Origin: Lachnospiraceae bacterium
GTDB taxonomy: Bacteria; Bacillota; Clostridia; Lachnospirales; Lachnospiraceae
NCBI GenBank assembly: GCA_017448245.1
Contig: JAFSLV010000020.1
Span: 1-64,000, forward strand
Reading direction: 5' to 3'
DNA: 64,000 nt
The position numbers and the translations under genes were made by a program. Shown here in pieces: positions 1 through 64,000 of the stretch. The stretch's first letter is position 1, and each line of letters opens with the position of its first letter. The notes beneath the pieces were generated by a model. The model was not told the origin of the DNA. It saw only the letters and a list, made by a program, of their open reading frames with translations, and ran no database searches.

Positions 1-6
1 CTCTCA
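1..6 (-). rRNA. Extreme 5' end of a 16S rRNA gene (cut by window edge)
   Basis: Read on the minus strand, the last bases before the left edge are cgtgagag. In clostridial genomes the motif tgagag directly precedes TTTGATCCTGGCTCAG, the start of 16S rRNA. Together with the strong minus-strand promoter and boxA-like leader upstream, this says that a 16S gene begins at the edge and runs leftward out of the window. Only about six bases are inside, so this is an inference from position and context. Confidence 0.55.
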
Positions 7-298
7 CGTTTAAATTCTTTCATCGCTCTCGCGATGGGATTTACCTTGGAATTGTCAAGGATTTGTTTTGCCTATATGACTTCGCTCGGCAATTCACCGG
101 CCTCGAAAACGCTTCGCGTTTCCTCGGTCGCGGGCTGTCGCCCTATGCAGTCGTCGAAAACCGCTCTCTTGTGTGCAAGCACCCATCGAGCGTCTTTCTC
201 CGCCTGCGCATGGCTCATTGCCTTCGCGAAGATTCAGGGTTGTATCACTGTTCAGTTTTCAAGGTACTCGCGCTTATTATATGCGGACAGCGCACATT
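7..298 (-). other. rRNA operon leader, transcribed leftward
   Basis: This stretch has no convincing coding region. It lies between a near-consensus promoter (299-327) and the expected 16S start, and contains a boxA-like antitermination sequence at 249-266. The short open frames in it show no recognisable protein. It is best read as the untranslated, processed leader of an rRNA operon. Confidence 0.6.
249..266 (-). promoter_or_regulatory. boxA-like antitermination element in rRNA leader
   Basis: The minus strand reads tACCTTGAAAACTGAACA. It matches the CTTTGAAAACTGAA element found in leaders and spacers of Firmicutes rRNA operons, where NusB/NusE-type antitermination acts. The match to the sequence family is direct; function is inferred. 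Confidence 0.55.
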
Positions 299-327
299 AC
301 TATAACATCTGTGAATACGGATGTCAA
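299..327 (-). promoter_or_regulatory. Strong sigma-A promoter of rRNA operon
   Basis: On the minus strand there is a perfect -35 box TTGACA (322-327), a 17-bp spacer and a -10 box TATAGT (299-304). This is the best promoter match in the window, as expected for a ribosomal RNA operon. It lies between the tRNA-Ser gene and the rRNA leader. Confidence 0.75.
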
Positions 328-362
328 CCTGTTTTTCCTTATATTTTCAAGAAAAAAACGGA

Positions 363-450
363 CGGAGATGGAGGGATTTGAACCCTCGCGCCGGTCTCCC
401 GACCTACACCCTTAGCAGGGGCGCCTCTTCGGCCTCTTGAGTACATCTCC
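363..450 (-). tRNA. tRNA-Ser (anticodon GCU)
   Basis: The minus strand folds as an 88-nt class II tRNA. Acceptor arms are GGAGATG and CATCTCC with discriminator G at 363. The anticodon arm is CCCCTGCTAAGGGTG, giving anticodon GCU at 414-416. There is a long variable arm, and the T arm carries GGTTCAAATCC. The length and long variable arm are typical of serine tRNAs. No CCA is encoded. A run of seven T on the minus strand follows the gene (about 349-360) and may end its transcript. The rRNA promoter begins shortly after. Confidence 0.95.
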
Positions 451-527
451 TCGTCGGCGTGGACTACGCTTATACTCGGGCTTTCGCTGCGCTCAGCCCT
501 CGTTGCGCTCCGTCACGCCTCCTCTTT

Positions 528-551
528 GGGAAAAATGCAAGCATTTTTCCC
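528..551. repeat. 24-bp palindrome, copy 1 (core AAATGCAAGCATTT)
   Basis: gggaaaaatgca is followed by its near-exact inverse, giving a 24-bp hairpin with almost no loop. The core is almost identical to the palindrome at 581-604, so the two belong to one repeat family. The flanks of both copies are similar GC-rich ctccgttgctgctcctctt-type sequence. It could act as a bidirectional terminator or be a dispersed intergenic repeat. Confidence 0.6.
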
Positions 552-580
552 ATGCGATCGCTCCGTTGCTGCTCCTCTTC

Positions 581-604
581 CGTGAAAATGCAGGCATTTT
601 CACG
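581..604. repeat. 24-bp palindrome, copy 2 (core AAATGCAGGCATTT)
   Basis: cgtgaaaatgca is followed by its inverse ggcattttcacg. It shares the AAATGCArGCATTT core with the palindrome 30 bp away, but the outer arms differ (CGTG...CACG against GGG...CCC). Each outer arm is compensated on the other side. Paired changes of that kind suggest selection for the hairpin rather than the primary sequence. Confidence 0.6.
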
Positions 605-715
605 GGGTGCTCGCTTCGCTCGCGCATAACTCATCCCGGCCAGGGGGTGAGCAAACACTATTATAAAGAAACGCCTGCGTGCTTGTCAACGGTTTTTGCG
701 CGAAATGCAGGCTTT

Positions 716-2038
716 TTACAGGGTGCTGTTACGGAAATCATAGCGCAGATAATAGACGAGATAGAGGATGCTGGAAATCCCCCAGGTGACCGGATATACC
801 ACCATCACCGTCAGGAGCTGATGACCGAAGGCCATGACCGCCCCCTCGAGAATCGCCACGCGCAGTACGCACCAGGCGGAGAGCATGATGATCATCGGCA
901 CGATACTCTTGCCCGCACCGCGCAGCGCCGCGGCCACCGCGTGCGAGAGCGAAAGCAGGCAGTAAAAGAGCGTCGTCACCTGCAGCTTCCGGGCGCCGAT
1001 GTCGATCACCTCCGGCGTACGGTCAAAGGCGGCGATCAGATATGGTGCCAGGAAAAAGAAGAGGATCCCGATCGCCTCCGCCATGAGCACGCAGCAAAGG
1101 ATTCCGAAGCGCGCCCCCTTCCTTGCGCGTTCATAATCCTTTGCGCCGATGTTTTGCGATACAAAGGGCGTGATTGCCATCGAAAACGACGTGATCGGCA
1201 GAAAGGCAAAACCCTCGAGTTTGGAGGCCGCCCCGATGCCCGCCATTGCCATCTTGCCGAAATGGTTGACGTGCGACTGGACGACGACATTGGAAAAGCC
1301 GATGACCGCATTTTGAATACCGGCCGGCACGCCGATCCGGACGATGGTCAAAAGTGTCTTTGTGTGGATTCTGCATTTTTTGGGTATGAGGCGGTACGTT
1401 TCATCAACGCGCGTCAGATAGGCAAGGCTCATCAGCGCACTCAGGTATTGTGAGAGTATCGTTGCGAGCGCGGCGCCTCCGACCCCCATTCCGAAGACCG
1501 CGATAAATAACAGATCGAACACCACGTTGACCAGGGCGGACAGGATCAGAAAGTACAGCGGATGTCTGGAATCACCTGCCGCGCGCAGCACGCCGACGGA
1601 CTGGTTGTATAACACAAACCCCGTGGAACCCAGAAAATAAATCCTGAAGTACGAAAGCGACTCCGGCATCACGTCCGCGGGGGTCCCGATGAGGCGCAGT
1701 ATCAGGGGCGCGCAGCTCAAGCCGATGACCGACAATGCCACGCCGATGATCACCCCCATACTGATCGTCGTATGCACGGCCACCTGTGTCATCTCCTCGT
1801 CCTTTGCGCCGATATGTCTTGCAATGACAACCCCCGCGCCCATGGAAAGCCCGATAAAAAACCCGATCAGCATAAAGATGAGATTGCCGGAGCTTGATAC
1901 CGCCGCCAGCGCGCTGTTGCCCAGGAAATTGCCGACGATCAGCGAATCTGCCGTATTGTACAGCTGCTGGAACAAATTGCCCATCAGAAGCGGCAGCGCA
2001 AATGTTATCATTTTTTTCGGAATCGAGCCGCTGGTCAT
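716..2038 (-). CDS. MATE family efflux transporter (1)
   Basis: A protein of about 440 residues with roughly 12 hydrophobic segments. It begins MTSGSIPKKMITFALPL and continues with a GNLFQQLYNTADSLIVGNFLG stretch typical of bacterial MATE exporters. MATE proteins use a Na+ or H+ gradient to expel drugs or metabolites across the cytoplasmic membrane. I chose the ATG at 2038 because the family normally starts at this MTxGSIPKK motif. An in-frame ATG at 2074, directly after the stop of the upstream PII-like gene, would add 12 residues. A TATAAT box ends exactly 7 bases before the chosen ATG and there is no Shine-Dalgarno, suggesting a leaderless mRNA. The substrate is unknown. Confidence 0.9.
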   Translation of the reverse strand: MTSGSIPKKMITFALPLLMGNLFQQLYNTADSLIVGNFLGNSALAAVSSSGNLIFMLIGFFIGLSMGAGVVIARHIGAKDEEMTQVAVHTTISMGVIIGVALSVIGLSCAPLILRLIGTPADVMPESLSYFRIYFLGSTGFVLYNQSVGVLRAAGDSRHPLYFLILSALVNVVFDLLFIAVFGMGVGGAALATILSQYLSALMSLAYLTRVDETYRLIPKKCRIHTKTLLTIVRIGVPAGIQNAVIGFSNVVVQSHVNHFGKMAMAGIGAASKLEGFAFLPITSFSMAITPFVSQNIGAKDYERARKGARFGILCCVLMAEAIGILFFFLAPYLIAAFDRTPEVIDIGARKLQVTTLFYCLLSLSHAVAAALRGAGKSIVPMIIMLSAWCVLRVAILEGAVMAFGHQLLTVMVVYPVTWGISSILYLVYYLRYDFRNSTL

Positions 2039-2044
2039 GCTTTT

Positions 2045-2050
2045 ATTATA
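2045..2050 (-). promoter_or_regulatory. -10 box placed for leaderless transcription of MATE gene
   Basis: TATAAT on the minus strand ends 7 bases before the ATG at 2038, so the expected transcription start is the A of the start codon. No good -35 box is seen. The same geometry occurs in front of the adenosine deaminase and murG genes. Confidence 0.4.
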
Positions 2051-2074
2051 ACGTAATTTGTGTGGTTGCGGCAT

Positions 2075-2746
2075 TCATTCGGCGTTCAGGTTGCGGATCC
2101 CCGTGATATGCGTAACGGGCACGGAAAAAGCAATCGCTCCCGCGGGAGATTCCGGCCCGGTATGATGCAAAAACGCCTGCATGATGGCACTTCTTTGCTC
2201 TTTTTGTGCGGCGATCAGTATCAGTTCCTTTTCCTCTGCCAGCGTAACACCCAGAAACTTCTGCGCATAAGAAGCGCCCGTTCCCTTGGCGTGCAGCACG
2301 GTGCCGCCCTTGGCGCCGGCGCCCCTTGCCGCATCCATGACATCATCGGTAAATCCCCGGTTAAGGATAACCAGAATCATTTCGTAGGTGTCTTTCAGAT
2401 CGGGCGCGCCGTCTTCCGCCAGCGCATTGTTGGTTAAGAATGCCAAGGTACGTCCTCCTCCCACGCTTTTCAGGGGAACGGCAGCCATTACGCCGTTGCC
2501 CGGTACATCGATAAACATCCGCTCCTTAGCCGCGTCAAAGAGCGCATGACGGCGCTCTTCCGTTACGATACTCATGATGATTGCTTTTTCCGTCGGTTCC
2601 AGACCGTAAAAATCCAGATGCTTGCGCGTGGCGGTGCCGCTGCCCATGATCGTCACGGAAAGCGGGATTTCCTGTTCTTTGCAGATCTTTGCATAGAACT
2701 TTTCGCGCGATCTGTCAATAATGGTCACAATATTGTATAAACGCAT
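2075..2746 (-). CDS. Duplicated PII-like regulatory protein
   Basis: About 223 residues made of two PII-like halves. The first (about 4-95) starts LYNIVTIIDRSREKFYAKIC. The second (about 115-215) contains DTYEMILVILNRGFTDDVMDAARGAGAKGG and GVTLAEEKELILIAA, resembling the GlnB/GlnK fold with its loop and C-terminal strand. PII proteins sense nucleotides and small metabolites and control membrane transporters or enzymes. The start is ATG 2746 with AGGGTG in front; GTG 2749 is also possible. It lies 6 bases after the DUF1538 membrane gene, so the two surely form one operon. I infer that it gates that membrane protein. The fused-dimer arrangement differs from classical GlnB. Confidence 0.75.
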   Translation of the reverse strand: MRLYNIVTIIDRSREKFYAKICKEQEIPLSVTIMGSGTATRKHLDFYGLEPTEKAIIMSIVTEERRHALFDAAKERMFIDVPGNGVMAAVPLKSVGGGRTLAFLTNNALAEDGAPDLKDTYEMILVILNRGFTDDVMDAARGAGAKGGTVLHAKGTGASYAQKFLGVTLAEEKELILIAAQKEQRSAIMQAFLHHTGPESPAGAIAFSVPVTHITGIRNLNAE

Positions 2747-2752
2747 CACACC

Positions 2753-4267
2753 CTACCACAATTCGATGATGTCTTCGTCCGCATAATCCGCGGGTACGAG
2801 TGTTTCTTTTACTTCCGCCCCGGTCTTCCACACGGAGACGGCACCCATGATCTGTACGGTGATCAGGGGCATCAGCGCGACCAGCGCCACGATCCCGAAG
2901 GCGTCGGTGAGGAGATTGCCGCCGCAGGCCCTGCATACCCCCATGGCAAAGGGCAGCATAAAGGCCGCGGACATCGGTCCCGAAGCCACGCCGCCCGCAT
3001 CAAAGGCAATGGCGGTAAACATCCGCGGCACAAAAAAGCTCAGAATCAGCGCCGCGCCGTATCCGGGGAGTACAAACCACAGGATCGGTATGGAAAACAG
3101 AATCCTTACCATCGCGAGAACCATGGCAAAGGCAATGGCGACGGAGAGCGCAATATGCATGGACTGCTTGCTGACGGCGCCCGCACTGATCTCCTCCACC
3201 TGTGCGTTTAACACATGCACGGCAGGCTCCGCGGCAACGATAAACCACCCCATCAGCGCGACAACGGGAAGAATCAGCGCCCTGGTCCATCCGTTCGCCA
3301 GGCTCTCCCCCAGGTACAGTCCCAGCGAAGAAAAGCCTACATTGACGCCCGTAAGGAACAGCACAAGTCCCGCATACGTATAGATCAGCCCGAGCAAAAT
3401 CCTCTGAAACGGGAGCTTTTGCAGGCGCAGCACCAACAGCTGGAACACCGCAAAAAAGGCGGCCACCGGAAGCAGCGCCACCGCCACCTCTCCCATATAA
3501 CGGGGAAAAGCAAGCAGATACGCGTGACCGATATCAGCCGTGTGCGCATAGGCGCTAATCACGGAGGCCGCAATGGTGCCGCCGTCCGCTTCATAGAAAA
3601 ACCCCAAAAGGAGCACGGAAAGAATCGGACCGATGGAGCACAGCGCCACCAGACCAAAGCTGTCTTCCTCCGCCCGGGAATCGGAGCGGATGGCCGCGAC
3701 GCCCACGCCGAGCGAGATGATGAAGGGCGCGGTCATGGGGCCGGTCGTGACGCCTCCGGAATCAAAGGCGACGCTTAAGTAATCGGGATCCGCATACGCC
3801 GCAAGCAAAAAGAGAAGGCCGTAGAAAAAAAGAAGCAGCCACTGCAACCGGATCCCGAACATGATACGCGCCATGCTCAGCGCCAGAAAGAAGCCGACGC
3901 CGACCGACACGGTGCATATCAGCACGGGCGTGCTGATATGCGGCACATTGACGGCCAGCACGGAAAGGTCCGGCTCCGCCACGGTCACGAGAATGCCCAG
4001 CAAAAAAGTCAGAAGAAGAATCGCAAGGATCTTTCTGGTACGGGTAAGACGAGCGCCGATATGCGCGCCCATCCGTGTTACGGAGACCTCCGATCCGTAA
4101 GAAAAAAGCCCCAGCCCCGCAATCAAAAGAACCGTTCCGATGACAAACGACAGCATCAGATCCGTCGGCACCGGCGCGATGGTAAAACAGATGGCGGCGA
4201 CAATCAGCGCAATCGGGAGCACGCTTCCCACCGCTTCCTTCATTTTTTCCCTGAGTACGTTATGCAC
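2753..4267 (-). CDS. DUF1538 integral membrane protein
   Basis: 504 residues with about a dozen hydrophobic segments in two related halves. Each half has the motif FDAGGVxxGPM or FDSGGVTTGPM followed by a SLGVGV/PFAMGV-type segment, the hallmark of DUF1538. The biochemical role of this family is not established; the repeated-half topology suggests a transporter or channel. I set the start at GTG 4267, with AAAGGAG at ideal spacing. A longer open frame runs through the upstream tRNA-Pro gene and is therefore not coding. The downstream PII-like gene supports a transporter whose activity is tied to metabolic state. Confidence 0.8.
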   Translation of the reverse strand: MHNVLREKMKEAVGSVLPIALIVAAICFTIAPVPTDLMLSFVIGTVLLIAGLGLFSYGSEVSVTRMGAHIGARLTRTRKILAILLLTFLLGILVTVAEPDLSVLAVNVPHISTPVLICTVSVGVGFFLALSMARIMFGIRLQWLLLFFYGLLFLLAAYADPDYLSVAFDSGGVTTGPMTAPFIISLGVGVAAIRSDSRAEEDSFGLVALCSIGPILSVLLLGFFYEADGGTIAASVISAYAHTADIGHAYLLAFPRYMGEVAVALLPVAAFFAVFQLLVLRLQKLPFQRILLGLIYTYAGLVLFLTGVNVGFSSLGLYLGESLANGWTRALILPVVALMGWFIVAAEPAVHVLNAQVEEISAGAVSKQSMHIALSVAIAFAMVLAMVRILFSIPILWFVLPGYGAALILSFFVPRMFTAIAFDAGGVASGPMSAAFMLPFAMGVCRACGGNLLTDAFGIVALVALMPLITVQIMGAVSVWKTGAEVKETLVPADYADEDIIELW

Positions 4268-4294
4268 GGAAACTCCTTTGAAGATACTTGTCTT

Positions 4295-4300
4295 ATTATA
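4295..4300 (-). promoter_or_regulatory. -10 box upstream of DUF1538 operon
   Basis: TATAAT on the minus strand, 28 bases before the GTG start and followed by the AAAGGAG ribosome binding site. No clear -35 box is seen; that position falls in the hairpin at 4308-4334. Confidence 0.4.
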
Positions 4301-4307
4301 ACACAAA

Positions 4308-4334
4308 ACAGGATCATCCGGCGGATGATCCTGT
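4308..4334 (-). terminator. Terminator after tRNA-Pro
   Basis: A 13-bp stem with a one-base loop: acaggatcatccg followed by its inverse. On the minus strand it is followed by TTTTGTGTT. It sits 6 bases after the tRNA-Pro gene and before the DUF1538 promoter, as expected for a factor-independent terminator of the tRNA transcript. Confidence 0.65.
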
Positions 4335-4340
4335 CCTTCA

Positions 4341-4414
4341 TCGAGGCGACTGGATTCGAACCAGCGGCCTCTGCGTCCCGAACGCAGCGCTCTACCAAGC
4401 TGAGCCACGCCTCG
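4341..4414 (-). tRNA. tRNA-Pro (anticodon CGG)
   Basis: The minus strand gives a 74-nt cloverleaf. Acceptor arms are CGAGGCG and CGCCTCG with discriminator A. The anticodon stem-loop is CTGCGTTCGGGACGCAG with anticodon CGG, and the T loop is TTCGAAT. It is followed by a terminator hairpin at 4308-4334. Confidence 0.95.
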
Positions 4415-4501
4415 TTAGTGATGCGTATTTTTGCGGATATGATCATACTACAAAAACAATGCCCTTGTCAAACCTTGTTGACAGCGGCAAAATGCGTTAC
4501 A

Positions 4502-5113
4502 ATGGATGCGGTTACCGGCTTTGAAAAGGCACATGCGACGATCACCTATAACGGCATCGATCTCTATGCCGACGAAGAGGCGAGAAAGACCTTTGTCAAG
4601 CTCGTTCCGCAATATGTTAATCTCCGGGATATCTATACGGTGTTCCACACTCTGGAGGATGCGGGCCGGCTCTTCTTGCCCGAAGACATCCGTAACGACC
4701 GCAAAAAGAGAAAGCAGCGCGTGGAGGAGGTACTTTCGTTGTTCGGCCTGCAAAACGATCGGCGGCGAAGGGCTGCTCGATCCAAACAGCATCAAATGGG
4801 ACACGACCGCCATCGAGCATGCCGTCCGGAGCGCAAGAAAAGAGGATGAACCGTACCGGGAGACGAATACCGGGAGGAGCGCACCATCTGTTGCCGGATA
4901 CATGTGACCGATATCATCAATGAAAAAACGTCGCCCGATACGCCGGACAAAGAAGCTCCCCAGACCTATACGATCCCGGGCAGGGAGTCCGCATACGTCA
5001 ATGAATGGACAGACAGACAAGTCCTCTACAATGAAGTCGTCAGCAAGAATCTCCACCTGTATGTGCCGGAATCGGAAGAAGGACTCGAAGACTTTTTGTC
5101 TGAAAGCGACTGA
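4502..5113 (+). pseudogene. Frameshifted hypothetical gene, coupled to MATE
   Basis: One continuous protein of about 200 residues is spread over two reading frames. Residues MDAVTGFEKAHATITYNG up to LFGLQ read in frame from 4502. The frame then shifts by one near the A-run at 4752-4755 and continues TIGGEGLLDPNSIKWDTTAI. It shifts back near 4855-4863 into DEYREERTICCRIHVTDI and on to FLSESD. The two shifts compensate, so they are either natural lesions or base-call errors at two sites. The product is acidic, soluble and unrecognised. Its TGA overlaps the ATG of the next gene (TGATG), which points to a translationally coupled pair with the MATE exporter. A -10-like TACAAT overlaps the proposed ATG, so the true start is uncertain. 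Confidence 0.6.
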
Positions 5114-6486
5114 TGCATAAAACAAAGAAAAAAACCTACGAAATCGATATGGTCCACGGACCGCTCACGGGAAAGATCCTGCTCTTTGCCGTTCCGCTGA
5201 TGATCTCCGGCATCCTGCAGCTGCTCTTTAACGCGGCGGATATCATCGTGGTGGGGCAGTTTGCCAGCGACTATTCCGTGGCGGCGGTCGGCTCGACGGG
5301 ATCCCTGATCAATCTTTTGGTCTCCGTTTTTATGGGACTCTCCGTCGGCGTCAACGTCATCGTCGCGCACTATCATGCGATCGCAAGGGAAGAAGACGTG
5401 TCGGAAACCGTGCATACGGCGGTCGTGACTTCCTTTTTCGCGGGTCTTTTTCTGACCTTTTTCGGCATGCTTCTGGCGGCGCCTTTGCTTTCGCTCATGG
5501 GGACCCCCGACGAAGTCCTGCCTCTGGCGGCCGTATATCTGCGCATCTACTTTGCCGGTATGTGCGTCAATCTCCTCTACAATATCGGCTCCGCCGTATT
5601 GCGCGCCACGGGAGATACCAGACGTCCCCTGTTTTATCTCACGATCGCGGGCGTCGTCAATGTGATCCTGAATCTCTTTTTTGTCATCGTCCTGCACATG
5701 GACGTGGCCGGCGTCGCCCTTGCGACGATTCTCTCCCAGTGTATCTCCGCCGTGCTCGTTCTGCGCTGCCTTGCGACGAGCGAGGGTTCTTACCGCCTCG
5801 AGAGGAAAAAGCTCCGGATCAAAAAAGATAAGCTTCTGCGCATCCTGCAGATCGGACTGCCCGCAGGTCTGCAGGGATCGGTCTTTTCCCTCTCCAACGT
5901 CATCATCCAGTCCTCCGTCAACGCCTTTGGCGCAATGGCGATGGCGGGCAATGCCGCGGGGGCCAATATCGAAGGCTTTGTCTATGTGTCGATGAATGCC
6001 TTTTATCAGGCGTGCGTTACCTTTGTCTCACAAAACTTCGGCGCACATGAATGGAAACGGGTAAAGCGTGTGCTTGTGACCTGCCTTGTGCTCGTTGCGG
6101 GCACGGGCCTCGTCCTTGGCAATCTGTGTCATCTGTTTGCAAGGCCTTTGGTGTCCCTGTATACCTCGGATCCCGACGCGGTATCGGTGGGCATGATGCG
6201 GATCTCCGTGATCTGTACCGTCTATCTTGTGTGCGGAATGATGGAAGTGGCCTGCGGGGCCGTCAGGGGGCTTGGTGCCGCGATCACGCCGATGATCGTT
6301 GCAACCGCGGGAGCCTGCGGACTCAGAATTCTATGGATTCTCACGATCTTCAGGATGCCCGGATATCATACGCTCCGGATGCTCTATCTCTCCTATCCCG
6401 TCTCCTGGGTGGTGACGGGCATCGCGCATCTTGTCTGTTTTATCCTGCTTCTGAAACGCGCGCAGCAAGCTCTTTCACGCCCGTAA
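5113..6486 (+). CDS. MATE family efflux transporter (2)
   Basis: 457 residues with 12 predicted membrane segments. The N-terminus MVHGPLTGKILLFAVPLMISGILQLLFNAADIIVVGQF and the internal repeat ATGDTRRPLFYLTIAGVVNVILNLFFVI are typical of MATE exporters of the Firmicutes type. The ATG overlaps the stop of the frameshifted upstream gene. The 3' end overlaps the convergent HAD phosphatase by 47 bp. The substrate cannot be read from the sequence. Confidence 0.92.
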   Translation: MHKTKKKTYEIDMVHGPLTGKILLFAVPLMISGILQLLFNAADIIVVGQFASDYSVAAVGSTGSLINLLVSVFMGLSVGVNVIVAHYHAIAREEDVSETVHTAVVTSFFAGLFLTFFGMLLAAPLLSLMGTPDEVLPLAAVYLRIYFAGMCVNLLYNIGSAVLRATGDTRRPLFYLTIAGVVNVILNLFFVIVLHMDVAGVALATILSQCISAVLVLRCLATSEGSYRLERKKLRIKKDKLLRILQIGLPAGLQGSVFSLSNVIIQSSVNAFGAMAMAGNAAGANIEGFVYVSMNAFYQACVTFVSQNFGAHEWKRVKRVLVTCLVLVAGTGLVLGNLCHLFARPLVSLYTSDPDAVSVGMMRISVICTVYLVCGMMEVACGAVRGLGAAITPMIVATAGACGLRILWILTIFRMPGYHTLRMLYLSYPVSWVVTGIAHLVCFILLLKRAQQALSRP

Positions 6487-7249
6487 AGACAGCATCCGGC
6501 CGGATGTCCGATCTGCGAAGCATCTCCTCATCCGTTTCCCCCGTCAGAACGAGGATCCCCTTTGCGCCGTTCTTTATCCCTGCGGCGATGTCCGTGTAGA
6601 TCCGGTCGCCCACAAACGCAATCTGTTCCCCGGGAATCCCCGTAAGCGCTTCGATCCTGTCGACGGTTTGTGCGGAAGGCTTGCCGAAAAACACGGGGGT
6701 TTTTCCGGTGGAGGCGCTGATCAGCGCGCACATCGCCCCGCAGTCCGGGATAAAGCCTCCCTCCACGGGACAGTTGATGTCCGGATGTGTGGCGTAGAAG
6801 AGTGCGCCCTCCCGGATAAAGCGGCAGATCTTTTCCATCCGCTCATAGGTCATCGACAGATCAAAGCTCTGCACGGCGATGTCCGGATGATCGTCTGTCA
6901 GAAGAAGGCCTTTTGATCTCCAGTCATCGGCCAGTTCCTTTGTGCCGTTTAAAAAGATGCGTGCACCGGGATGGTTTTGCAAAAGAAACTGCGCCGTCAC
7001 ATCACCCGCGGTGAGAATCTTTTCTTCCGGCACGTGACATCCGAGACGCGAAAGCTTTGCCGCATACTGCGCTGCCGTACGGGATGCGTTGTTGGAAAAA
7101 AACAGATACTCCTTTTCGGGATGTGACGAAAGCACGCTAACGAGCTCGGATGCGCCGTCAATCAGCGTGTCCGACAAATAAACGGTGCCGTCCATATCGA
7201 GTACAAATAGACGGATGTGCGAAAGAAGTGCCCGGATGTCGTCATTCAC
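6440..7249 (-). CDS. HAD-IIA family sugar/nucleotide phosphatase (NagD-like)
   Basis: 269 residues. Motif I is VLDMDGTVYL near the start, motif II is FSNNASRT, and the C-terminal signature GKPSAQTVDRIE precedes VGDRIYTDIAAGIKNGAKGILVLTGET. This order, with a C2-type cap, defines the NagD/p-nitrophenylphosphatase branch of the HAD superfamily, cytoplasmic Mg2+-dependent phosphatases for small phosphate esters. I prefer GTG 7249, which overlaps the stop of the upstream EAL-HDOD gene as GTGA. GTG 7270 is also open. The exact substrate is unknown. Confidence 0.85.
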   Translation of the reverse strand: MNDDIRALLSHIRLFVLDMDGTVYLSDTLIDGASELVSVLSSHPEKEYLFFSNNASRTAAQYAAKLSRLGCHVPEEKILTAGDVTAQFLLQNHPGARIFLNGTKELADDWRSKGLLLTDDHPDIAVQSFDLSMTYERMEKICRFIREGALFYATHPDINCPVEGGFIPDCGAMCALISASTGKTPVFFGKPSAQTVDRIEALTGIPGEQIAFVGDRIYTDIAAGIKNGAKGILVLTGETDEEMLRRSDIRPDAVFTGVKELAARVSEAG

Positions 7250-8466
7250 GACAACAGGTTGCGGTACCACTTGAGCGAATCGACATAGGCTTCATAGACG
7301 GGATCCATGTCGATATTGGACAATACCATCAGGCGCGATACCTCCTGCCAGGAAGCGTTTTCGTATTCCCTGATAAAATTGAGTACGGGATAGAGCGGCC
7401 CCGTTCCGTCAAGAAGCGCGTCGTGAATGGGTTTTGAGACTTTGACGATGTCGAGCGCCTCTGCCATCGTCTTGTCGAGCATGATATCGAGCACCGAAAA
7501 GAGTCCCATCAGGAAGAGCTCCTGCGACATCTGGGCCATCTCAAAGATCTTGCTTAAGTTTTCCGCAAATTTGGCGCGCAACAGCGATAAGCGCATGATT
7601 TCCGAGGGCTTGTCCGCCAAAAGCTCCCTGGTGATTGCGGTATTGATCCACTTTTTGAGTTCCTTTTGGCCGAGCATCGCCGCGGCGTGTCGCACGCTCG
7701 AGACGCCTCCCGCAATCGTCATGCGGTTGACCATTTCGAGCATCGAAAGCACCAGCGCCGTATCCCTGCCGACCACATCCGCCGCATCCGTCAGGTCATA
7801 ATCCGGCGCATTCACCACGTTGAGCAGTTCGATATAGTTGACCTTTAAAGGGGCAATCTCCCGCTCCGACTTGGTGATCGGCATCCTGAAAAACGCGCCT
7901 TCATACAGATCGTATCCGCCATGTGCCGTCAGGGCTTCGTATTCTTCCTGCGTATCGACATTGACGGCCAGCAGTTTGATATTCGGGTATTGTTTACTGA
8001 AATAGATCTTGGCGGACTCGATGCGGATCTTTTTGTGGTCGAGCAGAATATAATCCATCATCTGCAAAAGGGGCTTATACGGTTCAAACTGGTCGATGGC
8101 CAGCTTTCTCACCGCCAGCTTGTATCCCATGCGCTTGAGCTCGGAGATCCGGTCGATATACATCGCCTCCGGCCTGACGGTATGATCCATCAGGAGCGTG
8201 ATCTGTTCGTGGGGCGCACTGCACTGCTCATCCACCCTTGCAAAGACGGAGATATTGTTCATCTCCACAAAGACCTCTTTGTCGCCGGAGAGTGTCTCGA
8301 TCCCCATGGAATCCACCAGATCGAGTCCCGTCACATTGCCGGCACCGTCAAGGCGGATCGTGCCGTTCAGGCCCGGCTTTAAGAAATAATTGGCTTTCTG
8401 TGCGAAAACGGAATAACCGCAGACCTTCATCTCGGCATCAAATAACGGTATCAGTGTCGCGAGCAT
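7246..8466 (-). CDS. EAL-HDOD signalling protein (YuxH family)
   Basis: 406 residues. The N-terminal part (about 1-190) resembles an EAL domain but lacks the EAL motif and most metal ligands: LFDAEMKVCGYSVFAQ stands at the normal start and YDLYEGAFFRMP at the end. The C-terminal part (about 200-400) is an HDOD domain (LNVVNAPDYDLTDAADVVGRD, LGQKELKKWINTAI). Such YuxH-type proteins do not hydrolyse c-di-GMP themselves as far as the missing residues show, and probably act by binding partners. The start at 8466 has GGAGGG five bases upstream. It heads a two-gene operon with the HAD phosphatase and has its own promoter at 8515-8543. Confidence 0.85.
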   Translation of the reverse strand: MLATLIPLFDAEMKVCGYSVFAQKANYFLKPGLNGTIRLDGAGNVTGLDLVDSMGIETLSGDKEVFVEMNNISVFARVDEQCSAPHEQITLLMDHTVRPEAMYIDRISELKRMGYKLAVRKLAIDQFEPYKPLLQMMDYILLDHKKIRIESAKIYFSKQYPNIKLLAVNVDTQEEYEALTAHGGYDLYEGAFFRMPITKSEREIAPLKVNYIELLNVVNAPDYDLTDAADVVGRDTALVLSMLEMVNRMTIAGGVSSVRHAAAMLGQKELKKWINTAITRELLADKPSEIMRLSLLRAKFAENLSKIFEMAQMSQELFLMGLFSVLDIMLDKTMAEALDIVKVSKPIHDALLDGTGPLYPVLNFIREYENASWQEVSRLMVLSNIDMDPVYEAYVDSLKWYRNLLS

Positions 8467-8514
8467 CCTACCCTCCGTACGGAACTGTCATTCGTTTCAC
8501 GCAGATACATTGAT

Positions 8515-8543
8515 ATTATATCTTTTTTTTACGGTAAATTCAA
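8515..8543 (-). promoter_or_regulatory. Promoter of EAL-HDOD operon
   Basis: On the minus strand: TTGAAT (8538-8543), 17-bp spacer, TATAAT (8515-8520). It lies 48 bp upstream of the start codon and beside the palindrome at 8552-8576. Confidence 0.65.
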
Positions 8544-8551
8544 CGTTTTCC

Positions 8552-8576
8552 GATATATAAGGCATGCTTATATATC
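8552..8576. promoter_or_regulatory. 25-bp perfect palindrome between divergent promoters
   Basis: gatataAAG-type arms: GATATATAAG, five bases GCATG, then the exact inverse CTTATATATC. It lies between the leftward EAL-HDOD promoter and the rightward MATE-LysR promoter. The position and perfect symmetry fit an operator for a dimeric regulator. The LysR protein encoded at 10043-10966 is the natural candidate, though this is inference. Confidence 0.6.
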
Positions 8577-8592
8577 AATCCGGAAATATAAT

Positions 8593-8621
8593 TTGTTTTT
8601 TTAATAACACTCTCCTATAAT
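8593..8621 (+). promoter_or_regulatory. Promoter of MATE-LysR operon
   Basis: TTGTTT (8593-8598), 17-bp spacer, perfect TATAAT (8616-8621). The MATE start codon follows about 42 bases further on. The upstream palindrome at 8552-8576 ends 16 bp before the -35 box. Confidence 0.65.
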
Positions 8622-8663
8622 GGGTGTAGTATCAAAAAGCAAATGCTTATGGACAGGTGTGAC

Positions 8664-10046
8664 ATGAAATCTTCCGCCAAAAATGCCTTTACCGGCAACG
8701 GCATATTGAAAACCGTTCTTGCGCTCGCGATTCCCACGGTCATCGGACAGATCATCCTGGTGATCTATAATATCGCGGACACCTTTTTCGTGTCGCTGAC
8801 CGGATCGGATGCCAAAATCAGCGCGGTAACCGTCTGTCTGCCGGCCTTTATGTTTCTCTCCGCCATTTCCAATCTGTTCGGCATCGGCGCTTCAAGCGCG
8901 ATGGCGCGGGCCCTCGGGAAGGGCAAGCTGCGCCGGGCCAAACGCGCCTCCTCCTTTGCCTTCTGGGGGTGCCTCGTGCTGACGCTTTTGTATTCTCTTT
9001 CGGTGCTTGGTTTTCTCCATCCGTATGTCCGCCTGCTTGGCGGCATCGACGAAGAGGCGCATCTCTATGCCTCTTCCTATATGCTGGTAACGGTCGTTGC
9101 CGGCGGCGTCTTTGCCTCCATGAGTGCCCTGCTCAGCCATCTCTTCCGCGCGGAGGGGCGCAGTCTTGTCTCGAGTATCGGCGTTTCGTTGGGCGGATTT
9201 TTCAACATCGCGCTTGATCCGCTGTTCATGTTTGTGATTTTGCCCGAAGGAAAAGAGGTGCTTGGTGCAGGCATTGCCACGGCGCTTTCCAACCTGTGTG
9301 CCTTTGTTTTTTTCCTGATCGCCCTGAAGAGACGCGGAAAAAAGAAAACGGTGCTCAGACTCTCCGTCTCCGTAAAGCGCCTCAAAAAAACCTTTGAAAA
9401 AAAGATCCCCGCAGACATATTGCGCGCGGGTCTGCCCGCCTGTCTGATGACCCTGTTTGAAAACGTCTCTTACGCCGTGCTGGGTAGTCTTTGCGCACAC
9501 CATTCGCTGGAAGCGCATGCGGGCATCGGCGTTGCCAAAAAGATCAACATGCTGGCTCACTGCATCGTGCGTGGCATGGCACAGGGCGTTTTGCCGTTTA
9601 TTTCCTTCAACTATGCCGCGGGAAAATGGAAACGTATGCGGCGCGGTATCTTTACGGCACTGGCCGTTTCCGTGTCGCTGGCCGCCCTGTGCATGGGAGC
9701 GTGCCTCCTGTTTCCCGATGCGCTTGTGCGGCTGTTTATCCGGGAACAGACCGCTTCCCGGATGTACGGGACATCCTTCCTCCGCATCCTGTGCATAGGT
9801 GCCCCCTTCTCTGCCTGTGCGTATATGCTGATCAGTTTTTTCCAGGCAACGGGCAAGGGCGTCCACTCGTTTATGCTGGCTGTCTTGCGTAAGGGCGCGC
9901 TGGATATTCCTTTGATGTTTCTTTTGGGCGCCGCGGGCGGTATCTTCCGGGTTGTCTGGGCCACCCCTTTGGCGGATATCTTCTGCTGCCTGGTGGCCGT
10001 GATATTGCTGGTGTTGTTTTTGAAAAAAAAGGAGGTGCACGCATGA
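8664..10046 (+). CDS. MATE family efflux transporter (3)
   Basis: 460 residues, 12 hydrophobic segments. It starts MKSSAKNAFTGNGILKTVLALAIPTVIGQIILVIYNIADTFFVSLTG, the form seen in MATE exporters of clostridia. I chose ATG 8664, preceded by CAGGTGTG; ATGs at 8643 and 8649 are open but lack a ribosome binding site. The stop overlaps the LysR start (ATGA). The LysR gene and the palindromic operator upstream suggest that export is induced by a ligand. Confidence 0.9.
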   Translation: MKSSAKNAFTGNGILKTVLALAIPTVIGQIILVIYNIADTFFVSLTGSDAKISAVTVCLPAFMFLSAISNLFGIGASSAMARALGKGKLRRAKRASSFAFWGCLVLTLLYSLSVLGFLHPYVRLLGGIDEEAHLYASSYMLVTVVAGGVFASMSALLSHLFRAEGRSLVSSIGVSLGGFFNIALDPLFMFVILPEGKEVLGAGIATALSNLCAFVFFLIALKRRGKKKTVLRLSVSVKRLKKTFEKKIPADILRAGLPACLMTLFENVSYAVLGSLCAHHSLEAHAGIGVAKKINMLAHCIVRGMAQGVLPFISFNYAAGKWKRMRRGIFTALAVSVSLAALCMGACLLFPDALVRLFIREQTASRMYGTSFLRILCIGAPFSACAYMLISFFQATGKGVHSFMLAVLRKGALDIPLMFLLGAAGGIFRVVWATPLADIFCCLVAVILLVLFLKKKEVHA

Positions 10047-10966
10047 TCGACCAAAAGCTCTATTCCCTGATCAAGGTGTATGAAACGGGTTCCTTTACCA
10101 GAGCGGCGCAGGCGCTCTCCCTCACGCAGCCTGCCGTCTCACAACATATCCAGTCGCTCGAAAAGACGCTCGGCCTTAAGATTTTTGAGCGTAGCGCTTC
10201 CTCCCTCCGGGTCACGAGAGAAGGCGAGCTTGTCGTCAAATACGCAAGGCGCATGCTCTCTCTCTACAACAATCTGCAGGAAGAGCTCAGCAGCGAAAAG
10301 CGGCAGCTGCGCGCGATGACGGTCGGGATCACGCATACGGCCGAATCCAATCCGATCGCGGAAGCCTTTGCGCGTTATGCCAGGGCGCATGAAAACGTGA
10401 CAATCAAGATCATCACCGATACGAGCGAACATCTCTATACACGCCTGAAAAATTACGAGCTGCACTTTGCGGTGGTGGAGGGCCGGATCGGAGATCCTTC
10501 GCTCGAATATCTGCCGCTCGATACGGATTCGATCATTCTTGCGGTATCTCCGACCCATTATCTGGCATCCCGCACGATGGTCAAAATCGACGAGCTCAAA
10601 AAGGAGCGCATGATTCTCAGACTCCCCGAATCCAATACGCGCAACCTCTTTGTCGCTTCTCTGGAAAGCAACAACATGCGCATCGACGAATTTAACGTGG
10701 TGATGGAAATCGACAACATCGCAACGATCAAGGATCTCATCCGCAGGGACTTTGGTGTCTCGGTACTCGCCAAAAGCGCCTGCCTCGACGAACTGAAAAA
10801 AGAAAAGCTGGTGGCGCTCCCGATCGAGCATCTGACGATGAACCGCGAGATCAATCTCGTATGCAAAAAGGACTTTGAACATCCCGATATCCTGCAGGAG
10901 ATTGTCAGCGATTATACGGAAACCAGAAGCGCTCTCGTAAGGAACGGCGCCTCACTGGCCAAATGA
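10043..10966 (+). CDS. LysR-type transcriptional regulator (1)
   Basis: 307 residues. Residues 1-60 form the winged helix-turn-helix (YETGSFTRAAQALSLTQPAVSQHIQSLEKTLGLKIFER). Residues about 90-295 form the periplasmic-binding-like effector domain. LysR proteins bind DNA as tetramers and respond to a small ligand, often regulating a neighbouring gene. The gene is coupled to the MATE exporter by an ATGA overlap with a strong AAAAGGAGGTG ribosome binding site inside the MATE 3' end. Its 3' end overlaps the convergent gene by 15 bp. The effector is unknown. Confidence 0.93.
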   Translation: MIDQKLYSLIKVYETGSFTRAAQALSLTQPAVSQHIQSLEKTLGLKIFERSASSLRVTREGELVVKYARRMLSLYNNLQEELSSEKRQLRAMTVGITHTAESNPIAEAFARYARAHENVTIKIITDTSEHLYTRLKNYELHFAVVEGRIGDPSLEYLPLDTDSIILAVSPTHYLASRTMVKIDELKKERMILRLPESNTRNLFVASLESNNMRIDEFNVVMEIDNIATIKDLIRRDFGVSVLAKSACLDELKKEKLVALPIEHLTMNREINLVCKKDFEHPDILQEIVSDYTETRSALVRNGASLAK

Positions 10967-11437
10967 AGTAATCCCGATCAGGATGGCCTGTGCACCGCAC
11001 GAAAGCCCCGGCAGCGTCGCGTCATCCGACGCCCCGTGCGTGGCGGCCTCCTGATCCGCCTGTTCCGATACAAGCGGTAATGCGTAAAGCGTCTCTTCTT
11101 CCGCCGCCTCTTCTTCCTGTGCGGCGCTCTCCGTCAGTACGCCGCCGCCCGTTTCCTGTGGCGCTTCATCCTGTGCGCTCCCGGCGACATCGGCGGACGC
11201 TTGTTTTGCAGCGTTCTCCCGGATGGCGGTTTCATGGGCGACATCGGCGGATGAGGCGCGTCCGGAAAACAGATGCGGATAGGCGGCGATTGCAATCAGC
11301 GCCGCTGCCGCCATCGACAACGCGGCGATCACGCCCCGGTTTATCCTTTTCTTTTTCTTCTTTTCCGATCTTTCGAGAAGATCCTCCCCGATGCCGTCCA
11401 TGGCCGCATACAGGGTTTTCGCATCCGCCTGTTTCAT
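10952..11437 (-). CDS. Putative membrane anti-sigma-type partner
   Basis: 161 residues. A basic cytoplasmic part (1-35, with KKKKKRINRG) precedes one membrane segment (about 36-54), followed by an outside part rich in Ala, Glu and Gln that ends in a hydrophobic tail. No named domain is recognised. The ATG overlaps the stop of the ECF sigma gene (ATGA). Such sigma-plus-single-pass-membrane pairs are typically sigma and anti-sigma factor. The outside region looks low-complexity rather than a sensor domain. Function is inferred from position only. Confidence 0.6.
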   Translation of the reverse strand: MKQADAKTLYAAMDGIGEDLLERSEKKKKKRINRGVIAALSMAAAALIAIAAYPHLFSGRASSADVAHETAIRENAAKQASADVAGSAQDEAPQETGGGVLTESAAQEEEAAEEETLYALPLVSEQADQEAATHGASDDATLPGLSCGAQAILIGITSFGQ

Positions 11438-11994
11438 ACCGCATACCCCGCGTCTTTCAAGACGTCTTTTAATTTGCCGCGTGTCCGGTTCAGTATCACG
11501 GAGACATTGCCTTCCTTTAATCCGTATCGTTTCGCAATTTCTTTTACGCTCTCCGTAAAGAAATAGCGCCGGATGAACAGATTGCCCTCCCGCTCGGGAA
11601 GCGTGCGCACAAACGCATCGAGGATTGATCGCAGTTCCCGCGTAATCACCTCGTCCTCGACGCTTTTTGCGTCTCCGATCACCTCGGAGAGTTCCTCCAG
11701 AACGAGATCCGTCTCCCCGGAACCTCTTTTTTGCGCACGTGCCGCGTGGAAGCGGTTGATGGCCAGATTCCTCGTGATCTTTGCGAGAAAGGCGCGCAAA
11801 AAAACGGGTTTTGCCGGAGGAATCGCCTGCCATGCCTGCATCCAGGTGTCACTCGTGCACTCTTCGGCATCCTCTGCGCTGTTTAAAATGCGTCTTGCCA
11901 CCGCCAGACAGTAAGCTCCGTATTTTTCGATCGTGCATTGTATGGCGCTTTCGTTCCGCGCAAAATACAACTCAATGATCCGGGCATCTTCCAT
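11434..11994 (-). CDS. RNA polymerase ECF-type sigma factor
   Basis: 186 residues. Region 2 covers about 10-75 (YCLAVARRILNSAEDAEECTSDTWMQAWQAIP). Region 4 covers about 125-180 (LPEREGNLFIRRYFFTESVKEIAKRYGLKEGNVSVILNRTRGKLKDVL). ECF sigma factors direct RNA polymerase to small stress or surface regulons. The start has AGAGGAT upstream. The four-base overlap with the following membrane gene suggests a sigma/anti-sigma pair. Target promoters cannot be identified here. Confidence 0.9.
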   Translation of the reverse strand: MEDARIIELYFARNESAIQCTIEKYGAYCLAVARRILNSAEDAEECTSDTWMQAWQAIPPAKPVFLRAFLAKITRNLAINRFHAARAQKRGSGETDLVLEELSEVIGDAKSVEDEVITRELRSILDAFVRTLPEREGNLFIRRYFFTESVKEIAKRYGLKEGNVSVILNRTRGKLKDVLKDAGYAV

Positions 11995-12122
11995 CGGGGA
12001 TCCTCTGAACTCAAATGACAGGAAAAACCAGCGTTTCTTACAGCTTTATGCGAATAGTTTACCATATTTATCCAAACTGTGCTAAACTGATATCTGTCGG
12101 ATGTGACAGACGGAGGTATGTT

Positions 12123-12356
12123 GTGAATCCTGCCAATACGATGAAGCTGTTTGCGGAGTTCCAAAGATTTCGCTCGGATCATCCAAAGGCCGTCTCCTTC
12201 TTGCAGTCACTTGCAAAGGACAGCGTGGAGGAGGGGTCTTTGATCGAAATGAAGGTCGTCTCCCCTTCGGGCGAAGAAAAACTCTGCAACCTGAGAATCC
12301 TCGATAAAGATGTGGCCATGGTGGAACTTCTGAAAGAGCTCGGAAAGCAGGCATAA
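12123..12356 (+). CDS. Small hypothetical protein preceding MBOAT gene
   Basis: 77 residues, MNPANTMKLFAEFQRFRSDHP...ELGKQA, soluble and charged. It starts at GTG 12123 behind CGGAGGTATGTT; an ATG at 12139 is an alternative. Its TAA overlaps the MBOAT start (TAATG), so translation is coupled. The pattern of a helical N-terminal half and a short beta-rich centre (SLIEMKVVSPSGEEKLCNLRIL) resembles a small carrier or adaptor, but I do not recognise the family. Confidence 0.65.
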   Translation: MNPANTMKLFAEFQRFRSDHPKAVSFLQSLAKDSVEEGSLIEMKVVSPSGEEKLCNLRILDKDVAMVELLKELGKQA

Positions 12357-13726
12357 TGTCGTTTTCGGATCTTTCTTTTATTTTTCGTTTTCTGCCCTTG
12401 TTTCTCGTCACCTATTATATCGCGCCCGCGTATCTCAGGCGTTTTGTTTTGCTGTGCGCTTCCCTCCTTTTTTATGCGCTCGGCGATGCGCATTATTTTG
12501 CGCTTCTGATCTTTTTGACGATCGTCAATCATCTGCTCGGCATTCAGGCGGCCGCGCACCGCAGGATTTTCTGCGCACTGGCCGTCATCCTGGATGCGGA
12601 GCTTCTGATTGCCTTTAAGCTCCTCGGGACGGCACTCGGAGCCTCCTTCCTTCCGGTCGGTATCAGCTTCTACACATTTAAAATGATCTCCTATCAGGTC
12701 GATCTCTACCGGGGCAAGGTCTCGCCCAGGCCCACTCCTCTTGATACCGCAACCTACTTTACGCTGTTTGCACAGGTCACAAGCGGCCCGATCATGCGCT
12801 ATCCGGAATATGCCGCCTCCGTTCTCTGGCATCCGAGCGCCCTGATGAGCGCAAAGGACCGGCGTCTTTTTTGTCTCGACCGCCTGGAGGACGGTGCGTT
12901 TTATTTCTGCACAGGCCTTGCCTTCAAGGTCCTCATTGCGGACCATCTGGCCATGTGCTGGCGCCAGATCGGCACCATCGGCTATGCGCATCTCTCCACC
13001 CCGCTTGCCTGGATCGGCGTGTTATGTTATGCGCTTAATCTCTATTTTGATTTCTGGGGTTTTTCCCTGATGGCGTCGGGGCTGACCTGCGCGCTCGGCT
13101 TTTCTTTTATCGAAAACTTTCATCATCCCTATGCGGCAAAGGGCGTGGCGGATTTTTACCGCAGGTGGCATATGACGCTCGGCAGCTGGTTTCGTGATTA
13201 TGTCTATATCCCGCTGGGGGGCAGCCGGAAAGGGGCCTTTTTCACCATCCGCAATCTCCTCCTCGTCTGGATCATGACCGCGCTCTGGCACGGGATTTCC
13301 GTCACCTTCCTGATCTGGGGGATGGTGCTCTTTTTGCTGATTGTTCTGGAAAAATACGTGACCTCGCGCCTGCCCGGGATACTCTCTTCCTGCCTGATGC
13401 GGCTGCATGTGTGGGTGCTGGTTCCTTTGAGCTGGATTCCTTTTGCCATGAATTCCTTTGACCACCTTGGCGGCTATATGCACAGGCTCTTTCCCTTTGC
13501 GCATCTTCCGGCCAATGTCTACGCAAAAGACTATGTGTCGGTAGTGCAGAATTACTGGCCGTTCCTTTTGGCGGGGCTGGTATTCCTGATACCCGCCGTT
13601 TATGACACAATGGAAAAAAAGCGCAGGCATCCGCTGACGGCGATCGTCCTGCTTGCGGCATTCTGGTGCAGCGTCTATTCGCTTGCCGGCACCGATGCCA
13701 ACCCGTTTATGTATTTCAGGTTCTGA
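12356..13726 (+). CDS. MBOAT O-acyltransferase (AlgI/DltB-like) (1)
   Basis: 456 residues, about 11 membrane segments. The sequence has the MBOAT signatures LPVGISFYTFKMISYQVDLYRGK, FWGFSLMASGLTCALGF, FYRRWHMTLGSWFRDYVYIPLGGSR and the catalytic histidine H312 in ALWHG. These proteins move acyl groups across the membrane onto surface polysaccharides or teichoic acids. The following SGNH gene is the usual partner that completes transfer outside. The operon is small protein, MBOAT, SGNH. The polymer modified is unknown. Confidence 0.93.
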   Translation: MSFSDLSFIFRFLPLFLVTYYIAPAYLRRFVLLCASLLFYALGDAHYFALLIFLTIVNHLLGIQAAAHRRIFCALAVILDAELLIAFKLLGTALGASFLPVGISFYTFKMISYQVDLYRGKVSPRPTPLDTATYFTLFAQVTSGPIMRYPEYAASVLWHPSALMSAKDRRLFCLDRLEDGAFYFCTGLAFKVLIADHLAMCWRQIGTIGYAHLSTPLAWIGVLCYALNLYFDFWGFSLMASGLTCALGFSFIENFHHPYAAKGVADFYRRWHMTLGSWFRDYVYIPLGGSRKGAFFTIRNLLLVWIMTALWHGISVTFLIWGMVLFLLIVLEKYVTSRLPGILSSCLMRLHVWVLVPLSWIPFAMNSFDHLGGYMHRLFPFAHLPANVYAKDYVSVVQNYWPFLLAGLVFLIPAVYDTMEKKRRHPLTAIVLLAAFWCSVYSLAGTDANPFMYFRF

Positions 13727-13744
13727 GAAACAGAAAGGAATTTG

Positions 13745-14743
13745 ATGAAACGTCATCCGCATCTGATTACATTGGGGCTCCTGATTTCATCGCTTGGTCT
13801 GACCGCGGCCGGCGCCTACGGGCGCACCCGCGCGTATGCGCGTTATCCGGAGTATACCTATACCTCGGCGCCGCTTTTGACGCTTCCCTTACAGGGAATA
13901 CGTGACGGCGTATCTTTTTGGGATCCCGCGCCGGAAATCACGGTTGTCGAAACGGAGCCCGTTACGGAACCCGAAGCGCCGCAGGATGAGATCTCCGAAG
14001 AAGTACCCGCGGATTCTTCCGAAGCGCTCCCGGAGGAGCTTCCGGAGGATGTCCCGGAAGAAGTCCCTGATGAGATTTCCGAAGAAGTGACCGAAACGTC
14101 GCCCGTCGACGAAACACCGGATATCCCCCGGGACGAGCCGGCGCCGCTGGCGGGTGCGCCGCACGCCGCGGAGGATACGTACTACGCGGACGCCCTCTTT
14201 ATCGGAGACTCCCGCACGGTCGGTCTTTCGCAGTACTGTCCCGCACTCGACGCGCAGGCTTCCTTTTACTGTCAGGTGTCACTCACGGTCTTTGGTGCGC
14301 TTACGGCTCCCTGCGCAACGACTGCCGAGGGCGTCGTGACGATTGAACGCGCACTCGAAACGGAGCATTTCGGAAAAGTCTATCTCATGATCGGCATCAA
14401 CGAAATCGGTTATGACAAGGACGGCTTCATCGAGGCCTATGCGCAGCTCATTGCAAAAATCCGCGCACTGCAGCCCGAAGCCGTTATCTACATCCAGAGC
14501 ATCATGCACGTTTCTTCGCAAAAGGAAATCGAGCAGCCCGTTTTCAACAATGCGGCCGTCAACGAACGAAACGAAGCGCTTCGGCTCCTTGCCAACGATA
14601 CGGATATCTTTTATATCGATCTCAATTACAAGACGGATGACGCAAACGGCGCGCTCGATGCCTCCCTTACCTTTGACGGCGTACATCTCACCGCGGGCGC
14701 ATATGATCTGTGGTATCAGGCGATCAAAGAACAGACGCGTTAG
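13745..14743 (+). CDS. Exported SGNH/GDSL acyl-hydrolase or acyltransferase
   Basis: 332 residues. There is an N-terminal membrane anchor (about 7-25), then an acidic Glu/Pro spacer (about 65-135, PEELPEDVPEEVPDEISEEV), then the SGNH domain. Block I has FIGDSRTVG with S156, block III GINEIGYD with N219, block V DGVHLTA with D311 and H314. The domain is complete. Paired with MBOAT it probably acts outside the cell on O-acylated polysaccharide. I start at ATG 13745 behind AAAGGAAT; an in-frame TTG lies one codon upstream. The spacer DNA is internally repetitive and may vary in length between strains. Confidence 0.87.
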   Translation: MKRHPHLITLGLLISSLGLTAAGAYGRTRAYARYPEYTYTSAPLLTLPLQGIRDGVSFWDPAPEITVVETEPVTEPEAPQDEISEEVPADSSEALPEELPEDVPEEVPDEISEEVTETSPVDETPDIPRDEPAPLAGAPHAAEDTYYADALFIGDSRTVGLSQYCPALDAQASFYCQVSLTVFGALTAPCATTAEGVVTIERALETEHFGKVYLMIGINEIGYDKDGFIEAYAQLIAKIRALQPEAVIYIQSIMHVSSQKEIEQPVFNNAAVNERNEALRLLANDTDIFYIDLNYKTDDANGALDASLTFDGVHLTAGAYDLWYQAIKEQTR

Positions 14744-14748
14744 CGCCT

Positions 14749-17310
14749 TTACAAAAGAGCCAGGAGCATTTCCCTGCTGACGTTGGCCACGGCAAGTCTG
14801 ACCGCCTCAAAATGCGGCTGCTCTTCCACGGGGATCCGGTAGGCTTCGAGCGATTCCATCACGGAATCGATGCCGTCAAAGTCAAAGGCAATCGCAAACT
14901 GCTTGATTTCCTCATAGGCTTCCCTTAAATCCTCCATGCCGATTTCTTCCCGGTCATCGTTCTTTTTGGCATCGGGGGACACTGCCGCAAGCTTTTCCGT
15001 GTAGCTGCGGTAGAGTGAAAGAAGTGCCGGGGTCTTTTCTCGTATTTCGTCATGGCGCTTTTCGTTTCCGCACCGCTCCAGATATGCCGCATCCTCCGAG
15101 AGCTGCTCCGCGCCGATCGAGCGTGCCGCACTCTTTAGCGCATGGACCTTGATCGTGTAATTCTGATAATCCTCCTCCTCGCAATAGCGTTCGATCACGT
15201 CCGCCTGCTGGGAGATCGTAATATAAAAATCCCTGACCGCCGCAAAGAGTACCTCTCTTGTCCCGCAATAGGTCAGCGCAAGACTCAGATCGATGCCCTT
15301 TAGCTCTTCCAGAATCCTCTGCTCCTCCGTTTTATCCTTCTTTGCGCTTCTTGACAACGCAAGGTTTTCCTCATAGCCCGGAGACCCCGGCAGCATGATC
15401 TTTTCCTTTGCGGCATGCTTGATGATCATGCCGCACAGATCGGCGCCGGTGACGGGCTTACTCAGATAATCGTCAAATCCGAGACTTAAGAGCTGCTCTC
15501 TTGCACCGGCAATGGCATTGGCGGTAAAGGCGATCACGGCGGCATTTTTGCTGGCATTCTCAGGCAATGTGCGCATCGCCGCAAGCGTTTGCGGCCCGCT
15601 CATGCGCGGCATCATCTGATCCATCAGGATGATGTCATAGGCGTGGTTTTGTACAAGGGAAAGCGCTTCGGCTCCCCCGTCCGCGCTGTCCACGCGGATT
15701 TTTGTGGGTCTGAGAAGCTCCGCCACCACGGTGCGGTTGGTCTCATTGTCATCCACCACCAGAAGACGCGCGTCCGGCGCGTAAAACGCAACGCCCGCGC
15801 CCGAAACCGCCTCTTTTTCCTCCCGCGCATCGCGCACGTTCATTGATTCCGCGGATGCGATCTGTTGCGGAATATCAACCGAAAAGACAGAACCCTCTCC
15901 GTATACGCTGGTTGCGCTGATGGTTCCGCCCATGAGATCGACGAGCCTTGACGTAATGGCGAGACCAAGGCCTGTTCCTTCCACACCGCGGTTTCTGATC
16001 GAATCAAAGCGGGCAAACGCATCAAAGAGCTTGGGCAGTTCCTCCTTGCGGATACCGATGCCGCTGTCTTCGACACGGATATGTAACATCAGGCTTTTTT
16101 TGTCCTGTGCAATGTCCGCATTGACCGCCAGCTGTGCATATCCGTGCTCTGTGTACTTGACGGCATTGTTTAACAGGTTGATCATGATCTGGTTGACCCG
16201 GATCCCGTCCCCGATCAGCTCATCCGGCATCGTGCGGTCGATCATCGTACGGTACTCGAGTCCCTTGTCCCTGGCGCGTTTGCGGATGATATTGCCGATG
16301 TTGTCGATCACGTCCGACAGATGATAGGCGCTGATGCTCAGGGACAGATCTCCCGACTCGATCTTGGAAAAATCAAGAATGTCATTGACAATGTATAACA
16401 GCGTGTTTGAGGCACCGCGGATATCCCTGGCGGCCTCCTTTACATCCTCTTCCGCGGCGTCGTTGAGAATCACCTCGTCATATCCGAGAATGGCGGTTAA
16501 GGGGGTTCTTATCTCATGGGACATATTGGCGAGAAAGTCGTTCATCGCCGCATCCTCTGACAGTGCTTTTTCCTTTGCTTCCTGTGCCCTTTTCGTCGTT
16601 TCCTCGAGCTGGCGGAGCTGCTCGCTCAACTGCCTGAAGGGCGGCGTTTCAAAGACAAAATAGATCAGAAAATCACTCAACACCACGGCAAAGCCGATCA
16701 TCATCACATGCGGCACACAGGCGATCTGCAAAAAGGCGGCTGCGAGCGGAAAGATCGCGGCGCTCAGCACGGTAAACCGACGGATGATCGTTTCTTTTCT
16801 GACAATGGAAAAATAAAGAATCACGCCGTACAGCAAAAGAATCCCCGGAATGCCGTAGACAACAGGAACCATCAGGGGACCGCCGATCAGCCTTCCCGCG
16901 GGAGACGTCGTAAAGGCTATGCCGGTAAAAAAATTAAAGGCCTGCAGCAAAAGATAAAAAACAAACAAAATGCGCACAGGCTGCAAGGTCTTCTTTTTGG
17001 CGCTTTCCGGGTCCGCGGCATGATCCGCGACATAACGGATAAATGCGATGCATTCCGTTGTTTCCGCAATATCGAGCAGAATAAAACAGAACATGGAGAC
17101 GGGGGCGGGCACATCTCCCCTGACGCCCGCATTGAGCATGATGCCGAGCAACGCCTCCGAAAACGCGACAAATCCCCCTGCCAGAAGCATCCGCACATAG
17201 GTTTTCCGGATCTGTTGTTCCCTGCGGTTGAGCAGCATCAGAAAAACAAAAAGTGCCGTTGCAAAAAGCACGGACATGATATTCAGTTCCGTCACATGCA
17301 GCTCGTTCAA
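14749..17310 (-). CDS. Hybrid histidine kinase with receiver and HPt domains
   Basis: 853 residues. Seven hydrophobic segments (about 10-220) form the sensor. Then come a coiled linker, the dimerisation domain with H265 (FLANMSHEIRTPLTAILGY), and the ATPase domain (N box NLLNNAVKYT, DSGIGI, GTGLGLAI). The receiver has D564 (DIILMDQMMPRMSG), and an HPt domain has H723 (VHALKSAARSIGAEQL). All phosphorelay residues are present. The gene overlaps the end of the preceding kinase gene by four bases, and that one overlaps the receiver gene likewise, so the three are translated together. The signal is probably sensed in the membrane, since no extracytoplasmic domain exists. Confidence 0.93.
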   Translation of the reverse strand: MNELHVTELNIMSVLFATALFVFLMLLNRREQQIRKTYVRMLLAGGFVAFSEALLGIMLNAGVRGDVPAPVSMFCFILLDIAETTECIAFIRYVADHAADPESAKKKTLQPVRILFVFYLLLQAFNFFTGIAFTTSPAGRLIGGPLMVPVVYGIPGILLLYGVILYFSIVRKETIIRRFTVLSAAIFPLAAAFLQIACVPHVMMIGFAVVLSDFLIYFVFETPPFRQLSEQLRQLEETTKRAQEAKEKALSEDAAMNDFLANMSHEIRTPLTAILGYDEVILNDAAEEDVKEAARDIRGASNTLLYIVNDILDFSKIESGDLSLSISAYHLSDVIDNIGNIIRKRARDKGLEYRTMIDRTMPDELIGDGIRVNQIMINLLNNAVKYTEHGYAQLAVNADIAQDKKSLMLHIRVEDSGIGIRKEELPKLFDAFARFDSIRNRGVEGTGLGLAITSRLVDLMGGTISATSVYGEGSVFSVDIPQQIASAESMNVRDAREEKEAVSGAGVAFYAPDARLLVVDDNETNRTVVAELLRPTKIRVDSADGGAEALSLVQNHAYDIILMDQMMPRMSGPQTLAAMRTLPENASKNAAVIAFTANAIAGAREQLLSLGFDDYLSKPVTGADLCGMIIKHAAKEKIMLPGSPGYEENLALSRSAKKDKTEEQRILEELKGIDLSLALTYCGTREVLFAAVRDFYITISQQADVIERYCEEEDYQNYTIKVHALKSAARSIGAEQLSEDAAYLERCGNEKRHDEIREKTPALLSLYRSYTEKLAAVSPDAKKNDDREEIGMEDLREAYEEIKQFAIAFDFDGIDSVMESLEAYRIPVEEQPHFEAVRLAVANVSREMLLALL

Positions 17311-19208
17311 GCGCCTTCTCCGAGATGTTTTTTGAGCATGTCTTCCACTTCGTTCTGCCGCATGGGCTTGGGAAGATAATCGTCAAATCCCTGTGACAGA
17401 TAAAAGCTTCTTGAGGTTTCGTCCACGTTGGAGGTCAGTGCGACGACCGCGGTTTTGCCCGACTCGTAGCCTTTGATCCGGCGCAGTCTCCGTAAGGTTT
17501 CGATACCGTCCATCTCCGGCATCCGGTGGTCCATAAAGACCAGGTCATAGGCATGGAGTTTGGCAAGAGAGAGCGCTTCCTTTCCGTTCATCGCGGCGTC
17601 CACGCGCACGCCGAAGGGCGAGAGCATCCCCCTGGCCACCGTCAGATTGACAACGGTATCGTCGACGACCAGCACGGTTTTGTCCCTTGCGGTAAAGGGC
17701 GCCCTGGTCTGCCGCTCCAGGTATTCCTGTTGTTTTCTTAAAAACGCCGCCCTTGCCTTTTCCTCCCCTTCTCCCTGCTGCAGGGGTACTTCCAGCGTAA
17801 AGCATGACCCTTCTCCGTATACCGAACTGACACGAATGAGTCCTCCCATGATCTTTGACAGTTCGTCGGCGATTTTGAGTCCCAGTCCCGCACCCTGCTT
17901 GTCCCTGTTTTCTTCCAGGGATGCGCGGGTAAAAAGCTGAAAGATGCTTTCGATTTCCTCTTCGCGGATGCCGCTTCCGGTATCCTCTACCTGCACGAGT
18001 AAAAGCTCTTCTTCCGGTTCCTTTCTGCCCACATGCAGCCGGATGCTTCCTTTTTCGGTATACTTGTATGCATTGCTGATCAGATTGGCCGTGATCTGAC
18101 GGAGCTTGTCCTGATCGCCGTAACGTTCATCGGTCACGTCCTCTTCGATCTCTACCGTAAACGAAATCCCTCTCTCCTCGATCTGCGGCTGCCACAGATG
18201 TACCACCTCCATCAGAATATCGCTCAGGCAAAAACGCCCGTCGATCCGCTGCATCTTGCCGGATTCGATCCGGGCATAATCGAGCACGTCGTTGATGATC
18301 TGCAAAAGCGAGAGCCCGGCTCCCCGGATCTGTCCTGCGGCCTGCGCGATCTGCTCGTCATTCGTTGCGCGCAGGATCATCTCGTTCATGCCCATGATGG
18401 CATTCATGGGTGTTCGGATCTCATGCGAGGTATTGGCCAGAAAGTTGGTCTTGGCGCGGCTTGCCGCCTGTGCGCGGCTGGCCGCAAGGAACGCCTCCTC
18501 TTCCGTCTGCTTGAGCTGTCTGGTCGTTTCCTCAAGACGCCGGTACACCGGCAGTTCCACCGCAAAAAAGACAAGATAGACACTTAAGATTCCGACCGCA
18601 TAGCTGAACATCAGCTCTCTCAGGAAAAAAAACTGGATGACAAACGCGACCAGCAAAGACACGCCGGCAGACCGCAAAACAACGCGCTGTACCAGGGTGT
18701 AGAGCCCCTTATGCACGCCCTGCATGACACAGGCGCTCAAAAGAAAATAAAAGGCGACGCCATAGGCAACCGCCAGATGGAACGGGCCGTAGATAATCCT
18801 TCCCGTCTCGTCGTAATCATAGAAGAAACGCGTCACGAGGTTGGAGATGAGCAGCAGGATATCCGCATACAGAATATACTTTTGCAGACGGAAATACCGC
18901 CTGTTCTGCCGCTGTGCACGCATGACGATATAGCGCAAAAGGCAATAGGCCGCGACCACGGTGGCGATGTAAAACAGCGTGGTGTTGAGCAAAAACACCT
19001 CCGACGGTACGGGATGCGTCACACCGTGCATTATCACGGAAAACACGTCCACGACGGTGGCTGCCGTGACGGCGTAGGCCAGATGGCGGTAAAACACATT
19101 GGCCTCCGCGGCATCGGCATATTTGAAATGCAGATTAAGACAAAGAATGATGCCGAATACACCGGCCGCGACCTCGGGCCAGATGTTGCTTGTCAGATGG
19201 ATGCTCAC
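17307..19208 (-). CDS. Hybrid histidine kinase with receiver domain
   Basis: 633 residues with the same plan as its downstream neighbour but without HPt. Seven membrane segments lie at about 8-220. The dimerisation domain has H262 (FLANTSHEIRTPMNAIMGM), the ATPase domain has EDTGSGI and GAGLGLKI, and the receiver has D560 (DLVFMDHRMPEMDG) and K614. The two kinases are clear paralogues. Lacking HPt, this one may need the HPt of the 14749-17310 kinase to pass phosphate on. ATGA overlaps join it to both neighbours. Confidence 0.93.
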   Translation of the reverse strand: MSIHLTSNIWPEVAAGVFGIILCLNLHFKYADAAEANVFYRHLAYAVTAATVVDVFSVIMHGVTHPVPSEVFLLNTTLFYIATVVAAYCLLRYIVMRAQRQNRRYFRLQKYILYADILLLISNLVTRFFYDYDETGRIIYGPFHLAVAYGVAFYFLLSACVMQGVHKGLYTLVQRVVLRSAGVSLLVAFVIQFFFLRELMFSYAVGILSVYLVFFAVELPVYRRLEETTRQLKQTEEEAFLAASRAQAASRAKTNFLANTSHEIRTPMNAIMGMNEMILRATNDEQIAQAAGQIRGAGLSLLQIINDVLDYARIESGKMQRIDGRFCLSDILMEVVHLWQPQIEERGISFTVEIEEDVTDERYGDQDKLRQITANLISNAYKYTEKGSIRLHVGRKEPEEELLLVQVEDTGSGIREEEIESIFQLFTRASLEENRDKQGAGLGLKIADELSKIMGGLIRVSSVYGEGSCFTLEVPLQQGEGEEKARAAFLRKQQEYLERQTRAPFTARDKTVLVVDDTVVNLTVARGMLSPFGVRVDAAMNGKEALSLAKLHAYDLVFMDHRMPEMDGIETLRRLRRIKGYESGKTAVVALTSNVDETSRSFYLSQGFDDYLPKPMRQNEVEDMLKKHLGEGA

Positions 19209-20017
19209 ATGCGGGCCTTTCTCTGATCAATGGCGGCAAAGAGCGCCGCGATCTTGTCGCGGATTTCTTCCGGCGGCGTGCTCTTCAGGAGATAGCCTTC
19301 GGGCTTCATGCTCATGACCTCCATCACCACTTCGCGGTCACTTTTTCCCGTAAGAAAGACCACCGGTATGTCCCTCAGGCGTTCCCTTGCGCGCAGCATG
19401 GATAAAAACTGCGGTCCGTTCAGCACCGGCATTTCGTAATCGAGTAAGATCAGATCCGGTGTCTGCTCCTCGAGATAGGTGAGTGCCCCCATCCCGGAAT
19501 CGGTCATGACGACCTTGTAGTAAGCATGCAGGACGCTGCGCAGGGCGCGTAAGGAGCTCGGGTTGTCATCCACGATCAGGATTCTCTTCTGTGTTACCTT
19601 CTGGGGAACCTTGAGCCTTTCCCGGTTGGAAGGATTCTTGATGTGATCGTCGTAGAGCTTTTCCACGCGCTCCGCAATCTGGGCGGCGTTGAAGGGCCTG
19701 AAAAAGGTATCCGTGATCATGTGCTTGGGAAAATAATGCAGAACGCTTTCCTCAAGATGCGGACGATCCCCGGCGATAAAAAGAAGCGCCCCCGTATCCC
19801 GGATCAGATCCCGGATCACCGGCATCAAAAATTTGTGGTCAGTGCTCCAGTCCTGCAGGCACATAAATACGGCAGGAGGGCAGTCATCAGCCTTGGGCAT
19901 GGCGGAGTATTGAGGAGCGGCAGGGCGCGGCACCAGACCCTTTGCCATGAGTGACGAGGCAATCGATCTGGTGGAAAACGAATCCTTATCGACGATCATG
20001 AGTATCTGCCGGATCAT
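19205..20017 (-). CDS. Two-receiver response regulator without output domain
   Basis: 270 residues. Residues 1-125 form a degenerate receiver-like domain (it opens QILMIVDKDSF, but no aspartate sits in the expected hydrophobic strand context). Residues 144-268 are a complete receiver (RILIVDDNPSS, D193 in LILLDYEMPVLNG, lysine in GYLLKSTPP). No DNA-binding or enzymatic output follows, so it acts by protein contact or as phosphate sink in the three-gene relay. I start at ATG 20017 with a GAGGG site; a longer open frame running into the DHHW gene is not supported. A -10 box lies 23 bases upstream. Confidence 0.87.
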   Translation of the reverse strand: MIRQILMIVDKDSFSTRSIASSLMAKGLVPRPAAPQYSAMPKADDCPPAVFMCLQDWSTDHKFLMPVIRDLIRDTGALLFIAGDRPHLEESVLHYFPKHMITDTFFRPFNAAQIAERVEKLYDDHIKNPSNRERLKVPQKVTQKRILIVDDNPSSLRALRSVLHAYYKVVMTDSGMGALTYLEEQTPDLILLDYEMPVLNGPQFLSMLRARERLRDIPVVFLTGKSDREVVMEVMSMKPEGYLLKSTPPEEIRDKIAALFAAIDQRKARM

Positions 20018-20039
20018 AATTTGTGCCCTCTTACTTTCT

Positions 20040-20045
20040 ATTATA
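20040..20045 (-). promoter_or_regulatory. -10 box of kinase/receiver operon
   Basis: TATAAT on the minus strand, 23 bases before the receiver gene start. The -35 region is weak (TGTCCA at 18 bp). It lies in the 58-bp gap after the DHHW gene, so this operon can be transcribed apart from the acylation genes upstream. Confidence 0.35.
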
Positions 20046-20075
20046 GCGCAGAAAGAGGGGTTTTGGACAGTTTTT

Positions 20076-21422
20076 TTAGAAGATGCCCCCGATCCCGGCA
20101 TCCGTGTCCATCGTGCCGAGGTTATAGAGGAGGAGCACCTCTTTGATTTCCGGATGTTCTTTGATGAAATCGGAGATCCCTTCCCTGTAGTAACGGGGAT
20201 CAAAGACGTAGATCGTCTCAAAGTCGCGGATCATGAAGGGAATCATGATGTTGGCATAGGAGTCCTTGACGATAGCGATCGCGCCAATACCCTCCGGTGC
20301 CGCGTGATTTTCGATGATGACAAGCGGATGAATCCCGTCAAGAAAATAGCTGTACCGGTCTTTTTGGGAAAGCCGCTCCTCATTGTAGGGCGTATCCTGG
20401 GTGACGCCGGTATCCGTATACGTGACGCTGATATCCCATGCGGGGTCGACATAGGCCTCGATCACATCCGGCGCAAAATAGGGGTCGTTTAATTTCGACC
20501 AGGTCGTGCCCCGGAAGGAGGAGGACACTCTCGTGCGGTATTCTCCGTAGAGATGTGCATACAGATAATCCCCCCGCGCCATCTGTGCCTCTGTCGTTTG
20601 TGTTTTCAAATGATTTGGTCTTTCCGCAATCCACCGGCCATATCCGACATAAGCACCGTCCAGAGACCAGTGATGGTCCGTCCGGAAATAATACGCATCC
20701 GTCCCGTTTTCTCCTCTTCTGCGTTCGTATAGTCCGTATACGGGGTAATCTCCTTCGACCACGTCAATCGTCACGACGCGTCCTCCCGTTTCCTCTTCGA
20801 CGCGCGCATAGATGTCTTCAATGACCCTGATCTGTTCTTCATCCTCCGGCGGCTGCGCTACGGGAGAAAAGCGCGGCAGCGTATCCCGGTAAACAAGCGC
20901 CGCCGTAGGGACCAGCATCAACTCCACGGTGATGTCTTTTGGCAGCGCGTTTGCAAAGCGCACAAAGGACTGTACCGCACGGTCCGTATGCTGCGGTGTT
21001 TCATAGGCGTCGATCAGGCGGCCGTTTGCCAGATACACCCCGTTGATGAGCTTTTTCCCGCTCAGGCGCTCCGCCTCCGTCGCGAGTGCCATCCATGTAT
21101 CCCTTGCCGGAAAGTGGTCTGCGATATAGTCCTCGACCTTTCCCGTGTAGACCCCGCCCGTCAGGTCTTTTGCTTCAAAGGCGGGGAAGCGGGCGAGATT
21201 GCGGTTTTCGTTTTCGGAAAAGCTTTTTTTGGGTAGCGCAAAAAAGAGGATGCCAAAGAGAAAGAGCGCGGCGACAATCATTGTCATGCAGACGGCCTCC
21301 GGGGCGCGCACAAAGGAGGCGTCCCGCACGGACGTCCGATCTGCGGGCGCGGTATCTTTTTCCCCTGTGTTTGTCTGCTCTTTTTCTTTTGTTTCGTCCA
21401 TTCTTTTTTTCTTTCCGCTCAT
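20076..21422 (-). CDS. DHHW family surface protein
   Basis: 448 residues. A lysine-rich cytoplasmic start is followed by one membrane segment (about 48-68), then a long outside domain with the family motif YYFRTDHHWSLDGAYVGY. This DHHW motif resembles the active region of AlgJ/AlgX-type SGNH acetyltransferases. A later KDSYANIMIPFM stretch matches the usual KDSF/YAN-type serine block. It lies 47 bp downstream of an MBOAT gene, as is usual. Inferred role: moving acyl groups from the MBOAT protein to an exported polysaccharide. The start at ATG 21422 is chosen because longer frames overlap the MBOAT gene. Confidence 0.87.
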   Translation of the reverse strand: MSGKKKRMDETKEKEQTNTGEKDTAPADRTSVRDASFVRAPEAVCMTMIVAALFLFGILFFALPKKSFSENENRNLARFPAFEAKDLTGGVYTGKVEDYIADHFPARDTWMALATEAERLSGKKLINGVYLANGRLIDAYETPQHTDRAVQSFVRFANALPKDITVELMLVPTAALVYRDTLPRFSPVAQPPEDEEQIRVIEDIYARVEEETGGRVVTIDVVEGDYPVYGLYERRRGENGTDAYYFRTDHHWSLDGAYVGYGRWIAERPNHLKTQTTEAQMARGDYLYAHLYGEYRTRVSSSFRGTTWSKLNDPYFAPDVIEAYVDPAWDISVTYTDTGVTQDTPYNEERLSQKDRYSYFLDGIHPLVIIENHAAPEGIGAIAIVKDSYANIMIPFMIRDFETIYVFDPRYYREGISDFIKEHPEIKEVLLLYNLGTMDTDAGIGGIF

Positions 21423-21469
21423 CCGTCCCGCCTTCCCCGGCGGTCCGTAAACAGCTTCGTTTTTGTCCG

Positions 21470-22924
21470 CTAAAAACGGAAGTACAAAAACGGATTGTAG
21501 GTATCTCTCACAAGGCTCGCAATGCTGATCGCAAAAAAGAGGATGGCAAAAAGACCTCGCAATACGCTGACAGGCACCTGTATCCCCCTGACGGACGCGA
21601 TCTTTTTTTCGATGGCGGGATACAGGGGAAAGGCGCACAGGCAGGCGATCACAAGCTGCGGGAGGTAGTTGAGCGCATACCACAAAAAGTCGGTGGCAGG
21701 TGCCATGCCTCCTTCTCCCGCGCCGAACAGCTTTGCGGCATAAAGCGTAAGCGCGTTCAGGTCTTCAAAATAAAAGATGCCAAAGCCGATCACGACGATG
21801 ATGATCGTATACAGGTGGCAGATCCATTTGGGCCACCATTCGATCTTTCGCAGCAGATAAAACTTTTCGATCACGAGAAAGAGTCCGTGGTAGAGCCCCC
21901 AGAGGATATAGTTTAAAAACGCGCCGTGCCAAAGGCCCGTCAGAAAGAAGACGATCAGAAGGTTTATCAGCTGCCGCTTCAATCCCTTACGGTTTCCGCC
22001 GAGCGGGATATAGACATAATCCTTAAACCAGCTCGAAAGAGAGATGTGCCACCTGCGCCAGAAGTCCGTGATCGATACGGCGGACAGCGGATAGTTGAAG
22101 TTTTCGAGAAAGTGAAAGCCCATCATCCGTCCGAGGCCGATCGCCATGTCGGAATAGGCGGAAAAGTCATAGTAGAGCTGTAAGGTAAAGCAAAGGAGTC
22201 CGAGCCACGCGGAAGGGACGGAGAGCGTCTGCGCCGTCCGGATGGCGTCCCAGAGCGCACCGACCTGGTTTGCGATCAACACCTTCCGGAAGAGCCCGAT
22301 GAGAAAGCGCCTAAAGCCAAACAGAAAATCCTGCCTTCCCGCTTGACGCTCCCTGAGTTCTCTTTCCACCGTCTGGTACCTGACGATCGGCCCCGCGATC
22401 AGCTGCGGAAACATCGAAACATAGGTCAGGTAGTCGGCGTAGTTTTTTTGTACACCGACCCTTCCCCGGTAGCGGTCGATCGTATAGGACATGGACTGGA
22501 AGGTGTAAAAGCTGATGCCGATCGGAAGGGCAATGCCGGGCAAAGGAAAGGGCGGCACGCTCTGCAATAAAACGCCGCGCAGGGTGTTGGCGATCCGCAC
22601 CGCAAAGTCCGCGTACTTGAAAAAGGCAAGCAGACAGAGGTTGACCGACACCGCCACGATCAGCAGGCACCTGCGCTTTCTTCTCATTTCCTTTTCGGAG
22701 GCGTCACCCTGTTCAACCGGATAACGCTCCATCAGGCGCCCCGCCGTATAATCGATCAGGGTCGTAAAGAGCATCAAAAAAAGATAGACGGGCTCTCCCC
22801 AGGCGTAAAAAAACAGGCTGAATATGAGCAGGACGATATTTTTCGCCCTGCCCTTTGCCGGCAGATAACATAACAAAAACGCCGGCAGAAAGAAAAACAA
22901 AAAGGGCAGTCCGGAAAAAACCAT
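21470..22924 (-). CDS. MBOAT O-acyltransferase (AlgI-like) (2)
   Basis: 484 residues, about 11 membrane segments. Motifs seen are LPIGISFYTFQSMSYTIDRYRGRVGVQKNY (in part), YYDFSAYSDMAIGLGRMMGF, FWRRWHISLSSWFKDYVYIPLGGNRKG, and catalytic H333 in GLWHGAF. It is closer to AlgI than the protein at 12356. It belongs to a leftward operon of SGNH, DUF4358 lipoprotein, MBOAT, DHHW. Such sets O-acetylate secreted polysaccharides. The polymer is not evident, as no glycosyltransferases are nearby. Confidence 0.94.
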   Translation of the reverse strand: MVFSGLPFLFFFLPAFLLCYLPAKGRAKNIVLLIFSLFFYAWGEPVYLFLMLFTTLIDYTAGRLMERYPVEQGDASEKEMRRKRRCLLIVAVSVNLCLLAFFKYADFAVRIANTLRGVLLQSVPPFPLPGIALPIGISFYTFQSMSYTIDRYRGRVGVQKNYADYLTYVSMFPQLIAGPIVRYQTVERELRERQAGRQDFLFGFRRFLIGLFRKVLIANQVGALWDAIRTAQTLSVPSAWLGLLCFTLQLYYDFSAYSDMAIGLGRMMGFHFLENFNYPLSAVSITDFWRRWHISLSSWFKDYVYIPLGGNRKGLKRQLINLLIVFFLTGLWHGAFLNYILWGLYHGLFLVIEKFYLLRKIEWWPKWICHLYTIIIVVIGFGIFYFEDLNALTLYAAKLFGAGEGGMAPATDFLWYALNYLPQLVIACLCAFPLYPAIEKKIASVRGIQVPVSVLRGLFAILFFAISIASLVRDTYNPFLYFRF

Positions 22925-22942
22925 CTCTTTTTCTGTGTCCCT

Positions 22943-23491
22943 TTACTGCGCGGAGGTAACGATCTGCTCGATCGGGGCCGCGTCCTCCGATACGATCCAG
23001 TAGACGAGGTTACCCTCCGTCTTGATCTCGGAATTGCTGAACAGTTCAAAGGTGTCCGGATTGTAGCCGTCGGCGCTTTCGACATCAAAGCTCTTGGCCT
23101 GCTCAAGTTCCGACTGCACCTGCGCCACATCCGCTCCGTCCCTGACAAAAAACAACGCGATCGTATCGGCTTTCGTCACTTCCTTGGCGCGGTAAAACAC
23201 AAAGGACTCACACAGTTGTGTGCTGATGCCGTAATTAAATTCCGGATCGATGCTTGCCATGTCGGGAAGCGTAACACCCGATGCGATCTGCTCATAGAGC
23301 GCCTTGGTATCGATGGCCGCGCCTTGTGTCTCCTGCCCGCCCGAAGGCTGTGTCGTTTCCTCCTGCGAAGAAGCGCTTTGCGCGGGCGCGCTTTGTGAAG
23401 AAGACGCGTTCTGTGCGCCGCCTCCGCCGCAGGCGCACAAGGCGGCCGTAAGCGTTGCCGTGATCATCCACTGTTTCATCTGTTTTTTCAT
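22943..23491 (-). CDS. DUF4358 lipoprotein
   Basis: 182 residues. A signal peptide with lipobox LCAC (C21) is followed by a Ser/Gln/Glu-rich linker (about 25-58) and a DUF4358 domain (about 60-180, with ALYEQIASGVTLPDM and EFNYGISTQLCESFVFYRAKEVTKADTIALFFV). The role of DUF4358 is unknown, but it often accompanies MBOAT and DHHW genes in Lachnospiraceae. It lies 18 bp before the MBOAT gene and probably works outside the membrane in the same acylation machine. Confidence 0.85.
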   Translation of the reverse strand: MKKQMKQWMITATLTAALCACGGGGAQNASSSQSAPAQSASSQEETTQPSGGQETQGAAIDTKALYEQIASGVTLPDMASIDPEFNYGISTQLCESFVFYRAKEVTKADTIALFFVRDGADVAQVQSELEQAKSFDVESADGYNPDTFELFSNSEIKTEGNLVYWIVSEDAAPIEQIVTSAQ

Positions 23492-23550
23492 TCTGTATCC
23501 TCCCTTTGGATTCTTCTTTTGCTTTGCCGGTTATCCGTCATGCCGTATGT

Positions 23551-24777
23551 TTAGGGCTGGCCTGCCGCCTCCTCTTCCTGTGCGTCCTGCTGCCCTGCGG
23601 GGGGCGGCTCGTGATAGATCCTGGTATAGGCATAGGCCTTCAACACCTCTCCCCAGACATCATAGGCGCTCCAGGTCATATGCAGCTGCCCGTCCGAGCA
23701 GTACTGCTGCAACAGCCTTCCCTGCCCGTCGGACAAGGGTGAAGCCACATCGACATAGTCGAGTCCCAGTTCCGCCGCCTTCCAGCGCATGATCTCATTG
23801 AGCGCCGTCAGATTGTCCCCGTTTAAACGATTGCCCTGCTCATACGGATAAGTGGCGCTGAGGATGATGATTTCGATTCCGGGCGCCGCCTCGCGGATCC
23901 TTTCGATCAGCGTCAGATACTGATCCGTCAGATCGGTGGTGACCGCCACATCGTTGATGCCGAAAAACAGAAATACCTTCCTTGCGCCGCTTTGCGGCAA
24001 AGACTCCCACAGCGGCATCACCTGTCCGCGGAAAAGCGGATGAAATTCACCGTCCTCCTTGACGGCCTCCCTGAGCGAATACGATCCCGCCGAAAGAAAT
24101 TTCATCCCCGCAAAAAAGGGGTCCTCGTTATCCGCGCAGTGATAGGAAAAGCCGAGCATTACGGAATCTCCCGCAAAGACCGCACCGCTGTAAAAATCAA
24201 GGATCGCCGCCTCTTCCTCCGGCGTATATTGCGCCGTATCCCATCCTTCGATCAGGTTGTCCGCATAAAAGGCATCCCGCATTTCCGAAAGAAGCGCTTC
24301 GCGCCCTTCTCCCTGCAGCTGCTCTTCGATTACGGGATCCGTCGAATGTATCGGCGTATTCTGTGCGATACCCTGCCTGACCAGATGTACATACAGAAGA
24401 AAGTCTTCGTCGTCGGGGCTTGTCATCTGCGGATGATCTGTCCGGTAGCGGTCAAAATCAAAATTGGAGACATTGAAGCGCGAATGTGCCACATATCCCC
24501 GGGACATCCCGGACACATAGGTCACCGCAAGACCGGCGCTCTCTCTCAACCTCTCCTTGACGGGGGCAAATACGGCGCGGCAGTAATTGGCCCGCTGCTC
24601 CTCCATGATCAGAAGCTGTGTCGCGGTGGGTTTTGTCACAAGCACCGCCCCCGAACGCTCCTTTACGCCCGGCACAAACAGATAGGCCATCAGCAGGGCG
24701 TCCGCGATGAGGAGCGTGATCCCGAGCGCCACAATCAGTCCGGTATGCGGTTTTTTTCTGCGGTATCTTCTTTTCAC
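23551..24777 (-). CDS. Membrane-anchored SGNH hydrolase-like protein
   Basis: 408 residues. A basic N-terminus (MKRRYRRKKPHTG) and one membrane segment (about 13-35) precede an outside domain with the SGNH blocks: FAGDSVMLG with S205, FFGINDVAV with N275, and SDGQLHMT with D362 and H366. It is the first gene of the leftward acylation operon. GTG 24777 is chosen because GGGAGTCGGGGG stands just upstream and a promoter lies 19 bases away; the longer frame to 24897 would cross that promoter. Confidence 0.82.
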   Translation of the reverse strand: MKRRYRRKKPHTGLIVALGITLLIADALLMAYLFVPGVKERSGAVLVTKPTATQLLIMEEQRANYCRAVFAPVKERLRESAGLAVTYVSGMSRGYVAHSRFNVSNFDFDRYRTDHPQMTSPDDEDFLLYVHLVRQGIAQNTPIHSTDPVIEEQLQGEGREALLSEMRDAFYADNLIEGWDTAQYTPEEEAAILDFYSGAVFAGDSVMLGFSYHCADNEDPFFAGMKFLSAGSYSLREAVKEDGEFHPLFRGQVMPLWESLPQSGARKVFLFFGINDVAVTTDLTDQYLTLIERIREAAPGIEIIILSATYPYEQGNRLNGDNLTALNEIMRWKAAELGLDYVDVASPLSDGQGRLLQQYCSDGQLHMTWSAYDVWGEVLKAYAYTRIYHEPPPAGQQDAQEEEAAGQP

Positions 24778-24795
24778 TTTTTCCCCCGACTCCCT

Positions 24796-24823
24796 ATTAT
24801 ATAATACGCACATGATTTGACAA
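24796..24823 (-). promoter_or_regulatory. Promoter of SGNH-DUF4358-MBOAT-DHHW operon
   Basis: Minus strand: TTGTCA (24818-24823), 16-bp spacer, TATAAT (24796-24801). The ribosome binding site and GTG start follow within 19 bases. Confidence 0.65.
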
Positions 24824-24855
24824 GACCCGCGCTGTTGGTTAGTGATATTTAACAG

Positions 24856-24884
24856 TTGCAAATGTCCCTCGTTGGTGCTATCAT
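24856..24884 (+). promoter_or_regulatory. Promoter of sufCBD
   Basis: TTGCAA (24856-24861), 17-bp spacer, TATCAT (24879-24884). It is about 90 bp upstream of sufC and just before the Fur-type box, which would then lie in the transcribed leader. Confidence 0.5.
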
Positions 24885-24925
24885 GGATAAGAAACAAAAA
24901 TGCTTTTATTTCGCACGTTTTCGGC

Positions 24926-24944
24926 GATAATAAGAATGATTATC
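24926..24944 (+). promoter_or_regulatory. Fur-type operator upstream of sufC
   Basis: GATAATAAGAATGATTATC matches the classical 19-bp Fur box GATAATGATAATCATTATC at 16 of 19 positions and has perfect GATAAT/ATTATC half-sites. It starts about 42 bases after the -10 box, a place where binding would block transcription. Iron control of SUF is known in other bacteria. The assignment to Fur rather than another FUR-family protein is inference. Confidence 0.6.
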
Positions 24945-24973
24945 CTTTTTGGGGAAAGGACGGCTTTTACCAA

Positions 24974-25741
24974 ATGGCACAAGAACCCTTGTTGCAGGTA
25001 GAGCACCTGCATGTTTCCATCGACGAGACCCTTCCGATTCTGAACGACATCAACCTCCTGGTTCACAAGGGAGAGACACATGTGCTGATGGGACCAAACG
25101 GCGCCGGCAAATCGACGCTCGGCTATACCCTGATGGGCAATCCGCACTATGCGGTGACCGGCGGCAGGATCCTGTTTGAGGGACTCGATATGACGCAAGA
25201 GGATACGGATAAGCGGGCAAAGGCCGGTCTTTTCCTCTCGTTTCAGAATCCGCTCGAGGTGCCCGGCATTTCGATGAGTTCCTTTTTGAGAAACGCAACG
25301 AGAGCGTTGACCGACCAGCCGGTCAAGCTGCTGGCCTTCCAGAAGAAGCTCAACGAAACCCTGCGGGTTCTCGACATGGACGGGGTCTACGCGGACCGTG
25401 ACCTCAATGTCGGTTTTTCCGGCGGCGAAAAAAAGAAAGCGGAGATCTTACAGCTCCTCATGCTCTCTCCCAAGCTTGCGATCCTCGACGAAACGGACTC
25501 GGGACTCGACGTCGATGCGGTGCGCACGGTTTCAAGGGGTATCGAAGAGTATCATAAAAAGAATGACGGCGCGCTGATTATCATCACACACGCCACCAAG
25601 ATTCTCGAAGCGCTGAAGGTCGATTACACACATGTCATGGTCAACGGAAGGATTGTCGAGACCGGGGACGCCTCCCTTGTCGAAAAGGTCAACCGCGAAG
25701 GCTTTGAGGCGTATGAGGCGCGCTACGGGAAAAGAGAATAA
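24974..25741 (+). CDS. sufC: Fe-S cluster assembly ATPase SufC
   Basis: 255 residues. Walker A is GPNGAGKSTL, the signature is FSGGEKKKAEIL, and Walker B is LAILDETDSGLD, with the ABC-type H switch in IITHATKIL. The run SGGEKKKAEILQLLMLSP and ETDSGLDVDA is specific to SufC. It supplies ATP-driven motion to the SufBCD scaffold in the cytoplasm. The start is ATG 24974 (MAQEPLLQVEHL); the longer frame upstream crosses the Fur-type box. It is first gene of sufC-sufB-sufD. Confidence 0.96.
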   Translation: MAQEPLLQVEHLHVSIDETLPILNDINLLVHKGETHVLMGPNGAGKSTLGYTLMGNPHYAVTGGRILFEGLDMTQEDTDKRAKAGLFLSFQNPLEVPGISMSSFLRNATRALTDQPVKLLAFQKKLNETLRVLDMDGVYADRDLNVGFSGGEKKKAEILQLLMLSPKLAILDETDSGLDVDAVRTVSRGIEEYHKKNDGALIIITHATKILEALKVDYTHVMVNGRIVETGDASLVEKVNREGFEAYEARYGKRE

Positions 25742-25771
25742 GCATCCTGTCAAAAGGAAAAGAGGCATCTG

Positions 25772-27217
25772 ATGAGCGACGAAAAGGAGGCTCTGCGCAG
25801 ACAGGATTCGCAGAGCATGTATGATTTTAAAAACGAAGAATCCGATGCGGATTTCTTCCGCGAAAAGGAGGGTCTCACCAAGGAGATCGTCCTGCGTGTG
25901 TCCGCGGAAAAAAGAGATCCCGCCTGGATGCGCGAATTTCGTTTGAAATGTTTGAAGATCTACGAGGAAACACCCATGGTCGACTGGGGGCCCGATATCG
26001 CGGGGCTCGACATGGACCGGATTTCTTCCTATGTCCGGCATAAAGAAGACATGAAAAACAACTGGGATGACGTGCCGGAAGATATCAAGAACACCTTTGA
26101 GCGCCTGGGAATTCCGCAGGCGGAAAGAGAGTCGCTGGCCGGTGTCGGCGCCCAGTTTGACTCGGAACTCGTCTACCACAATGTGCGCCGGGAGGTCGCG
26201 GAAAAGGGCGTCATCTATACGGACCTCGAGAGCGTCATCCGCGGAGAACTCGATGCAGAGCGTGCGGACGGCATGGATTACGCGGGGATGGTGAAAGAGC
26301 ACTTCATGAAGCTCGTGCCCCCGACGGATCACAAGTTTGCGGCGCTGCACGGCGCCGTCTGGTCGGGCGGATCCTTTGTCTATGTGCCAAAGGGCGTCTA
26401 CGTTGACATTCCGCTGCAGTCCTACTTCCGCTTAAACGCGGCGGGGGCGGGACAGTTCGAGCATACCCTGATCATCGTGGACGAAGGGGCGGACGTGCAT
26501 TTCATCGAAGGATGCTCCGCGCCGAAATACAACGTCGCCAATCTCCATGCGGGGTGCGTGGAGCTCTATGTGCGCAAAAAAGCAAGGCTTCGGTATTCGA
26601 CCATCGAAAACTGGTCAAAAAATATGTACAATCTTAACACGAAGCGTGCAATCGTCGAAGAGGACGGCGTGATGGAGTGGGTCTCCGGCTCCTTTGGCAG
26701 TCATATCTCCTATCTCTATCCGATGACCATCTTAAAAGGTGACCGCGCACAGATGGAGTTTACCGGCATCACCTTTTCCGGGAACGGACAAAACCTCGAT
26801 ACCGGCTTAAAGATCGTACATCAGGGAAAAGAGACCACGGCCGTCGTCAATTCCAAATCGATTTCAAAGGGCGGCGGCATCGGGACCTTTCGGAGCGCCG
26901 TGGTTGTACAAAAGAGCGCCAAAAAGGCCAAGGCCTCAATCTCCTGCGATTCGCTGATGCTCGATTCGATCTCCCGCACGGACACGATCCCCGCGATGGA
27001 TGTGCGCTCGGACGATGCCGACATCGGACACGAGGCAAAGATCGGCCGCATCTCCGACGAAGCGATCTTTTATCTGATGAGCAGGGGCATCAAAGAGGAC
27101 GATGCCAAGGCCATGATCGTCTCGGGCTTTGCGGATCCCGTCTCCAAGGAGCTGCCCCTGGAATATGCCGCGGAGATGAACAATCTCATCAAGCTGGAAA
27201 TGGAATGGAACGGATGA
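25772..27217 (+). CDS. sufB: Fe-S cluster scaffold protein SufB
   Basis: 481 residues. The N-terminal region has ISxxKxEPxWM-like text (VSAEKRDPAWMREFRLKCLKIYE). The beta-helix core includes VPKGVYVDIPLQSYFRLN, EGCSAPKYN, and the C-terminal SDEAIFYLMSRGIKEDDAKAMIVSGF. SufB carries the nascent cluster with SufD. It starts 30 bp after sufC with an AAAAGAGGC site. Length is normal for the family. Confidence 0.96.
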   Translation: MSDEKEALRRQDSQSMYDFKNEESDADFFREKEGLTKEIVLRVSAEKRDPAWMREFRLKCLKIYEETPMVDWGPDIAGLDMDRISSYVRHKEDMKNNWDDVPEDIKNTFERLGIPQAERESLAGVGAQFDSELVYHNVRREVAEKGVIYTDLESVIRGELDAERADGMDYAGMVKEHFMKLVPPTDHKFAALHGAVWSGGSFVYVPKGVYVDIPLQSYFRLNAAGAGQFEHTLIIVDEGADVHFIEGCSAPKYNVANLHAGCVELYVRKKARLRYSTIENWSKNMYNLNTKRAIVEEDGVMEWVSGSFGSHISYLYPMTILKGDRAQMEFTGITFSGNGQNLDTGLKIVHQGKETTAVVNSKSISKGGGIGTFRSAVVVQKSAKKAKASISCDSLMLDSISRTDTIPAMDVRSDDADIGHEAKIGRISDEAIFYLMSRGIKEDDAKAMIVSGFADPVSKELPLEYAAEMNNLIKLEMEWNG

Positions 27218-27239
27218 TGCCCTGAAGGAGGGGCTTCTT

Positions 27240-28403
27240 ATGAGCAATACACTCGCAGTCAATGCGCTTCCCATGCGGACCTACCGCTGGTTAAAGATGA
27301 ATACGGAGCAGATGGCGGTCGATGAGACGCTTTCCTTTGCCGCGATCGAAAGCGATGCGCTTCCTGCGCTCCCCGACGGCATAACCAAAAAAACGGGCAT
27401 AACCAGAAAGGACATCCTTTCGCTCTTTCAGGAGGTGTCCGCCGGTATCCGCAAGGGCGACCGCGAAGCGATTAAGCCCAACGGCGATGCCTTTGTCGAT
27501 TCCAAACAAGCCATCCCCACCGGGATGGGGCTTCGGATCGACGCGCTGATGGAGCGCGAAGAGATCGACGCCTCACTCTATACCGTCGCCGCGGGAACCA
27601 AAGTGGCAGAGCCCCTTTCGCTCCGGTTTTCTCCGGAACACGAAACGGCCGCACTGGCCAGACAGGTGCTGCATGTTGAAAAGGACGCAGAGGTCACGGT
27701 GCTCATCGATTATTATACGCACCGCACCTTTGCGGGATTCTTCGGGATCCAGACCCTGCTTCTTCTCGAAGAGGGCGCCAGGGTACACCTTGCGCAGGTG
27801 CAGATGCTCGGCGGCGGATTTACGCATTTTGATGACATCGGCGCTGTCGTATCGTCGGATGCTTCCCTCGATCTTGTACGGCTCGAATTCGGTTCGAATG
27901 CCGCTTTTTCCGGCTGTGCCGTCAATCTCACGGGGGAGGACGCTTCTTTCACCTGTGAAGCGGCCTATCTTGCCCGCAGAAAGCAAAAATACGATTATAA
28001 TTACGTCGCGACACACAGGGGAAAGCGCACGAAGGGCACGATGCATTTTCACGGGGTGCTTCTTGACCAGTCGGAAAAGATGCTGCGCGGCACGATCGAT
28101 TTCAGGGCGGGCGCCTCAGATGCCGACGGCGAAGAAAACGAGGATGTGCTCTTGCTCTCCGACGCGGCGATCAACCGCACGATCCCGATCATCCTCTGCC
28201 AGGAAGAAAATATCAACGGTCACCACGGAGCAACGATCGGACAGCTCTCCGATGAGATGCTCTTCTACATGCAAAGCCGCGGTTTTTCCGCGGACGAGGC
28301 CAAAAAACTCATGATCCGCGCAAAGATCATGCGCGTCATGAATCTCCTCCCCGACGGCGACCTCAAATCCCACGTCAACGCCTACCTCTGCGACACCCTA
28401 TAG
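27240..28403 (+). CDS. sufD: Fe-S cluster assembly protein SufD
   Basis: 387 residues. It is related to SufB by its beta-helix core, with the shared end motif HHGATIGQLSDEMLFYMQSRGFSADEAKKLMIRAKI. SufD pairs with SufB to form the scaffold. The start has AAGGAGGGG upstream and lies 22 bp after sufB. The usual next genes sufS and sufU are missing here and are found at 43.6-45.4 kb in opposite orientation; a repeat starts right at the sufD stop codon. Confidence 0.93.
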   Translation: MSNTLAVNALPMRTYRWLKMNTEQMAVDETLSFAAIESDALPALPDGITKKTGITRKDILSLFQEVSAGIRKGDREAIKPNGDAFVDSKQAIPTGMGLRIDALMEREEIDASLYTVAAGTKVAEPLSLRFSPEHETAALARQVLHVEKDAEVTVLIDYYTHRTFAGFFGIQTLLLLEEGARVHLAQVQMLGGGFTHFDDIGAVVSSDASLDLVRLEFGSNAAFSGCAVNLTGEDASFTCEAAYLARRKQKYDYNYVATHRGKRTKGTMHFHGVLLDQSEKMLRGTIDFRAGASDADGEENEDVLLLSDAAINRTIPIILCQEENINGHHGATIGQLSDEMLFYMQSRGFSADEAKKLMIRAKIMRVMNLLPDGDLKSHVNAYLCDTL

Positions 28404-28440
28404 GCCAAAGTAAGCCAAAGGGGACGGTTCTCATTGGCTT
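28404..28440 (+). repeat. GGGGACGG-type intergenic repeat after sufD
   Basis: A hairpin AAGCCAA (28412-28418) and TTGGCTT (28434-28440) encloses AGGGGACGGTTCTCA. The sequence GCCAAAG-T-AGCCAAAGGGGACGG matches, in inverse orientation, the element next to sufU at 44890-44950. Elements with this GGGGACGG core are known as scattered REP-like hairpins in many bacteria. It fills most of the gap between sufD and the methyltransferase gene. Confidence 0.65.
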
Positions 28441-28458
28441 TAATGATATGACAGTGCC

Positions 28459-29280
28459 ATGGCTAGACGGATTGACATCACGGATATCGCGCAGCCGGAG
28501 GTTGCGCTCTATAACGAACGGGCGGAGGTGCGCTTAAAACATTATTTTGAGCCCGCGCCCGGTCTTTTTATTGCGGAAAGCGCAAGGGTCGCTTTGCGCG
28601 CGCTTTCTGCGGGCTACCGGGCCTGTTCCCTTTTGATTGCGGAGGAAGAGCTCGAAAAAGAAGAAACCGCAGAGCTGATTACACTTGCGGGGGATGTGCC
28701 CCTGTATGTGGGAAAAGAAGAGGTCCTTGACAGGATTGCGGGCTATCACTTGACAAGGGGCGTCTTGTGCGCCTGTTACCGGAAGGAGCTTCCGGATATC
28801 GCGCAGGTGTTGCAGGGCGCAAAGCGCATCGCCGTCCTTGAAGAAATCGGCAATCCGACCAACGCGGGCGCGATCTTTCGAAACGCCGCGGCCCTCGGAA
28901 TCGATGCGCTGCTCCTGACTGCGGGCTCCACCAACCCCTTCTACCGGCGCGCCGTCCGCGTCAGCATGGGCACGGTTTTTACGCTGCCCTTTACCTTTAC
29001 GGAAAAAAACGTTTGCCCGCGCCTGAAAGAATCCGGTTTTACCTGCGTCGCCGCGGCCTTAAGAGACGACGCCCTTACGCCCGAAGACCCTGCGTTTCAC
29101 CGGGCAAAGCGCCTTGCCTTATTTCTCGGCACGGAAAACGCGGGCCTTTCCGCGGATACTGTAAACGCCTGCGACCATGTTGTGAAAATCCCCATGCAAA
29201 ATGACGTCGACTCCTTAAATGTAGCGGCCGCAAGCGCCGTCCTCTTTTATGCGCTTTGCGGACGATTTCCGTCGTCCTGA
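28459..29280 (+). CDS. SpoU/TrmH-family RNA methyltransferase
   Basis: 273 residues. The N-terminal substrate-binding part is at about 1-100. The SPOUT core has motif 1 IGNPTNAGAIFRNAAALG, motif 2 LFLGTENAGLS and motif 3 IPMQNDVDSLNVAAASAV, all complete. The enzyme adds a methyl group, usually 2'-O on tRNA or rRNA, using S-adenosylmethionine. It is intact, though a fragment of a second copy about 80% alike lies at 42146-42234. The exact RNA target is not evident. Confidence 0.9.
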   Translation: MARRIDITDIAQPEVALYNERAEVRLKHYFEPAPGLFIAESARVALRALSAGYRACSLLIAEEELEKEETAELITLAGDVPLYVGKEEVLDRIAGYHLTRGVLCACYRKELPDIAQVLQGAKRIAVLEEIGNPTNAGAIFRNAAALGIDALLLTAGSTNPFYRRAVRVSMGTVFTLPFTFTEKNVCPRLKESGFTCVAAALRDDALTPEDPAFHRAKRLALFLGTENAGLSADTVNACDHVVKIPMQNDVDSLNVAAASAVLFYALCGRFPSS

Positions 29281-29310
29281 GCGACCGCCTGCTGCCGCAA
29301 ATAACCGACG

Positions 29311-29454
29311 CAAAAAAGAAAGGCCTTCCCCCTGCAGGCGGGATACGAAGACAGAAGGCCTCTTTACGATCTCTATCAGATGCTCAATCACTTAAACCAG
29401 TTCGGCACATCCTATCTGGGAAGCGTACAAAGAATCCTTGCGCGGTACACATAA
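29311..29454 (+). pseudogene. 3' remnant of a fructosamine-kinase gene
   Basis: Translation in the frame ending at TAA 29452-29454 gives FPLQAGYEDRRPLYDLYQML followed by NHLNQFGTSYLGSVQRILARYT. This is the C-terminal signature of fructosamine/ketoamine kinases (GYEeRrdLYnLYhlLNHlNlFG.sY...VerIlrrY). No start or kinase core is present; a stop codon lies just upstream at 29302. It is a gene end left behind at the border of the accessory block. Confidence 0.75.
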
Positions 29455-29549
29455 TACGCCGCCGGTCCGATTTTATTGCTTTTGCCAACGCCTGTGACAT
29501 CGGGGTAAAAGGTGCGGAGAGACTCCTGCCGTAGGGTGTTCTGTATTTG
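29455..29549. other. Short gap, left border of accessory block
   Basis: No gene, promoter or hairpin is convincing here. The boundary between the fructosamine-kinase remnant and the leftward importer operon must fall in or next to this stretch. Confidence 0.4.
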
Positions 29550-30107
29550 TCATCCGTCATGTGTCACCGGGATCCACCGGTAGGTCAGATATACGGCCAC
29601 CGCGAGAACCCCCGACAAAAAGTACATGACAGGGATTACGTATGCGGAGCCAGCTCCATCTGAAATCAGCAGATAGCGCAATGCCATTAAAAACGTCAGA
29701 AGCATCAGTGCTGCGTACATCAGCGGCGCGATTCTCAGCTTCATGTCGACATCACGATAATTGATAATCGTCGTTTTTTCCCTGATAAACAAAAACTGAA
29801 CGACCCCCACGAGTTCAAAAACAACCGCCGCCAGGGCAAGTGTTCCAAACAACGACACATACCGATCATAATTGACATATGCGTGCCGGAGTGCCGCCGC
29901 CAGATAACACAGAACGCTGCTTACAAAGAATGCCGCCATACGTATTTTTGTCGTGCGCAGTATATTATCGCCTTGTCCGTAATAATACCACGGACCGGTG
30001 TAGATATAACGCATCCTGTATCCGCGCCGGTTATGGTACGGTACCTTCTCCGCCTTATAATACGTGTCGAACAGCTCTTTTGTGGTTTGAAATGTCCGCT
30101 CGCTCAT
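29550..30107 (-). CDS. Four-helix membrane protein of unknown function
   Basis: 185 residues. A soluble N-terminal region of about 50 residues is rich in Tyr and Arg (AEKVPYHNRRGYRMRYIYTGPWYYYGQGDN). It is followed by four membrane segments (about 58-78, 88-108, 128-148 and 155-177). No family is recognised. The ATG overlaps the oppF stop (ATGA), so it is the last gene of the importer operon. It could be an accessory membrane component. Confidence 0.65.
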   Translation of the reverse strand: MSERTFQTTKELFDTYYKAEKVPYHNRRGYRMRYIYTGPWYYYGQGDNILRTTKIRMAAFFVSSVLCYLAAALRHAYVNYDRYVSLFGTLALAAVVFELVGVVQFLFIREKTTIINYRDVDMKLRIAPLMYAALMLLTFLMALRYLLISDGAGSAYVIPVMYFLSGVLAVAVYLTYRWIPVTHDG

Positions 30108-31060
30108 GTGTCCGTGAGTTCCTTTGCCCTGCAGCAGGCAACAAAATGTCCGGGCGATATCTCTGTCAGGGACTGCGCCTTTTTGCATTCCTCTTTCGCA
30201 TAGATACATCTGGAACAAAACCTGCACTCTTCCCCGGGGTCAATCGGAGATTTAATTTCTCCCTTCAGGAGAATACGCTCCTTTTTTGCATGGATATCCG
30301 TCGTGGGAATGGCCGACAAAAGCGCCCTGGTGTACGGATGTGTCGGGTGCGCGAACAGTTCGTTCCTGTCGCACTTTTCCACCATCTGGCCCAGGTACAT
30401 CACGCAAATCTGATTGGAAATATGCTTCACCACGGACATGTCGTGTGTAATAAACAAATAGGTCAGTCCCATCTGTTCCTGCAAATCCATCAGCAAATTC
30501 AAAATCTGTGCCTGTATGGACACATCCAGGGCGGAAACCGGTTCGTCGCAAACGATGAATTTGGGATTGAGTGCAAGCGCCCTCGCGATCCCCACGCGCT
30601 GTCTCCTTCCGCCGTCGAGTTCGTGCGGATAACTCATGCGCAACCTCTTTTCCACGCCGACCGTATCCATCAGTTCCTCTGTCCGTTCCTCTACCTTGGC
30701 CTTGCTCATGCTCTTCGATAAGAGCATCGGCTCCTTGATGATATCCGATACGGTCTGCCTGGGGTCAAGCGAGGAAAACGGATCCTGAAAAATCATCTGC
30801 ACTTCCCTGCGGAACGCAACCATTTCCTTTTTGTTCAGATGCGTTACATCCTTTCCTTTGTACACAATCGTACCCTCTGTGGACTCGTTCAGATGAATCA
30901 GCGTTCTTCCGAGCGTCGATTTTCCGCATCCGGACTCCCCGACGAGTCCTACCGTCTTCCCTTCTTCGATTTCAAAGGAGACATCATCCACCGCGTGTAC
31001 CGTGCCGCCGGGACTCTTGAAATACTTTTTCAGATTGCGAACCTCCAATAATGCCGCCAT
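30104..31060 (-). CDS. Oligopeptide-type ABC importer ATPase (OppF/DppF)
   Basis: 318 residues. Walker A is GESGCGKSTLGRTLI, the signature is SYPHELDGGRRQRVGIARAL (LSGGQ replaced by LDGGR), and Walker B is FIVCDEPVSALD. A C-terminal oligopeptide/dipeptide extension carries a cysteine cluster (CRFCSRCIYAKEEC) that binds an Fe-S cluster or metal in this family. It pairs with OppD. Known substrates of the class are peptides, nickel or sugars; which one applies here is open. Confidence 0.93.
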   Translation of the reverse strand: MAALLEVRNLKKYFKSPGGTVHAVDDVSFEIEEGKTVGLVGESGCGKSTLGRTLIHLNESTEGTIVYKGKDVTHLNKKEMVAFRREVQMIFQDPFSSLDPRQTVSDIIKEPMLLSKSMSKAKVEERTEELMDTVGVEKRLRMSYPHELDGGRRQRVGIARALALNPKFIVCDEPVSALDVSIQAQILNLLMDLQEQMGLTYLFITHDMSVVKHISNQICVMYLGQMVEKCDRNELFAHPTHPYTRALLSAIPTTDIHAKKERILLKGEIKSPIDPGEECRFCSRCIYAKEECKKAQSLTEISPGHFVACCRAKELTDT

Positions 31061-31063
31061 ATT

Positions 31064-32047
31064 TCACGCCTCCTCGTTTCCGGTCCTGTAGCATCTCGAA
31101 AAATGCCCCGTTGACAGCTCCACCATGTTGTTGTCAAATGACGTGCATCTGTCACAGCGGTGCGGACAGCGTTCCATAAAATCACACCCTTTTCTGATCA
31201 CGGACGGATCCGGCGGCAGACCCTCAATCGGAGAGAGTCTTTCTACCTCCTTCTCCAGATCCGGCAGTGCCGCAAACAGTCCTTGTGTGTAAGGATGAGC
31301 GGGATGATCAAATACGTCTTCTTTTGTACCGCTTTCGATGATTCTTCCGGCATAGATCACGGCCACCTTATCGCAGATATCCGCGACCACGCCAAGATCG
31401 TGTGTGATCAGGATCATGGCCGTTCCCAGTTCATCTCTGAGATCCTTAATCAGATCCAGTACCTGTGCCTGAATGGTTACGTCCAGGGCAGTGGTCGGCT
31501 CATCCGCCAGCAGGAGTTTTGGCGAGCAGGCAAGGGCAAGCGCAATAACAACTCTTTGTTTCATGCCGCCGGAAAACTGGTGCGGGTATTCATATGCACG
31601 GTTTGCACCGATGCCGACCATCTCCAGCATCTTGATGGCTCTTTCGTTTGCCTCCGCCTGCGGGCATCCGTGATGCAGTTTATATCCCTCCGCTATCTGG
31701 GATATGACTGTTTTTACCGGATTCAGCGCGGTCATGGGATCCTGAAAAATCATGGAAATGTCCCGGCCGCGAAGATCATGAAGATCCCGCGCGTTCATTT
31801 CAAGAATATCTTTTCCCTCGAACATCACCTTTCCGCTCACGCTCTCGACGGAGTGCTCCGGCAAAATCCTGAGGATGGCGCGTGCGATGGTGGTTTTTCC
31901 CGCACCCGTTTCTCCGACAAGCCCCAGGGTTTCCCCCTGACTGAGGCTGAGCGAAACGTCGTTGACCGCATGGATGATCGCGTTTCCCGAATGATACTCG
32001 ACCGTCAGATTTTGTATCTCAAAAAAGGCTTCGTTTTTTTCCGTCAT
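31064..32047 (-). CDS. Oligopeptide-type ABC importer ATPase (OppD/DppD)
   Basis: 327 residues. Walker A is GETGAGKTTIARAIL, the signature is FSGGMKQRVVIALAL and Walker B is LLLADEPTTALD. The C-terminal extension has CDFMERCPHRCDRC. I start at ATG 32047 (MTEKNEAFFEIQNLTVEYH); the longer frame overlaps oppC. It forms the heterodimeric motor with the OppF-like protein, 3 bp downstream. Confidence 0.93.
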   Translation of the reverse strand: MTEKNEAFFEIQNLTVEYHSGNAIIHAVNDVSLSLSQGETLGLVGETGAGKTTIARAILRILPEHSVESVSGKVMFEGKDILEMNARDLHDLRGRDISMIFQDPMTALNPVKTVISQIAEGYKLHHGCPQAEANERAIKMLEMVGIGANRAYEYPHQFSGGMKQRVVIALALACSPKLLLADEPTTALDVTIQAQVLDLIKDLRDELGTAMILITHDLGVVADICDKVAVIYAGRIIESGTKEDVFDHPAHPYTQGLFAALPDLEKEVERLSPIEGLPPDPSVIRKGCDFMERCPHRCDRCTSFDNNMVELSTGHFSRCYRTGNEEA

Positions 32048-32060
32048 ATCTGCCACCCCG

Positions 32061-32996
32061 TCAGTCTCTGAAATTCGGATCCAGTGCGTCACGGAAAGCG
32101 TCGCCCAACAAATTGAAGCTGAGCACCGTGAAAACAATGAAGATACCCGGTATGATCACCATATACGGATAATCGCGTATGTAATTTCTTGTGGAGGCCA
32201 GCATGGCGCCCCATTCGGGCCTCGGCTCCTGTACCCCGAGTCCCAGAAAGCTGAGGGAGGAAGAGGCAAGACCGTTCCGGCTGATCCCCATGGCGATTTC
32301 CACGATGACGGGAGATACCGCGTTGGGAATGATATGCTGTAAAATAATCTTCCACGTGGGACAGTTGATTGTGGTGGCGGCCTCGATATATTCCGTATTG
32401 CGGATCCTTAAAATATTGGCCCGCATCAGTCTGGCAAATCCCGGTATACCCGTAATACCGAGGGCATAGATACACTTGTCAATGCCGGTTCCGAATACCG
32501 CACAAAACGCCATGGCCAGCACCAGCGAGGGGAATGCCTGGAAAATATCCAGAAACCGCATCAGCGCGGCATCGATGACACCGCCAAAATAACCTGCGCA
32601 GGCTCCCAGAAGAATGCCCAGAACCGCCGACAACAGTGTGGACAAAATACCGATGATCAGCGTATATCTCGCTCCGTATAAGACCCTTGACAGAATATCC
32701 CTGCCAAGGTCATCCGTTCCGAACAGATGCTTTATGCTCGGCCATGACTTCATCATCTCAAAGTCGGTCGCCGCATAATTATACCTGCAGATCACCGGTG
32801 ACAAAAGGGAAAGCACGATCATGGCCGTCAGAAAAACCATGCCGAAGATGGCTCCCTTGTTATGGGAAATCGAGGCCCAGATATATTTTGCGCTTCCCGG
32901 CTTGATCCCGGGGTCGATGTGATGACGTTTTCCTTTTTTCCCGTGTCCGCGGTGGTGATGTCCGCCGCCTTTTTTGTTATGCGTATGGTCAGCCAT
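32061..32996 (-). CDS. ABC importer permease (OppC/DppC)
   Basis: 311 residues. The cytoplasmic N-terminus is very rich in His, Gly and Lys (HTHNKKGGGHHHRGHGKKGKRHH), then six membrane segments follow. The EAA loop for ATPase contact is in EAATTINCPTWKIILQHIIPNAVSPV. The histidine-rich tail (10 His in the first 30 residues) is unusual and could bind metal. The gene overlaps oppB by 8 bp. Confidence 0.92.
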   Translation of the reverse strand: MADHTHNKKGGGHHHRGHGKKGKRHHIDPGIKPGSAKYIWASISHNKGAIFGMVFLTAMIVLSLLSPVICRYNYAATDFEMMKSWPSIKHLFGTDDLGRDILSRVLYGARYTLIIGILSTLLSAVLGILLGACAGYFGGVIDAALMRFLDIFQAFPSLVLAMAFCAVFGTGIDKCIYALGITGIPGFARLMRANILRIRNTEYIEAATTINCPTWKIILQHIIPNAVSPVIVEIAMGISRNGLASSSLSFLGLGVQEPRPEWGAMLASTRNYIRDYPYMVIIPGIFIVFTVLSFNLLGDAFRDALDPNFRD

Positions 32997-33951
32997 TCTT
33001 TTTCACCTTTTTGTTGGAGGATTCGTACTGCGCCTTAATTCTTGGATCGGCAAAGGCATACAGCAGATCGGTCAGCAGCATGATAACGGCAAATGTAAAC
33101 GCGATGAAAATAATTCCGCCCGTACAGGCATTATAGTCTCTGTTATTAATGGAATTGACCAGATATTGCCCGATGCCGGGAATCGAAAAGACCACTTCGA
33201 TGATTGTTGCGCCTCCCAGCATGGATCCGAAACGCATGCCGATGACCGTCAGGATCGGAATCAGCGCGTTGGGGAGGGCGTGCCCGTAAATGACGTCTTT
33301 TTCCGGCAGTCCCTTGGAACGGGCGGTTGTCACGTAGTCCGAGCGGATGACCTCGAGCATGCTCGCCCTCACCTGTCTGGTAAAGCCGGCAAGACCTCCG
33401 AGAGAGTTTGCGATGGTCGGCAAAATAAAGTAAGACAGGGATTTGGCACCGGATGACGGCAGCCATTTCAGTTTGAGCGAAAAGAGCAGCACCAGCAAAA
33501 GTGCCGTCCAAAAACTGGGCATGCAGTCGAATAACAGGGTGACAAACAGCGACGCCCTGTCTCCCGCGGAATTGGCGTGTACCGCGGTATAGATGCCCAG
33601 TGGCAGGCCGACAACCACGGTCAGTATGATGCTGAAAATGGCAATTTTGGCGGTGTGCGGAAAACGCTTCATCAGTTCCCATTTGATATCCGTCCCGTCA
33701 ATCAGGGACTTTCCGAAGTCAAATCTGAGGAAGATGTTACCTACATACTCTCCCAGTCTGACCAGAAACGGTCGGTCCAGGCCCAGCGCCTGTCTCTTTG
33801 CCTCAATCTCCGCGGTTGTATGCACGCCGGAGCCGAGTGCGAGCTGTGCGGGGTCTCCCGGGACAAAATTCATCAGCGTGAACATGATGACACCCACCGC
33901 AATCATTGTCGGTATCATGATCAATAATCGTTTGATGACATATCGTGCCAT
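32989..33951 (-). CDS. ABC importer permease (OppB/DppB)
   Basis: 320 residues, six membrane segments. It starts MARYVIKRLLIMIPTMIAVGVIMF, typical of OppB. The EAA loop is TTARSKGLPEKDVIYGHALPNALIPILTV. The ATG 33951 is chosen since the extra 16 codons upstream have no family match. It is separated from the binding-protein gene by a strong hairpin (33987-34023). Confidence 0.93.
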   Translation of the reverse strand: MARYVIKRLLIMIPTMIAVGVIMFTLMNFVPGDPAQLALGSGVHTTAEIEAKRQALGLDRPFLVRLGEYVGNIFLRFDFGKSLIDGTDIKWELMKRFPHTAKIAIFSIILTVVVGLPLGIYTAVHANSAGDRASLFVTLLFDCMPSFWTALLLVLLFSLKLKWLPSSGAKSLSYFILPTIANSLGGLAGFTRQVRASMLEVIRSDYVTTARSKGLPEKDVIYGHALPNALIPILTVIGMRFGSMLGGATIIEVVFSIPGIGQYLVNSINNRDYNACTGGIIFIAFTFAVIMLLTDLLYAFADPRIKAQYESSNKKVKKNG

Positions 33952-33986
33952 GAATGTTCTCCCTTGTGCGGTATCCGAAGGATGCG

Positions 33987-34023
33987 CGTTGCCGCACATT
34001 CCCCGTCGGAATGTGCGGCAACG
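33987..34023 (-). promoter_or_regulatory. Hairpin between binding protein and permease genes
   Basis: A perfect 16-bp stem (CGTTGCCGCACATTCC and its inverse) with a 5-base loop and no U-run after it. It sits in the 82-bp gap behind the substrate-binding protein gene. This position is typical of mRNA-stabilising or attenuating hairpins that make more binding protein than permease. Confidence 0.65.
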
Positions 34024-34033
34024 ATAATGCTTA

Positions 34034-35692
34034 TTATTGGTCTACAGAGCTGTAGTCGTCCGTAAATGTCATCGCGTTCAAAACCGGATTTAATTTCTGA
34101 AGGGCGATGTCGGTGATACCCTCCGTGGTGACGATGGTTTTTGTTTCCGTATACAGGCCGATCATGTAGCAGTTTTCTACAACATAATCATGGAACGCAT
34201 TCATATTGGCCTCGCTTCTGTCGGCGATTGCGGCGGCAAGCAGTCTCTGCAGCTCCGGATCGTCCGTGAAGCCCTGTGTCAGTCCGCCGTTTGCCTCGGC
34301 GCCGAAGAGGTCATTCCAGAAGGTCGTGGTAAAATCGGTCACCGAATCGGAATACTCCGAAATATCCCATGCGGTAGGATCGCTTTGTACCGCCTGCCTT
34401 GCCGCACGGTCCTGACCGTCAATGGTGAGCTCGATATTGGCCTCGGCCAGCATGGACTGCAGGGCGACATACGGCTGTTGCGGCGCCTGGGAGGTCACCA
34501 GAATGCTGATTCTCAGCGGGTTGCTTTCATCATAACCGGCTTCCGCCAGATACTCTTTTGCCTTGTCCAGATCTCTGCCAAAATAATCCGCGCTGTCCCA
34601 TGCATCAACATAATCGGGTCCTAAGTTGGGTGCCACATCATAGCTCATGATGCATTCGCCATTGGTCAGGGACATGGTTTTTGTGTCAAATGCATAGGCA
34701 ATCGCCCTTCTGACATTGATATCCGCGCAGGGATTGCCTTCCGTCGTATTGAAAATCAGGTATTGTGACATAAAGTTTAAGTAATAGGTGACATTATAAT
34801 CAGAGTTGCCATCAAACCGGGAGAGATCGTTAGAGGTGATTTCCGCCATGTCAACTTCTCCGTTTTCAAGTGCAATCGCCCTGGAGGACCCCTCCGTAAT
34901 GCAGCGGATCTCGATCACTTCCACATTCTGATACTCCGCATCCGCTCTGCCCTCTGTTTTCCAGTAATCCTCCCTGGCCTGCATGGTGACGCCGGAGCCC
35001 GTCGACATGTTTGTGACATAATACGCTCCCGTTGTGGCGGGATCGGAATTGATCTCATCCTCGGATGCGCTCTCGTACCAGCTCTCTGACGCGATAGAGC
35101 AGTTACACAAAACCGACTCGATGGCGCCCTCGCTCGTATCCTTCAGACGGATGGTCAGGGTGTAGTCGCCTGTTGCCTCAGCACCCGCATAATAAAGGGA
35201 TATTTCCGATACGAAGCCGAGCCTTGCCAGGGTCTCATAGCTGTATACCACATCGGATGCCTTGATGGCGTTGCCCTTGCTGTCCGTGATATGATCAAAG
35301 ATCTCTACCTCATAGGTTGCGTCATCCACCTTTGTCACGGACTTTGCCGCATACATTTGCAGCTGGTCATCCTCAAGCATTGCCCCGATGAACGGACGGT
35401 AGCACAGGTGCGCCCAAAGCGTATTCTCCGTCCAGTCCCGGACAGAGGAATCATTGCCCCACGGGCCGATCGTAAAAGAATCATCATCCACGGCCACAAC
35501 CACCTTGTCCGCCATGCCCTCGGCCTCCTGGGCAGCCGACTGCGTATCACCACCGGTCTGTACCGTCTGTGATGTCTGCGTTCCGGAGGAGGCGTTTTCG
35601 TTACCCGCGGAACCCGCACCTCCGCATCCCGCAATGCTTCCCGTTACCAGCATCGCGGTCATCAGTAAGCCCATTAGTTTCGTTTTTTTCAT
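34034..35692 (-). CDS. Oligopeptide-type substrate-binding lipoprotein (family 5)
   Basis: 552 residues. A signal peptide with lipobox IAGC (C23) and a Ser/Gln-rich linker precede a family 5 solute-binding domain of normal length (about 65-545). It includes YEVEIFDHITDSKGNAIKASDVVYSYE and NPCADINVRRAIAYAFDTKT, the usual DppA/OppA landmarks. It would catch the substrate outside the membrane. It is the first gene of the leftward importer operon and diverges from the LysR gene at 35834. Confidence 0.92.
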   Translation of the reverse strand: MKKTKLMGLLMTAMLVTGSIAGCGGAGSAGNENASSGTQTSQTVQTGGDTQSAAQEAEGMADKVVVAVDDDSFTIGPWGNDSSVRDWTENTLWAHLCYRPFIGAMLEDDQLQMYAAKSVTKVDDATYEVEIFDHITDSKGNAIKASDVVYSYETLARLGFVSEISLYYAGAEATGDYTLTIRLKDTSEGAIESVLCNCSIASESWYESASEDEINSDPATTGAYYVTNMSTGSGVTMQAREDYWKTEGRADAEYQNVEVIEIRCITEGSSRAIALENGEVDMAEITSNDLSRFDGNSDYNVTYYLNFMSQYLIFNTTEGNPCADINVRRAIAYAFDTKTMSLTNGECIMSYDVAPNLGPDYVDAWDSADYFGRDLDKAKEYLAEAGYDESNPLRISILVTSQAPQQPYVALQSMLAEANIELTIDGQDRAARQAVQSDPTAWDISEYSDSVTDFTTTFWNDLFGAEANGGLTQGFTDDPELQRLLAAAIADRSEANMNAFHDYVVENCYMIGLYTETKTIVTTEGITDIALQKLNPVLNAMTFTDDYSSVDQ

Positions 35693-35733
35693 AATTCACC
35701 TCCAAAAAGAGATCCATTGATTCTGACAGCCTG

Positions 35734-35763
35734 ATTGTACCTATCAACATCAGCCATAATCAA
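35734..35763 (-). promoter_or_regulatory. Promoter of importer operon, LysR-controlled
   Basis: Minus strand: TTGATT (35758-35763), 18-bp spacer, TACAAT (35734-35739). The -35 box is part of CGAATTGATT, one of two boxes shared with the MATE-operon promoter at 42.1 kb. The predicted mRNA start is near 35727, 35 bp ahead of the gene. Confidence 0.6.
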
Positions 35764-35782
35764 TTCGTTTGTCTTTTTCACT

Positions 35783-35799
35783 TTTTCCAAATCGGAAAA
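35783..35799. promoter_or_regulatory. LysR operator (TTTTCC-N5-GGAAAA)
   Basis: A perfect palindrome TTTTCCAAATCGGAAAA. It lies about 63 bp upstream of the predicted importer mRNA start and overlaps the -35 zone of the LysR gene's own promoter. LysR proteins classically bind near -65 of the activated gene and repress themselves. An almost identical sequence lies at 42125-42141. Confidence 0.65.
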
Positions 35800-35804
35800 T
35801 ATGG

Positions 35805-35810
35805 TATACT
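35805..35810 (+). promoter_or_regulatory. -10 box of LysR gene 2
   Basis: TATACT, 24 bases before the LysR ATG. The matching -35 region (35782-35787, TTTTTC) falls inside the operator palindrome, which fits autorepression. Confidence 0.5.
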
Positions 35811-35833
35811 GGCCGTATCGGAGGGGGACGATT

Positions 35834-36748
35834 ATGGATATCAGCGTGCTGGAAGAATTTGTATCCCTGGCTGAAACGTGCAGCTTTCAGGAAACGGCTG
35901 CCGTTATGAACGTTTCGCAGTCGGCTTTGACCAAGCACATACACAAGCTCGAAGAAGAGCTCAATCTTTCCCTGTTTGACCGTTCCACCAGAAATGTCAG
36001 ACTGAATGAGTATTCCAGGGCCTTTTACCCCTATGCCAGACAAATCTGCATGATGCATCATGATGCGCTTGCGGAGCTCTCCGAGATGAAAAACAAGGAC
36101 AGCAACAGCTTTACCATTGCCTACGCACCGGTTCTGGGGCAATACGGGATTGTGGATACCATCTCCGACTATGCCGGACAAAATCCCGAAAACACCTTCC
36201 ATACGGTAGAAAGCTATCAGGCCATGACCCTGCTGCAGTCAAAAAAATGTGATTTTGCTTTTGTTTCCGAAAGGGATGTTACGGATGATAATTACAATAA
36301 AATCATCTACAAGACAGATCACCTGACCGCGGTTGTGCCTGACGGACACCCTCTGGCCGGGCAGGACTTTGTTGCATTGGAACAGCTGTACAACGAACGC
36401 TTTATCCTGCATTCCTCGCACAATGATATCCCCCATGAAGAAACGGCCAAATTTCTCGATTTGTGCGCTTCCAGGGGCTTTCAGGCGCAAATCGCGGCGG
36501 AATCACAGTTTACATCCACCATGCTGCGCTATGTTTCCGCCGGGAGGGGTGTTGCGATCTTAAATCGTTTTCATATCCCGGGCGAAATACCCGGCATATC
36601 CGTTATCGATTTTAAGCCGACGATCCGTTCGTATATCTATCTTCTGTATCCGAGAAGATTTTCGTCTCCGTGTGCCGCGCATTTTCTTCACTACATGATC
36701 GAGTCCATCGGCGCGCGGGATGCCGCCTCCGGCTCAAAAACGACCTGA
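35834..36748 (+). CDS. LysR-type transcriptional regulator (2), island regulator
   Basis: 304 residues. Residues 1-60 contain the helix-turn-helix (LAETCSFQETAAVMNVSQSALTKHIHKLEEELNLSLFDR); the effector-binding domain follows at about 88-295. ATG 35834 has GGAGGGGGACG upstream; the longer frame would include the operator. It stands between the leftward importer operon and, at its 3' side, the leftward enzyme operon. The repeated operator in front of both suggests it controls both. Its 3' end overlaps the convergent hydrolase gene by 15 bp. Confidence 0.93.
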   Translation: MDISVLEEFVSLAETCSFQETAAVMNVSQSALTKHIHKLEEELNLSLFDRSTRNVRLNEYSRAFYPYARQICMMHHDALAELSEMKNKDSNSFTIAYAPVLGQYGIVDTISDYAGQNPENTFHTVESYQAMTLLQSKKCDFAFVSERDVTDDNYNKIIYKTDHLTAVVPDGHPLAGQDFVALEQLYNERFILHSSHNDIPHEETAKFLDLCASRGFQAQIAAESQFTSTMLRYVSAGRGVAILNRFHIPGEIPGISVIDFKPTIRSYIYLLYPRRFSSPCAAHFLHYMIESIGARDAASGSKTT

Positions 36749-37996
36749 GGACAGCCAGGCATCCACGAAATCATACAGATTCTTTTCCGTGTCTCCAAAT
36801 TGTCCTTCCTGTTTTTCCATGTGTTTTGCAGGCCGGAACAGATGGGTTGCCCCCTCTACAAAGGCAATCTCTTTGTCCTTTGCGGCGGCATGGGAAAAAA
36901 TAGTTTCCGACGCCAGAAACTCCCAGCCGGCGGTCATGCCCATAACCAGTGTCGGGGCGCTCACGTGCCGCATATTGCCCGGCACACAGCTGTATGAGCT
37001 GTCCCAGTCGATGCCCCATACGCGGGACGCGTCATATCCGAAGTCACTCTCCGTGCGCACGGCGTAGGATGTCAGAAAGGTCTTAACGGACAAAAACCTG
37101 GCGCCCTCCCAGAAGCTTTCCGTCAGCGAGACATCGTTTTCCTGCCGCCTGAGAGAATGGATGATTTCCGTGGTTTGACTGCCATCTGCATGAATCAGGC
37201 GGTACGCGCCCTGTGTATGCGCCATCAGATCCGGATCCTGTGCGTACAGCTTGTTGTTAAAAAACCCCTGCGCCGCGCCGGGGATGATCATCGGCTCATC
37301 ATCCGCATAGTTTCCGTTCCCGTTTTCCAGCAGCAAAAGGCGCGACAACGCGTATTCGATCAGGCAGTTATTGCGTTCACTCTGAGCCCTCTGGTAGCGG
37401 TTGATAAAGTCCTTTGTATAGGTCACGCCGTCCTTGTGAAATCCGTTTTCCGGAAGAAAAAGATCCAGTTCCGGGTTGATCATTTTTCCGCTGTTTTCAT
37501 CCTCCACCGCAGGATCCAGGCTGAACAGCTGCATGGCCGCATTTCCCCAGTTGGCATCCAAAAGCATAATACCGTCTGCGGGAGGAAGCGTCTCGTCGGA
37601 CGGATAAGGGATGATCTTTTCCGGTCCCTTGAAAACTTCCGGCCCGTTTTCCGCCACGGCCTGGTAAGCGGACAGCAATGTCGCGCCGCCGCTGTGTCCC
37701 ATCAAAACGATTTTTTCCACGGTTTTCAGGCCGCGCAGATACGCTACCGCAGCGCGTACGCTCTTTGTTTTTTGGATCTGTGTAAAAAGGATTCCCTCCT
37801 TGTTCATGACATTGGCGCACAGCACCGTATAGCCCCTCTTTGCAAGAGCGTCTCCCGTTGAAAAATCCAGATAATCTTCATCGGAATGCATCACCAGTAC
37901 GGCGATCCGCTGCTTTGCCGTCGCTTCTTTCGGCTCATACAGCACGCCCGGCGTCCGTCCCGTCAGTCTGACGAAGGTTTTTTTTACGTCGTACAT
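36734..37996 (-). CDS. Alpha/beta hydrolase
   Basis: 420 residues. The nucleophile elbow is GHSGG with S102, and the catalytic histidine is H385 in EGATHLF. There is a large insertion between the two (about 135-330). The fold is that of esterases and C-C or amide hydrolases acting on small molecules. It has no signal peptide. It is the last gene of the five-gene enzyme operon, 17 bp after a phloretin-hydrolase-like gene, so it probably acts on the same substrate or the cleavage product. The exact reaction is unknown. Confidence 0.83.
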   Translation of the reverse strand: MYDVKKTFVRLTGRTPGVLYEPKEATAKQRIAVLVMHSDEDYLDFSTGDALAKRGYTVLCANVMNKEGILFTQIQKTKSVRAAVAYLRGLKTVEKIVLMGHSGGATLLSAYQAVAENGPEVFKGPEKIIPYPSDETLPPADGIMLLDANWGNAAMQLFSLDPAVEDENSGKMINPELDLFLPENGFHKDGVTYTKDFINRYQRAQSERNNCLIEYALSRLLLLENGNGNYADDEPMIIPGAAQGFFNNKLYAQDPDLMAHTQGAYRLIHADGSQTTEIIHSLRRQENDVSLTESFWEGARFLSVKTFLTSYAVRTESDFGYDASRVWGIDWDSSYSCVPGNMRHVSAPTLVMGMTAGWEFLASETIFSHAAAKDKEIAFVEGATHLFRPAKHMEKQEGQFGDTEKNLYDFVDAWLSSGRF

Positions 37997-38013
37997 CCGC
38001 GTCTCCCCGTGTT

Positions 38014-38874
38014 TCAGTCGGCATCCATCGGCAGGTTCTGATATGCCTCATACAAATCCGGCAGCACCTCATACAGATGCTGTCGCTCGATCGTGTTATG
38101 CGTGATGACATTTTTCAGATAGGTTTCGTCTACCGGCGTATCCTCATCCCGGACAATCTTTCCGTCTTTCGCCCAGTATCCCATCCATTCACAGTTGATG
38201 CTTTCCCTGCCGCCCAGGGGACAGGGTCTGGAAAATCTGAGTACCAGATGATGCCCCGGACCGTCAAATTCCTCCCAGCATGCCTCCGGCCTGCAGTCGG
38301 CTGCAATCAGCTCATCATACCGCTCCTCGGACAGTCCGTAATCGCGCAAATCAATATTGTGGGAAACGGCCGCTATCCCCTTGCTCGCGTCACCCGTTTC
38401 CCCCAGATCCAGCGTCTCCATGGACCATACGCCATCCGTATCGTCCTTTCCGTTGACAAACTTATGATCCCAGTGATCCACGGGGTTCCATATCTTATAA
38501 CGGATATTTCCCTGTCCGGGCACGGCGCTCTTCGGATACTGATTATACCACTTGCCAAACCATCTTCTCCACTTTCCCTGCCACGTGACCGGCGATGTGG
38601 AGTATTCGATATAAAAACCGGAGCCGTCCGGCATCATGGTATAGCCGTAACACACCCTCGGATATCCCGTAATCCGCAAATGATCCAGCCAGTGCCCGAC
38701 GGGAATGGCGTCTTCCACACGGATCGGTCCCGCATTCAGGATCTGTTGCTGCAGCGGATTGGGCGGATACAGCTTATAATCTGTTATAAACCTTGAAACC
38801 GGCATGGCCTTCTCCTGCGGCGTCAGCTCCGGTACTTTTAAGTATGGCATTCCGTCATTTGTAATCAATTCCAT
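38014..38874 (-). CDS. Phloretin/DAPG hydrolase-like C-C hydrolase (B)
   Basis: 286 residues, cytoplasmic. It is a paralogue of the protein at 39713. Shared landmarks are NxxDHxDHxxVN (130-141), ExLDLGE (153-159), RPCPxGG, and a C-terminal H-x3-E (H259, E263) followed by HLYxxLPDLYxxY. The overall pattern fits the DAPG hydrolase (PhlG) / Eubacterium ramulus phloretin hydrolase family. These are Zn-dependent enzymes that cleave the C-C bond between an acyl chain and a phloroglucinol ring. In PhlG the metal site uses His and Glu residues including an H-x3-E pair. The family call rests on remembered motifs, not a search. Confidence 0.65.
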   Translation of the reverse strand: MELITNDGMPYLKVPELTPQEKAMPVSRFITDYKLYPPNPLQQQILNAGPIRVEDAIPVGHWLDHLRITGYPRVCYGYTMMPDGSGFYIEYSTSPVTWQGKWRRWFGKWYNQYPKSAVPGQGNIRYKIWNPVDHWDHKFVNGKDDTDGVWSMETLDLGETGDASKGIAAVSHNIDLRDYGLSEERYDELIAADCRPEACWEEFDGPGHHLVLRFSRPCPLGGRESINCEWMGYWAKDGKIVRDEDTPVDETYLKNVITHNTIERQHLYEVLPDLYEAYQNLPMDAD

Positions 38875-38902
38875 GTCATTGCTCCCTTCCCGTGTCTTTT
38901 GT

Positions 38903-39700
38903 TTATCCGACGATCATCCCGCCGTTGACGTCGATTCTTGCTCCGTTAACAAAAGAAGCCTCCTCGCTCGCCAGAAATACAAATGCGCCCACCAGATCCT
39001 CCGGTACGCCCAGTCTGCCGACCGGCGTTTTTTCCAGCATGTCCTTGCGCACTTCATCCGTGAGCCGGTTGTCCTCCGTATCTTCTTCTATGTGTCCGAT
39101 CAGAATGCAGTTGGAGGTGATTCCCTTGGGGCCCAGCTCTCTTGCCATCTCATAGGTCAGCGCTTCAAGTCCTCCGCGTGCGGCCGCAAAGGAGGGATCA
39201 TGAAAATATCCTCCGTTTCTGGCATCAAACGTGGTAATGTTGATGATTCTTGGCGCTTTGCTCTTGAGCAGATACGGATAACACAGCTGTGCATTAACGA
39301 AGGCGGACTCCACGACCTCCATGGAGTGACGCCAAATCTGCTTGTCCGTGTGCTCAAAGTCATAGCGGATATGCCCGCCTTTTGCGTTAACACACACGTC
39401 GATTCCGCCGAAACGTTCGTATACCATGCGGATGACATCCTTCATGTGTGTATTCCCCTCATAGATTTCGGGCGCGGCCTCCATGTTTTCCTCAAGCCTT
39501 GCTGCCGGGTTTTGTGCAAATCCGATGACCCGGTCCCGGTATTTGGGATCCAGAGTGGCGATGGCTTTTTGTGCCTTGGTGTGAAGCCCGCTCAAAAAGG
39601 CAACGTTCATGCCCCCTTCGAGTGCCGCCCTGATCATTGCCAGTCCGTTGCCTCCGGCGCCACCCGTAATAACCATGGTTCTCCCCGACAGTGTAAACAT
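38903..39700 (-). CDS. Short-chain dehydrogenase-fold protein with altered active site
   Basis: 265 residues. The Rossmann motif is TGGAGGNG (12-19) and NAKG takes the NNAG place (105-108). The C-terminal PEDLVGAFVFLASEEASFVNGARIDVNGG is standard. The usual catalytic Ser and Tyr-x3-Lys are replaced: ITT (155-157) and F171-x3-R175 (SFAAARGG). A Tyr at 165 lies six residues off. It binds NAD(P) by its motifs but may not be a normal dehydrogenase. It lies between the two phloretin-hydrolase-like genes. Confidence 0.88.
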   Translation of the reverse strand: MFTLSGRTMVITGGAGGNGLAMIRAALEGGMNVAFLSGLHTKAQKAIATLDPKYRDRVIGFAQNPAARLEENMEAAPEIYEGNTHMKDVIRMVYERFGGIDVCVNAKGGHIRYDFEHTDKQIWRHSMEVVESAFVNAQLCYPYLLKSKAPRIINITTFDARNGGYFHDPSFAAARGGLEALTYEMARELGPKGITSNCILIGHIEEDTEDNRLTDEVRKDMLEKTPVGRLGVPEDLVGAFVFLASEEASFVNGARIDVNGGMIVG

Positions 39701-39712
39701 GGCATTTCCTCC

Positions 39713-40606
39713 TTAATCTGCGTCTATCGGCTGGTCCTTATATTCCGCGTACAGGTCGGGCAGAAACGTATAGAGGTGTTCCCACTCAACCAGCGTATGG
39801 ATCACGACTTTTCTCAGATACGCCTCGTCGCATTTCGTGGCCGGGTCGCGCACCAGCTTTCCGTTGACCGGCCGCCATCCGATCCATTCGCGGCTTCTTG
39901 TTTCCATCCCTCCCTGCGGGCACGGTCTGTCATAGGAAAGACACAAATGCGTGCCGGGTTCGTCAAAGGTCTCATAGGAGCCCTTTCCCGTTAACTGGCA
40001 CCCCGCATCCCGCAATTCTTTGAGCCTCTCGTCCGTCATCCCGAAGTCTTTCAGATCAAACTGATGCCGGATCGTGTCATACATCCGGTCTCCTTCCCCC
40101 AGATCCAGGCTTTCCGTGGTGTGAATGCCGTCGGAACCGTCCTGCCAGTTGACATAGTAGTGGTCAAAGTGGTCGGCATAATTCCATATTTTATACCGGA
40201 GGTTGCCGTGTCCCGGAACCATGCTTTTTGATTTCAGGTTTCTCCAGTTGCGGTACCACCGCTCCATTTCCCGGGAAATATGCGGGGGACGCACGCGGTA
40301 TGTGGCAACATACCCGGAGCCGTCCTCAAACATGCAATACCCCAGTTCCACTTTGTCATAGCCGTACGGTTTCAGCAAATCCATAAAGTTTTCCGGACGG
40401 ATCGCGTCTTCCACCGGAATCGGATTCAGGGTGTCGATAATCTGCATTTCGATCGGCGTGGGCATGTGCAGGGGATAGTTATAAAAGTATTTTGCCAACG
40501 GCATCTTTTCCTCTTCGGGAAAGAGCTTTTGTCTCACCTTTACAACAGATTCATCCTCTGTCCGTATTGTTTCTTTTTCCACCTGAATAAAAGACATGTT
40601 TTCCAT
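39713..40606 (-). CDS. Phloretin/DAPG hydrolase-like C-C hydrolase (A)
   Basis: 297 residues, no signal peptide. Landmarks are NYADHFDHYYVN (142-153), ESLDLGE (165-171), and H270-x3-E274 followed by EHLYTFLPDLYAEY. The H270/E274 pair falls at the same place as the metal-binding pair described for PhlG. Phloretin hydrolase and PhlG release an acid from acyl-phloroglucinols. The paralogue at 38014 shares the whole plan including the final PxDAD, so the two came from duplication. Their coexistence in one operon suggests two related substrates or a heteromer. It starts 13 bp upstream of the SDR gene. Confidence 0.68.
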   Translation of the reverse strand: MENMSFIQVEKETIRTEDESVVKVRQKLFPEEEKMPLAKYFYNYPLHMPTPIEMQIIDTLNPIPVEDAIRPENFMDLLKPYGYDKVELGYCMFEDGSGYVATYRVRPPHISREMERWYRNWRNLKSKSMVPGHGNLRYKIWNYADHFDHYYVNWQDGSDGIHTTESLDLGEGDRMYDTIRHQFDLKDFGMTDERLKELRDAGCQLTGKGSYETFDEPGTHLCLSYDRPCPQGGMETRSREWIGWRPVNGKLVRDPATKCDEAYLRKVVIHTLVEWEHLYTFLPDLYAEYKDQPIDAD

Positions 40607-40628
40607 CCTTTCTGTCCCTCGGGACCGC

Positions 40629-42038
40629 TTATGTCTGGGCGCTCAGTGTCTGTTTCTGTGGTTCCTTTGCGTCCGTATCTTCCATCTTTCTGTTAATCAC
40701 TTTTATGATATAAAAGGCAAGCGGGACGATTACCACCGCGGTCAGCAGGTCTGCGATCGCCTGGGTTGCCGCAACACCTCTGATTCCCATAATCCTCGGT
40801 GCGATCAGGAGGGTCGGATAAAAACAGTAGCCCTGTCTTGCAAAATTGACAAAAAGCGCCAGCTTTGCGTTTCCGATGCCGGAGAAAAACATGTTCACAA
40901 TGGAGCTCATTGCGTGGATCGTCAAGGCAACGCACTGCAGCCGGATGCATAATAGTCCGAGACTCAATACCTCTTCGTCGGCATGCGAATTAAAAATGTG
41001 AACGATCGGTCTCGCAAAGACAAAGATGATGGCACCCATGACCAGCCCGCCGACGATCGACAGAAATACGCTGAAGGTATAGCTTTCTTTCACGCGTTTA
41101 TATGCCCTGGCACCCCAGTTGAATCCGACGACGGGCTGATAACCCTGCCCGAAGCCGAGAATAATGGCAAAAGGAAACTCCATCACGCGGTTTGCGACAG
41201 ACAGCGCCGCGAGCGCTGCCGTGGAATAGCTGCCGGCCACCCGGTTGATGGAAACGGATGCCGCGACCGTAAGAAGGGAGCGGAAAAACGAACTGGATCC
41301 GATCGCCAGTACCTCTTTGACATCCTCCGCCACAAGCTTGAATTTTTTGATTGAAATCGCCACAATCGTGGATTTTCGCAGGTACGGCCAGCACAAAATA
41401 CAAAAGCTTACCGTTTTTGAAATCGCTGTCGCCATGGAGGCGCCCCTGACGCCCAGGCCAAATGTGTAGATAAATAACGGGTCCAAAAAGCAATTGAGTA
41501 TGCCCCCGAATCCGATGCCGATCATGGAATAGGTCGCGCTTCCCTCGGACCTGAGACACATGTTTAATATAAAGCTGCAGATCATAAACGGGGCGGCATA
41601 CAGCACATAGGTGGCATATTGCATGGAAAACTCGGCGCATTCGTCGGTGGCGCCGAGCCAGTACACCATTCTCCCCATCAGAAGTCTGCCGGTCAGCATA
41701 AATACAACACCGAGAAAAAGACCCGTGAAAAAGGATGTGGATAAAACGCGGTTGGCCTGTTCCTCCTTTTTGGCCCCCAACAGCCTTGCCACATAACTGC
41801 AGGCGCCTGCGCCGATCAGGGAACCGATGACCGTAATCATACGCTCAAGCGACGCGTTGACGCCCACCGCCGCGGTGGCGTTGGTGCCAAGCGTCGACAC
41901 AAAGTAGGTGTCAACCAGATTATAAACCGTTGTGATCAGCTGTGCCGTGATGGTCGGAATCGCCATCTTTGGAATCAGGGTTCTGACGTCCTCCGTCAGC
42001 ATCATTTGCTTTTTTTCTTCCTTCACATTTGCTCTCAT
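40629..42038 (-). CDS. MATE family efflux transporter (4), island exporter
   Basis: 469 residues, 12 membrane segments. MLTEDVRTLIPKMAIPTITAQLITTVYNLVDTYFVSTLG and LRSEGSATYSMIGIGFGGILNCFLDPLFIY are typical of MATE. It is the first gene of the leftward enzyme operon, with AGAGGCGG before ATG 42038. Its place suggests that it exports a toxic phenolic substrate or product of the hydrolases. Confidence 0.92.
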   Translation of the reverse strand: MRANVKEEKKQMMLTEDVRTLIPKMAIPTITAQLITTVYNLVDTYFVSTLGTNATAAVGVNASLERMITVIGSLIGAGACSYVARLLGAKKEEQANRVLSTSFFTGLFLGVVFMLTGRLLMGRMVYWLGATDECAEFSMQYATYVLYAAPFMICSFILNMCLRSEGSATYSMIGIGFGGILNCFLDPLFIYTFGLGVRGASMATAISKTVSFCILCWPYLRKSTIVAISIKKFKLVAEDVKEVLAIGSSSFFRSLLTVAASVSINRVAGSYSTAALAALSVANRVMEFPFAIILGFGQGYQPVVGFNWGARAYKRVKESYTFSVFLSIVGGLVMGAIIFVFARPIVHIFNSHADEEVLSLGLLCIRLQCVALTIHAMSSIVNMFFSGIGNAKLALFVNFARQGYCFYPTLLIAPRIMGIRGVAATQAIADLLTAVVIVPLAFYIIKVINRKMEDTDAKEPQKQTLSAQT

Positions 42039-42099
42039 AATTGTCCGCCTCTTTTCTTTCTTTATGTCCTTTGTACATTTTCACGCGGGACATGCGGAC

Positions 42100-42141
42100 A
42101 ATCAATTCGAGTTTGATGAAGTTTTTTTCCAAATCAGAAAT
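42100..42141 (-). promoter_or_regulatory. LysR-type control region of enzyme operon
   Basis: On the minus strand, ATTTCTGATTTGGAAAAA (42141-42124) is followed 14 bases later by CGAATTGATT (42109-42100). The importer promoter has the same two boxes with the same 14-base gap. TTGATT (42100-42105) would be the -35 box; the -10 at 18 bp is poor (AAAATG), which fits a promoter needing an activator. Confidence 0.62.
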
Positions 42142-42145
42142 AACC

Positions 42146-42234
42146 GGGTATGATTGCCACGGGGCATTTTGTGCGCCTGCTACCGGAAAGAGCTGCCGGA
42201 TATAACACAGGTCTTACGGGGCGCAAGGCGCATC
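42146..42234 (+). pseudogene. Fragment of a TrmH-type methyltransferase gene
   Basis: LPRGILCACYRKELPDITQV followed by LRGARRIL matches LTRGVLCACYRKELPDIAQV-LQGAKRIA of the intact gene at 28459, residues about 95-121. DNA identity is roughly 80% by eye over 90 bases, with a one-base deletion near 42151. It stops abruptly at the stop codon of the next gene (42235). It marks the right border of the accessory block and shows a recombination event involving a related, not identical, copy. Confidence 0.75.
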
Positions 42235-43575
42235 CTACGGCGTCTCTCTTGCGGACAGCGCGTTGAGCGCATACTCCGCCTGTTCCCAGGTATAGCCTTC
42301 TTTTTCCGCGTTTGTGAGCTGTTCCATGAGCTCGTTATGCGAATACGGTTCGATGGCGGTATAGCTCCTTGCGGCAACGAGCGCCTGCTCGTTCCAGTCA
42401 ACCATCTCGTTTTGTTCCAGATAGTCCATCGCATAGACCGCTTCCCATGCGGTAAAGCGGTCGCCCGTTTCCGACGACAGCTGCCGGATCAGCGCCTGTC
42501 TCGAGAACGGCGCGGAATACAGATGCAGCATGGCGGCGATGATCGCCTGTTCTTCCCAGTTGACATAACGGTGCGTTTCGAGATATTCGATCGCAAAGAC
42601 GGCATCGGAGACGGAATACAGATTGCCTCTTGCATAAAGCAGCTCCTCCAAAAGCCTTGCACGCGATACCGGCGGCACGTTTACGTAGGCCATGGCGGTC
42701 GCAACGGCCATGATCTGTGAGGGCGTGAGATCCGGCGGCGCCTCATACGCGTCATAGTAGTTGTAGAAAATGCGGTCGTTAAGCGTCGTCAGAAGCGGCT
42801 CTCCGGTCATCGAATTGGTAAACGCCACCGCCACATGCGAGTTGGTCAGTCCCACGTCCACGGCGGCTCTGCGCACCTCCTTCGAAATATAGAGAAGGGT
42901 GTCCATGAGGCTCTCCCACGTGATATGTTCCCCGTTTTCCCAGACGGGCGCATCCGCAAAGTCCGCCAGCATCCACTGGGTATTCTGATGGTCCTTAAAA
43001 CTGAATTCGATATAGATCAGATGATTGCTGTTTTCCGTAAAGACATTGAAGGTGGCGATATCGATCTGAAGCGCAAGCTGCATCCTGAGCGCCGTGGTAA
43101 AGGTGTCCTCCTGCGCGGCATAGGAGCGGTGCAGCGGCAGCTCAAAGGACACGAGATTCTCATAGAGTGCGGGATAATACTCCGCTGCCGGCTCACTTGC
43201 GCTTTGTACCGGTACGGGCAGCGTGACATTGGCAGCGGTGATCTCGTTTTGCGGTCGCTGCAGCGATGTCTTTGGCGCCTGCGCGGATCCGGCAGACGCC
43301 GCCTCCTGTCCGGCGGGCGGCACAGCCTCCGTGGCGGCCTCCCCGGGCGCGGCCTCTTCCTCCGGATTCTCCTGCGTGCCTTCCGCGGGAGTCCCGGGCA
43401 CAGAATCCGCGGCGGCCCCGTACACGGGCATCGTAACCGCATCCGTCTGTCCGCGGACGAGTTCCTCCGTTTTGCTCTTTGCTTCAAGGGGATTTCCGAA
43501 TACAGAAATAATTGCCAGCATCGCGGCGGCGGTGATTGCCAGGATGCCGGTCACGGTCTTTAAGAAGAATTTCAT
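42235..43575 (-). CDS. Surface-anchored protein with Ltp-type repeats
   Basis: 446 residues. An N-terminal membrane anchor (about 5-28) is followed by a long Ala/Glu/Pro/Gln linker (about 40-125), a middle domain with charged and aromatic residues, and three C-terminal repeats of about 47 residues of the Ltp/host-cell-surface-exposed lipoprotein type (YVNWEEQAIIAAMLHLYSAPFSRQALIRQL is one unit, in part). These helical repeats occur in phage superinfection-exclusion lipoprotein Ltp and in many Firmicutes surface proteins. ATG 43575 has GGAGGC upstream. The last codons abut the trmH fragment. Confidence 0.78.
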   Translation of the reverse strand: MKFFLKTVTGILAITAAAMLAIISVFGNPLEAKSKTEELVRGQTDAVTMPVYGAAADSVPGTPAEGTQENPEEEAAPGEAATEAVPPAGQEAASAGSAQAPKTSLQRPQNEITAANVTLPVPVQSASEPAAEYYPALYENLVSFELPLHRSYAAQEDTFTTALRMQLALQIDIATFNVFTENSNHLIYIEFSFKDHQNTQWMLADFADAPVWENGEHITWESLMDTLLYISKEVRRAAVDVGLTNSHVAVAFTNSMTGEPLLTTLNDRIFYNYYDAYEAPPDLTPSQIMAVATAMAYVNVPPVSRARLLEELLYARGNLYSVSDAVFAIEYLETHRYVNWEEQAIIAAMLHLYSAPFSRQALIRQLSSETGDRFTAWEAVYAMDYLEQNEMVDWNEQALVAARSYTAIEPYSHNELMEQLTNAEKEGYTWEQAEYALNALSARETP

Positions 43576-43591
43576 GGGGTGCCTCCATAAC

Positions 43592-43611
43592 CATACATAT
43601 ACGTGTATGGT
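43592..43611. promoter_or_regulatory. Inverted repeat upstream of Ltp-type gene
   Basis: CCATACA, six bases, TGTATGG, 17 bp ahead of the start codon. It is a possible operator or leader hairpin. No promoter boxes are clear around it. Confidence 0.3.
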
Positions 43612-43647
43612 ATATATCGGCATTATTTACAAAAATATTAGGAGCGC

Positions 43648-44862
43648 CTAAAAGCCCATCACCTTTCGCACCCCCTCAAGATGCATAAGAAAGCGGTCGA
43701 CCTCATCCTCCGTATTGTAAAAGTAAAGCGACGCCCTGGCGGTGGAGCCGACCTTAAGAAACTGCATGAGGGGCTGTGCACAGTGGTGCCCCGCGCGGAC
43801 GCAGACCTTGTCCTCGTTTAAGACCGAGGAAATGTCGTGCGGATGGACGCCCTCCATGGTAAAAGTGACTATTCCGTGGTGCGAAGCGGGGTCCTTTGCG
43901 CCGTAGATGCGGATGTAGGGAAGACGTCGCATGCCTTCCATCAGACGCCGTGTGAGCGTTTCTTCCTGCGTGCGGACCGCCTCAAAGCCGATGCCTTGCA
44001 GATAGCGAATGGCCTCTGCCATCCCGCAGGCCCCCGCCGCGTTGACGGTGCCCGCCTCAAATTTGTGCGGGATCTCCGCCCAGGTCGCTTCGGTGCGCGT
44101 GACATATTCGATCATCTCGCCGCCGGTGAGAAAGGGCTCCGTTTCCTCAAGGAGCGCGTATTTACCGTAGAGTACGCCGATCCCGAAGGGCCCCATCAGC
44201 TTATGTCCGGAAAAGGCATAAAAATCCGCATCGAGGTCTTTGACATCCACTTCCGTATGCGGCACGGCCTGTGCGCCGTCGACCACGACAATCGCCCCGC
44301 ACTCGTGCGCGTGTGCGGCGATTTCTTTGACCGGCTGCATGACGCCGAGGACGTTGGAAACGTGTCCGATCGCCACGATCTTCGTCTTTTTCGTGATTTT
44401 TGAGGTATACTCCTCTTTGGTGATATAGCCCTCTTCATCCGGCTCCATCCATACAAGGGTCGCCCCCTTCTTTTTGCAGAGTATCTGCCAGGGGAGGATG
44501 TCGGAATGGTGCTCCGTAACGCTGATGACGATCTCGTCCCCTTCTCCGATCCGCTCCATGCCCTGTGTGCGGGCGACCAGATTCAGGGATTCCGTGGTGT
44601 TTCTGGTAAAAATGATCTCCTCCGGACGCGAAGCACCGATCAGGGAAGCCGTTACCTCCCTGGCCGCTTCGTAACGGGCCGTGGCCCCGATCGACCAGTC
44701 ATACAGCCCCCGGAGCGGATTGGCATTGGTCTCGTCGTAAAAGGCGCGGACAGCCTCCGTCACGCACGCGGGGCGCTGCGCGGTCGCCGCATTGTCAAAA
44801 TAGATCACCTCCGGATGATCCCGGAGAATCGGGAAATCCTTACGTATAAGCGAAACATCCAT
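43648..44862 (-). CDS. sufS: Cysteine desulfurase SufS
   Basis: 404 residues. The PLP lysine is K221 in FSGHKLMGPFG, the aspartate is in VVDGAQAVPH, and the catalytic cysteine is C361 in RAGHHCAQPLM, the group II (SufS/NifS-like) arrangement. It removes sulfur from cysteine for SufU to pass to SufBCD. It is transcribed after sufU on the minus strand, split from sufU by an 88-bp gap holding a REP-like repeat. In most relatives it follows sufD. Confidence 0.95.
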   Translation of the reverse strand: MDVSLIRKDFPILRDHPEVIYFDNAATAQRPACVTEAVRAFYDETNANPLRGLYDWSIGATARYEAAREVTASLIGASRPEEIIFTRNTTESLNLVARTQGMERIGEGDEIVISVTEHHSDILPWQILCKKKGATLVWMEPDEEGYITKEEYTSKITKKTKIVAIGHVSNVLGVMQPVKEIAAHAHECGAIVVVDGAQAVPHTEVDVKDLDADFYAFSGHKLMGPFGIGVLYGKYALLEETEPFLTGGEMIEYVTRTEATWAEIPHKFEAGTVNAAGACGMAEAIRYLQGIGFEAVRTQEETLTRRLMEGMRRLPYIRIYGAKDPASHHGIVTFTMEGVHPHDISSVLNEDKVCVRAGHHCAQPLMQFLKVGSTARASLYFYNTEDEVDRFLMHLEGVRKVMGF

Positions 44863-44889
44863 GATAACTTTCCTCTTTTGGTTGTGAGA

Positions 44890-44950
44890 TCGGTCCCCTT
44901 TGACCGGAACGGGTCCAACGAGAGCCGTCCCCTTTGGCTCACCCTTTGGC
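44890..44950 (-). repeat. GGGGACGG-type repeat between sufU and sufS
   Basis: Minus strand: GAGCCAAAGGGTGAGCCAAA followed by GGGGACGGCTCTCGTTGG and a second GGTCAAAGGGGACCG hairpin. The first 35 bases match the element after sufD (28404-28440), in inverted orientation. It begins directly at the sufU stop codon. The elements carry internal inverted repeats like REP sequences; no transposase is present in the window. Confidence 0.65.
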
Positions 44951-45373
44951 TCAGGTCAGGAGTTCCTTCATGGTGCGCCAGCCGAGCATGGCGCATTTAA
45001 CGCGGGCGGGCATATGGGCGATGTCCTGCAGGGAAGCTGCTTCGTCGAGGGGTTCGAGTGCGTCTTCGTCCGTTACCTCGCCGCGGATCATGCCGTGAAA
45101 GAGTTCGGCGCGCGATAAGGCTTCTTCTGTTTGAAGGCCGATGATCTGGTCGCACATCATGTCGCAGGAGGCCTGGGAGATCGCACAGCCCTCTCCCGTA
45201 AAGGAAGCGTCCGCAACGACCCCGTCCTTCACCTTTAAGCGCAGCGTGATGTCGTCGCCGCAGGAGGGGTTGACCCCTCTCAGCTCCAGATCGTAATCCG
45301 TCATTTCTTTTTTATGTACGGGATTCAGGTTGTGCTCGTTGACGATTTCCCTGTAGAGTCCCTTCAGATCCAT
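44951..45373 (-). CDS. sufU: Sulfur-transfer/scaffold protein SufU
   Basis: 140 residues. Three conserved cysteines, C38 in NPSCGDD, C62 in GEGCAIS and C126 in VKCAMLGW, bind zinc in SufU. The insertion between the second and third cysteine, longer than in IscU, fits SufU. It takes sulfur from SufS. It has its own promoter at 45432-45460. Confidence 0.95.
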   Translation of the reverse strand: MDLKGLYREIVNEHNLNPVHKKEMTDYDLELRGVNPSCGDDITLRLKVKDGVVADASFTGEGCAISQASCDMMCDQIIGLQTEEALSRAELFHGMIRGEVTDEDALEPLDEAASLQDIAHMPARVKCAMLGWRTMKELLT

Positions 45374-45431
45374 GGTTTTCTTTTTTCTCCTCCCGCCATC
45401 GCCCTGCTTTTTTCCGTTATCTTATCATTCG

Positions 45432-45460
45432 ATTATACGGCGCTTTGCGCCCCCCGTCAA
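45432..45460 (-). promoter_or_regulatory. Promoter of sufU-sufS
   Basis: Minus strand: TTGACG (45455-45460), 17-bp spacer, TATAAT (45432-45437). The spacer contains a small palindrome GGCGC-TTT-GCGCC (45439-45451), a possible binding site. No Fur-type box like that at sufC is seen here, so the two suf operons may be controlled differently. Confidence 0.65.
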
Positions 45461-45488
45461 AAAGGCGTGCGCTGCGGCTCTGCGTTTT

Positions 45489-46436
45489 CTAAAAGCAGGC
45501 TTCTTCCGCATATGCCTGCATCCTTCGGATCTCTTCGTCCGTAAAATGAAACAGACGCTGTACGGTTTCGATCTCCCTGTGCATCGTGGTATCGGAAATC
45601 GTGCGGTTATCGGTATTGAGCGTCACCCTGACCCCTGCGTCAAAGAGTCGTTTGATCGGATGATCTATGGGATTGGCGAAACAGCGGGTATGAAAATTGC
45701 TGATCACACAGCATTCGAGCGTGATCTTCTTCCTGACGAGTTCGTCGACAAGGAGCGCCTCCTCGATCGCGCGTACCCCGTGTCCGATGCGCCCCGTTCC
45801 GGTTTCGAGCGCCGCCCATACGCTTTTTGCGCCGGCGCCTTCACCCGCATGGATCGTGAAGGGAACCCCTTTTCTTTTTGCATATCGAAAAAGCTCTATA
45901 TAGCGCCCGGTCGGAAAGAGCGCCTCCGCACCGGCAAGATCCGCCGCCTTCACCACGTCATCCATTTCCTCTTCGATGAGATCGATCAGGCGGAAATTGG
46001 CTTTTTCTCCCGTCAGTTCCTCCCTCACCCGTCCGACAAAGGGGGCTTCCTCCTGCCCGCGCATACAACATAAAATAAGCGCTATTTTCAGCCCCTTATG
46101 GGCCGCCATGGCTGCCCTCGCGCCTCTTCTTGCCGCATCGACCGCCTCCTTCGGGGACAGGTCTTTGGCACAAAAAGAATAGGGCGCAAAGCGGATCTCC
46201 GCCCGGTTGACACCGTCCGCAAGGAGATCCTCCGCCAGTTCCCTGACCGCGCGTTCGATGACAGGGGCCTCCTGCAGAAGCGAAAGCGGCAGCCTGAAGC
46301 ACTCCAGATACGTTTCCAGGGAATCGCAGTCCTCGTCCACCGTAAGGGAGGTGATCTTCGTTCCCTTTTCCTTTGCCAGGGCGATCGCCGTTTCTTTTCT
46401 GAGCGATCCGTCCAGATGTACATGCAGTTCCGTCAT
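45489..46436 (-). CDS. add: Adenosine deaminase family protein
   Basis: 315 residues. The zinc histidines are in MTELHVHLDGSL, IHAGEGAG holds the catalytic Glu, and LNTDNRTIS the zinc Asp. It converts adenosine or deoxyadenosine to inosine forms, or a related aminopurine. The start is ATG 46436; the upstream frame runs through the divergent bmpA promoter. A TACAAT box ends 7 bases before the ATG, so the mRNA is likely leaderless. It diverges from the nucleoside importer operon, which fits a salvage role. Confidence 0.87.
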   Translation of the reverse strand: MTELHVHLDGSLRKETAIALAKEKGTKITSLTVDEDCDSLETYLECFRLPLSLLQEAPVIERAVRELAEDLLADGVNRAEIRFAPYSFCAKDLSPKEAVDAARRGARAAMAAHKGLKIALILCCMRGQEEAPFVGRVREELTGEKANFRLIDLIEEEMDDVVKAADLAGAEALFPTGRYIELFRYAKRKGVPFTIHAGEGAGAKSVWAALETGTGRIGHGVRAIEEALLVDELVRKKITLECCVISNFHTRCFANPIDHPIKRLFDAGVRVTLNTDNRTISDTTMHREIETVQRLFHFTDEEIRRMQAYAEEACF

Positions 46437-46442
46437 ATCCTT

Positions 46443-46472
46443 ATTGTAACGGAACAAACATAAAAAGAGCAA
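46443..46472 (-). promoter_or_regulatory. Promoter of add, leaderless geometry
   Basis: Minus strand: TTGCTC (46467-46472), 18-bp spacer, TACAAT (46443-46448). The last base of the -10 box is 7 from the A of ATG 46436. Confidence 0.5.
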
Positions 46473-46500
46473 TGACAACTTGGACTTTTTCGGATATAAT
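46472..46500 (+). promoter_or_regulatory. Promoter of bmpA-yjjI-yjjW-importer operon
   Basis: ATGACA (46472-46477), 17-bp spacer, TATAAT (46495-46500). The start codon of bmpA is 55 bases further, behind AAAGGAGG. It is back to back with the add promoter. Confidence 0.65.
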
Positions 46501-46554
46501 TGTATGGTAGGTTCCGTTGGGGAATACTTTTTATTTTCTAAAGGAGGAAAGATT

Positions 46555-47637
46555 ATGAAAAAGAAACTGTTGGCTTTACTGACGGTTGCGGCGATGACAT
46601 TGTCTCTCGCGGCCTGTGGCGCATCGGGCGGTGCCGGCGGCGCATCGGGCGGCGCGTCGAGTGCTCCCGCGGAAGGCGGCGCTGCGGAGGGTGCCTCGGA
46701 TTTCAGCGTCTGTATCATCACGGACGTGGGCGGCGTCAACGACAAGTCCTTTAACCAGTCTGCCTGGGAAGGCGCACAGCGTGCCGCTTCGGAGCTGGGC
46801 GTTACCGCCAATTACCTCGAGTCCAAGACGGACGCCGATTACATGCCCAATATCGAAACGGCAATCGACGAGGGCTATGATCTGATCATCTGTGTCGGCT
46901 ACATGCTGGCTGCTGCCACCAAGGAAGCGGCGGAAGCGCATCCCGACCAGCAATTTGCCATCATCGACGACTCCAGCAATGCGGATCTTGCCAATGTCAC
47001 CTGTTTGATGTTCGAGCAGTCCCAGTGCTCGTATCTGGTGGGCTATATCGCGGGCCTTACGACCCAGTCCGATACCGTCGGCTTTGTCCTCGGCATGGCG
47101 TCCGATGCGATGCATGAGTTTGGCTACGGCTATGTGGCGGGCGTCCTCGATGCCAATCCGGAAGCGACCGTCCTGCAGGCCAATGCCAATAACTTTGGCG
47201 ATTCCGCGGGCGGCAAGGCGCTTGCCAACCAGATGATCGCGCAGGGCGCGGATGTCATCTACCATGCGGCGGGCGGCACGGGTCTCGGCGTTATCGAGGC
47301 CTGCCAGGAAGCCGGCATCTGGGCGATCGGCGTGGACTCCGACCAGAGCAATATCGCGCCCGGCACCATCCTTTCGAGCGCCATGAAGCGCGTCGACACC
47401 TCGGTCTTTGATATCACCAAGATGTCGCTCGAGGGCTCTTTCCCGGGCGGCGTACGCACCTACTCCCTCGCGGATGACGGTGTCGGCATTGCGCCTACCA
47501 CCGACAACATCGCGGCGGACGTGCTCACCCAGGTCGAGTCGGTCCGTTCCGACATCATCGCGGGCTCCGTGAGCGTTCCGAAGAACAAGGCGGATTTTGA
47601 GGCGGCACACGGGGAAGCTTACGAACTCGACGACTAA
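46555..47637 (+). CDS. BMP-family nucleoside-binding lipoprotein
   Basis: 360 residues. The signal peptide has lipobox LAAC (C21), followed by a Gly/Ala/Ser linker and a BMP domain starting FSVCIITDVGGVNDKSFNQSAWEGAQRA. Motifs ALANQMIAQGADVIYHAAGGTG and AIGVDSDQ are those of PnrA/NupN purine-nucleoside-binding proteins. It delivers nucleosides to the ABC importer encoded at 50172-53679. Two genes, yjjI and yjjW, are inserted between binding protein and importer. An AAAGGAGG site gives strong translation. Confidence 0.93.
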   Translation: MKKKLLALLTVAAMTLSLAACGASGGAGGASGGASSAPAEGGAAEGASDFSVCIITDVGGVNDKSFNQSAWEGAQRAASELGVTANYLESKTDADYMPNIETAIDEGYDLIICVGYMLAAATKEAAEAHPDQQFAIIDDSSNADLANVTCLMFEQSQCSYLVGYIAGLTTQSDTVGFVLGMASDAMHEFGYGYVAGVLDANPEATVLQANANNFGDSAGGKALANQMIAQGADVIYHAAGGTGLGVIEACQEAGIWAIGVDSDQSNIAPGTILSSAMKRVDTSVFDITKMSLEGSFPGGVRTYSLADDGVGIAPTTDNIAADVLTQVESVRSDIIAGSVSVPKNKADFEAAHGEAYELDD

Positions 47638-47657
47638 TGATTGTTTGTACCGTCACG

Positions 47658-47687
47658 GGGGGCAGAGGGTCTGATCCCTTTGCCCCC
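47658..47687 (+). terminator. Partial terminator/hairpin after bmpA
   Basis: A 12-bp stem GGGGGCAGAGGG / CCCTTTGCCCCC with a 6-base loop is followed by TTTCTG. It lies in the gap between bmpA and yjjI. It would let some transcripts stop, giving more binding protein than downstream products. Confidence 0.6.
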
Positions 47688-47713
47688 TTTCTGAAGAGAA
47701 AGGAGCCTTTATC

Positions 47714-49291
47714 ATGCGTGAAATCTCCATGGAGCGTGTCAATGCGACCAGGGAAAAGATGCTCGATGTGGTGAAATCACCGACGCTGACGCATGCGCAG
47801 AAGGTGGCCAACATGGCCAATCTGGCCGATTCGCTGTTGGAAGTGCTGGATCTCCCGGAGGGGCTTTCCGGTCTCCTCGACAAGGAGATTACCGACGGTC
47901 AGTGCATCTGCGACCTATCGGAGGGACATGCGCCTCTTCGTCCGCGCTATATTGTCCCGGACTATGCCCGGTTTATGAAGGAGGGAAGCGCCTTTTTGGA
48001 ACTTCCGCCCCCTTCCGACCTGTATGAAGCGATCAACTCCCTTTTGATTCTCTATAAGCATGTACCGAGCGTGACCAATTTCCCGGTCTATGTCGGGCAA
48101 CTCGACACGCTGCTTGAACCCTTTATTAACGACGTTGACGAAGAGACGGCGCACAGACTGATCCGCCTCTTCTTTACCCATATGGACCGTACGATCCTGG
48201 ACTCCTTTTCCCATGCCAATATCGGCCCCTCTCCCACGAAGGCCGGGCGGATCATCCTCGACGTGGTGGGAGAACTCGAGGACGCGGTTCCCAATCTGAC
48301 CATGAAGGTTGACCCCCTGCTTACCACCGATGAATTTCTTGCTGCGGGGATAAAGGCGGCGCTCCATACCGCCAAGCCCTCCTTTGCCAATCATCCGATG
48401 TTTGACCGTGAATTTCCGGGGGGCGATCTTTGCGGCAAAGACCAGGGCGCCTATGTCATTGCGTCCTGTTATAACGGCCTGCCTTACGGCGGCGGCTCCT
48501 TTACGCTTTGCCGCCTGATCCTGGGCAATATCGCAAAGCGCGCAAAGGATGCGGACGATTACTGCACGCGCGTCCTTCCGGAGGTACTCGATGTCATGGC
48601 GCGCTATATGGATGCGCGTATCCGCTTTATCGTGGAGGAAAGCGGCTTTTTCGAGAACAATTTCCTGGCAAAGGAAGGCCTCATCCACAAGGACCGCTTC
48701 TCTGCGATGTTCGGCCTGGTCGGCCTTGCGGAGGCGGTCAACGATCTGATGGCAAAGGAAGGAAAAGCGGAAAAGCGCTTCGGACATGACGAGGAGGCAA
48801 CCGCTCTCGGCGTGCGCATCATGGACGTGATCGATGCGTTTAACAAAGAACACCGTAATCCGTACTGTACGATCTCCGGCGGGCACTTCCTTTTGCACGC
48901 ACAGGTCGGCATCGCTTCCGATATCGACGTGTCGCCGGGAACGAGAATCCCGATCGGCGAAGAGCCCGAAGAGCTGATCGACCATCTGCGGGTCCTTATG
49001 CGCTTCCACAAGTATTTTCCTTCGGGTACGGGCGATATCTTCCCGATCGATGTCACCGTGCACCGCAATCCGGATTATGTCGCGGATATCATACGCGGCG
49101 CCATGAAGGAGGGAATCCGCTATCTGTCGTTTTACAGCGCGGATTCGGACGTGATCCGTATTACGGGCTATCTCGTAAAAAGATCGGAAATCGACAAGCT
49201 CGAGGACGGCAAAAACGTCAAACATGATACGACGGCGCTCGGCATGGGTGCAAAGCACAACGGCAAGATTCTCGAGCGGAAGGTGCGTTAA
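47714..49291 (+). CDS. yjjI: Glycyl radical enzyme, YjjI family
   Basis: 525 residues, the size of the YjjI (DUF3029) family, shorter than pyruvate formate-lyase. The glycyl-radical motif near the C-terminus is RITGY, with G485. C252 in IASCYNGLPYGGG is the likely active-site thiyl cysteine. The family's reaction is not established. In E. coli yjjI-yjjW lies beside the deo genes for deoxynucleoside breakdown; here it is inside a nucleoside importer operon, next to adenosine deaminase. I infer an oxygen-sensitive step in nucleoside or deoxyribose metabolism. It starts at ATG 47714 behind AAAGGAGCC. Confidence 0.88.
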   Translation: MREISMERVNATREKMLDVVKSPTLTHAQKVANMANLADSLLEVLDLPEGLSGLLDKEITDGQCICDLSEGHAPLRPRYIVPDYARFMKEGSAFLELPPPSDLYEAINSLLILYKHVPSVTNFPVYVGQLDTLLEPFINDVDEETAHRLIRLFFTHMDRTILDSFSHANIGPSPTKAGRIILDVVGELEDAVPNLTMKVDPLLTTDEFLAAGIKAALHTAKPSFANHPMFDREFPGGDLCGKDQGAYVIASCYNGLPYGGGSFTLCRLILGNIAKRAKDADDYCTRVLPEVLDVMARYMDARIRFIVEESGFFENNFLAKEGLIHKDRFSAMFGLVGLAEAVNDLMAKEGKAEKRFGHDEEATALGVRIMDVIDAFNKEHRNPYCTISGGHFLLHAQVGIASDIDVSPGTRIPIGEEPEELIDHLRVLMRFHKYFPSGTGDIFPIDVTVHRNPDYVADIIRGAMKEGIRYLSFYSADSDVIRITGYLVKRSEIDKLEDGKNVKHDTTALGMGAKHNGKILERKVR

Positions 49292-49297
49292 AGGATT

Positions 49298-50146
49298 TTG
49301 ACACACCGTGCCCCCGTCAACCGCATCATCCGTTTTTCCTCCGTCGACGGACCGGGCAACCGGACGGTGGTCTTTTTGCAGGGCTGCAATTACAATTGCC
49401 GCTACTGCCACAACCCGGAGACAAGAGCCCTTTGCTGTCATTGCGGGGATTGCGTGGCGCACTGTCCCGCGGGCGCCCTGAAGAAAGACGCGGACGGACA
49501 TGTCCTGTATGCGTACGAAGCATGCGTGTTCTGCGATGCCTGCATCCGGGTCTGTCCCCACGACGCATCGCCAAGGATCCGCAGCCTGACGGCAAAAGAG
49601 ACTTTTGAAGAGATTGAAAAGCAGATCCCCTATATCCGGGGCGTGACGGTTTCCGGCGGGGAATGCACCCTGTATCCTTCGTATCTGGCAGAACTCTTCC
49701 GGTTATGTAAGGAACTCTCTCTCGAAACGCTGCTCGATACGAATGGCACGCTCGATCTTTTTTCCCGTCCCGCGCTTTTCGATGTCACCGACGGGGTGAT
49801 GCTCGATGTCAAGGCATGGGATGCACGCGTCCACCGGGCGCTGACGGATCACGGAAACGGGGACGTTTTGCGTCACATGATCGCGCTTGCGGAGTGCGGA
49901 AAGCTCCACGAGGTGCGCACCGTGGTGATGCCGGAAATGGTGGATGCCGAAAGAACGGTACGGCAAACGGCAAGGGCCCTTGCCCCTTACCTGCACCTGT
50001 ATCCCGTGCGTTATAAGATCATTGCGTTTCGCCCGGCGGGTGTCAGAAAGGAATATGCGTCCTTTGCGACACCGGATCCTCCGTATCTGGCTTACCTGTC
50101 GGATCTTGCCAAAAGCGAAGGCATGCGGGAGGTTATTTTGATCTGA
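49298..50146 (+). CDS. yjjW: Glycyl radical enzyme activase, YjjW family
   Basis: 282 residues. The radical SAM motif is CNYNCRYC (C30, C34, C37). An inserted two-cluster ferredoxin part follows (C46 or C47, C49, C52, C56; and C76, C79, C82, C86), then GGECTLYP. It uses S-adenosylmethionine to put the radical on YjjI, whose gene ends 6 bp upstream. The start is TTG 49298 behind AAAGGA, an uncommon codon that would keep the activase level low. Confidence 0.92.
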   Translation: MTHRAPVNRIIRFSSVDGPGNRTVVFLQGCNYNCRYCHNPETRALCCHCGDCVAHCPAGALKKDADGHVLYAYEACVFCDACIRVCPHDASPRIRSLTAKETFEEIEKQIPYIRGVTVSGGECTLYPSYLAELFRLCKELSLETLLDTNGTLDLFSRPALFDVTDGVMLDVKAWDARVHRALTDHGNGDVLRHMIALAECGKLHEVRTVVMPEMVDAERTVRQTARALAPYLHLYPVRYKIIAFRPAGVRKEYASFATPDPPYLAYLSDLAKSEGMREVILI

Positions 50147-50171
50147 ATATCATAAGAGGGGAGGAAGACGT

Positions 50172-51701
50172 TTGAGTCACATGGATCCAAAGACCGAAGT
50201 CATCCGGATGAAGGACATCGTCAAAAAATTCGGCGACTTCACGGCCAACGACCACATCAATCTCACGGTTCATCAGGGGGAGGTACACGCGATTCTCGGG
50301 GAAAACGGCGCGGGCAAATCCACCCTCATGAACGTGCTCTACGGCATGTACCCGCCGACCTCCGGCTCGATCGAAGTCAACGGGAAAGAGGTTGTCATTG
50401 ATTCTCCGCAAAAGGCGATTACCCTGGGGATCGGCATGGTCCACCAGCATTTCATGCTGGTGCAGCCCTTTACCGTCACGGAAAACATCGTGCTCGGCAT
50501 GGAGCCGCTTAAGGGCCTCAGCGTCGATCTCAAAAGCGCCAGGGAAGAGATCGTCAAACTCTCCGAAAAATACAATCTGATGGTCGACCCCGATGCAAAA
50601 ATCGAGGACATCTCCGTCGGAATGCAGCAGCGCGTGGAGATCTTAAAGGTCTTATACCGCGGCGCCAATATCCTCATTCTCGATGAGCCGACGGCCTCCC
50701 TCACGCCGCAGGAGATTGCCGAGCTCATGGAGATCATACAGCATCTGACCGCCGACGGAAAGTCCGTCATCCTGATCACGCACAAATTAAAAGAGATCAA
50801 GATGGCGGCCGACAACTGCACCATCATCCGGCGCGGCAAATACATCGATACCGTCCGGGTCGGCGAAAAATCGGAAGACGATCTGGCCGGCATGATGGTC
50901 GGGCGCGAGGTTTCCTTCCATGTCGACAAAAAGAAGCAACAGCCGACGGACACCGTCCTTGACGTGCGGGATATTACCGCCAAAGACTACCGGGGTGTCG
51001 ATGTCCTGAAGGGCTTGAGCCTTACGGTGCGGCGCGGCGAGATCGTGGGGCTTGCGGGGGTCGACGGCAACGGCCAGTCGGAGCTCGTCTCGATTCTGAC
51101 CGGTCTCCAGAAGGCGCTCTCCGGCACCGTTACCTTAAACGGGGAAAACGTCACCAACCTCTCCCCGGGAACACTTTTTGAAAAGGGCATCACCAATATT
51201 CCGGAGGACAGGCAAAAACACGGGCTGGTCCTTCCCTTTACGGTCTCGGAAAATCTCATTCTCCAGAATTTTGCAAAAGCGCCCTTTTCCAAAAACGGCG
51301 TATTGCAGGAGGGCGAGATCAAAAAACACGCAACGGAGCTGATCGGGCGCTTCGATATCCGGCCTTCCGGCTGCGAAGAAAGACCTGCGGGCACACTGTC
51401 CGGCGGCAACCAGCAAAAGGTGATCATCGCAAGAGAGGTCACCAACAACGGAGATCTGTTGATCGCTTTTAATCCGACGAGGGGGCTGGATGTCGGTGCG
51501 ATCGAATTTGTGCACCGCTATCTGATCGAACAGCGCAACAAGATGTGTGCGATTCTTCTCGTCTCCTTTGAACTCGACGAGATACTGTCGCTTTCCGACC
51601 GGATCAACGTCATCTTTGACGGCCGCATCGTCGGCGAGGTCGACGGCGAGGGTGCGGATGAATACGAACTGGGCCTGATGATGGCGGGAGGGAAGGCATG
51701 A
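50172..51701 (+). CDS. Nucleoside ABC importer ATPase (NupO-like)
   Basis: 509 residues with two ATPase halves. The first has GENGAGKSTL, a signature close to SVGMQQRVEIL, and ILDEPTASL. The second has GVDGNGQSEL in the Walker A place, LSGGNQQKVII, and AFNPTRGLD. The altered second half is usual in sugar and nucleoside importers of this class. TTG 50172 is preferred, as GAGGAAG is spaced correctly for it; ATG 50181 is in frame 3 codons later. It overlaps the permease gene by four bases. Confidence 0.92.
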   Translation: MSHMDPKTEVIRMKDIVKKFGDFTANDHINLTVHQGEVHAILGENGAGKSTLMNVLYGMYPPTSGSIEVNGKEVVIDSPQKAITLGIGMVHQHFMLVQPFTVTENIVLGMEPLKGLSVDLKSAREEIVKLSEKYNLMVDPDAKIEDISVGMQQRVEILKVLYRGANILILDEPTASLTPQEIAELMEIIQHLTADGKSVILITHKLKEIKMAADNCTIIRRGKYIDTVRVGEKSEDDLAGMMVGREVSFHVDKKKQQPTDTVLDVRDITAKDYRGVDVLKGLSLTVRRGEIVGLAGVDGNGQSELVSILTGLQKALSGTVTLNGENVTNLSPGTLFEKGITNIPEDRQKHGLVLPFTVSENLILQNFAKAPFSKNGVLQEGEIKKHATELIGRFDIRPSGCEERPAGTLSGGNQQKVIIAREVTNNGDLLIAFNPTRGLDVGAIEFVHRYLIEQRNKMCAILLVSFELDEILSLSDRINVIFDGRIVGEVDGEGADEYELGLMMAGGKA

Positions 51702-52753
51702 AACAAAAAATCTTACAGAGTAATATGCTCCTGACCCTTATTTCCATCGTCATCGGGTTTATCTTCGGCGCGATTCTTCTTTTGTGTATCAGAATCAATC
51801 CCGGCGTTGCCTACGCCAAGCTCTTTACCGGCGTCTTTTCGCAGTTCAAATACATCCTCTACAGCGCGGTCTATGCGTCGCCTCTCATTTTTACCGGTTT
51901 GTCCGTCGCCTTTTCCTTTAAGACGGGCGTCTTTAACATCGGTGCGGAGGGACAATTTGTCGTGGGAAGTCTTGCTGCCTGCCTCATCGGGATCTTTGTC
52001 GACGTACCGGCGATCCTCCATGTGCCGCTATGTCTTCTTGCGGCCATGGCGGCCGGCGTCCTGTGGAGCGCCGTTGTGGGGTATTTAAAGGTCGCGCGCG
52101 GGATCAACGAAGTGCTCTCCTATATCATGTTCAACTGGATTGCCTTTTATTTGAGCAACTATGTTGTCAATATTCCCGCCGTCCATAAGGAAGGCGGCGG
52201 TGAGGCCACCAAGGACATCCTCGCGTCCGCAAAGATGACGGCGCCTTCCTTTATCACACAGATCTGTTCGTATGCCAACTGGGGATTTCTGCTGGCCATC
52301 GCCTGTGCGTTCCTTGTGTGGTTTACGATCGAAAAAACAACCCTCGGCTTTCAGCTGCGTGCGGTCGGTCATTCCAGGACCGCGGCGGAATACGCGGGCA
52401 TTTCCTCCAACCGCATCTTTTTAACGTCGATGTCGATTTCCGGCGCACTGGCGGGACTGGGCGGCGCGGTGCAGATCCTTGGCATGAGCGGAAGACTCTC
52501 CCAGTTTGCGGGACAGGAGGGATACGGCTTCCAGGGCATCACGGTGGCGCTGATCGCCTCCTCCAATCCCGTCGGCTGCATCTTTTCCGGTCTCTTCTAC
52601 GGCGCCATGAAATACGGGGGATCCAAGCTCTCCATCGTCGGCGTGCCAAACGAAGTCGTCAACATCATCATGGGAACGATCATTTTCTTTATCGCGATTT
52701 CCCAGGTGTTCCGTCTGTTGCTGAACAGAAAGAAAAAGGGAGGTGTGGCATGA
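51698..52753 (+). CDS. Nucleoside ABC importer permease 1 (NupP-like)
   Basis: 351 residues, about 9-10 membrane segments. The core GLSVAFSFKTGVFNIGAEGQFVVG and the later IALIASSNPVGCIFSGLFYGAMKYGG are the BPD_transp_2 pattern found in BMP-linked nucleoside importers. Its start overlaps the ATPase gene and its end overlaps the second permease gene, both by four bases. Confidence 0.92.
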   Translation: MKQKILQSNMLLTLISIVIGFIFGAILLLCIRINPGVAYAKLFTGVFSQFKYILYSAVYASPLIFTGLSVAFSFKTGVFNIGAEGQFVVGSLAACLIGIFVDVPAILHVPLCLLAAMAAGVLWSAVVGYLKVARGINEVLSYIMFNWIAFYLSNYVVNIPAVHKEGGGEATKDILASAKMTAPSFITQICSYANWGFLLAIACAFLVWFTIEKTTLGFQLRAVGHSRTAAEYAGISSNRIFLTSMSISGALAGLGGAVQILGMSGRLSQFAGQEGYGFQGITVALIASSNPVGCIFSGLFYGAMKYGGSKLSIVGVPNEVVNIIMGTIIFFIAISQVFRLLLNRKKKGGVA

Positions 52754-53679
52754 GTCCCGTAACGATTTTAGGCTTACTCATCAATGCCGTTCTGGTATCG
52801 ACGCCGCCGCTGCTCCTTGCGGCACTCGGCTCCTGCTTTTCGGAGCGCTCCGGGGTCGTCAACATCGGCATCGAAGGCATGATGACGATCGGCGCGTTTA
52901 TCGGTGCCATGACGGCGCATTACACGGGAAACGGCTGGGTCGGTTTCTTTGCGGGTGGTCTTGCCGGTATGGTCTTTGGCATTCTGCATGCGCTCGCCTG
53001 TATCACCTTTAACGCCGACCAGACGATTGCCGGCACCGCCATCAATTTCGTGGGGCCGGGCCTTGCGGTCTTTATGAGCAAGGCGCTCTTCAACTCGTCC
53101 GACTCCCCGTCGCTTACGCCCGCGCAAAAGCTGCCCAAGATGTTTTCCGGGACCTTTGCGCCGGGAAGCTTTTTCTACAACGTGGTCGAAACATATCCTG
53201 CGGCATATCTTTCCATTGCGCTTGTGGCGCTCATCTGGTTTGTCTTTTTCCGGACGCGCTTCGGCATGCGCCTGCGTGCCTGCGGCGAGCATCCCAGGGC
53301 CTGCGAAACACTCGGGGTTAATGTGCGCCTCGTCCGCTATATCTGCGTGATTTTGTCCGGCTTTCTCGCAGGACTCGGCGGCGCCTTTGTGACGCTCTCG
53401 ACCGTTTCGCAGTTTCGGCCGAGCGTGATCGTGGGACAGGGCTTTATCGCCATCGCCGCCGTGATTTTCGGCAAGTTCAACCCGCAGGGGGCGCTCATCG
53501 GCTGTTTGATCTTTGGTTTTTGCAACGGCATCAAGCCGCTTGTGGGATCGAGCAACGTCATTTCACCCAACCTCGTCTCGATGATTCCCTATATCGTGAC
53601 ACTCCTTGCGCTCATCTTCTTTGTCGGCAATTCGCGCGTGCCGGCAGCGAGCGGCAAGCCCTTCGTCAAAAGCGACTGA
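52750..53679 (+). CDS. Nucleoside ABC importer permease 2 (NupQ-like)
   Basis: 309 residues, about 8-9 membrane segments. FSERSGVVNIGIEGMMTIGAFIGA and GQGFIAIAAVIFGKFNPQGALIGCLIFGF mark the second permease of nucleoside importers. It starts at ATG 52750, overlapping the stop of permease 1 as ATGA behind GGGAGGTGTGGC. It ends the importer operon, 33 bp before the DegV gene. Confidence 0.92.
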   Translation: MSPVTILGLLINAVLVSTPPLLLAALGSCFSERSGVVNIGIEGMMTIGAFIGAMTAHYTGNGWVGFFAGGLAGMVFGILHALACITFNADQTIAGTAINFVGPGLAVFMSKALFNSSDSPSLTPAQKLPKMFSGTFAPGSFFYNVVETYPAAYLSIALVALIWFVFFRTRFGMRLRACGEHPRACETLGVNVRLVRYICVILSGFLAGLGGAFVTLSTVSQFRPSVIVGQGFIAIAAVIFGKFNPQGALIGCLIFGFCNGIKPLVGSSNVISPNLVSMIPYIVTLLALIFFVGNSRVPAASGKPFVKSD

Positions 53680-53712
53680 CCGCCGGCATTTTGACCGGAG
53701 AAAGCGAGGACC

Positions 53713-54582
53713 ATGGCATACCGGATAGTTACCGACGCGACCTTTGATCTCGACGATCATCTCTTAAACGATCTGCCGCCCGTCACGGTGATCCCGATGG
53801 ATATCATCGTGGGAGAGACATCCTATCTGTACGGGCCGGGCGGGAATATCGGGCTCGATCAGTTTTATGCTCTCCTTCGAGAGGGTAATTTTGCTTCCAC
53901 CTCGCAGATCACGCCGCTGCGCTTTGAAACCGCCTTTCGTGAAGTACTCGAAGAGGGGCTCGATCTTTTGTATATCGGTCTTACCACGGGACTGAGCGGC
54001 ACCTTCCAGAATGCGCTGCTTGCCAAGGAGCAGCTTCTTGCGGAATATCCGGAACGGGAAATCCTCTGCATCGATCCGCTGTGCGCTTCCGCCGGCATGG
54101 GATTTCTCGTACGGGAAGCTCTCGTAAAGCAAAAAGAGGGGCTTGGGCTGAAAGAACTGGCCTCCTGGATTCTGGAGAGACGGCTCCACGTATGTCACTG
54201 GTTCAGCGTGGATACGTTTGAGCATCTCAAACACGGCGGAAGGATCTCTGCCGCGGCGGCCGCCATCGGATCGGTGTTGCACATCAAGCCGCTCCTTCGC
54301 GTGGATGAAGAGGGCAGACTCGATGTCGTGGGAAAGCCGCGCGGCACCAACCAGGCGATCGCCTTAAAGATCCGGCACATGGAGGAGACGTGGACCTCCG
54401 GGGACGGCAATTTTGTCCTGGTTGCCAACGGGGATAACAAAGAAGGCGCAAAGATCTTTAAAGAACGCCTGAGGGAGCGCTTTCCCGGGGCGCAGATTGA
54501 AGAGACCTCGATCGGTCCCGTGATCGGTTCCCATACGGGTCCCGGAATGCTTGCCGTGTTATTCTGGGGTTCTTCCAGATAG
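53713..54582 (+). CDS. DegV family fatty-acid-binding protein
   Basis: 289 residues. MAYRIVTDATFDLDD, the STSQITP loop (ASTSQITPLRFETAF) and GLTTGLSGTFQNA are the standard DegV motifs that hold a fatty acid. DegV proteins (FakB-type) present fatty acids to a kinase for lipid synthesis. It lies 33 bp after the importer operon and may be cotranscribed. The 3' end overlaps the convergent GGDEF gene by 24 bp. Confidence 0.92.
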   Translation: MAYRIVTDATFDLDDHLLNDLPPVTVIPMDIIVGETSYLYGPGGNIGLDQFYALLREGNFASTSQITPLRFETAFREVLEEGLDLLYIGLTTGLSGTFQNALLAKEQLLAEYPEREILCIDPLCASAGMGFLVREALVKQKEGLGLKELASWILERRLHVCHWFSVDTFEHLKHGGRISAAAAAIGSVLHIKPLLRVDEEGRLDVVGKPRGTNQAIALKIRHMEETWTSGDGNFVLVANGDNKEGAKIFKERLRERFPGAQIEETSIGPVIGSHTGPGMLAVLFWGSSR

Positions 54583-55968
54583 CATCCGGGCCGTTGCTTC
54601 TTTTTTGGCGGTTTTTTGCGTATACATCCTGCCGTCCGCCAGTTCAAAGACGGTCTGCGGATTGCCGCCGATTACCTCTTCCTTAAAGGCATAACCGTGT
54701 GAAATGCCGTAAGGCTTCTGGTGGAGCTTTACGCCCTCCTCCTTCAGCCTGCGTTCGACTTTTGCCAACAGCGCATCGAGCGTCTTTGACGAGGCACGCT
54801 TGATGATGACGACAAATTCGTCGCCGCCCATCCGCGCACGGAAGGCCTTTTCCTCAAAGCATTCGTTCAATACGCGGGCACAGGCCTTGAGCATCTCATC
54901 GCCGGCGTCATGCCCGTAGGTATCGTTGATGATCTTGAGATTGTCGAGATCCATGGAGATGATCGCATAGCTGTCGCCGACGGTTTTTAAGGTGCGGAAG
55001 ATGTTTTCCGCGCTCTTCCGGTTGGGCAGAGACGTCAGTGCGTCGATGTAGGCCTGCTCGCTCAGCGACGCATACCTCTCCTGCCTCGCATAAGAGGAGG
55101 AGATGTTGAGGTAGTAGTTGAGGATCAGTGTAACCACGAGGCACAGGCATCCGAAGATCGGAAGGAGCGAGGCCATATCGGGCATCCGGACGCCGTACAT
55201 GCTCTCCGACGCGGCATAGATCAGATAGATGCCCATACAGGCGGCAAAGGTCCATATCCCCGTCTCCAGATAACTGCCGGCCCCCCTGAGAAAGTAGAGC
55301 ATCATCAAAAGAAGCGGCAGGATCAGGAGCGAAGAAAAAGACTCCACGATCGTGTCATACGGCGCGCGTAAAAAGACGGCGCCCATACCGTGCGTGGCAA
55401 GGAGCCACAGCCCCAGGTCGATACAGATGATCGCGCCCAAAACATGCTCCGCGATGCCTTCCGTTGCCAGGGAAAAGCCGACCGTCAGACAAAGAAACAC
55501 AAAGCCGAACAGCAACATAAAGGAGCCGACCACCATGGACGGCAAAGCCTCCGTGATAAAGAGGCGGAAGAGATTTTCGTATTCCCCGAAATACGCATTT
55601 TCAAGCAGGGTGTTGACTTCTTCTTCGCCGATGAGTATCCGGATATCGAGCACCTTCCCCTCGGCGTCTTCCGGGATCATCACAAACAGGTGCCTCGACC
55701 CGTTGAGGCTGCCGCCAAACGCCGCATGGGAGGAAGAATGCAGGATTTCTTCTTCTCCCGCATATACATACACATCTCCGCCCGTCACACGCAGCATCAA
55801 AGAAGGAAGCGAAAGGCGTCCCGTTTCGATCGTCCATCCCTCTTCGACCTGCGTGCTTACGCTCCGCCAGGCTTTGAGTGTCTGCAGCCAGACCGCAATC
55901 AGAACCGCCAGAAGGAGTATGGCCGGCAGCAAGGACAGTATCATTTTTCCGGCACGGACCCTACGCAC
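54559..55968 (-). CDS. Membrane diguanylate cyclase (GGDEF) B
   Basis: 469 residues. One membrane segment, then an outside region (about 40-130), then seven membrane segments (about 130-300) as in 7TMR-DISM sensors, then a GGDEF domain (about 305-465) with RMGGDEFVVII. The domain is complete, so c-di-GMP synthesis is likely. Its ATG lies inside the end of the upstream cyclase gene (8-bp overlap). It is a tandem paralogue of that protein, probably with a different signal. Confidence 0.9.
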   Translation of the reverse strand: MRRVRAGKMILSLLPAILLLAVLIAVWLQTLKAWRSVSTQVEEGWTIETGRLSLPSLMLRVTGGDVYVYAGEEEILHSSSHAAFGGSLNGSRHLFVMIPEDAEGKVLDIRILIGEEEVNTLLENAYFGEYENLFRLFITEALPSMVVGSFMLLFGFVFLCLTVGFSLATEGIAEHVLGAIICIDLGLWLLATHGMGAVFLRAPYDTIVESFSSLLILPLLLMMLYFLRGAGSYLETGIWTFAACMGIYLIYAASESMYGVRMPDMASLLPIFGCLCLVVTLILNYYLNISSSYARQERYASLSEQAYIDALTSLPNRKSAENIFRTLKTVGDSYAIISMDLDNLKIINDTYGHDAGDEMLKACARVLNECFEEKAFRARMGGDEFVVIIKRASSKTLDALLAKVERRLKEEGVKLHQKPYGISHGYAFKEEVIGGNPQTVFELADGRMYTQKTAKKEATARMLSGRTPE

Positions 55969-57676
55969 GTTGCGCGATCCTTTCGTGTTGCTTTTTCTTC
56001 ATGTCATACATTCTCGCGTCCGCCATCTGATACGTTTCTTTGGCGCTTCCCGTTTTTGTTTTGGTGCTGTAGGCAAACCCGCAGGAGAGGCTGTACGTAA
56101 ACGGCTTGTCTTTTTGCAGGTTGGCCTTCACGACCCTTTCCGCCAGCCCCGTGAGCATCCGGCGGCAAAGCGCCTCGTCCGTCCCCTCGATGATCGCGAC
56201 AAATTCGTCGCCGCCCATCCGGCCGACAAGCTTTGCTTCGCGAAAGCATTCCGTTAAGATCTGCGCCATGTCTGCCAGATACCTGTCGCCTGCGGCGTGT
56301 CCGTAGGTATCGTTGACCTCCTTTAAGTGGTTCACGTCCATGCTGATGACGGTAAAGGGCATCTTCTCCTCGTCGATCTCCCGCAAGAGTTGTTCGCACC
56401 TTGCGCGGTTTGCCATGTCGGTCAAAGGGTCGGTATAGGCAAGGCCGGACAGGCGCCGCATCATCTCCTCTTCCTGCATCTGTTCGATGTGATAATAGAA
56501 AAAGTTGAGGATCAGCGTCGCCACAAAGGCAAGTGCCCCCATCGTCATGATGTTAAGGTTGGAATATGCCTCCCCGCCCTTTCCGGAATATCGCGCAAAG
56601 CTGTAGCGGAGGATGTCGATCATGGCACTCATCAGCATCGCAAAGAATCCGACAACCCAGATCTTTTGGGAAATCTTCCAGCTCTCCGCGGCCCTGCCGC
56701 TGTTTCTGCGCCGGATCATCCCCCGGATTGCAATGGCGATCAGGAGGATCCCTTCGACGAAGATCATCGCATGGATCAGTGTCACGCACCGGTCGACATA
56801 GAGCACGCCCGTAAAATGCAGCATCAAAATGACGGTCGCCGCGGAAAGATTAACGGTGCGCACCGCCACATACAGCTGGTGTGCGCCGCCCTCCTGCGTC
56901 GCATCCAGAAAGGCAACAAAGGCAAAGGGAAGATAAAAGAGGGTGCCGTATTCGACCAGATCGTTCCGCAGGGGATTGGCGCTCAAAAGGTCTGTCAGAT
57001 TATAGTAGCTGAGCATATAAAGCCCTAAGAAAAAGGCAATCAGGCCGCTGAAAAAGAGGCGGTTTTCGCGCTGGTAGTGCACGGTCAGATAGAAAAAGAT
57101 AAACATCTGCAGCACGCCCATCACGCAAAGAAAGAGGCTTGCAAAGAGCGTCAGGCGGCCTGTACGCATATATCCGGTATGAAGATCGTGCATATTGCCG
57201 ACGATGACGGGCTCGAGCGAAGAAAACGCACCGTCCTCGTTGGACCAGATGCGCAGCGTCAGCTGCTTTCCTCCGTATCCGTCCGGAAGCGCAATAAAGT
57301 GAAACTGGCCGGGTGTCATCTTGCGCATGACCGGATACTGCATGCCTTCGGCATAGACGAGCTCGTCCTCCACAAAGACCTCGATCGACGCGTGCCGCGT
57401 CTTGATCTGCATGGCGCCTCCGGGCACATCTTCGGGCAGTACATGGCGGAGCACATAGACTTCTCCCTCCCTTACCACACCGAACGCCACCTCTGTCAGC
57501 GGAACGTCCTTCTGCTCCGTGGCGTCGGGAAGTGTGGCATCCCAGCCCGACGTCAGATTGGTGACGGGATAGTCCGTATCCGGCACTGACGTGATCAATT
57601 TCCAGAAAAAGAGCGCAAAAAGAACAATCAAGACTGCAATCAGCGCAAAATTTTTCCGGTGCGCGTTGACTCTCAT
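55961..57676 (-). CDS. Membrane diguanylate cyclase (GGDEF) A
   Basis: 571 residues. An N-terminal anchor precedes an outside jelly-roll-like region (about 40-180), seven membrane segments (about 185-375), and a GGDEF domain (about 405-565) with GRMGGDEFVAII. It makes c-di-GMP. It starts at ATG 57676; a TATAAT box ends 8 bases before it without a ribosome binding site, so it may be translated from a leaderless mRNA. It heads the two-cyclase operon. The inactive EAL-HDOD protein at 7246 is the only other c-di-GMP-related gene in the window. Confidence 0.9.
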   Translation of the reverse strand: MRVNAHRKNFALIAVLIVLFALFFWKLITSVPDTDYPVTNLTSGWDATLPDATEQKDVPLTEVAFGVVREGEVYVLRHVLPEDVPGGAMQIKTRHASIEVFVEDELVYAEGMQYPVMRKMTPGQFHFIALPDGYGGKQLTLRIWSNEDGAFSSLEPVIVGNMHDLHTGYMRTGRLTLFASLFLCVMGVLQMFIFFYLTVHYQRENRLFFSGLIAFFLGLYMLSYYNLTDLLSANPLRNDLVEYGTLFYLPFAFVAFLDATQEGGAHQLYVAVRTVNLSAATVILMLHFTGVLYVDRCVTLIHAMIFVEGILLIAIAIRGMIRRRNSGRAAESWKISQKIWVVGFFAMLMSAMIDILRYSFARYSGKGGEAYSNLNIMTMGALAFVATLILNFFYYHIEQMQEEEMMRRLSGLAYTDPLTDMANRARCEQLLREIDEEKMPFTVISMDVNHLKEVNDTYGHAAGDRYLADMAQILTECFREAKLVGRMGGDEFVAIIEGTDEALCRRMLTGLAERVVKANLQKDKPFTYSLSCGFAYSTKTKTGSAKETYQMADARMYDMKKKQHERIAQRA

Positions 57677-57683
57677 ACCTGTT

Positions 57684-57689
57684 ATTATA
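57684..57689 (-). promoter_or_regulatory. -10 box of cyclase operon, near-leaderless
   Basis: TATAAT on the minus strand, ending 8 bases before ATG 57676. No good -35 box is seen. Confidence 0.4.
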
Positions 57690-57783
57690 CTAAAATAACG
57701 GCCGCTATACTATATAAATCAAAGAATTCGTGTTATACTAATGTACGCATCTGTTGTTCGTTCAACGATCCGGAGGTTCCACG

Positions 57784-58263
57784 ATGGAAAAAATCGCAAG
57801 CTTTATGATCAATCACGAAACCCTCCTTCCGGGCATCTATGTCTCCCGTAAGGATAAGGTCGGGGCAGAAACCGTCACCACCTTTGATCTGCGCATGAAG
57901 ATGCCCAACCGCGAACCGGTCATGAATACCGCGGAGCTCCATACGCTCGAGCATCTGGCGGCGACCTATCTGCGTAACGACCCCGACTGGAAGGATAAAA
58001 TCGTCTATTTCGGTCCCATGGGGTGCAGGACAGGCAATTATCTCGTGATGGCGGGCGATCTGGAATCCAAAGACATCGTGGGCCTCATCACAAAGACCTT
58101 TGAATTTGTCCGGGATTTTTCGGGGGAGATCCCCGGCGCCCATCCGCATGACTGCGGCAACTGGCGCGATCACAATCTCGAAATGGCGCAATACGTCTCC
58201 AAAGAGTATCTGGACCGCTGCCTCTACTGCATCAAAGAAGAGAATCTGGTATATCCGGTATGA
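57784..58263 (+). CDS. luxS: S-ribosylhomocysteine lyase LuxS
   Basis: 159 residues. The metal-binding HTLEH (H53, E56, H57), catalytic C81 in GCRTGNY and metal ligand C124 in HDCGNW are all present. It splits S-ribosylhomocysteine into homocysteine and the autoinducer-2 precursor. ATG 57784 follows GGAGGTTCC. It overlaps the nucleosidase gene by four bases (ATGA), so the two steps of S-adenosylhomocysteine detoxification are made together. Confidence 0.97.
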   Translation: MEKIASFMINHETLLPGIYVSRKDKVGAETVTTFDLRMKMPNREPVMNTAELHTLEHLAATYLRNDPDWKDKIVYFGPMGCRTGNYLVMAGDLESKDIVGLITKTFEFVRDFSGEIPGAHPHDCGNWRDHNLEMAQYVSKEYLDRCLYCIKEENLVYPV

Positions 58264-58955
58264 AGACGGGCATCATCGGCGCGATGGACGAGGAGGTCCG
58301 TCTGTTAAAAGAGGCCTGTCTGGTGCAAAAGACGGCCACGGTTGCCCGCATGGCGTTTCTTGCGGGAACGATCCATGAGAAGGAGGTCGTCATCGTAAAA
58401 AGCGGGGTCGGCAAGGTCAACGCGGCGCTGTGCGCACAGATCTTAATCGACCGCTTCCAAGTCACGCATATCCTCAATACCGGGGTTGCCGGCTCCCTGG
58501 ATGCGCGCATCAATATCGGCGATTTTGTATTGTCTTCCGATGCCGTCCAGCATGACGTCAACGCGACGCTTTTCGGATACCGGCCGGGGGAGATTCCCTC
58601 CATGGGACAGGTCTCCTTCCCCGCGGACGAGACGCTTGCTTCTTCGTTGTCGGACGCCGTCAAAGAGGCCGCCCCCGACATTTCGTGCTTTAGAGGGCGC
58701 ATCGCCTCGGGGGATCAGTTCATCGCCGACGCGCAAAGAAAGCGGGAAATCAAAGAAACCTTTGATGCGCTCTGCTGTGAGATGGAGGGCGCTTCGGTCG
58801 CGCAATGCGCCTTCTTAAACGGGATTCCCTTTTGTATTATCCGTGCCATTTCCGACAAGGCGGACGGTTCCGATATCATCGACTATCCCGTCTTTGAAAA
58901 GAAGGCGGCCGCGGATTGCGCATCTGTTGTCATCCACTATCTGAAAGGAGTATGA
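58260..58955 (+). CDS. mtnN: 5'-methylthioadenosine/S-adenosylhomocysteine nucleosidase
   Basis: 231 residues. MKTGIIGAMDEEV at the start, KSGVGKVNAA, the CCEMEGASVAQ stretch that contacts ribose, and ISDKADGSD with the catalytic Asp define MTAN/Pfs. It removes adenine from S-adenosylhomocysteine, making the LuxS substrate. Sequence and length (usually about 230) are normal. Confidence 0.96.
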   Translation: MKTGIIGAMDEEVRLLKEACLVQKTATVARMAFLAGTIHEKEVVIVKSGVGKVNAALCAQILIDRFQVTHILNTGVAGSLDARINIGDFVLSSDAVQHDVNATLFGYRPGEIPSMGQVSFPADETLASSLSDAVKEAAPDISCFRGRIASGDQFIADAQRKREIKETFDALCCEMEGASVAQCAFLNGIPFCIIRAISDKADGSDIIDYPVFEKKAAADCASVVIHYLKGV

Positions 58956-58958
58956 GGT

Positions 58959-60293
58959 ATGAGCAAGGAGATTCGTTTTGACTATGCAAAGGCCCTTCCG
59001 TTTTTTTCCGAAGCGGAGCTCGATTCGATGGAGGCGCAGATCCTTTGCGCAAAAGAGGTGCTGCTGTCCAAAAAGGGGGCGGGCGCGGACTTCCTGGGAT
59101 GGATCGATCTGCCCGTAGATTATGATAAAGATGAGTTTGCAAGAATCAAAGAAGCCGCCGCAAAGATCCGCAAAGACTCCGAGGTCCTCATCGTCATCGG
59201 TATCGGGGGCTCCTACCTCGGCGCAAGATGCGCGATTGAATATACGCACGGCGCTTTTTATAACCAGGCGGAAAAGCCGGAGATCTATTTCTGCGGCAAT
59301 TCGATCTCGGCGGCCTATCTGTCGGATCTTTTGGATCTCGTGGGAGAGCGTGACTTCAGCGTCAATATCATCTCCAAATCGGGAACGACGACGGAGCCCG
59401 GCATCGCCTTCCGCATATTCAAGGAAAAACTGATCGCAAAATACGGCGAGGCGGAAGCCGTGAAACGTATCTACGCCACAACCGACAAGGCAAAGGGCGC
59501 GCTGAAAAACGAAACGGATGACAAGGGCTATGCCGCCTTTGTCGTGCCGGACGATGTCGGCGGACGTTTCAGCGTACTGACCGCGGTCGGCCTTTTGCCG
59601 ATCGCCGTCTCCGGCGTCGATATCGATGCTCTTATGGAGGGAGCGCGGGCGATGCGGAAAAAGGCGCTCGATGCTCCGTATAAGGAAAATGACGCCCTGC
59701 TTTATGCCGCGATCCGCAACCTCCTCCACCGCAAGGGCAAGGCGGTCGAGATTCTCGTCAATTACGAACCGACAATGCATCATCTCTCCGAATGGTGGAA
59801 GCAGCTCTTTGGCGAATCGGAGGGCAAAGACGGAAAGGGGATCTATCCCGCAAGCGTCGACTTTACGACGGATCTGCACTCCATGGGGCAGTTTATCCAG
59901 GATGGCAGCCGCATCCTTTTTGAGACGGTGCTACATGTCGAAGAGAGCCGCCGCTCTCTTGTGATCCCAAAGGACGAAAAGGATCTTGACGGGCTCGGTT
60001 ATCTGGCGGGGCAGACCGTGGAATTTGTCAACGAACAGGCGATGACGGGAACCGTCCTTGCGCATACGGACGGGGGCGCGCCCAATCTCATGCTGCACAT
60101 TCCCGCCCAGGACGCGTACAGCCTCGGGCAGATCTTTTATTTCTTTGAATTTGCCTGCGGCGTCTCCGGATATCTGCTGGGCGTCAACCCCTTTGACCAG
60201 CCCGGCGTCGAAAGCTATAAGAAAAACATGTTTGCACTGCTCGGGAAACCGGGCTATGAGGAGCTGTCCGAGGCGCTGCGTAAACGGCTGTGA
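58959..60293 (+). CDS. pgi: Glucose-6-phosphate isomerase
   Basis: 444 residues, the short bacterial form. Signature [15 protein letters not shown], sugar-phosphate loop [23 protein letters not shown] and C-terminal [15 protein letters not shown] hold the active-site residues. It interconverts glucose-6-phosphate and fructose-6-phosphate in glycolysis. It starts 3 bp after mtnN behind AAAGGAGTATGAGGT, so it is in the same operon. A strong hairpin follows the stop. Confidence 0.97.
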
Positions 60294-60316
60294 ACCGGCA
60301 GAAAGCGTTCTCCGAA

Positions 60317-60344
60317 TTGCGCCCCGCTGTTACGCGGGGCGCAA
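60317..60344 (+). terminator. Terminator-like hairpin after pgi
   Basis: An 11-bp GC-rich stem TTGCGCCCCGC / GCGGGGCGCAA with a 6-base loop lies 24 bases after the pgi stop. The tail (CTGTCTC) is poor in T, so termination may need Rho or be partial. Confidence 0.6.
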
Positions 60345-60399
60345 CTGTCTCAGACGATCAGACTGAACGGATTTAACAAATAACATCATAGGACTGCTT

Positions 60400-60708
60400 T
60401 TACTGCGTGAGATATATCGTGCAATACATGTACGCTACATATCCGCTTCGGTTAGTATTACCACCGCTTATCATTTGTACATTGGTCCAGCCGTTCTGGC
60501 TGTTATTTAGCTCCCGGTATCTTTCTCCGTATTGTAACAGTCCTATTTTTGTACCCTGTGTGCCCGGCGTTCCTCGCAGGACGACATTATACGCATTGAT
60601 GTATCTCTTTTGTTTCTTCATTTTTTCTATGTGCTTTTGTAATATTTCGCACATTTCTTTTCGATCATCGCAGATACCGATGACGGTGGTTCCTTTTTTT
60701 GTCTTCAT
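60400..60708 (-). CDS. Small chimeric ORF: receiver start plus SH3-like end
   Basis: 102 residues. MKTKKGTTVIGICDDRKEMCEILQKHIEKMKK looks like the first strand and helix of an AgrA/LytTR-type receiver (the DD pair is present, but the phosphorylated Asp strand is missing). It is followed at once by NVVLRGTPGTQGTKIGLLQYGERY and NNSQNGWTNVQM, then SGYVAYMYCTIYL, which resembles a bacterial SH3 domain. There is no signal peptide, which such SH3 domains normally need. It is probably a fusion of two gene remnants. It has a GGGG site and lies 14 bp after the NYN gene, so it may still be translated. Confidence 0.5.
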   Translation of the reverse strand: MKTKKGTTVIGICDDRKEMCEILQKHIEKMKKQKRYINAYNVVLRGTPGTQGTKIGLLQYGERYRELNNSQNGWTNVQMISGGNTNRSGYVAYMYCTIYLTQ

Positions 60709-60721
60709 TATTCCCCGCGTG

Positions 60722-61738
60722 TTATCCCTCACTTTTTTTGCGCCGCGTCGCGCGCTTTCTTGTGCTTTTTTGCGCGGTATCGATCGCCAGCTCGGCCTCT
60801 GTATTGCCGACGATCCTGACGCAGGAAATCTTGCGCTCCAAAAAGGCGGAAAACTTGGTGACACCGTTCTGGCGGATCGTCGCGTTCAGGGACGGGTTGA
60901 TTTTTTCAAGTTCGTCCTTGAGGCGGCCGATGTTCATCACGGTGGTTGCGTTGTCCGCATAGATTTTTTGGATCTGATCCTCCACGTCCGATAAGGAGGA
61001 GACCTTAAGCGACACCCAGGTGGCAAAATCCCTGGTCTCTACCGTCAGTGACGCAAAATCCTTGACAAAGGTCGAGAGCTTGGAGTAATTATAATTGCGG
61101 ATATCAAAGTCCGGATAGATTTTTGTCAGACGCGAGCCGATCTCGCCAAGGCCTGTTTCCTTGCCCTGTGCGGTATTGTCGTTGATCATGTTGATGATGG
61201 TATTTTCAAGCGCCTTTTTGGAGACGACATCCTGTGCGCCGGCGTGTGAGGGCATGTCGTCCTCCGGCTGGTCTTCAGCCTGCTCCGCCTCGGACTGCAA
61301 GACATCCAGAAAGATAAAGCGTTCGCAGGAGGCGCGGAAGGCTTCCGGCGTCTTCTTTTCTCCCATGCCGATCACGACCTTGCCGGCCTCCCGGATTCTG
61401 GTCGCCAGATAATTAAAATCGGAATCACTCGATACGATACAAAAGCCCTCGACCCCTCCGGTATAGAGGATATCCATGGCATCAATGATGAGCCCGATAT
61501 CCGAGGCGTTTTTGCCGGGGGTATTATTGGCCTGCATGACGGGGGTGAGCGAGTATCTGGACGCGACATTGAGCCAGCGTTTTAGGCGGTTCTGCGACCA
61601 GTCCCCGTACATCCTGCGGATCGTGACCTTTCCGTACTTGGACAGCTCCGACAGAATGCTTTCAATATAGCGCGCGGCGACATTGTCGACGTCGATCAGC
61701 AGCGCGAGGTTGATATCCCTGTTTTCTTCGAGTTGCAT
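60722..61738 (-). CDS. NYN domain protein with LOTUS/OST-HTH domains
   Basis: 338 residues. The N-terminal NYN (PIN-like) domain (about 10-150) has acidic residues expected for metal binding: ALLIDVDN, KNASDIGLIIDAMD, VSSDSDFNYL. It is followed by two winged-helix LOTUS/OST-HTH-like modules (about 175-245 and 255-320) and a basic tail (RKRATRRKKSEG). Such proteins (LabA/YaiI-like) are RNA-acting, probably ribonucleases. It diverges from murG. Confidence 0.85.
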   Translation of the reverse strand: MQLEENRDINLALLIDVDNVAARYIESILSELSKYGKVTIRRMYGDWSQNRLKRWLNVASRYSLTPVMQANNTPGKNASDIGLIIDAMDILYTGGVEGFCIVSSDSDFNYLATRIREAGKVVIGMGEKKTPEAFRASCERFIFLDVLQSEAEQAEDQPEDDMPSHAGAQDVVSKKALENTIINMINDNTAQGKETGLGEIGSRLTKIYPDFDIRNYNYSKLSTFVKDFASLTVETRDFATWVSLKVSSLSDVEDQIQKIYADNATTVMNIGRLKDELEKINPSLNATIRQNGVTKFSAFLERKISCVRIVGNTEAELAIDTAQKSTRKRATRRKKSEG

Positions 61739-61769
61739 AATTTATTGATCTCCTTTTGTTTTTTTCTGT

Positions 61770-61775
61770 TATAAT
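61770..61775 (+). promoter_or_regulatory. -10 box of murG, leaderless geometry
   Basis: TATAAT ending exactly 7 bases before ATG 61782. A possible -35 TTGATC (61745-61750) is at a long 19-bp spacing. No Shine-Dalgarno lies between. Confidence 0.45.
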
Positions 61776-61781
61776 GTTGCT

Positions 61782-62852
61782 ATGGCTAAAAAAATCATTC
61801 TCACCGGCGGCGGCACCGCCGGACATGTAACCCCCAACCTTGCCCTGATTCCCCATCTGCAGGAAAGGGGATATGATATCGCCTACATCGGCACACGCGA
61901 CGGCATCGAAAAGAAGCTGATCGCGGATTTCAACATCCGTTACTACGGCATCTCCGCCGGCAAGCTGCGCCGGTACTTTGACGCCAAAAACTTTTCCGAT
62001 CCCTTTCGCGTACTCAAGGGTTTTCATGACGCGGGCAAAGTCTTAAAGGAAGAACGCCCCGACGTCATTTTTTCCAAGGGCGGCTTTGTGTCGGTGCCGG
62101 TGATTCATGCGGCAAGGAGCAAAAAAATCCCCTGCATCCTGCACGAATCGGATCTGACGCCCGGGCTTGCCAACAGGCTCTGCATTCCCTTTGCCAAAAA
62201 AGTCTGTTGCAATTTCCCGGAGACACTGCAGTATCTCCCCGCGGAAAAAACCGTTCTGACCGGAACGCCGATCCGGGAGGAACTGCGCAAGGGCGACAAA
62301 GAGGCGGGCCGGCGTTTTTGCGGCTTTACCGACGAAAAGCCCGTGATCATGGTGCTCGGCGGATCGCTCGGCGCCAAATCGATCAATGACTGCATGCGCG
62401 GCGCAATGGACGTCCTGATGAAGGAGTACAATATCATCCACATCTGCGGCGACGAAAAGATGGACAATCTCAAGCTCACGACACCCGGCTATGCACAGTT
62501 TGAATACGTCAAAGCGGAACTGAAGGATCTCTTTGCGCTCTCTGATGTGGTGGTTTCCCGTGCGGGAGCCAATTCCATCTGTGAGCTTTTGGCCCTCAAA
62601 ATCCCCAATGTCTTAGTCCCGCTTTCCGTCAAGAACTCGCGCGGTGACCAGCTCCTCAACGCACGATCCTTTGAGGCCCAGGGCTTTAGCACCGTCATCG
62701 AGGACGAGGATCTCGACGAGGATATCCTGATCGAAAAAATCAATGAAGTCTACAAAAACCGTGCCGCCATCATCTCGCGGATGGAAGGCAGCGGACAGCC
62801 CGACGCCATCTCTTCGATCCTTTCGCTGATCGACGAGGTCTGCGCCTCTTAG
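61782..62852 (+). CDS. murG: UDP-GlcNAc--lipid II N-acetylglucosaminyltransferase MurG
   Basis: 356 residues, two Rossmann halves. GGGTAGHVTPNLAL near the start, the G loop SKGGFVSVPV, LGGSLGAKSIND and VVSRAGANSICELLALKIPNVLVPL identify MurG. It adds GlcNAc to lipid I at the inner face of the membrane to make lipid II. It stands alone here rather than in a mur-fts cluster. The 3' end overlaps the convergent hydrolase gene by four bases. Confidence 0.96.
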   Translation: MAKKIILTGGGTAGHVTPNLALIPHLQERGYDIAYIGTRDGIEKKLIADFNIRYYGISAGKLRRYFDAKNFSDPFRVLKGFHDAGKVLKEERPDVIFSKGGFVSVPVIHAARSKKIPCILHESDLTPGLANRLCIPFAKKVCCNFPETLQYLPAEKTVLTGTPIREELRKGDKEAGRRFCGFTDEKPVIMVLGGSLGAKSINDCMRGAMDVLMKEYNIIHICGDEKMDNLKLTTPGYAQFEYVKAELKDLFALSDVVVSRAGANSICELLALKIPNVLVPLSVKNSRGDQLLNARSFEAQGFSTVIEDEDLDEDILIEKINEVYKNRAAIISRMEGSGQPDAISSILSLIDEVCAS

Positions 62853-63769
62853 GGGCGGTCCGGATCGTGCTTTTTCATAAACGCATCGATCTGTGACCAG
62901 TAATGCGCCCCGTTCACCTCGATGCTCTTTAAATGTCCTGCCCCCAGAATAATGCTCAGCTGTCTTGTACAGTGCGCCGCCGCATAGAGACGTTTGGCAC
63001 AGTCCGCATGGAGCTGTGTGTCCGCATCCCCGTGTAAAAAGAGCACCGGTGTCGTTGCGCATTCAAGCGCTGCCCGAACGTCCGCTTTTCCAATGTCATA
63101 CCCCGCACGGATCCTTGTGACCAGTCTCAGGGCAAAAAGACGCAGCTTTAGCGGAAGCTTTGACGGATAGACATAGCGCAATATGCGGGACAGATACTCC
63201 GTAAGCGTCACGTAGGACGAGTCGCTGATCACCGCATATACCGCACCCGGCATATGCTCCGGGAGCGCAAAAAGTGCCGCGGCTGCCCCCGTGCCGAGGC
63301 CGTGCAATACGATCTTTGCGTCCGGATCCCTCTTTAGAATCCAGTGCACCAGGGTCAATACGTCATAGCGGTCATCATAGCCGTAGCCATAAAAGGTGCC
63401 GTCGCTCTCGCCATGCCCCTTGAAATCGGGGATCAGTACGCGCCTTCCCTGCGCCAGATAATGTGTGGCATAGGGAAAAAGATCTTCCGCACGGCTTTTT
63501 GTATCATGCAAAAGAATGCAATAGCGGTGCGGCACTTCCTTTTCCTCCGGTTCCAGATAAATCGCATGCAGGCGGAGCTGGTCGATCGAGAGCAGACGTA
63601 CATCCGTGCGCCTTCCCTTAGGGGTGTTTTTGCGGATCGTACCCGCTTCCTCCTGCGGTCTTTTCCGGACGATTAGCTGAAAACACTTCTCGCCGAGAAA
63701 AAAACCGCCGCCGGTTACGGCGCTGACAAGGGTCCACAGCACTTTAGTCTTTTTGCTCATCAGGCGCAT
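62849..63769 (-). CDS. Alpha/beta hydrolase-like protein lacking nucleophile Ser
   Basis: 306 residues. An N-terminal membrane segment (about 10-32) precedes an alpha/beta hydrolase domain of the YqkD/BEM46 sort (HDTKSRAEDLFPYA, DFKGHGESDGTFYGYG, LHGDADTQLH, GAGHLKS). The nucleophile elbow reads HGLGTG, so the usual Ser is G159. The Asp and His of the triad appear to be kept. It may be a non-catalytic or alternative enzyme. ATG 63760 is a second possible start. It overlaps the preceding partial gene by 17-26 bp. Confidence 0.82.
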   Translation of the reverse strand: MRLMSKKTKVLWTLVSAVTGGGFFLGEKCFQLIVRKRPQEEAGTIRKNTPKGRRTDVRLLSIDQLRLHAIYLEPEEKEVPHRYCILLHDTKSRAEDLFPYATHYLAQGRRVLIPDFKGHGESDGTFYGYGYDDRYDVLTLVHWILKRDPDAKIVLHGLGTGAAAALFALPEHMPGAVYAVISDSSYVTLTEYLSRILRYVYPSKLPLKLRLFALRLVTRIRAGYDIGKADVRAALECATTPVLFLHGDADTQLHADCAKRLYAAAHCTRQLSIILGAGHLKSIEVNGAHYWSQIDAFMKKHDPDRP

Positions 63770-64000
63770 CCCCCTTTTTCTTTGAGCGCGTCGTGAAAAA
63801 CGCCACCGCCGAAACGATGAGAACGCCGGCTACCACGATCAGCGGAATCATCGGACGGATCCGGTCCATGGTGTCGAGAGGGGCCGCTTCCTCCGCCCTT
63901 TCGGGCGCAGACTCCTGTGTTTGTGATACGGTCTCCGCAGGCGTCTCCAATACCTCCTCCCCGGCTTCTTCGGGGATCTCTTCGGGAGGGGCTTCCTCTT
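63744..64000 (-). CDS. C-terminal part of an acidic, membrane-anchored exported protein (partial)
   Basis: The frame is open to the right edge, so the start is outside. The visible 85 residues are Glu/Pro-rich (EEIPEEAGEEVLETPAETV), then one membrane segment (RPMIPLIVVAGVLIVSAVAFFTT) and a short basic tail RSKKKGDAPDEQKD. A large outside domain with a C-terminal anchor is the likely plan. The enzyme or surface domain cannot be told. Confidence 0.6.
   Translation of the reverse strand, partial: EEAPPEEIPEEAGEEVLETPAETVSQTQESAPERAEEAAPLDTMDRIRPMIPLIVVAGVLIVSAVAFFTTRSKKKGDAPDEQKD

Follow-up and report, generated by a model that had tools for sequence, protein, structure and literature searches.

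Gene content of the block

The window analysed here, a stretch of 64,000 nucleotides from a contig of a gut Lachnospiraceae bacterium, contains a block of about 12 kb (30104-42140; 13 kb in the original prediction) composed of an importer operon, a gene for a LysR-type regulator and an operon of enzyme and exporter genes (Table 1). The regulator exceeds the cut-offs for the DNA-binding and substrate domains of LysR-type proteins (PF00126, 58.6 bits; PF03466, 95.4 bits), and its best sequence match in the PDB is CatM (E 1.4e-12). In the importer operon, the listed TTG start of the OppD-type ATPase gene overlaps the preceding gene and may be too early.

Table 1. Genes, operators and predicted promoter elements of the block, with positions in the window.
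Feature	Position	Strand	Basis or remark
Importer ATPase, OppF type	30104..31060	-	Domain search; end of operon 1
Importer ATPase, OppD type	31064..32137	-	Domain search
Importer permease, OppC type	32061..32996	-	Domain search
Importer permease, OppB type	32989..33999	-	Domain search
Substrate-binding protein SBP_bac_5, distantly NikA/Opp-like	34034..35692	-	Domain search; importer gene 1
Predicted -10 of copy 1, TACAAT	35734..35739	-	18 bp after TTGATT
Operator-promoter copy 1	35758..35798	-	41 bp; genome and model scans
Copy 1 activation box, GAATTGATT	35766-35758	-	Includes -35 TTGATT
Copy 1 recognition palindrome, TTTCCGATTTGGAAA	35798-35784	-	Followed by 17 bp to activation box
Predicted extended -10 of lysR (TGG-TATACT; TGGTATACT)	35805..35810	+	Copy-1 palindrome directly upstream
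LysR-type regulator (HTH_1 + LysR_substrate)	35834..36748	+	Domain search; divergent from importer operon
420-aa protein, GHSGG motif	36734..37996	-	Last gene of operon 2; overlaps the convergent lysR by 15 bp
PhlGa, second PhlG-like protein (PF18089)	38014..38874	-	Domain search
SDR-fold protein, F/R replacing catalytic Tyr/Lys	38903..39700	-	Domain search, alignment
PhlGb, DAPG/phloretin-hydrolase-like C-C hydrolase (PF18089)	39713..40606	-	Domain search
MATE exporter	40629..42038	-	Domain search; first gene of enzyme operon
Predicted weak -10 of copy 2, GAAAAT	42077..42082	-	17 bp after TTGATT
Operator-promoter copy 2	42100..42140	-	41 bp; genome and model scans
Copy 2 box 2, GAATTGATT	42108-42100	-	
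Copy 2 box 1, TTTCTGATTTGGAAA	42140-42126	-	17 bp gap to box 2

Both hydrolase-like proteins of the enzyme operon exceed the PF18089 cut-off of 22.7 bits (PhlGa 39.1, PhlGb 72.0), as PhlG and phloretin hydrolase do, and the operon differs from these in holding two paralogues and in that PhlGb, with 25.2 bits, stays far under the NCBIfam PhlG equivalog cut-off of 600; PhlGa does not match this equivalog. Among solved structures, PhlGb comes closest to chains of phloretin hydrolase (5xe5/5xey) and PhlG (3hwp), and a PDB search with PhlGa at E up to 1 returned no phloretin-hydrolase or PhlG chain. The zinc ligands of PhlG, the DAPG hydrolase, are two histidines and two glutamates; H146, H270 and E274 are invariant in 17 aligned sequences and are candidates for three of the four. 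The catalytic motif of SDR enzymes is YxxxK, whereas the SDR-fold protein encoded here has FxxxR, and F or C together with R is found in 7/7 aligned rows (six distinct genes, L003 and L035 being one). The 420-aa protein has no Pfam or PDB match and is α/β-hydrolase-like by motif only.

Relatives of PhlGb occur at E ≤ 1e-20 in 5 of 397 genomes of the family (own genome included; one only 33% identical), and at E ≤ 1e-40 the own genome is the only one of 392 in the order sample with a match, none of the 17 listed congeners having one. A nitrogenase-like module is present in the regulon of two relatives. The GC content of the block (~0.51-0.54) is a little below that of its flanks (~0.53-0.58). 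Congeners did not lend themselves to a comparison aimed at showing an insertion: in eight of them the neighbouring SufBD gene has only 38-41% identity.

The two operator copies and their promoters

The two operons are preceded by copies of a two-box sequence, which agree at 16/17 and 10/10 positions of the boxes, at 3/14 of the spacer and at 13/60 and 12/60 of the flanks. The spacing of exactly 14 bases claimed for these boxes holds in both copies, as do their lower ends (35758 and 42100), while the upper ends had been placed one base too high (35799 and 42141 instead of 35798 and 42140). The palindrome TTTTCC-N5-GGAAAA, originally proposed for both promoters, is perfect in copy 1 only and reads ATTTCT-N5-GGAAAA in copy 2. 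Counted from the predicted -10, its centre falls at about -64 in copy 1 and about -63 in copy 2, in agreement with the expected -63, and GAATTGATT overlaps TTGATT in both copies, as anticipated for a second box that forms the -35.

LysR operators are described in PMC8407307 as having a T-N11-A sequence near -65, an activation site at -35 and a divergent lysR gene. Both copies have the T-N11-A sequence near -65, with a TTCC-N5-GGAA core that is imperfect in copy 2, and a second (activation) site at -35. The system resembles the RBS/ABS regulators of the BenM/CatM, OxyR and CysB type in its HTH_1 and LysR_substrate domains, in these two sites and in a lysR gene divergent from its target; it differs from them in box 2, which is unusually fixed as GAATTGATT, and in an operator common to two LysR clades with different target genes.

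A consensus-only scan of 29400-43700 gave 19 promoter-like sites versus 14.0 in shuffles, so that promoter calls by consensus alone are weak evidence; the copy-1 promoter was among the sites listed and the copy-2 promoter was absent. At the 34 operator sites described below, a -10-like hexamer follows TTGATT by 17-18 bp in 34/34 cases (best of four offsets), matching at least 5/6 positions in 25 of them, and the first ATG lies 52-102 bp from TTGATT at 29 of the 33 sites having a downstream frame. Regarding the proposed self-repression of LysR, the predicted extended -10 of lysR lies directly beside the copy-1 palindrome. Of 22 divergent pairs, 13 have a predicted lysR -10 that abuts the palindrome or comes before it, and 7 have one well past it. 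Moreover, 6 of 18 regulators of the clade have no site in the 350 bp upstream of lysR. The proposal is thus only partly supported: autorepression is plausible in this strain, although not general.

Distribution of the operator

In 100 dinucleotide shuffles of the window the two-box pattern had no match, and in the own genome (2.54 Mb), with up to three mismatches allowed, it matches the two window copies only. A sequence model derived from 28 sites at other loci (the window's own two were left out of both model and weight matrix) ranks these copies first (E 7.6e-7 and 4.5e-5), followed by the copy-1 palindrome on the opposite strand (E 0.22) and a match at E 0.33. Absence of the motif from relatives that keep this LysR was one of the two refuting outcomes named beforehand; the arrangement TTTCC-N5-GGAAA, 17-18 bp, GAATTGATT is present in 15/15 fetched loci with a LysR relative (38-69% identical; the fetch recovers close relatives only). 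The genes downstream encode Opp-type importers, MATE exporters, PhlG-like C-C hydrolases, esterases and MFS transporters. With a threshold of 17 of 19 box positions, 34 sites were counted in 22 stretches, a number that includes repeats because L035 repeats DNA of L003 (Hungatella hathewayi, one genome); the 30 distinct sequences have a gap of 17 bp in 26 cases and 18 bp in 4, a looser site (L007:4123) being left out of the counts. The same 351 kb reversed gave 0 sites, as did five fetched stretches with PhlG relatives and without a close LysR relative (L031-L034, L036). In a weight-matrix scan, 39 positions in 28 stretches score at least 25, and none reaches 15 in 870 kb of reversed strand. 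Box 2 is GAATTGAT at 28 of the 30 distinct sites, departing from the -35 consensus TTGACA, and has at most two changes, confined to its last two positions save at one site (GATTTGATT), two regularities that the selection threshold favours. A site lies directly upstream of MATE or PhlG genes in Hungatella, L004, L006, L007, L010, L013, G295 and G198, which argues that it is kept by selection before the exporter/enzyme operon; in G295, LysR and two sites share one contig, and PhlG-like genes lie on two other contigs without a site.

Across 397 genomes of the family, 22 matches at E ≤ 5e-4 were found in 14 genomes; with two sites in the own genome and a match in 14/397, the pattern is not widespread before unrelated genes, the other refuting outcome named beforehand, so that neither of the two has come about. 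Eight of these strong matches lie in clusters of the window type with a LysR of the clade, three in G198, where the cluster genes are diverged and the best LysR is only 31% identical, and ten between a second-clade LysR and a UbiD gene; the remaining one is unexplained. In all, 18 of the 22 adjoin, or share a gene block with, a LysR of either clade. A pattern search of 299 family genomes added two matches (G112, G097) whose fetched 3 kb contain neither LysR nor cluster genes. Where the fetched stretch shows neither of these, sites score 11.4 (G139, among the 22), 30.4 (G097) and 22.6 (G112) in the weight matrix; a Hungatella site at 903 kb (22.7) has neither in the 13 kb covered, and a G103 site (20.7) has no LysR in the fetched stretch and a 26% MATE nearby. 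By our rough estimate, a few such LysR-less sites can arise by chance over hundreds of genomes. As the origin of the pattern itself, chance or a widespread motif is ruled out by the shuffles, the whole-genome scan, the reversed controls and the cross-genome scans.

In the tree, the LysRs of the cluster form one clade (support 96/96). Thirteen other LysR genes (three from the own genome, eight from Hungatella, two from G198; an incomplete sample) score at most 3.2 in the 350 bp upstream, versus at least 26.6 in the 22 cases where the upstream site is a standard one; the two from G198 have sites 3-4 kb away, and further strong sites occur elsewhere in that genome. Two Hungatella LysRs outside the 13 (L096, L102) have no site reaching 10 in their 3.6-3.8 kb. 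Among the LysRs of G198, G165 and G097 scanned as whole 3-kb loci (L108-L113), L108 scores 29.4, with its site ~1.1 kb from the LysR, L112 scores 17.7 and the rest at most 7.3. In the LysR-UbiD pairs of the same bacterial family, the two boxes have identical geometry and again lie between a LysR and its divergent target; these pairs differ in having one site, one UbiD-type gene and a LysR with only 25-31% identity over the matched stretch. Because this second clade uses the same operator, cross-talk is possible where both clades occur (Hungatella), and since the tree does not resolve the clade order, either common origin or convergence may account for the shared operator.

Probable control of both operons and a candidate pathway

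The original prediction that the LysR encoded at 35834 controls both operons is strongly supported by this comparison, and the block as a whole is very probably a single unit under LysR control. It is highly likely, from the sequence comparisons, that the two copies are operator-promoters of this LysR and serve classic activation of both operons. The basis is the sites, their geometry, their uniqueness in the genome, their conservation and their co-occurrence with the regulator clade; LysR binding, the direction of control, the inducer and the substrate are what we infer.

The near identity of the boxes could also stem from a recent duplication of a promoter segment in which LysR need not be involved, an explanation with a negligible chance of being correct: it is refuted by the diverged spacer, which like the flanks matches only at chance level, and by the recurrence of these boxes at 30 distinct sites, in loci whose LysR may be as little as 38% identical. 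There is a small chance that the sites belong to another regulator or to a special sigma-factor promoter and that LysR adjacency is incidental, since box 2 forms part of the promoter, the UbiD pairs combine these boxes with a LysR from the other clade and a few sites have no LysR nearby. However, most strong matches accompany a LysR of the two clades, the 13 other LysR genes have no upstream site, the five PhlG stretches lacking such a LysR contain no site either, and the palindrome has both the T-N11-A form and the position that are standard for a LysR box. The imperfect palindrome and weak -10 of copy 2 would fit a LysR that is mainly a repressor, or that regulates the importer only with copy 2 as a non-functional relic. 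This has a slim chance, given the sites directly upstream of MATE or PhlG genes in the relatives named above and a poor -35 and RBS/ABS layout that are those of activated promoters.

Under activation of both operons, one dimer of a LysR tetramer would serve as the anchor on the T-N11-A palindrome (TTTCC-N5-GGAAA, ~-64), and the other would touch GAATTGATT, which overlaps the poor -35 (TTGATT). The inducer, probably the imported substrate or an early product, would shift this other dimer and thereby bring RNA polymerase to the two promoters. Import by the substrate-binding protein and Opp-type ABC operon would thus be switched on together with processing and export by the MATE exporter, the two PhlG-like C-C hydrolases, the SDR-like protein and the 420-aa protein, and the palindrome near its own -10 may damp lysR in this strain.

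PMC10470551 describes an anaerobic phloroglucinol cluster of Clostridium scatologenes and reports that in Mycobacterium a phloretin hydrolase lies next to that cluster. The block resembles the C. scatologenes cluster in that an anaerobe carries an SDR gene together with transporter and regulator genes, and differs in an SDR without the YxxxK pair and in the lack of a BKACE (TAL-type) homologue, PF05853 having no match in the own genome, which is 99.47% complete. A simple breakdown of phloroglucinol as in C. scatologenes (PGR-DPGC-TfD-TAL) is therefore not supported. Another contig encodes a PF04199 Cyclase.

The operator type is already known. No description of a regulon with two PhlG paralogues, an SDR without YxxxK and, in two relatives, a nitrogenase-like module was found in the literature searched, although one may exist elsewhere. 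Tentatively, and with more doubt than confidence, the operator may mark a so far undescribed pathway for the anaerobic use of plant metabolites by gut Clostridia, in which extracellular esterases would release a substrate that is imported by Opp-type or MFS transporters, cleaved by paired PhlG-like C-C hydrolases, modified by an SDR-fold protein without the catalytic Tyr/Lys and, in some lineages, by a NifH/NifD-like reductase, and exported as product by MATE, with one LysR operator layout, shared with the LysR-UbiD pairs, connecting all. Speculatively, β-keto compounds would be chemically fitting substrates, examples being acylphloroglucinols, flavonoid products and even the E ring in derivatives of chlorophyll. 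The operator provides a predictive site for LysR regulators of gut Clostridia and would tie scattered transporters, exporters and C-C hydrolases without an assigned substrate into one regulon. A LysR reporter bearing it would allow a direct screen for the inducer and thus for the plant or host compound that is degraded.

Probable two-box operators in the window and in related loci

The original prediction of an identical two-box sequence in front of both operons was borne out: TTTCyGATTTGGAAAAA-N14-CGAATTGATT, read leftward, precedes the importer operon (copy 1) and the MATE-first enzyme operon (copy 2), and with up to three mismatches these are its only occurrences in the whole 2.54-Mb genome, while no match arose in 100 dinucleotide-shuffled versions of the window. 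The copies agree at 16/17 positions of box 1, which contains the palindrome (TTTCC-N5-GGAAA, imperfect in copy 2), and 10/10 of box 2, which overlaps the -35 TTGATT. Outside the boxes they agree at only 3/14 spacer positions, 13/60 upstream of the site and 12/60 downstream of it, so it is the boxes that are conserved and not the segment. Predicted -10 elements lie 18 bp (copy 1) and 17 bp (copy 2) after TTGATT, which centres the palindrome near -64 and -63, respectively. LysR operators span 50-60 bp and combine T-N11-A, often near -65, with an activation site at -35/-10, the regulator being often divergent and self-repressed (PMC8407307), and the LysR tetramer shifts between activation sites (PMC11739112); the two-box sites fit this layout. 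No paper on this regulon was found in a literature search.

A scan for relatives of the window LysR, with one genome per species, yielded 15 loci (38-69% identity) in Hungatella hathewayi and in bins labelled Lachnospiraceae, Blautia, Oscillospiraceae, Clostridiales or Clostridia, five of the loci being from roe deer. Conservation of the site in relatives that keep the LysR, proposed originally as a check, was found throughout, with at least one site (minimum 17 of the 19 box positions) in 15/15 loci. Adding the window and six other stretches brings the total to 22, and these hold 34 sites, 30 of them distinct (gap between boxes 17 bp in 26 and 18 bp in 4). No site occurs in the same stretches reversed (351 kb), nor in five stretches with PhlG relatives and no close LysR relative. 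Behind the sites lie genes for SBP importers, MATE, PhlGa or PhlGb, EstA-type esterases, MFS_2 transporters, a GATase1-like protein and a protein of about 700 amino acids without Pfam match. The latter, for which the L007 copy was searched, has a signal-like N-terminus, is regularly found behind a two-box site and has homologues in loci L009, L010, L011 (604 aa), L015 and L016.

Features of the window and of related loci (L, fetched loci)
Feature	Position	Strand	Remark
Copy 1	35798-35758		two-box site
Copy 2	42140-42100		two-box site
Operon 1: SBP_bac_5, two permeases, two ATPases	35692-30104	minus	behind copy 1
Operon 2: MATE, PhlGb, SDR, PhlGa, 420-aa protein	42038-36734	minus	behind copy 2
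lysR	35834-36748	plus	divergent from operon 1
SDR-fold protein	38903-39700		
Fe-S assembly flanks	27240-28403 and 43648-45373		
NifH-like/NifD-like/companion trio	L004:3270-5907; L013:3475-5906		
About 700-aa protein	L007:4659-6764		
Transposase (DDE/IS66-like), Hungatella	L003:6383-7846		between lysR and operator
Strong G198 site	L108:3239		16-bp gap

Regulator and operator across genomes

In a tree of 42 LysR proteins, the 18 from cluster loci fall on one side of a branch (support 96/96) and 10 UbiD-linked proteins form another grouping (93/97). A strong site (score 26.6-38.8) lies within 350 bp upstream of lysR for 12/18 and 10/10 of these, respectively. The other six cluster LysRs have a site elsewhere at the locus, either between lysR and the gene that follows it (L011, twice; L015; L016; L055) or, in Hungatella, past the inserted transposase. 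For 13 other LysRs the score in this interval is 3.2 or less. Regulator and operator co-occur.

The UbiD-linked regulators (L052, L056-L064; 10 genomes) are divergent to a UbiD-type gene and share the same operator (ATTCC-N5-GGAAT/A, 17 bp, GAATTGATT), with the lysR -10 between the boxes. Two regulators of an intermediate kind fit a wider rule. A Hungatella LysR (28%; L104/L089, 6.28-6.29 Mb), sister to the cluster clade (87/81), adjoins an irregular site in which ATTCC-N5-GGAAT continues straight into GGAATTGATT; it is divergent to a second Opp-type importer with ATPases 57-64% identical to the window's. In genome G165 a weaker site (19.8) lies 20 bp from the start of a LysR (31%) that faces a distant MATE (24%).

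A blind, sequence-only model built from 28 sites, all outside the window, ranked the two window sites top in their genome (E 7.6e-7 and 4.5e-5; next matches 0.22 and 0.33). Over 397 family genomes it gave 22 matches in 14 genomes at E <= 5e-4: two in the window; four in the Hungatella cluster, matched by construction, unlike those in the window, in G295, in G198 and at the UbiD pairs; two in G295, before SBP and MATE genes beside a 43% LysR; three in G198, before MATE, an SBP-like gene and two esterase-like frames assigned by eye; ten, including one in Hungatella, flanked by a second-kind LysR and a UbiD-type gene; and one in G139, without explanation. The best LysR of G198 is 31% identical, and the regulon seems to be present there in a larger, diverged form; a strong G198 site with a 16-bp gap lies some 1.1 kb away from a LysR of 30% identity.

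A high score by itself is no proof of a LysR target, as sites without LysR or cluster gene in the stretches examined occur in G097 (weight-matrix score 30.4; L020) and G112 (22.6; L019), both from a pattern search of 299 genomes, at 903 kb in Hungatella (22.7; L105) and, save for a 26% MATE, in G103 (20.7; L038). This suggests chance occurrences or unrecognised targets. PhlG-like genes of G295, on two other contigs, have no two-box site, and the make-up of the regulon thus varies. Control of both window operons by the LysR, the main original proposal, is upheld as the predicted arrangement.

Proposed autoregulation of lysR

The proposed self-repression is plausible in the window, where the palindrome lies directly upstream of the extended -10 of lysR (TGGTATACT), but does not hold as a rule. 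The best lysR -10 falls between the boxes or at the palindrome edge in 13/22 divergent pairs, so that the palindrome would cover the lysR start; in seven (L004, L006-L010, L012) it lies well past the palindrome. At L005 a lone additional palindrome follows the lysR -10.

Gene content of the predicted regulon

Intergenic gaps in operon 2 are 12-28 bp, and the 3' part of lysR overlaps the end of this operon by 15 bp. Fe-S assembly genes stand on both sides of the block (a SufBD-domain protein on one, SufS and a NifU-like protein on the other), between which the block may have been inserted.

PhlGa and PhlGb both exceed the Pfam cut-off. H146, H270 and E274 are invariant in 17/17 aligned sequences. 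The nearest PDB chains to PhlGb are phloretin hydrolase 5xe5 and PhlG 3hwp, although its score is far under the PhlG equivalog level; a search of PDB with PhlGa found neither. Phloretin hydrolase homologues of gut bacteria are treated in PMC8398226. In the SDR-fold protein FxxxR replaces YxxxK, leaving it without the catalytic Tyr and Lys, and its relatives conserve F or C with R at these positions. The genome has no BKACE homologue, and the published phloroglucinol route (PMC10470551) is therefore incomplete here.

L004 and L013 each carry, behind a two-box site, a same-strand trio of a NifH-like gene, a single NifD-like gene and a small companion, a predicted nitrogenase-like module in the LysR regulon. 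The same trio occurs in G198 on a contig without listed site (L070), and in L004 an Amt-PII fusion follows the module. In all, the predicted operator is of regular LysR type and unusually strictly conserved; what makes the predicted regulon interesting is its gene content.
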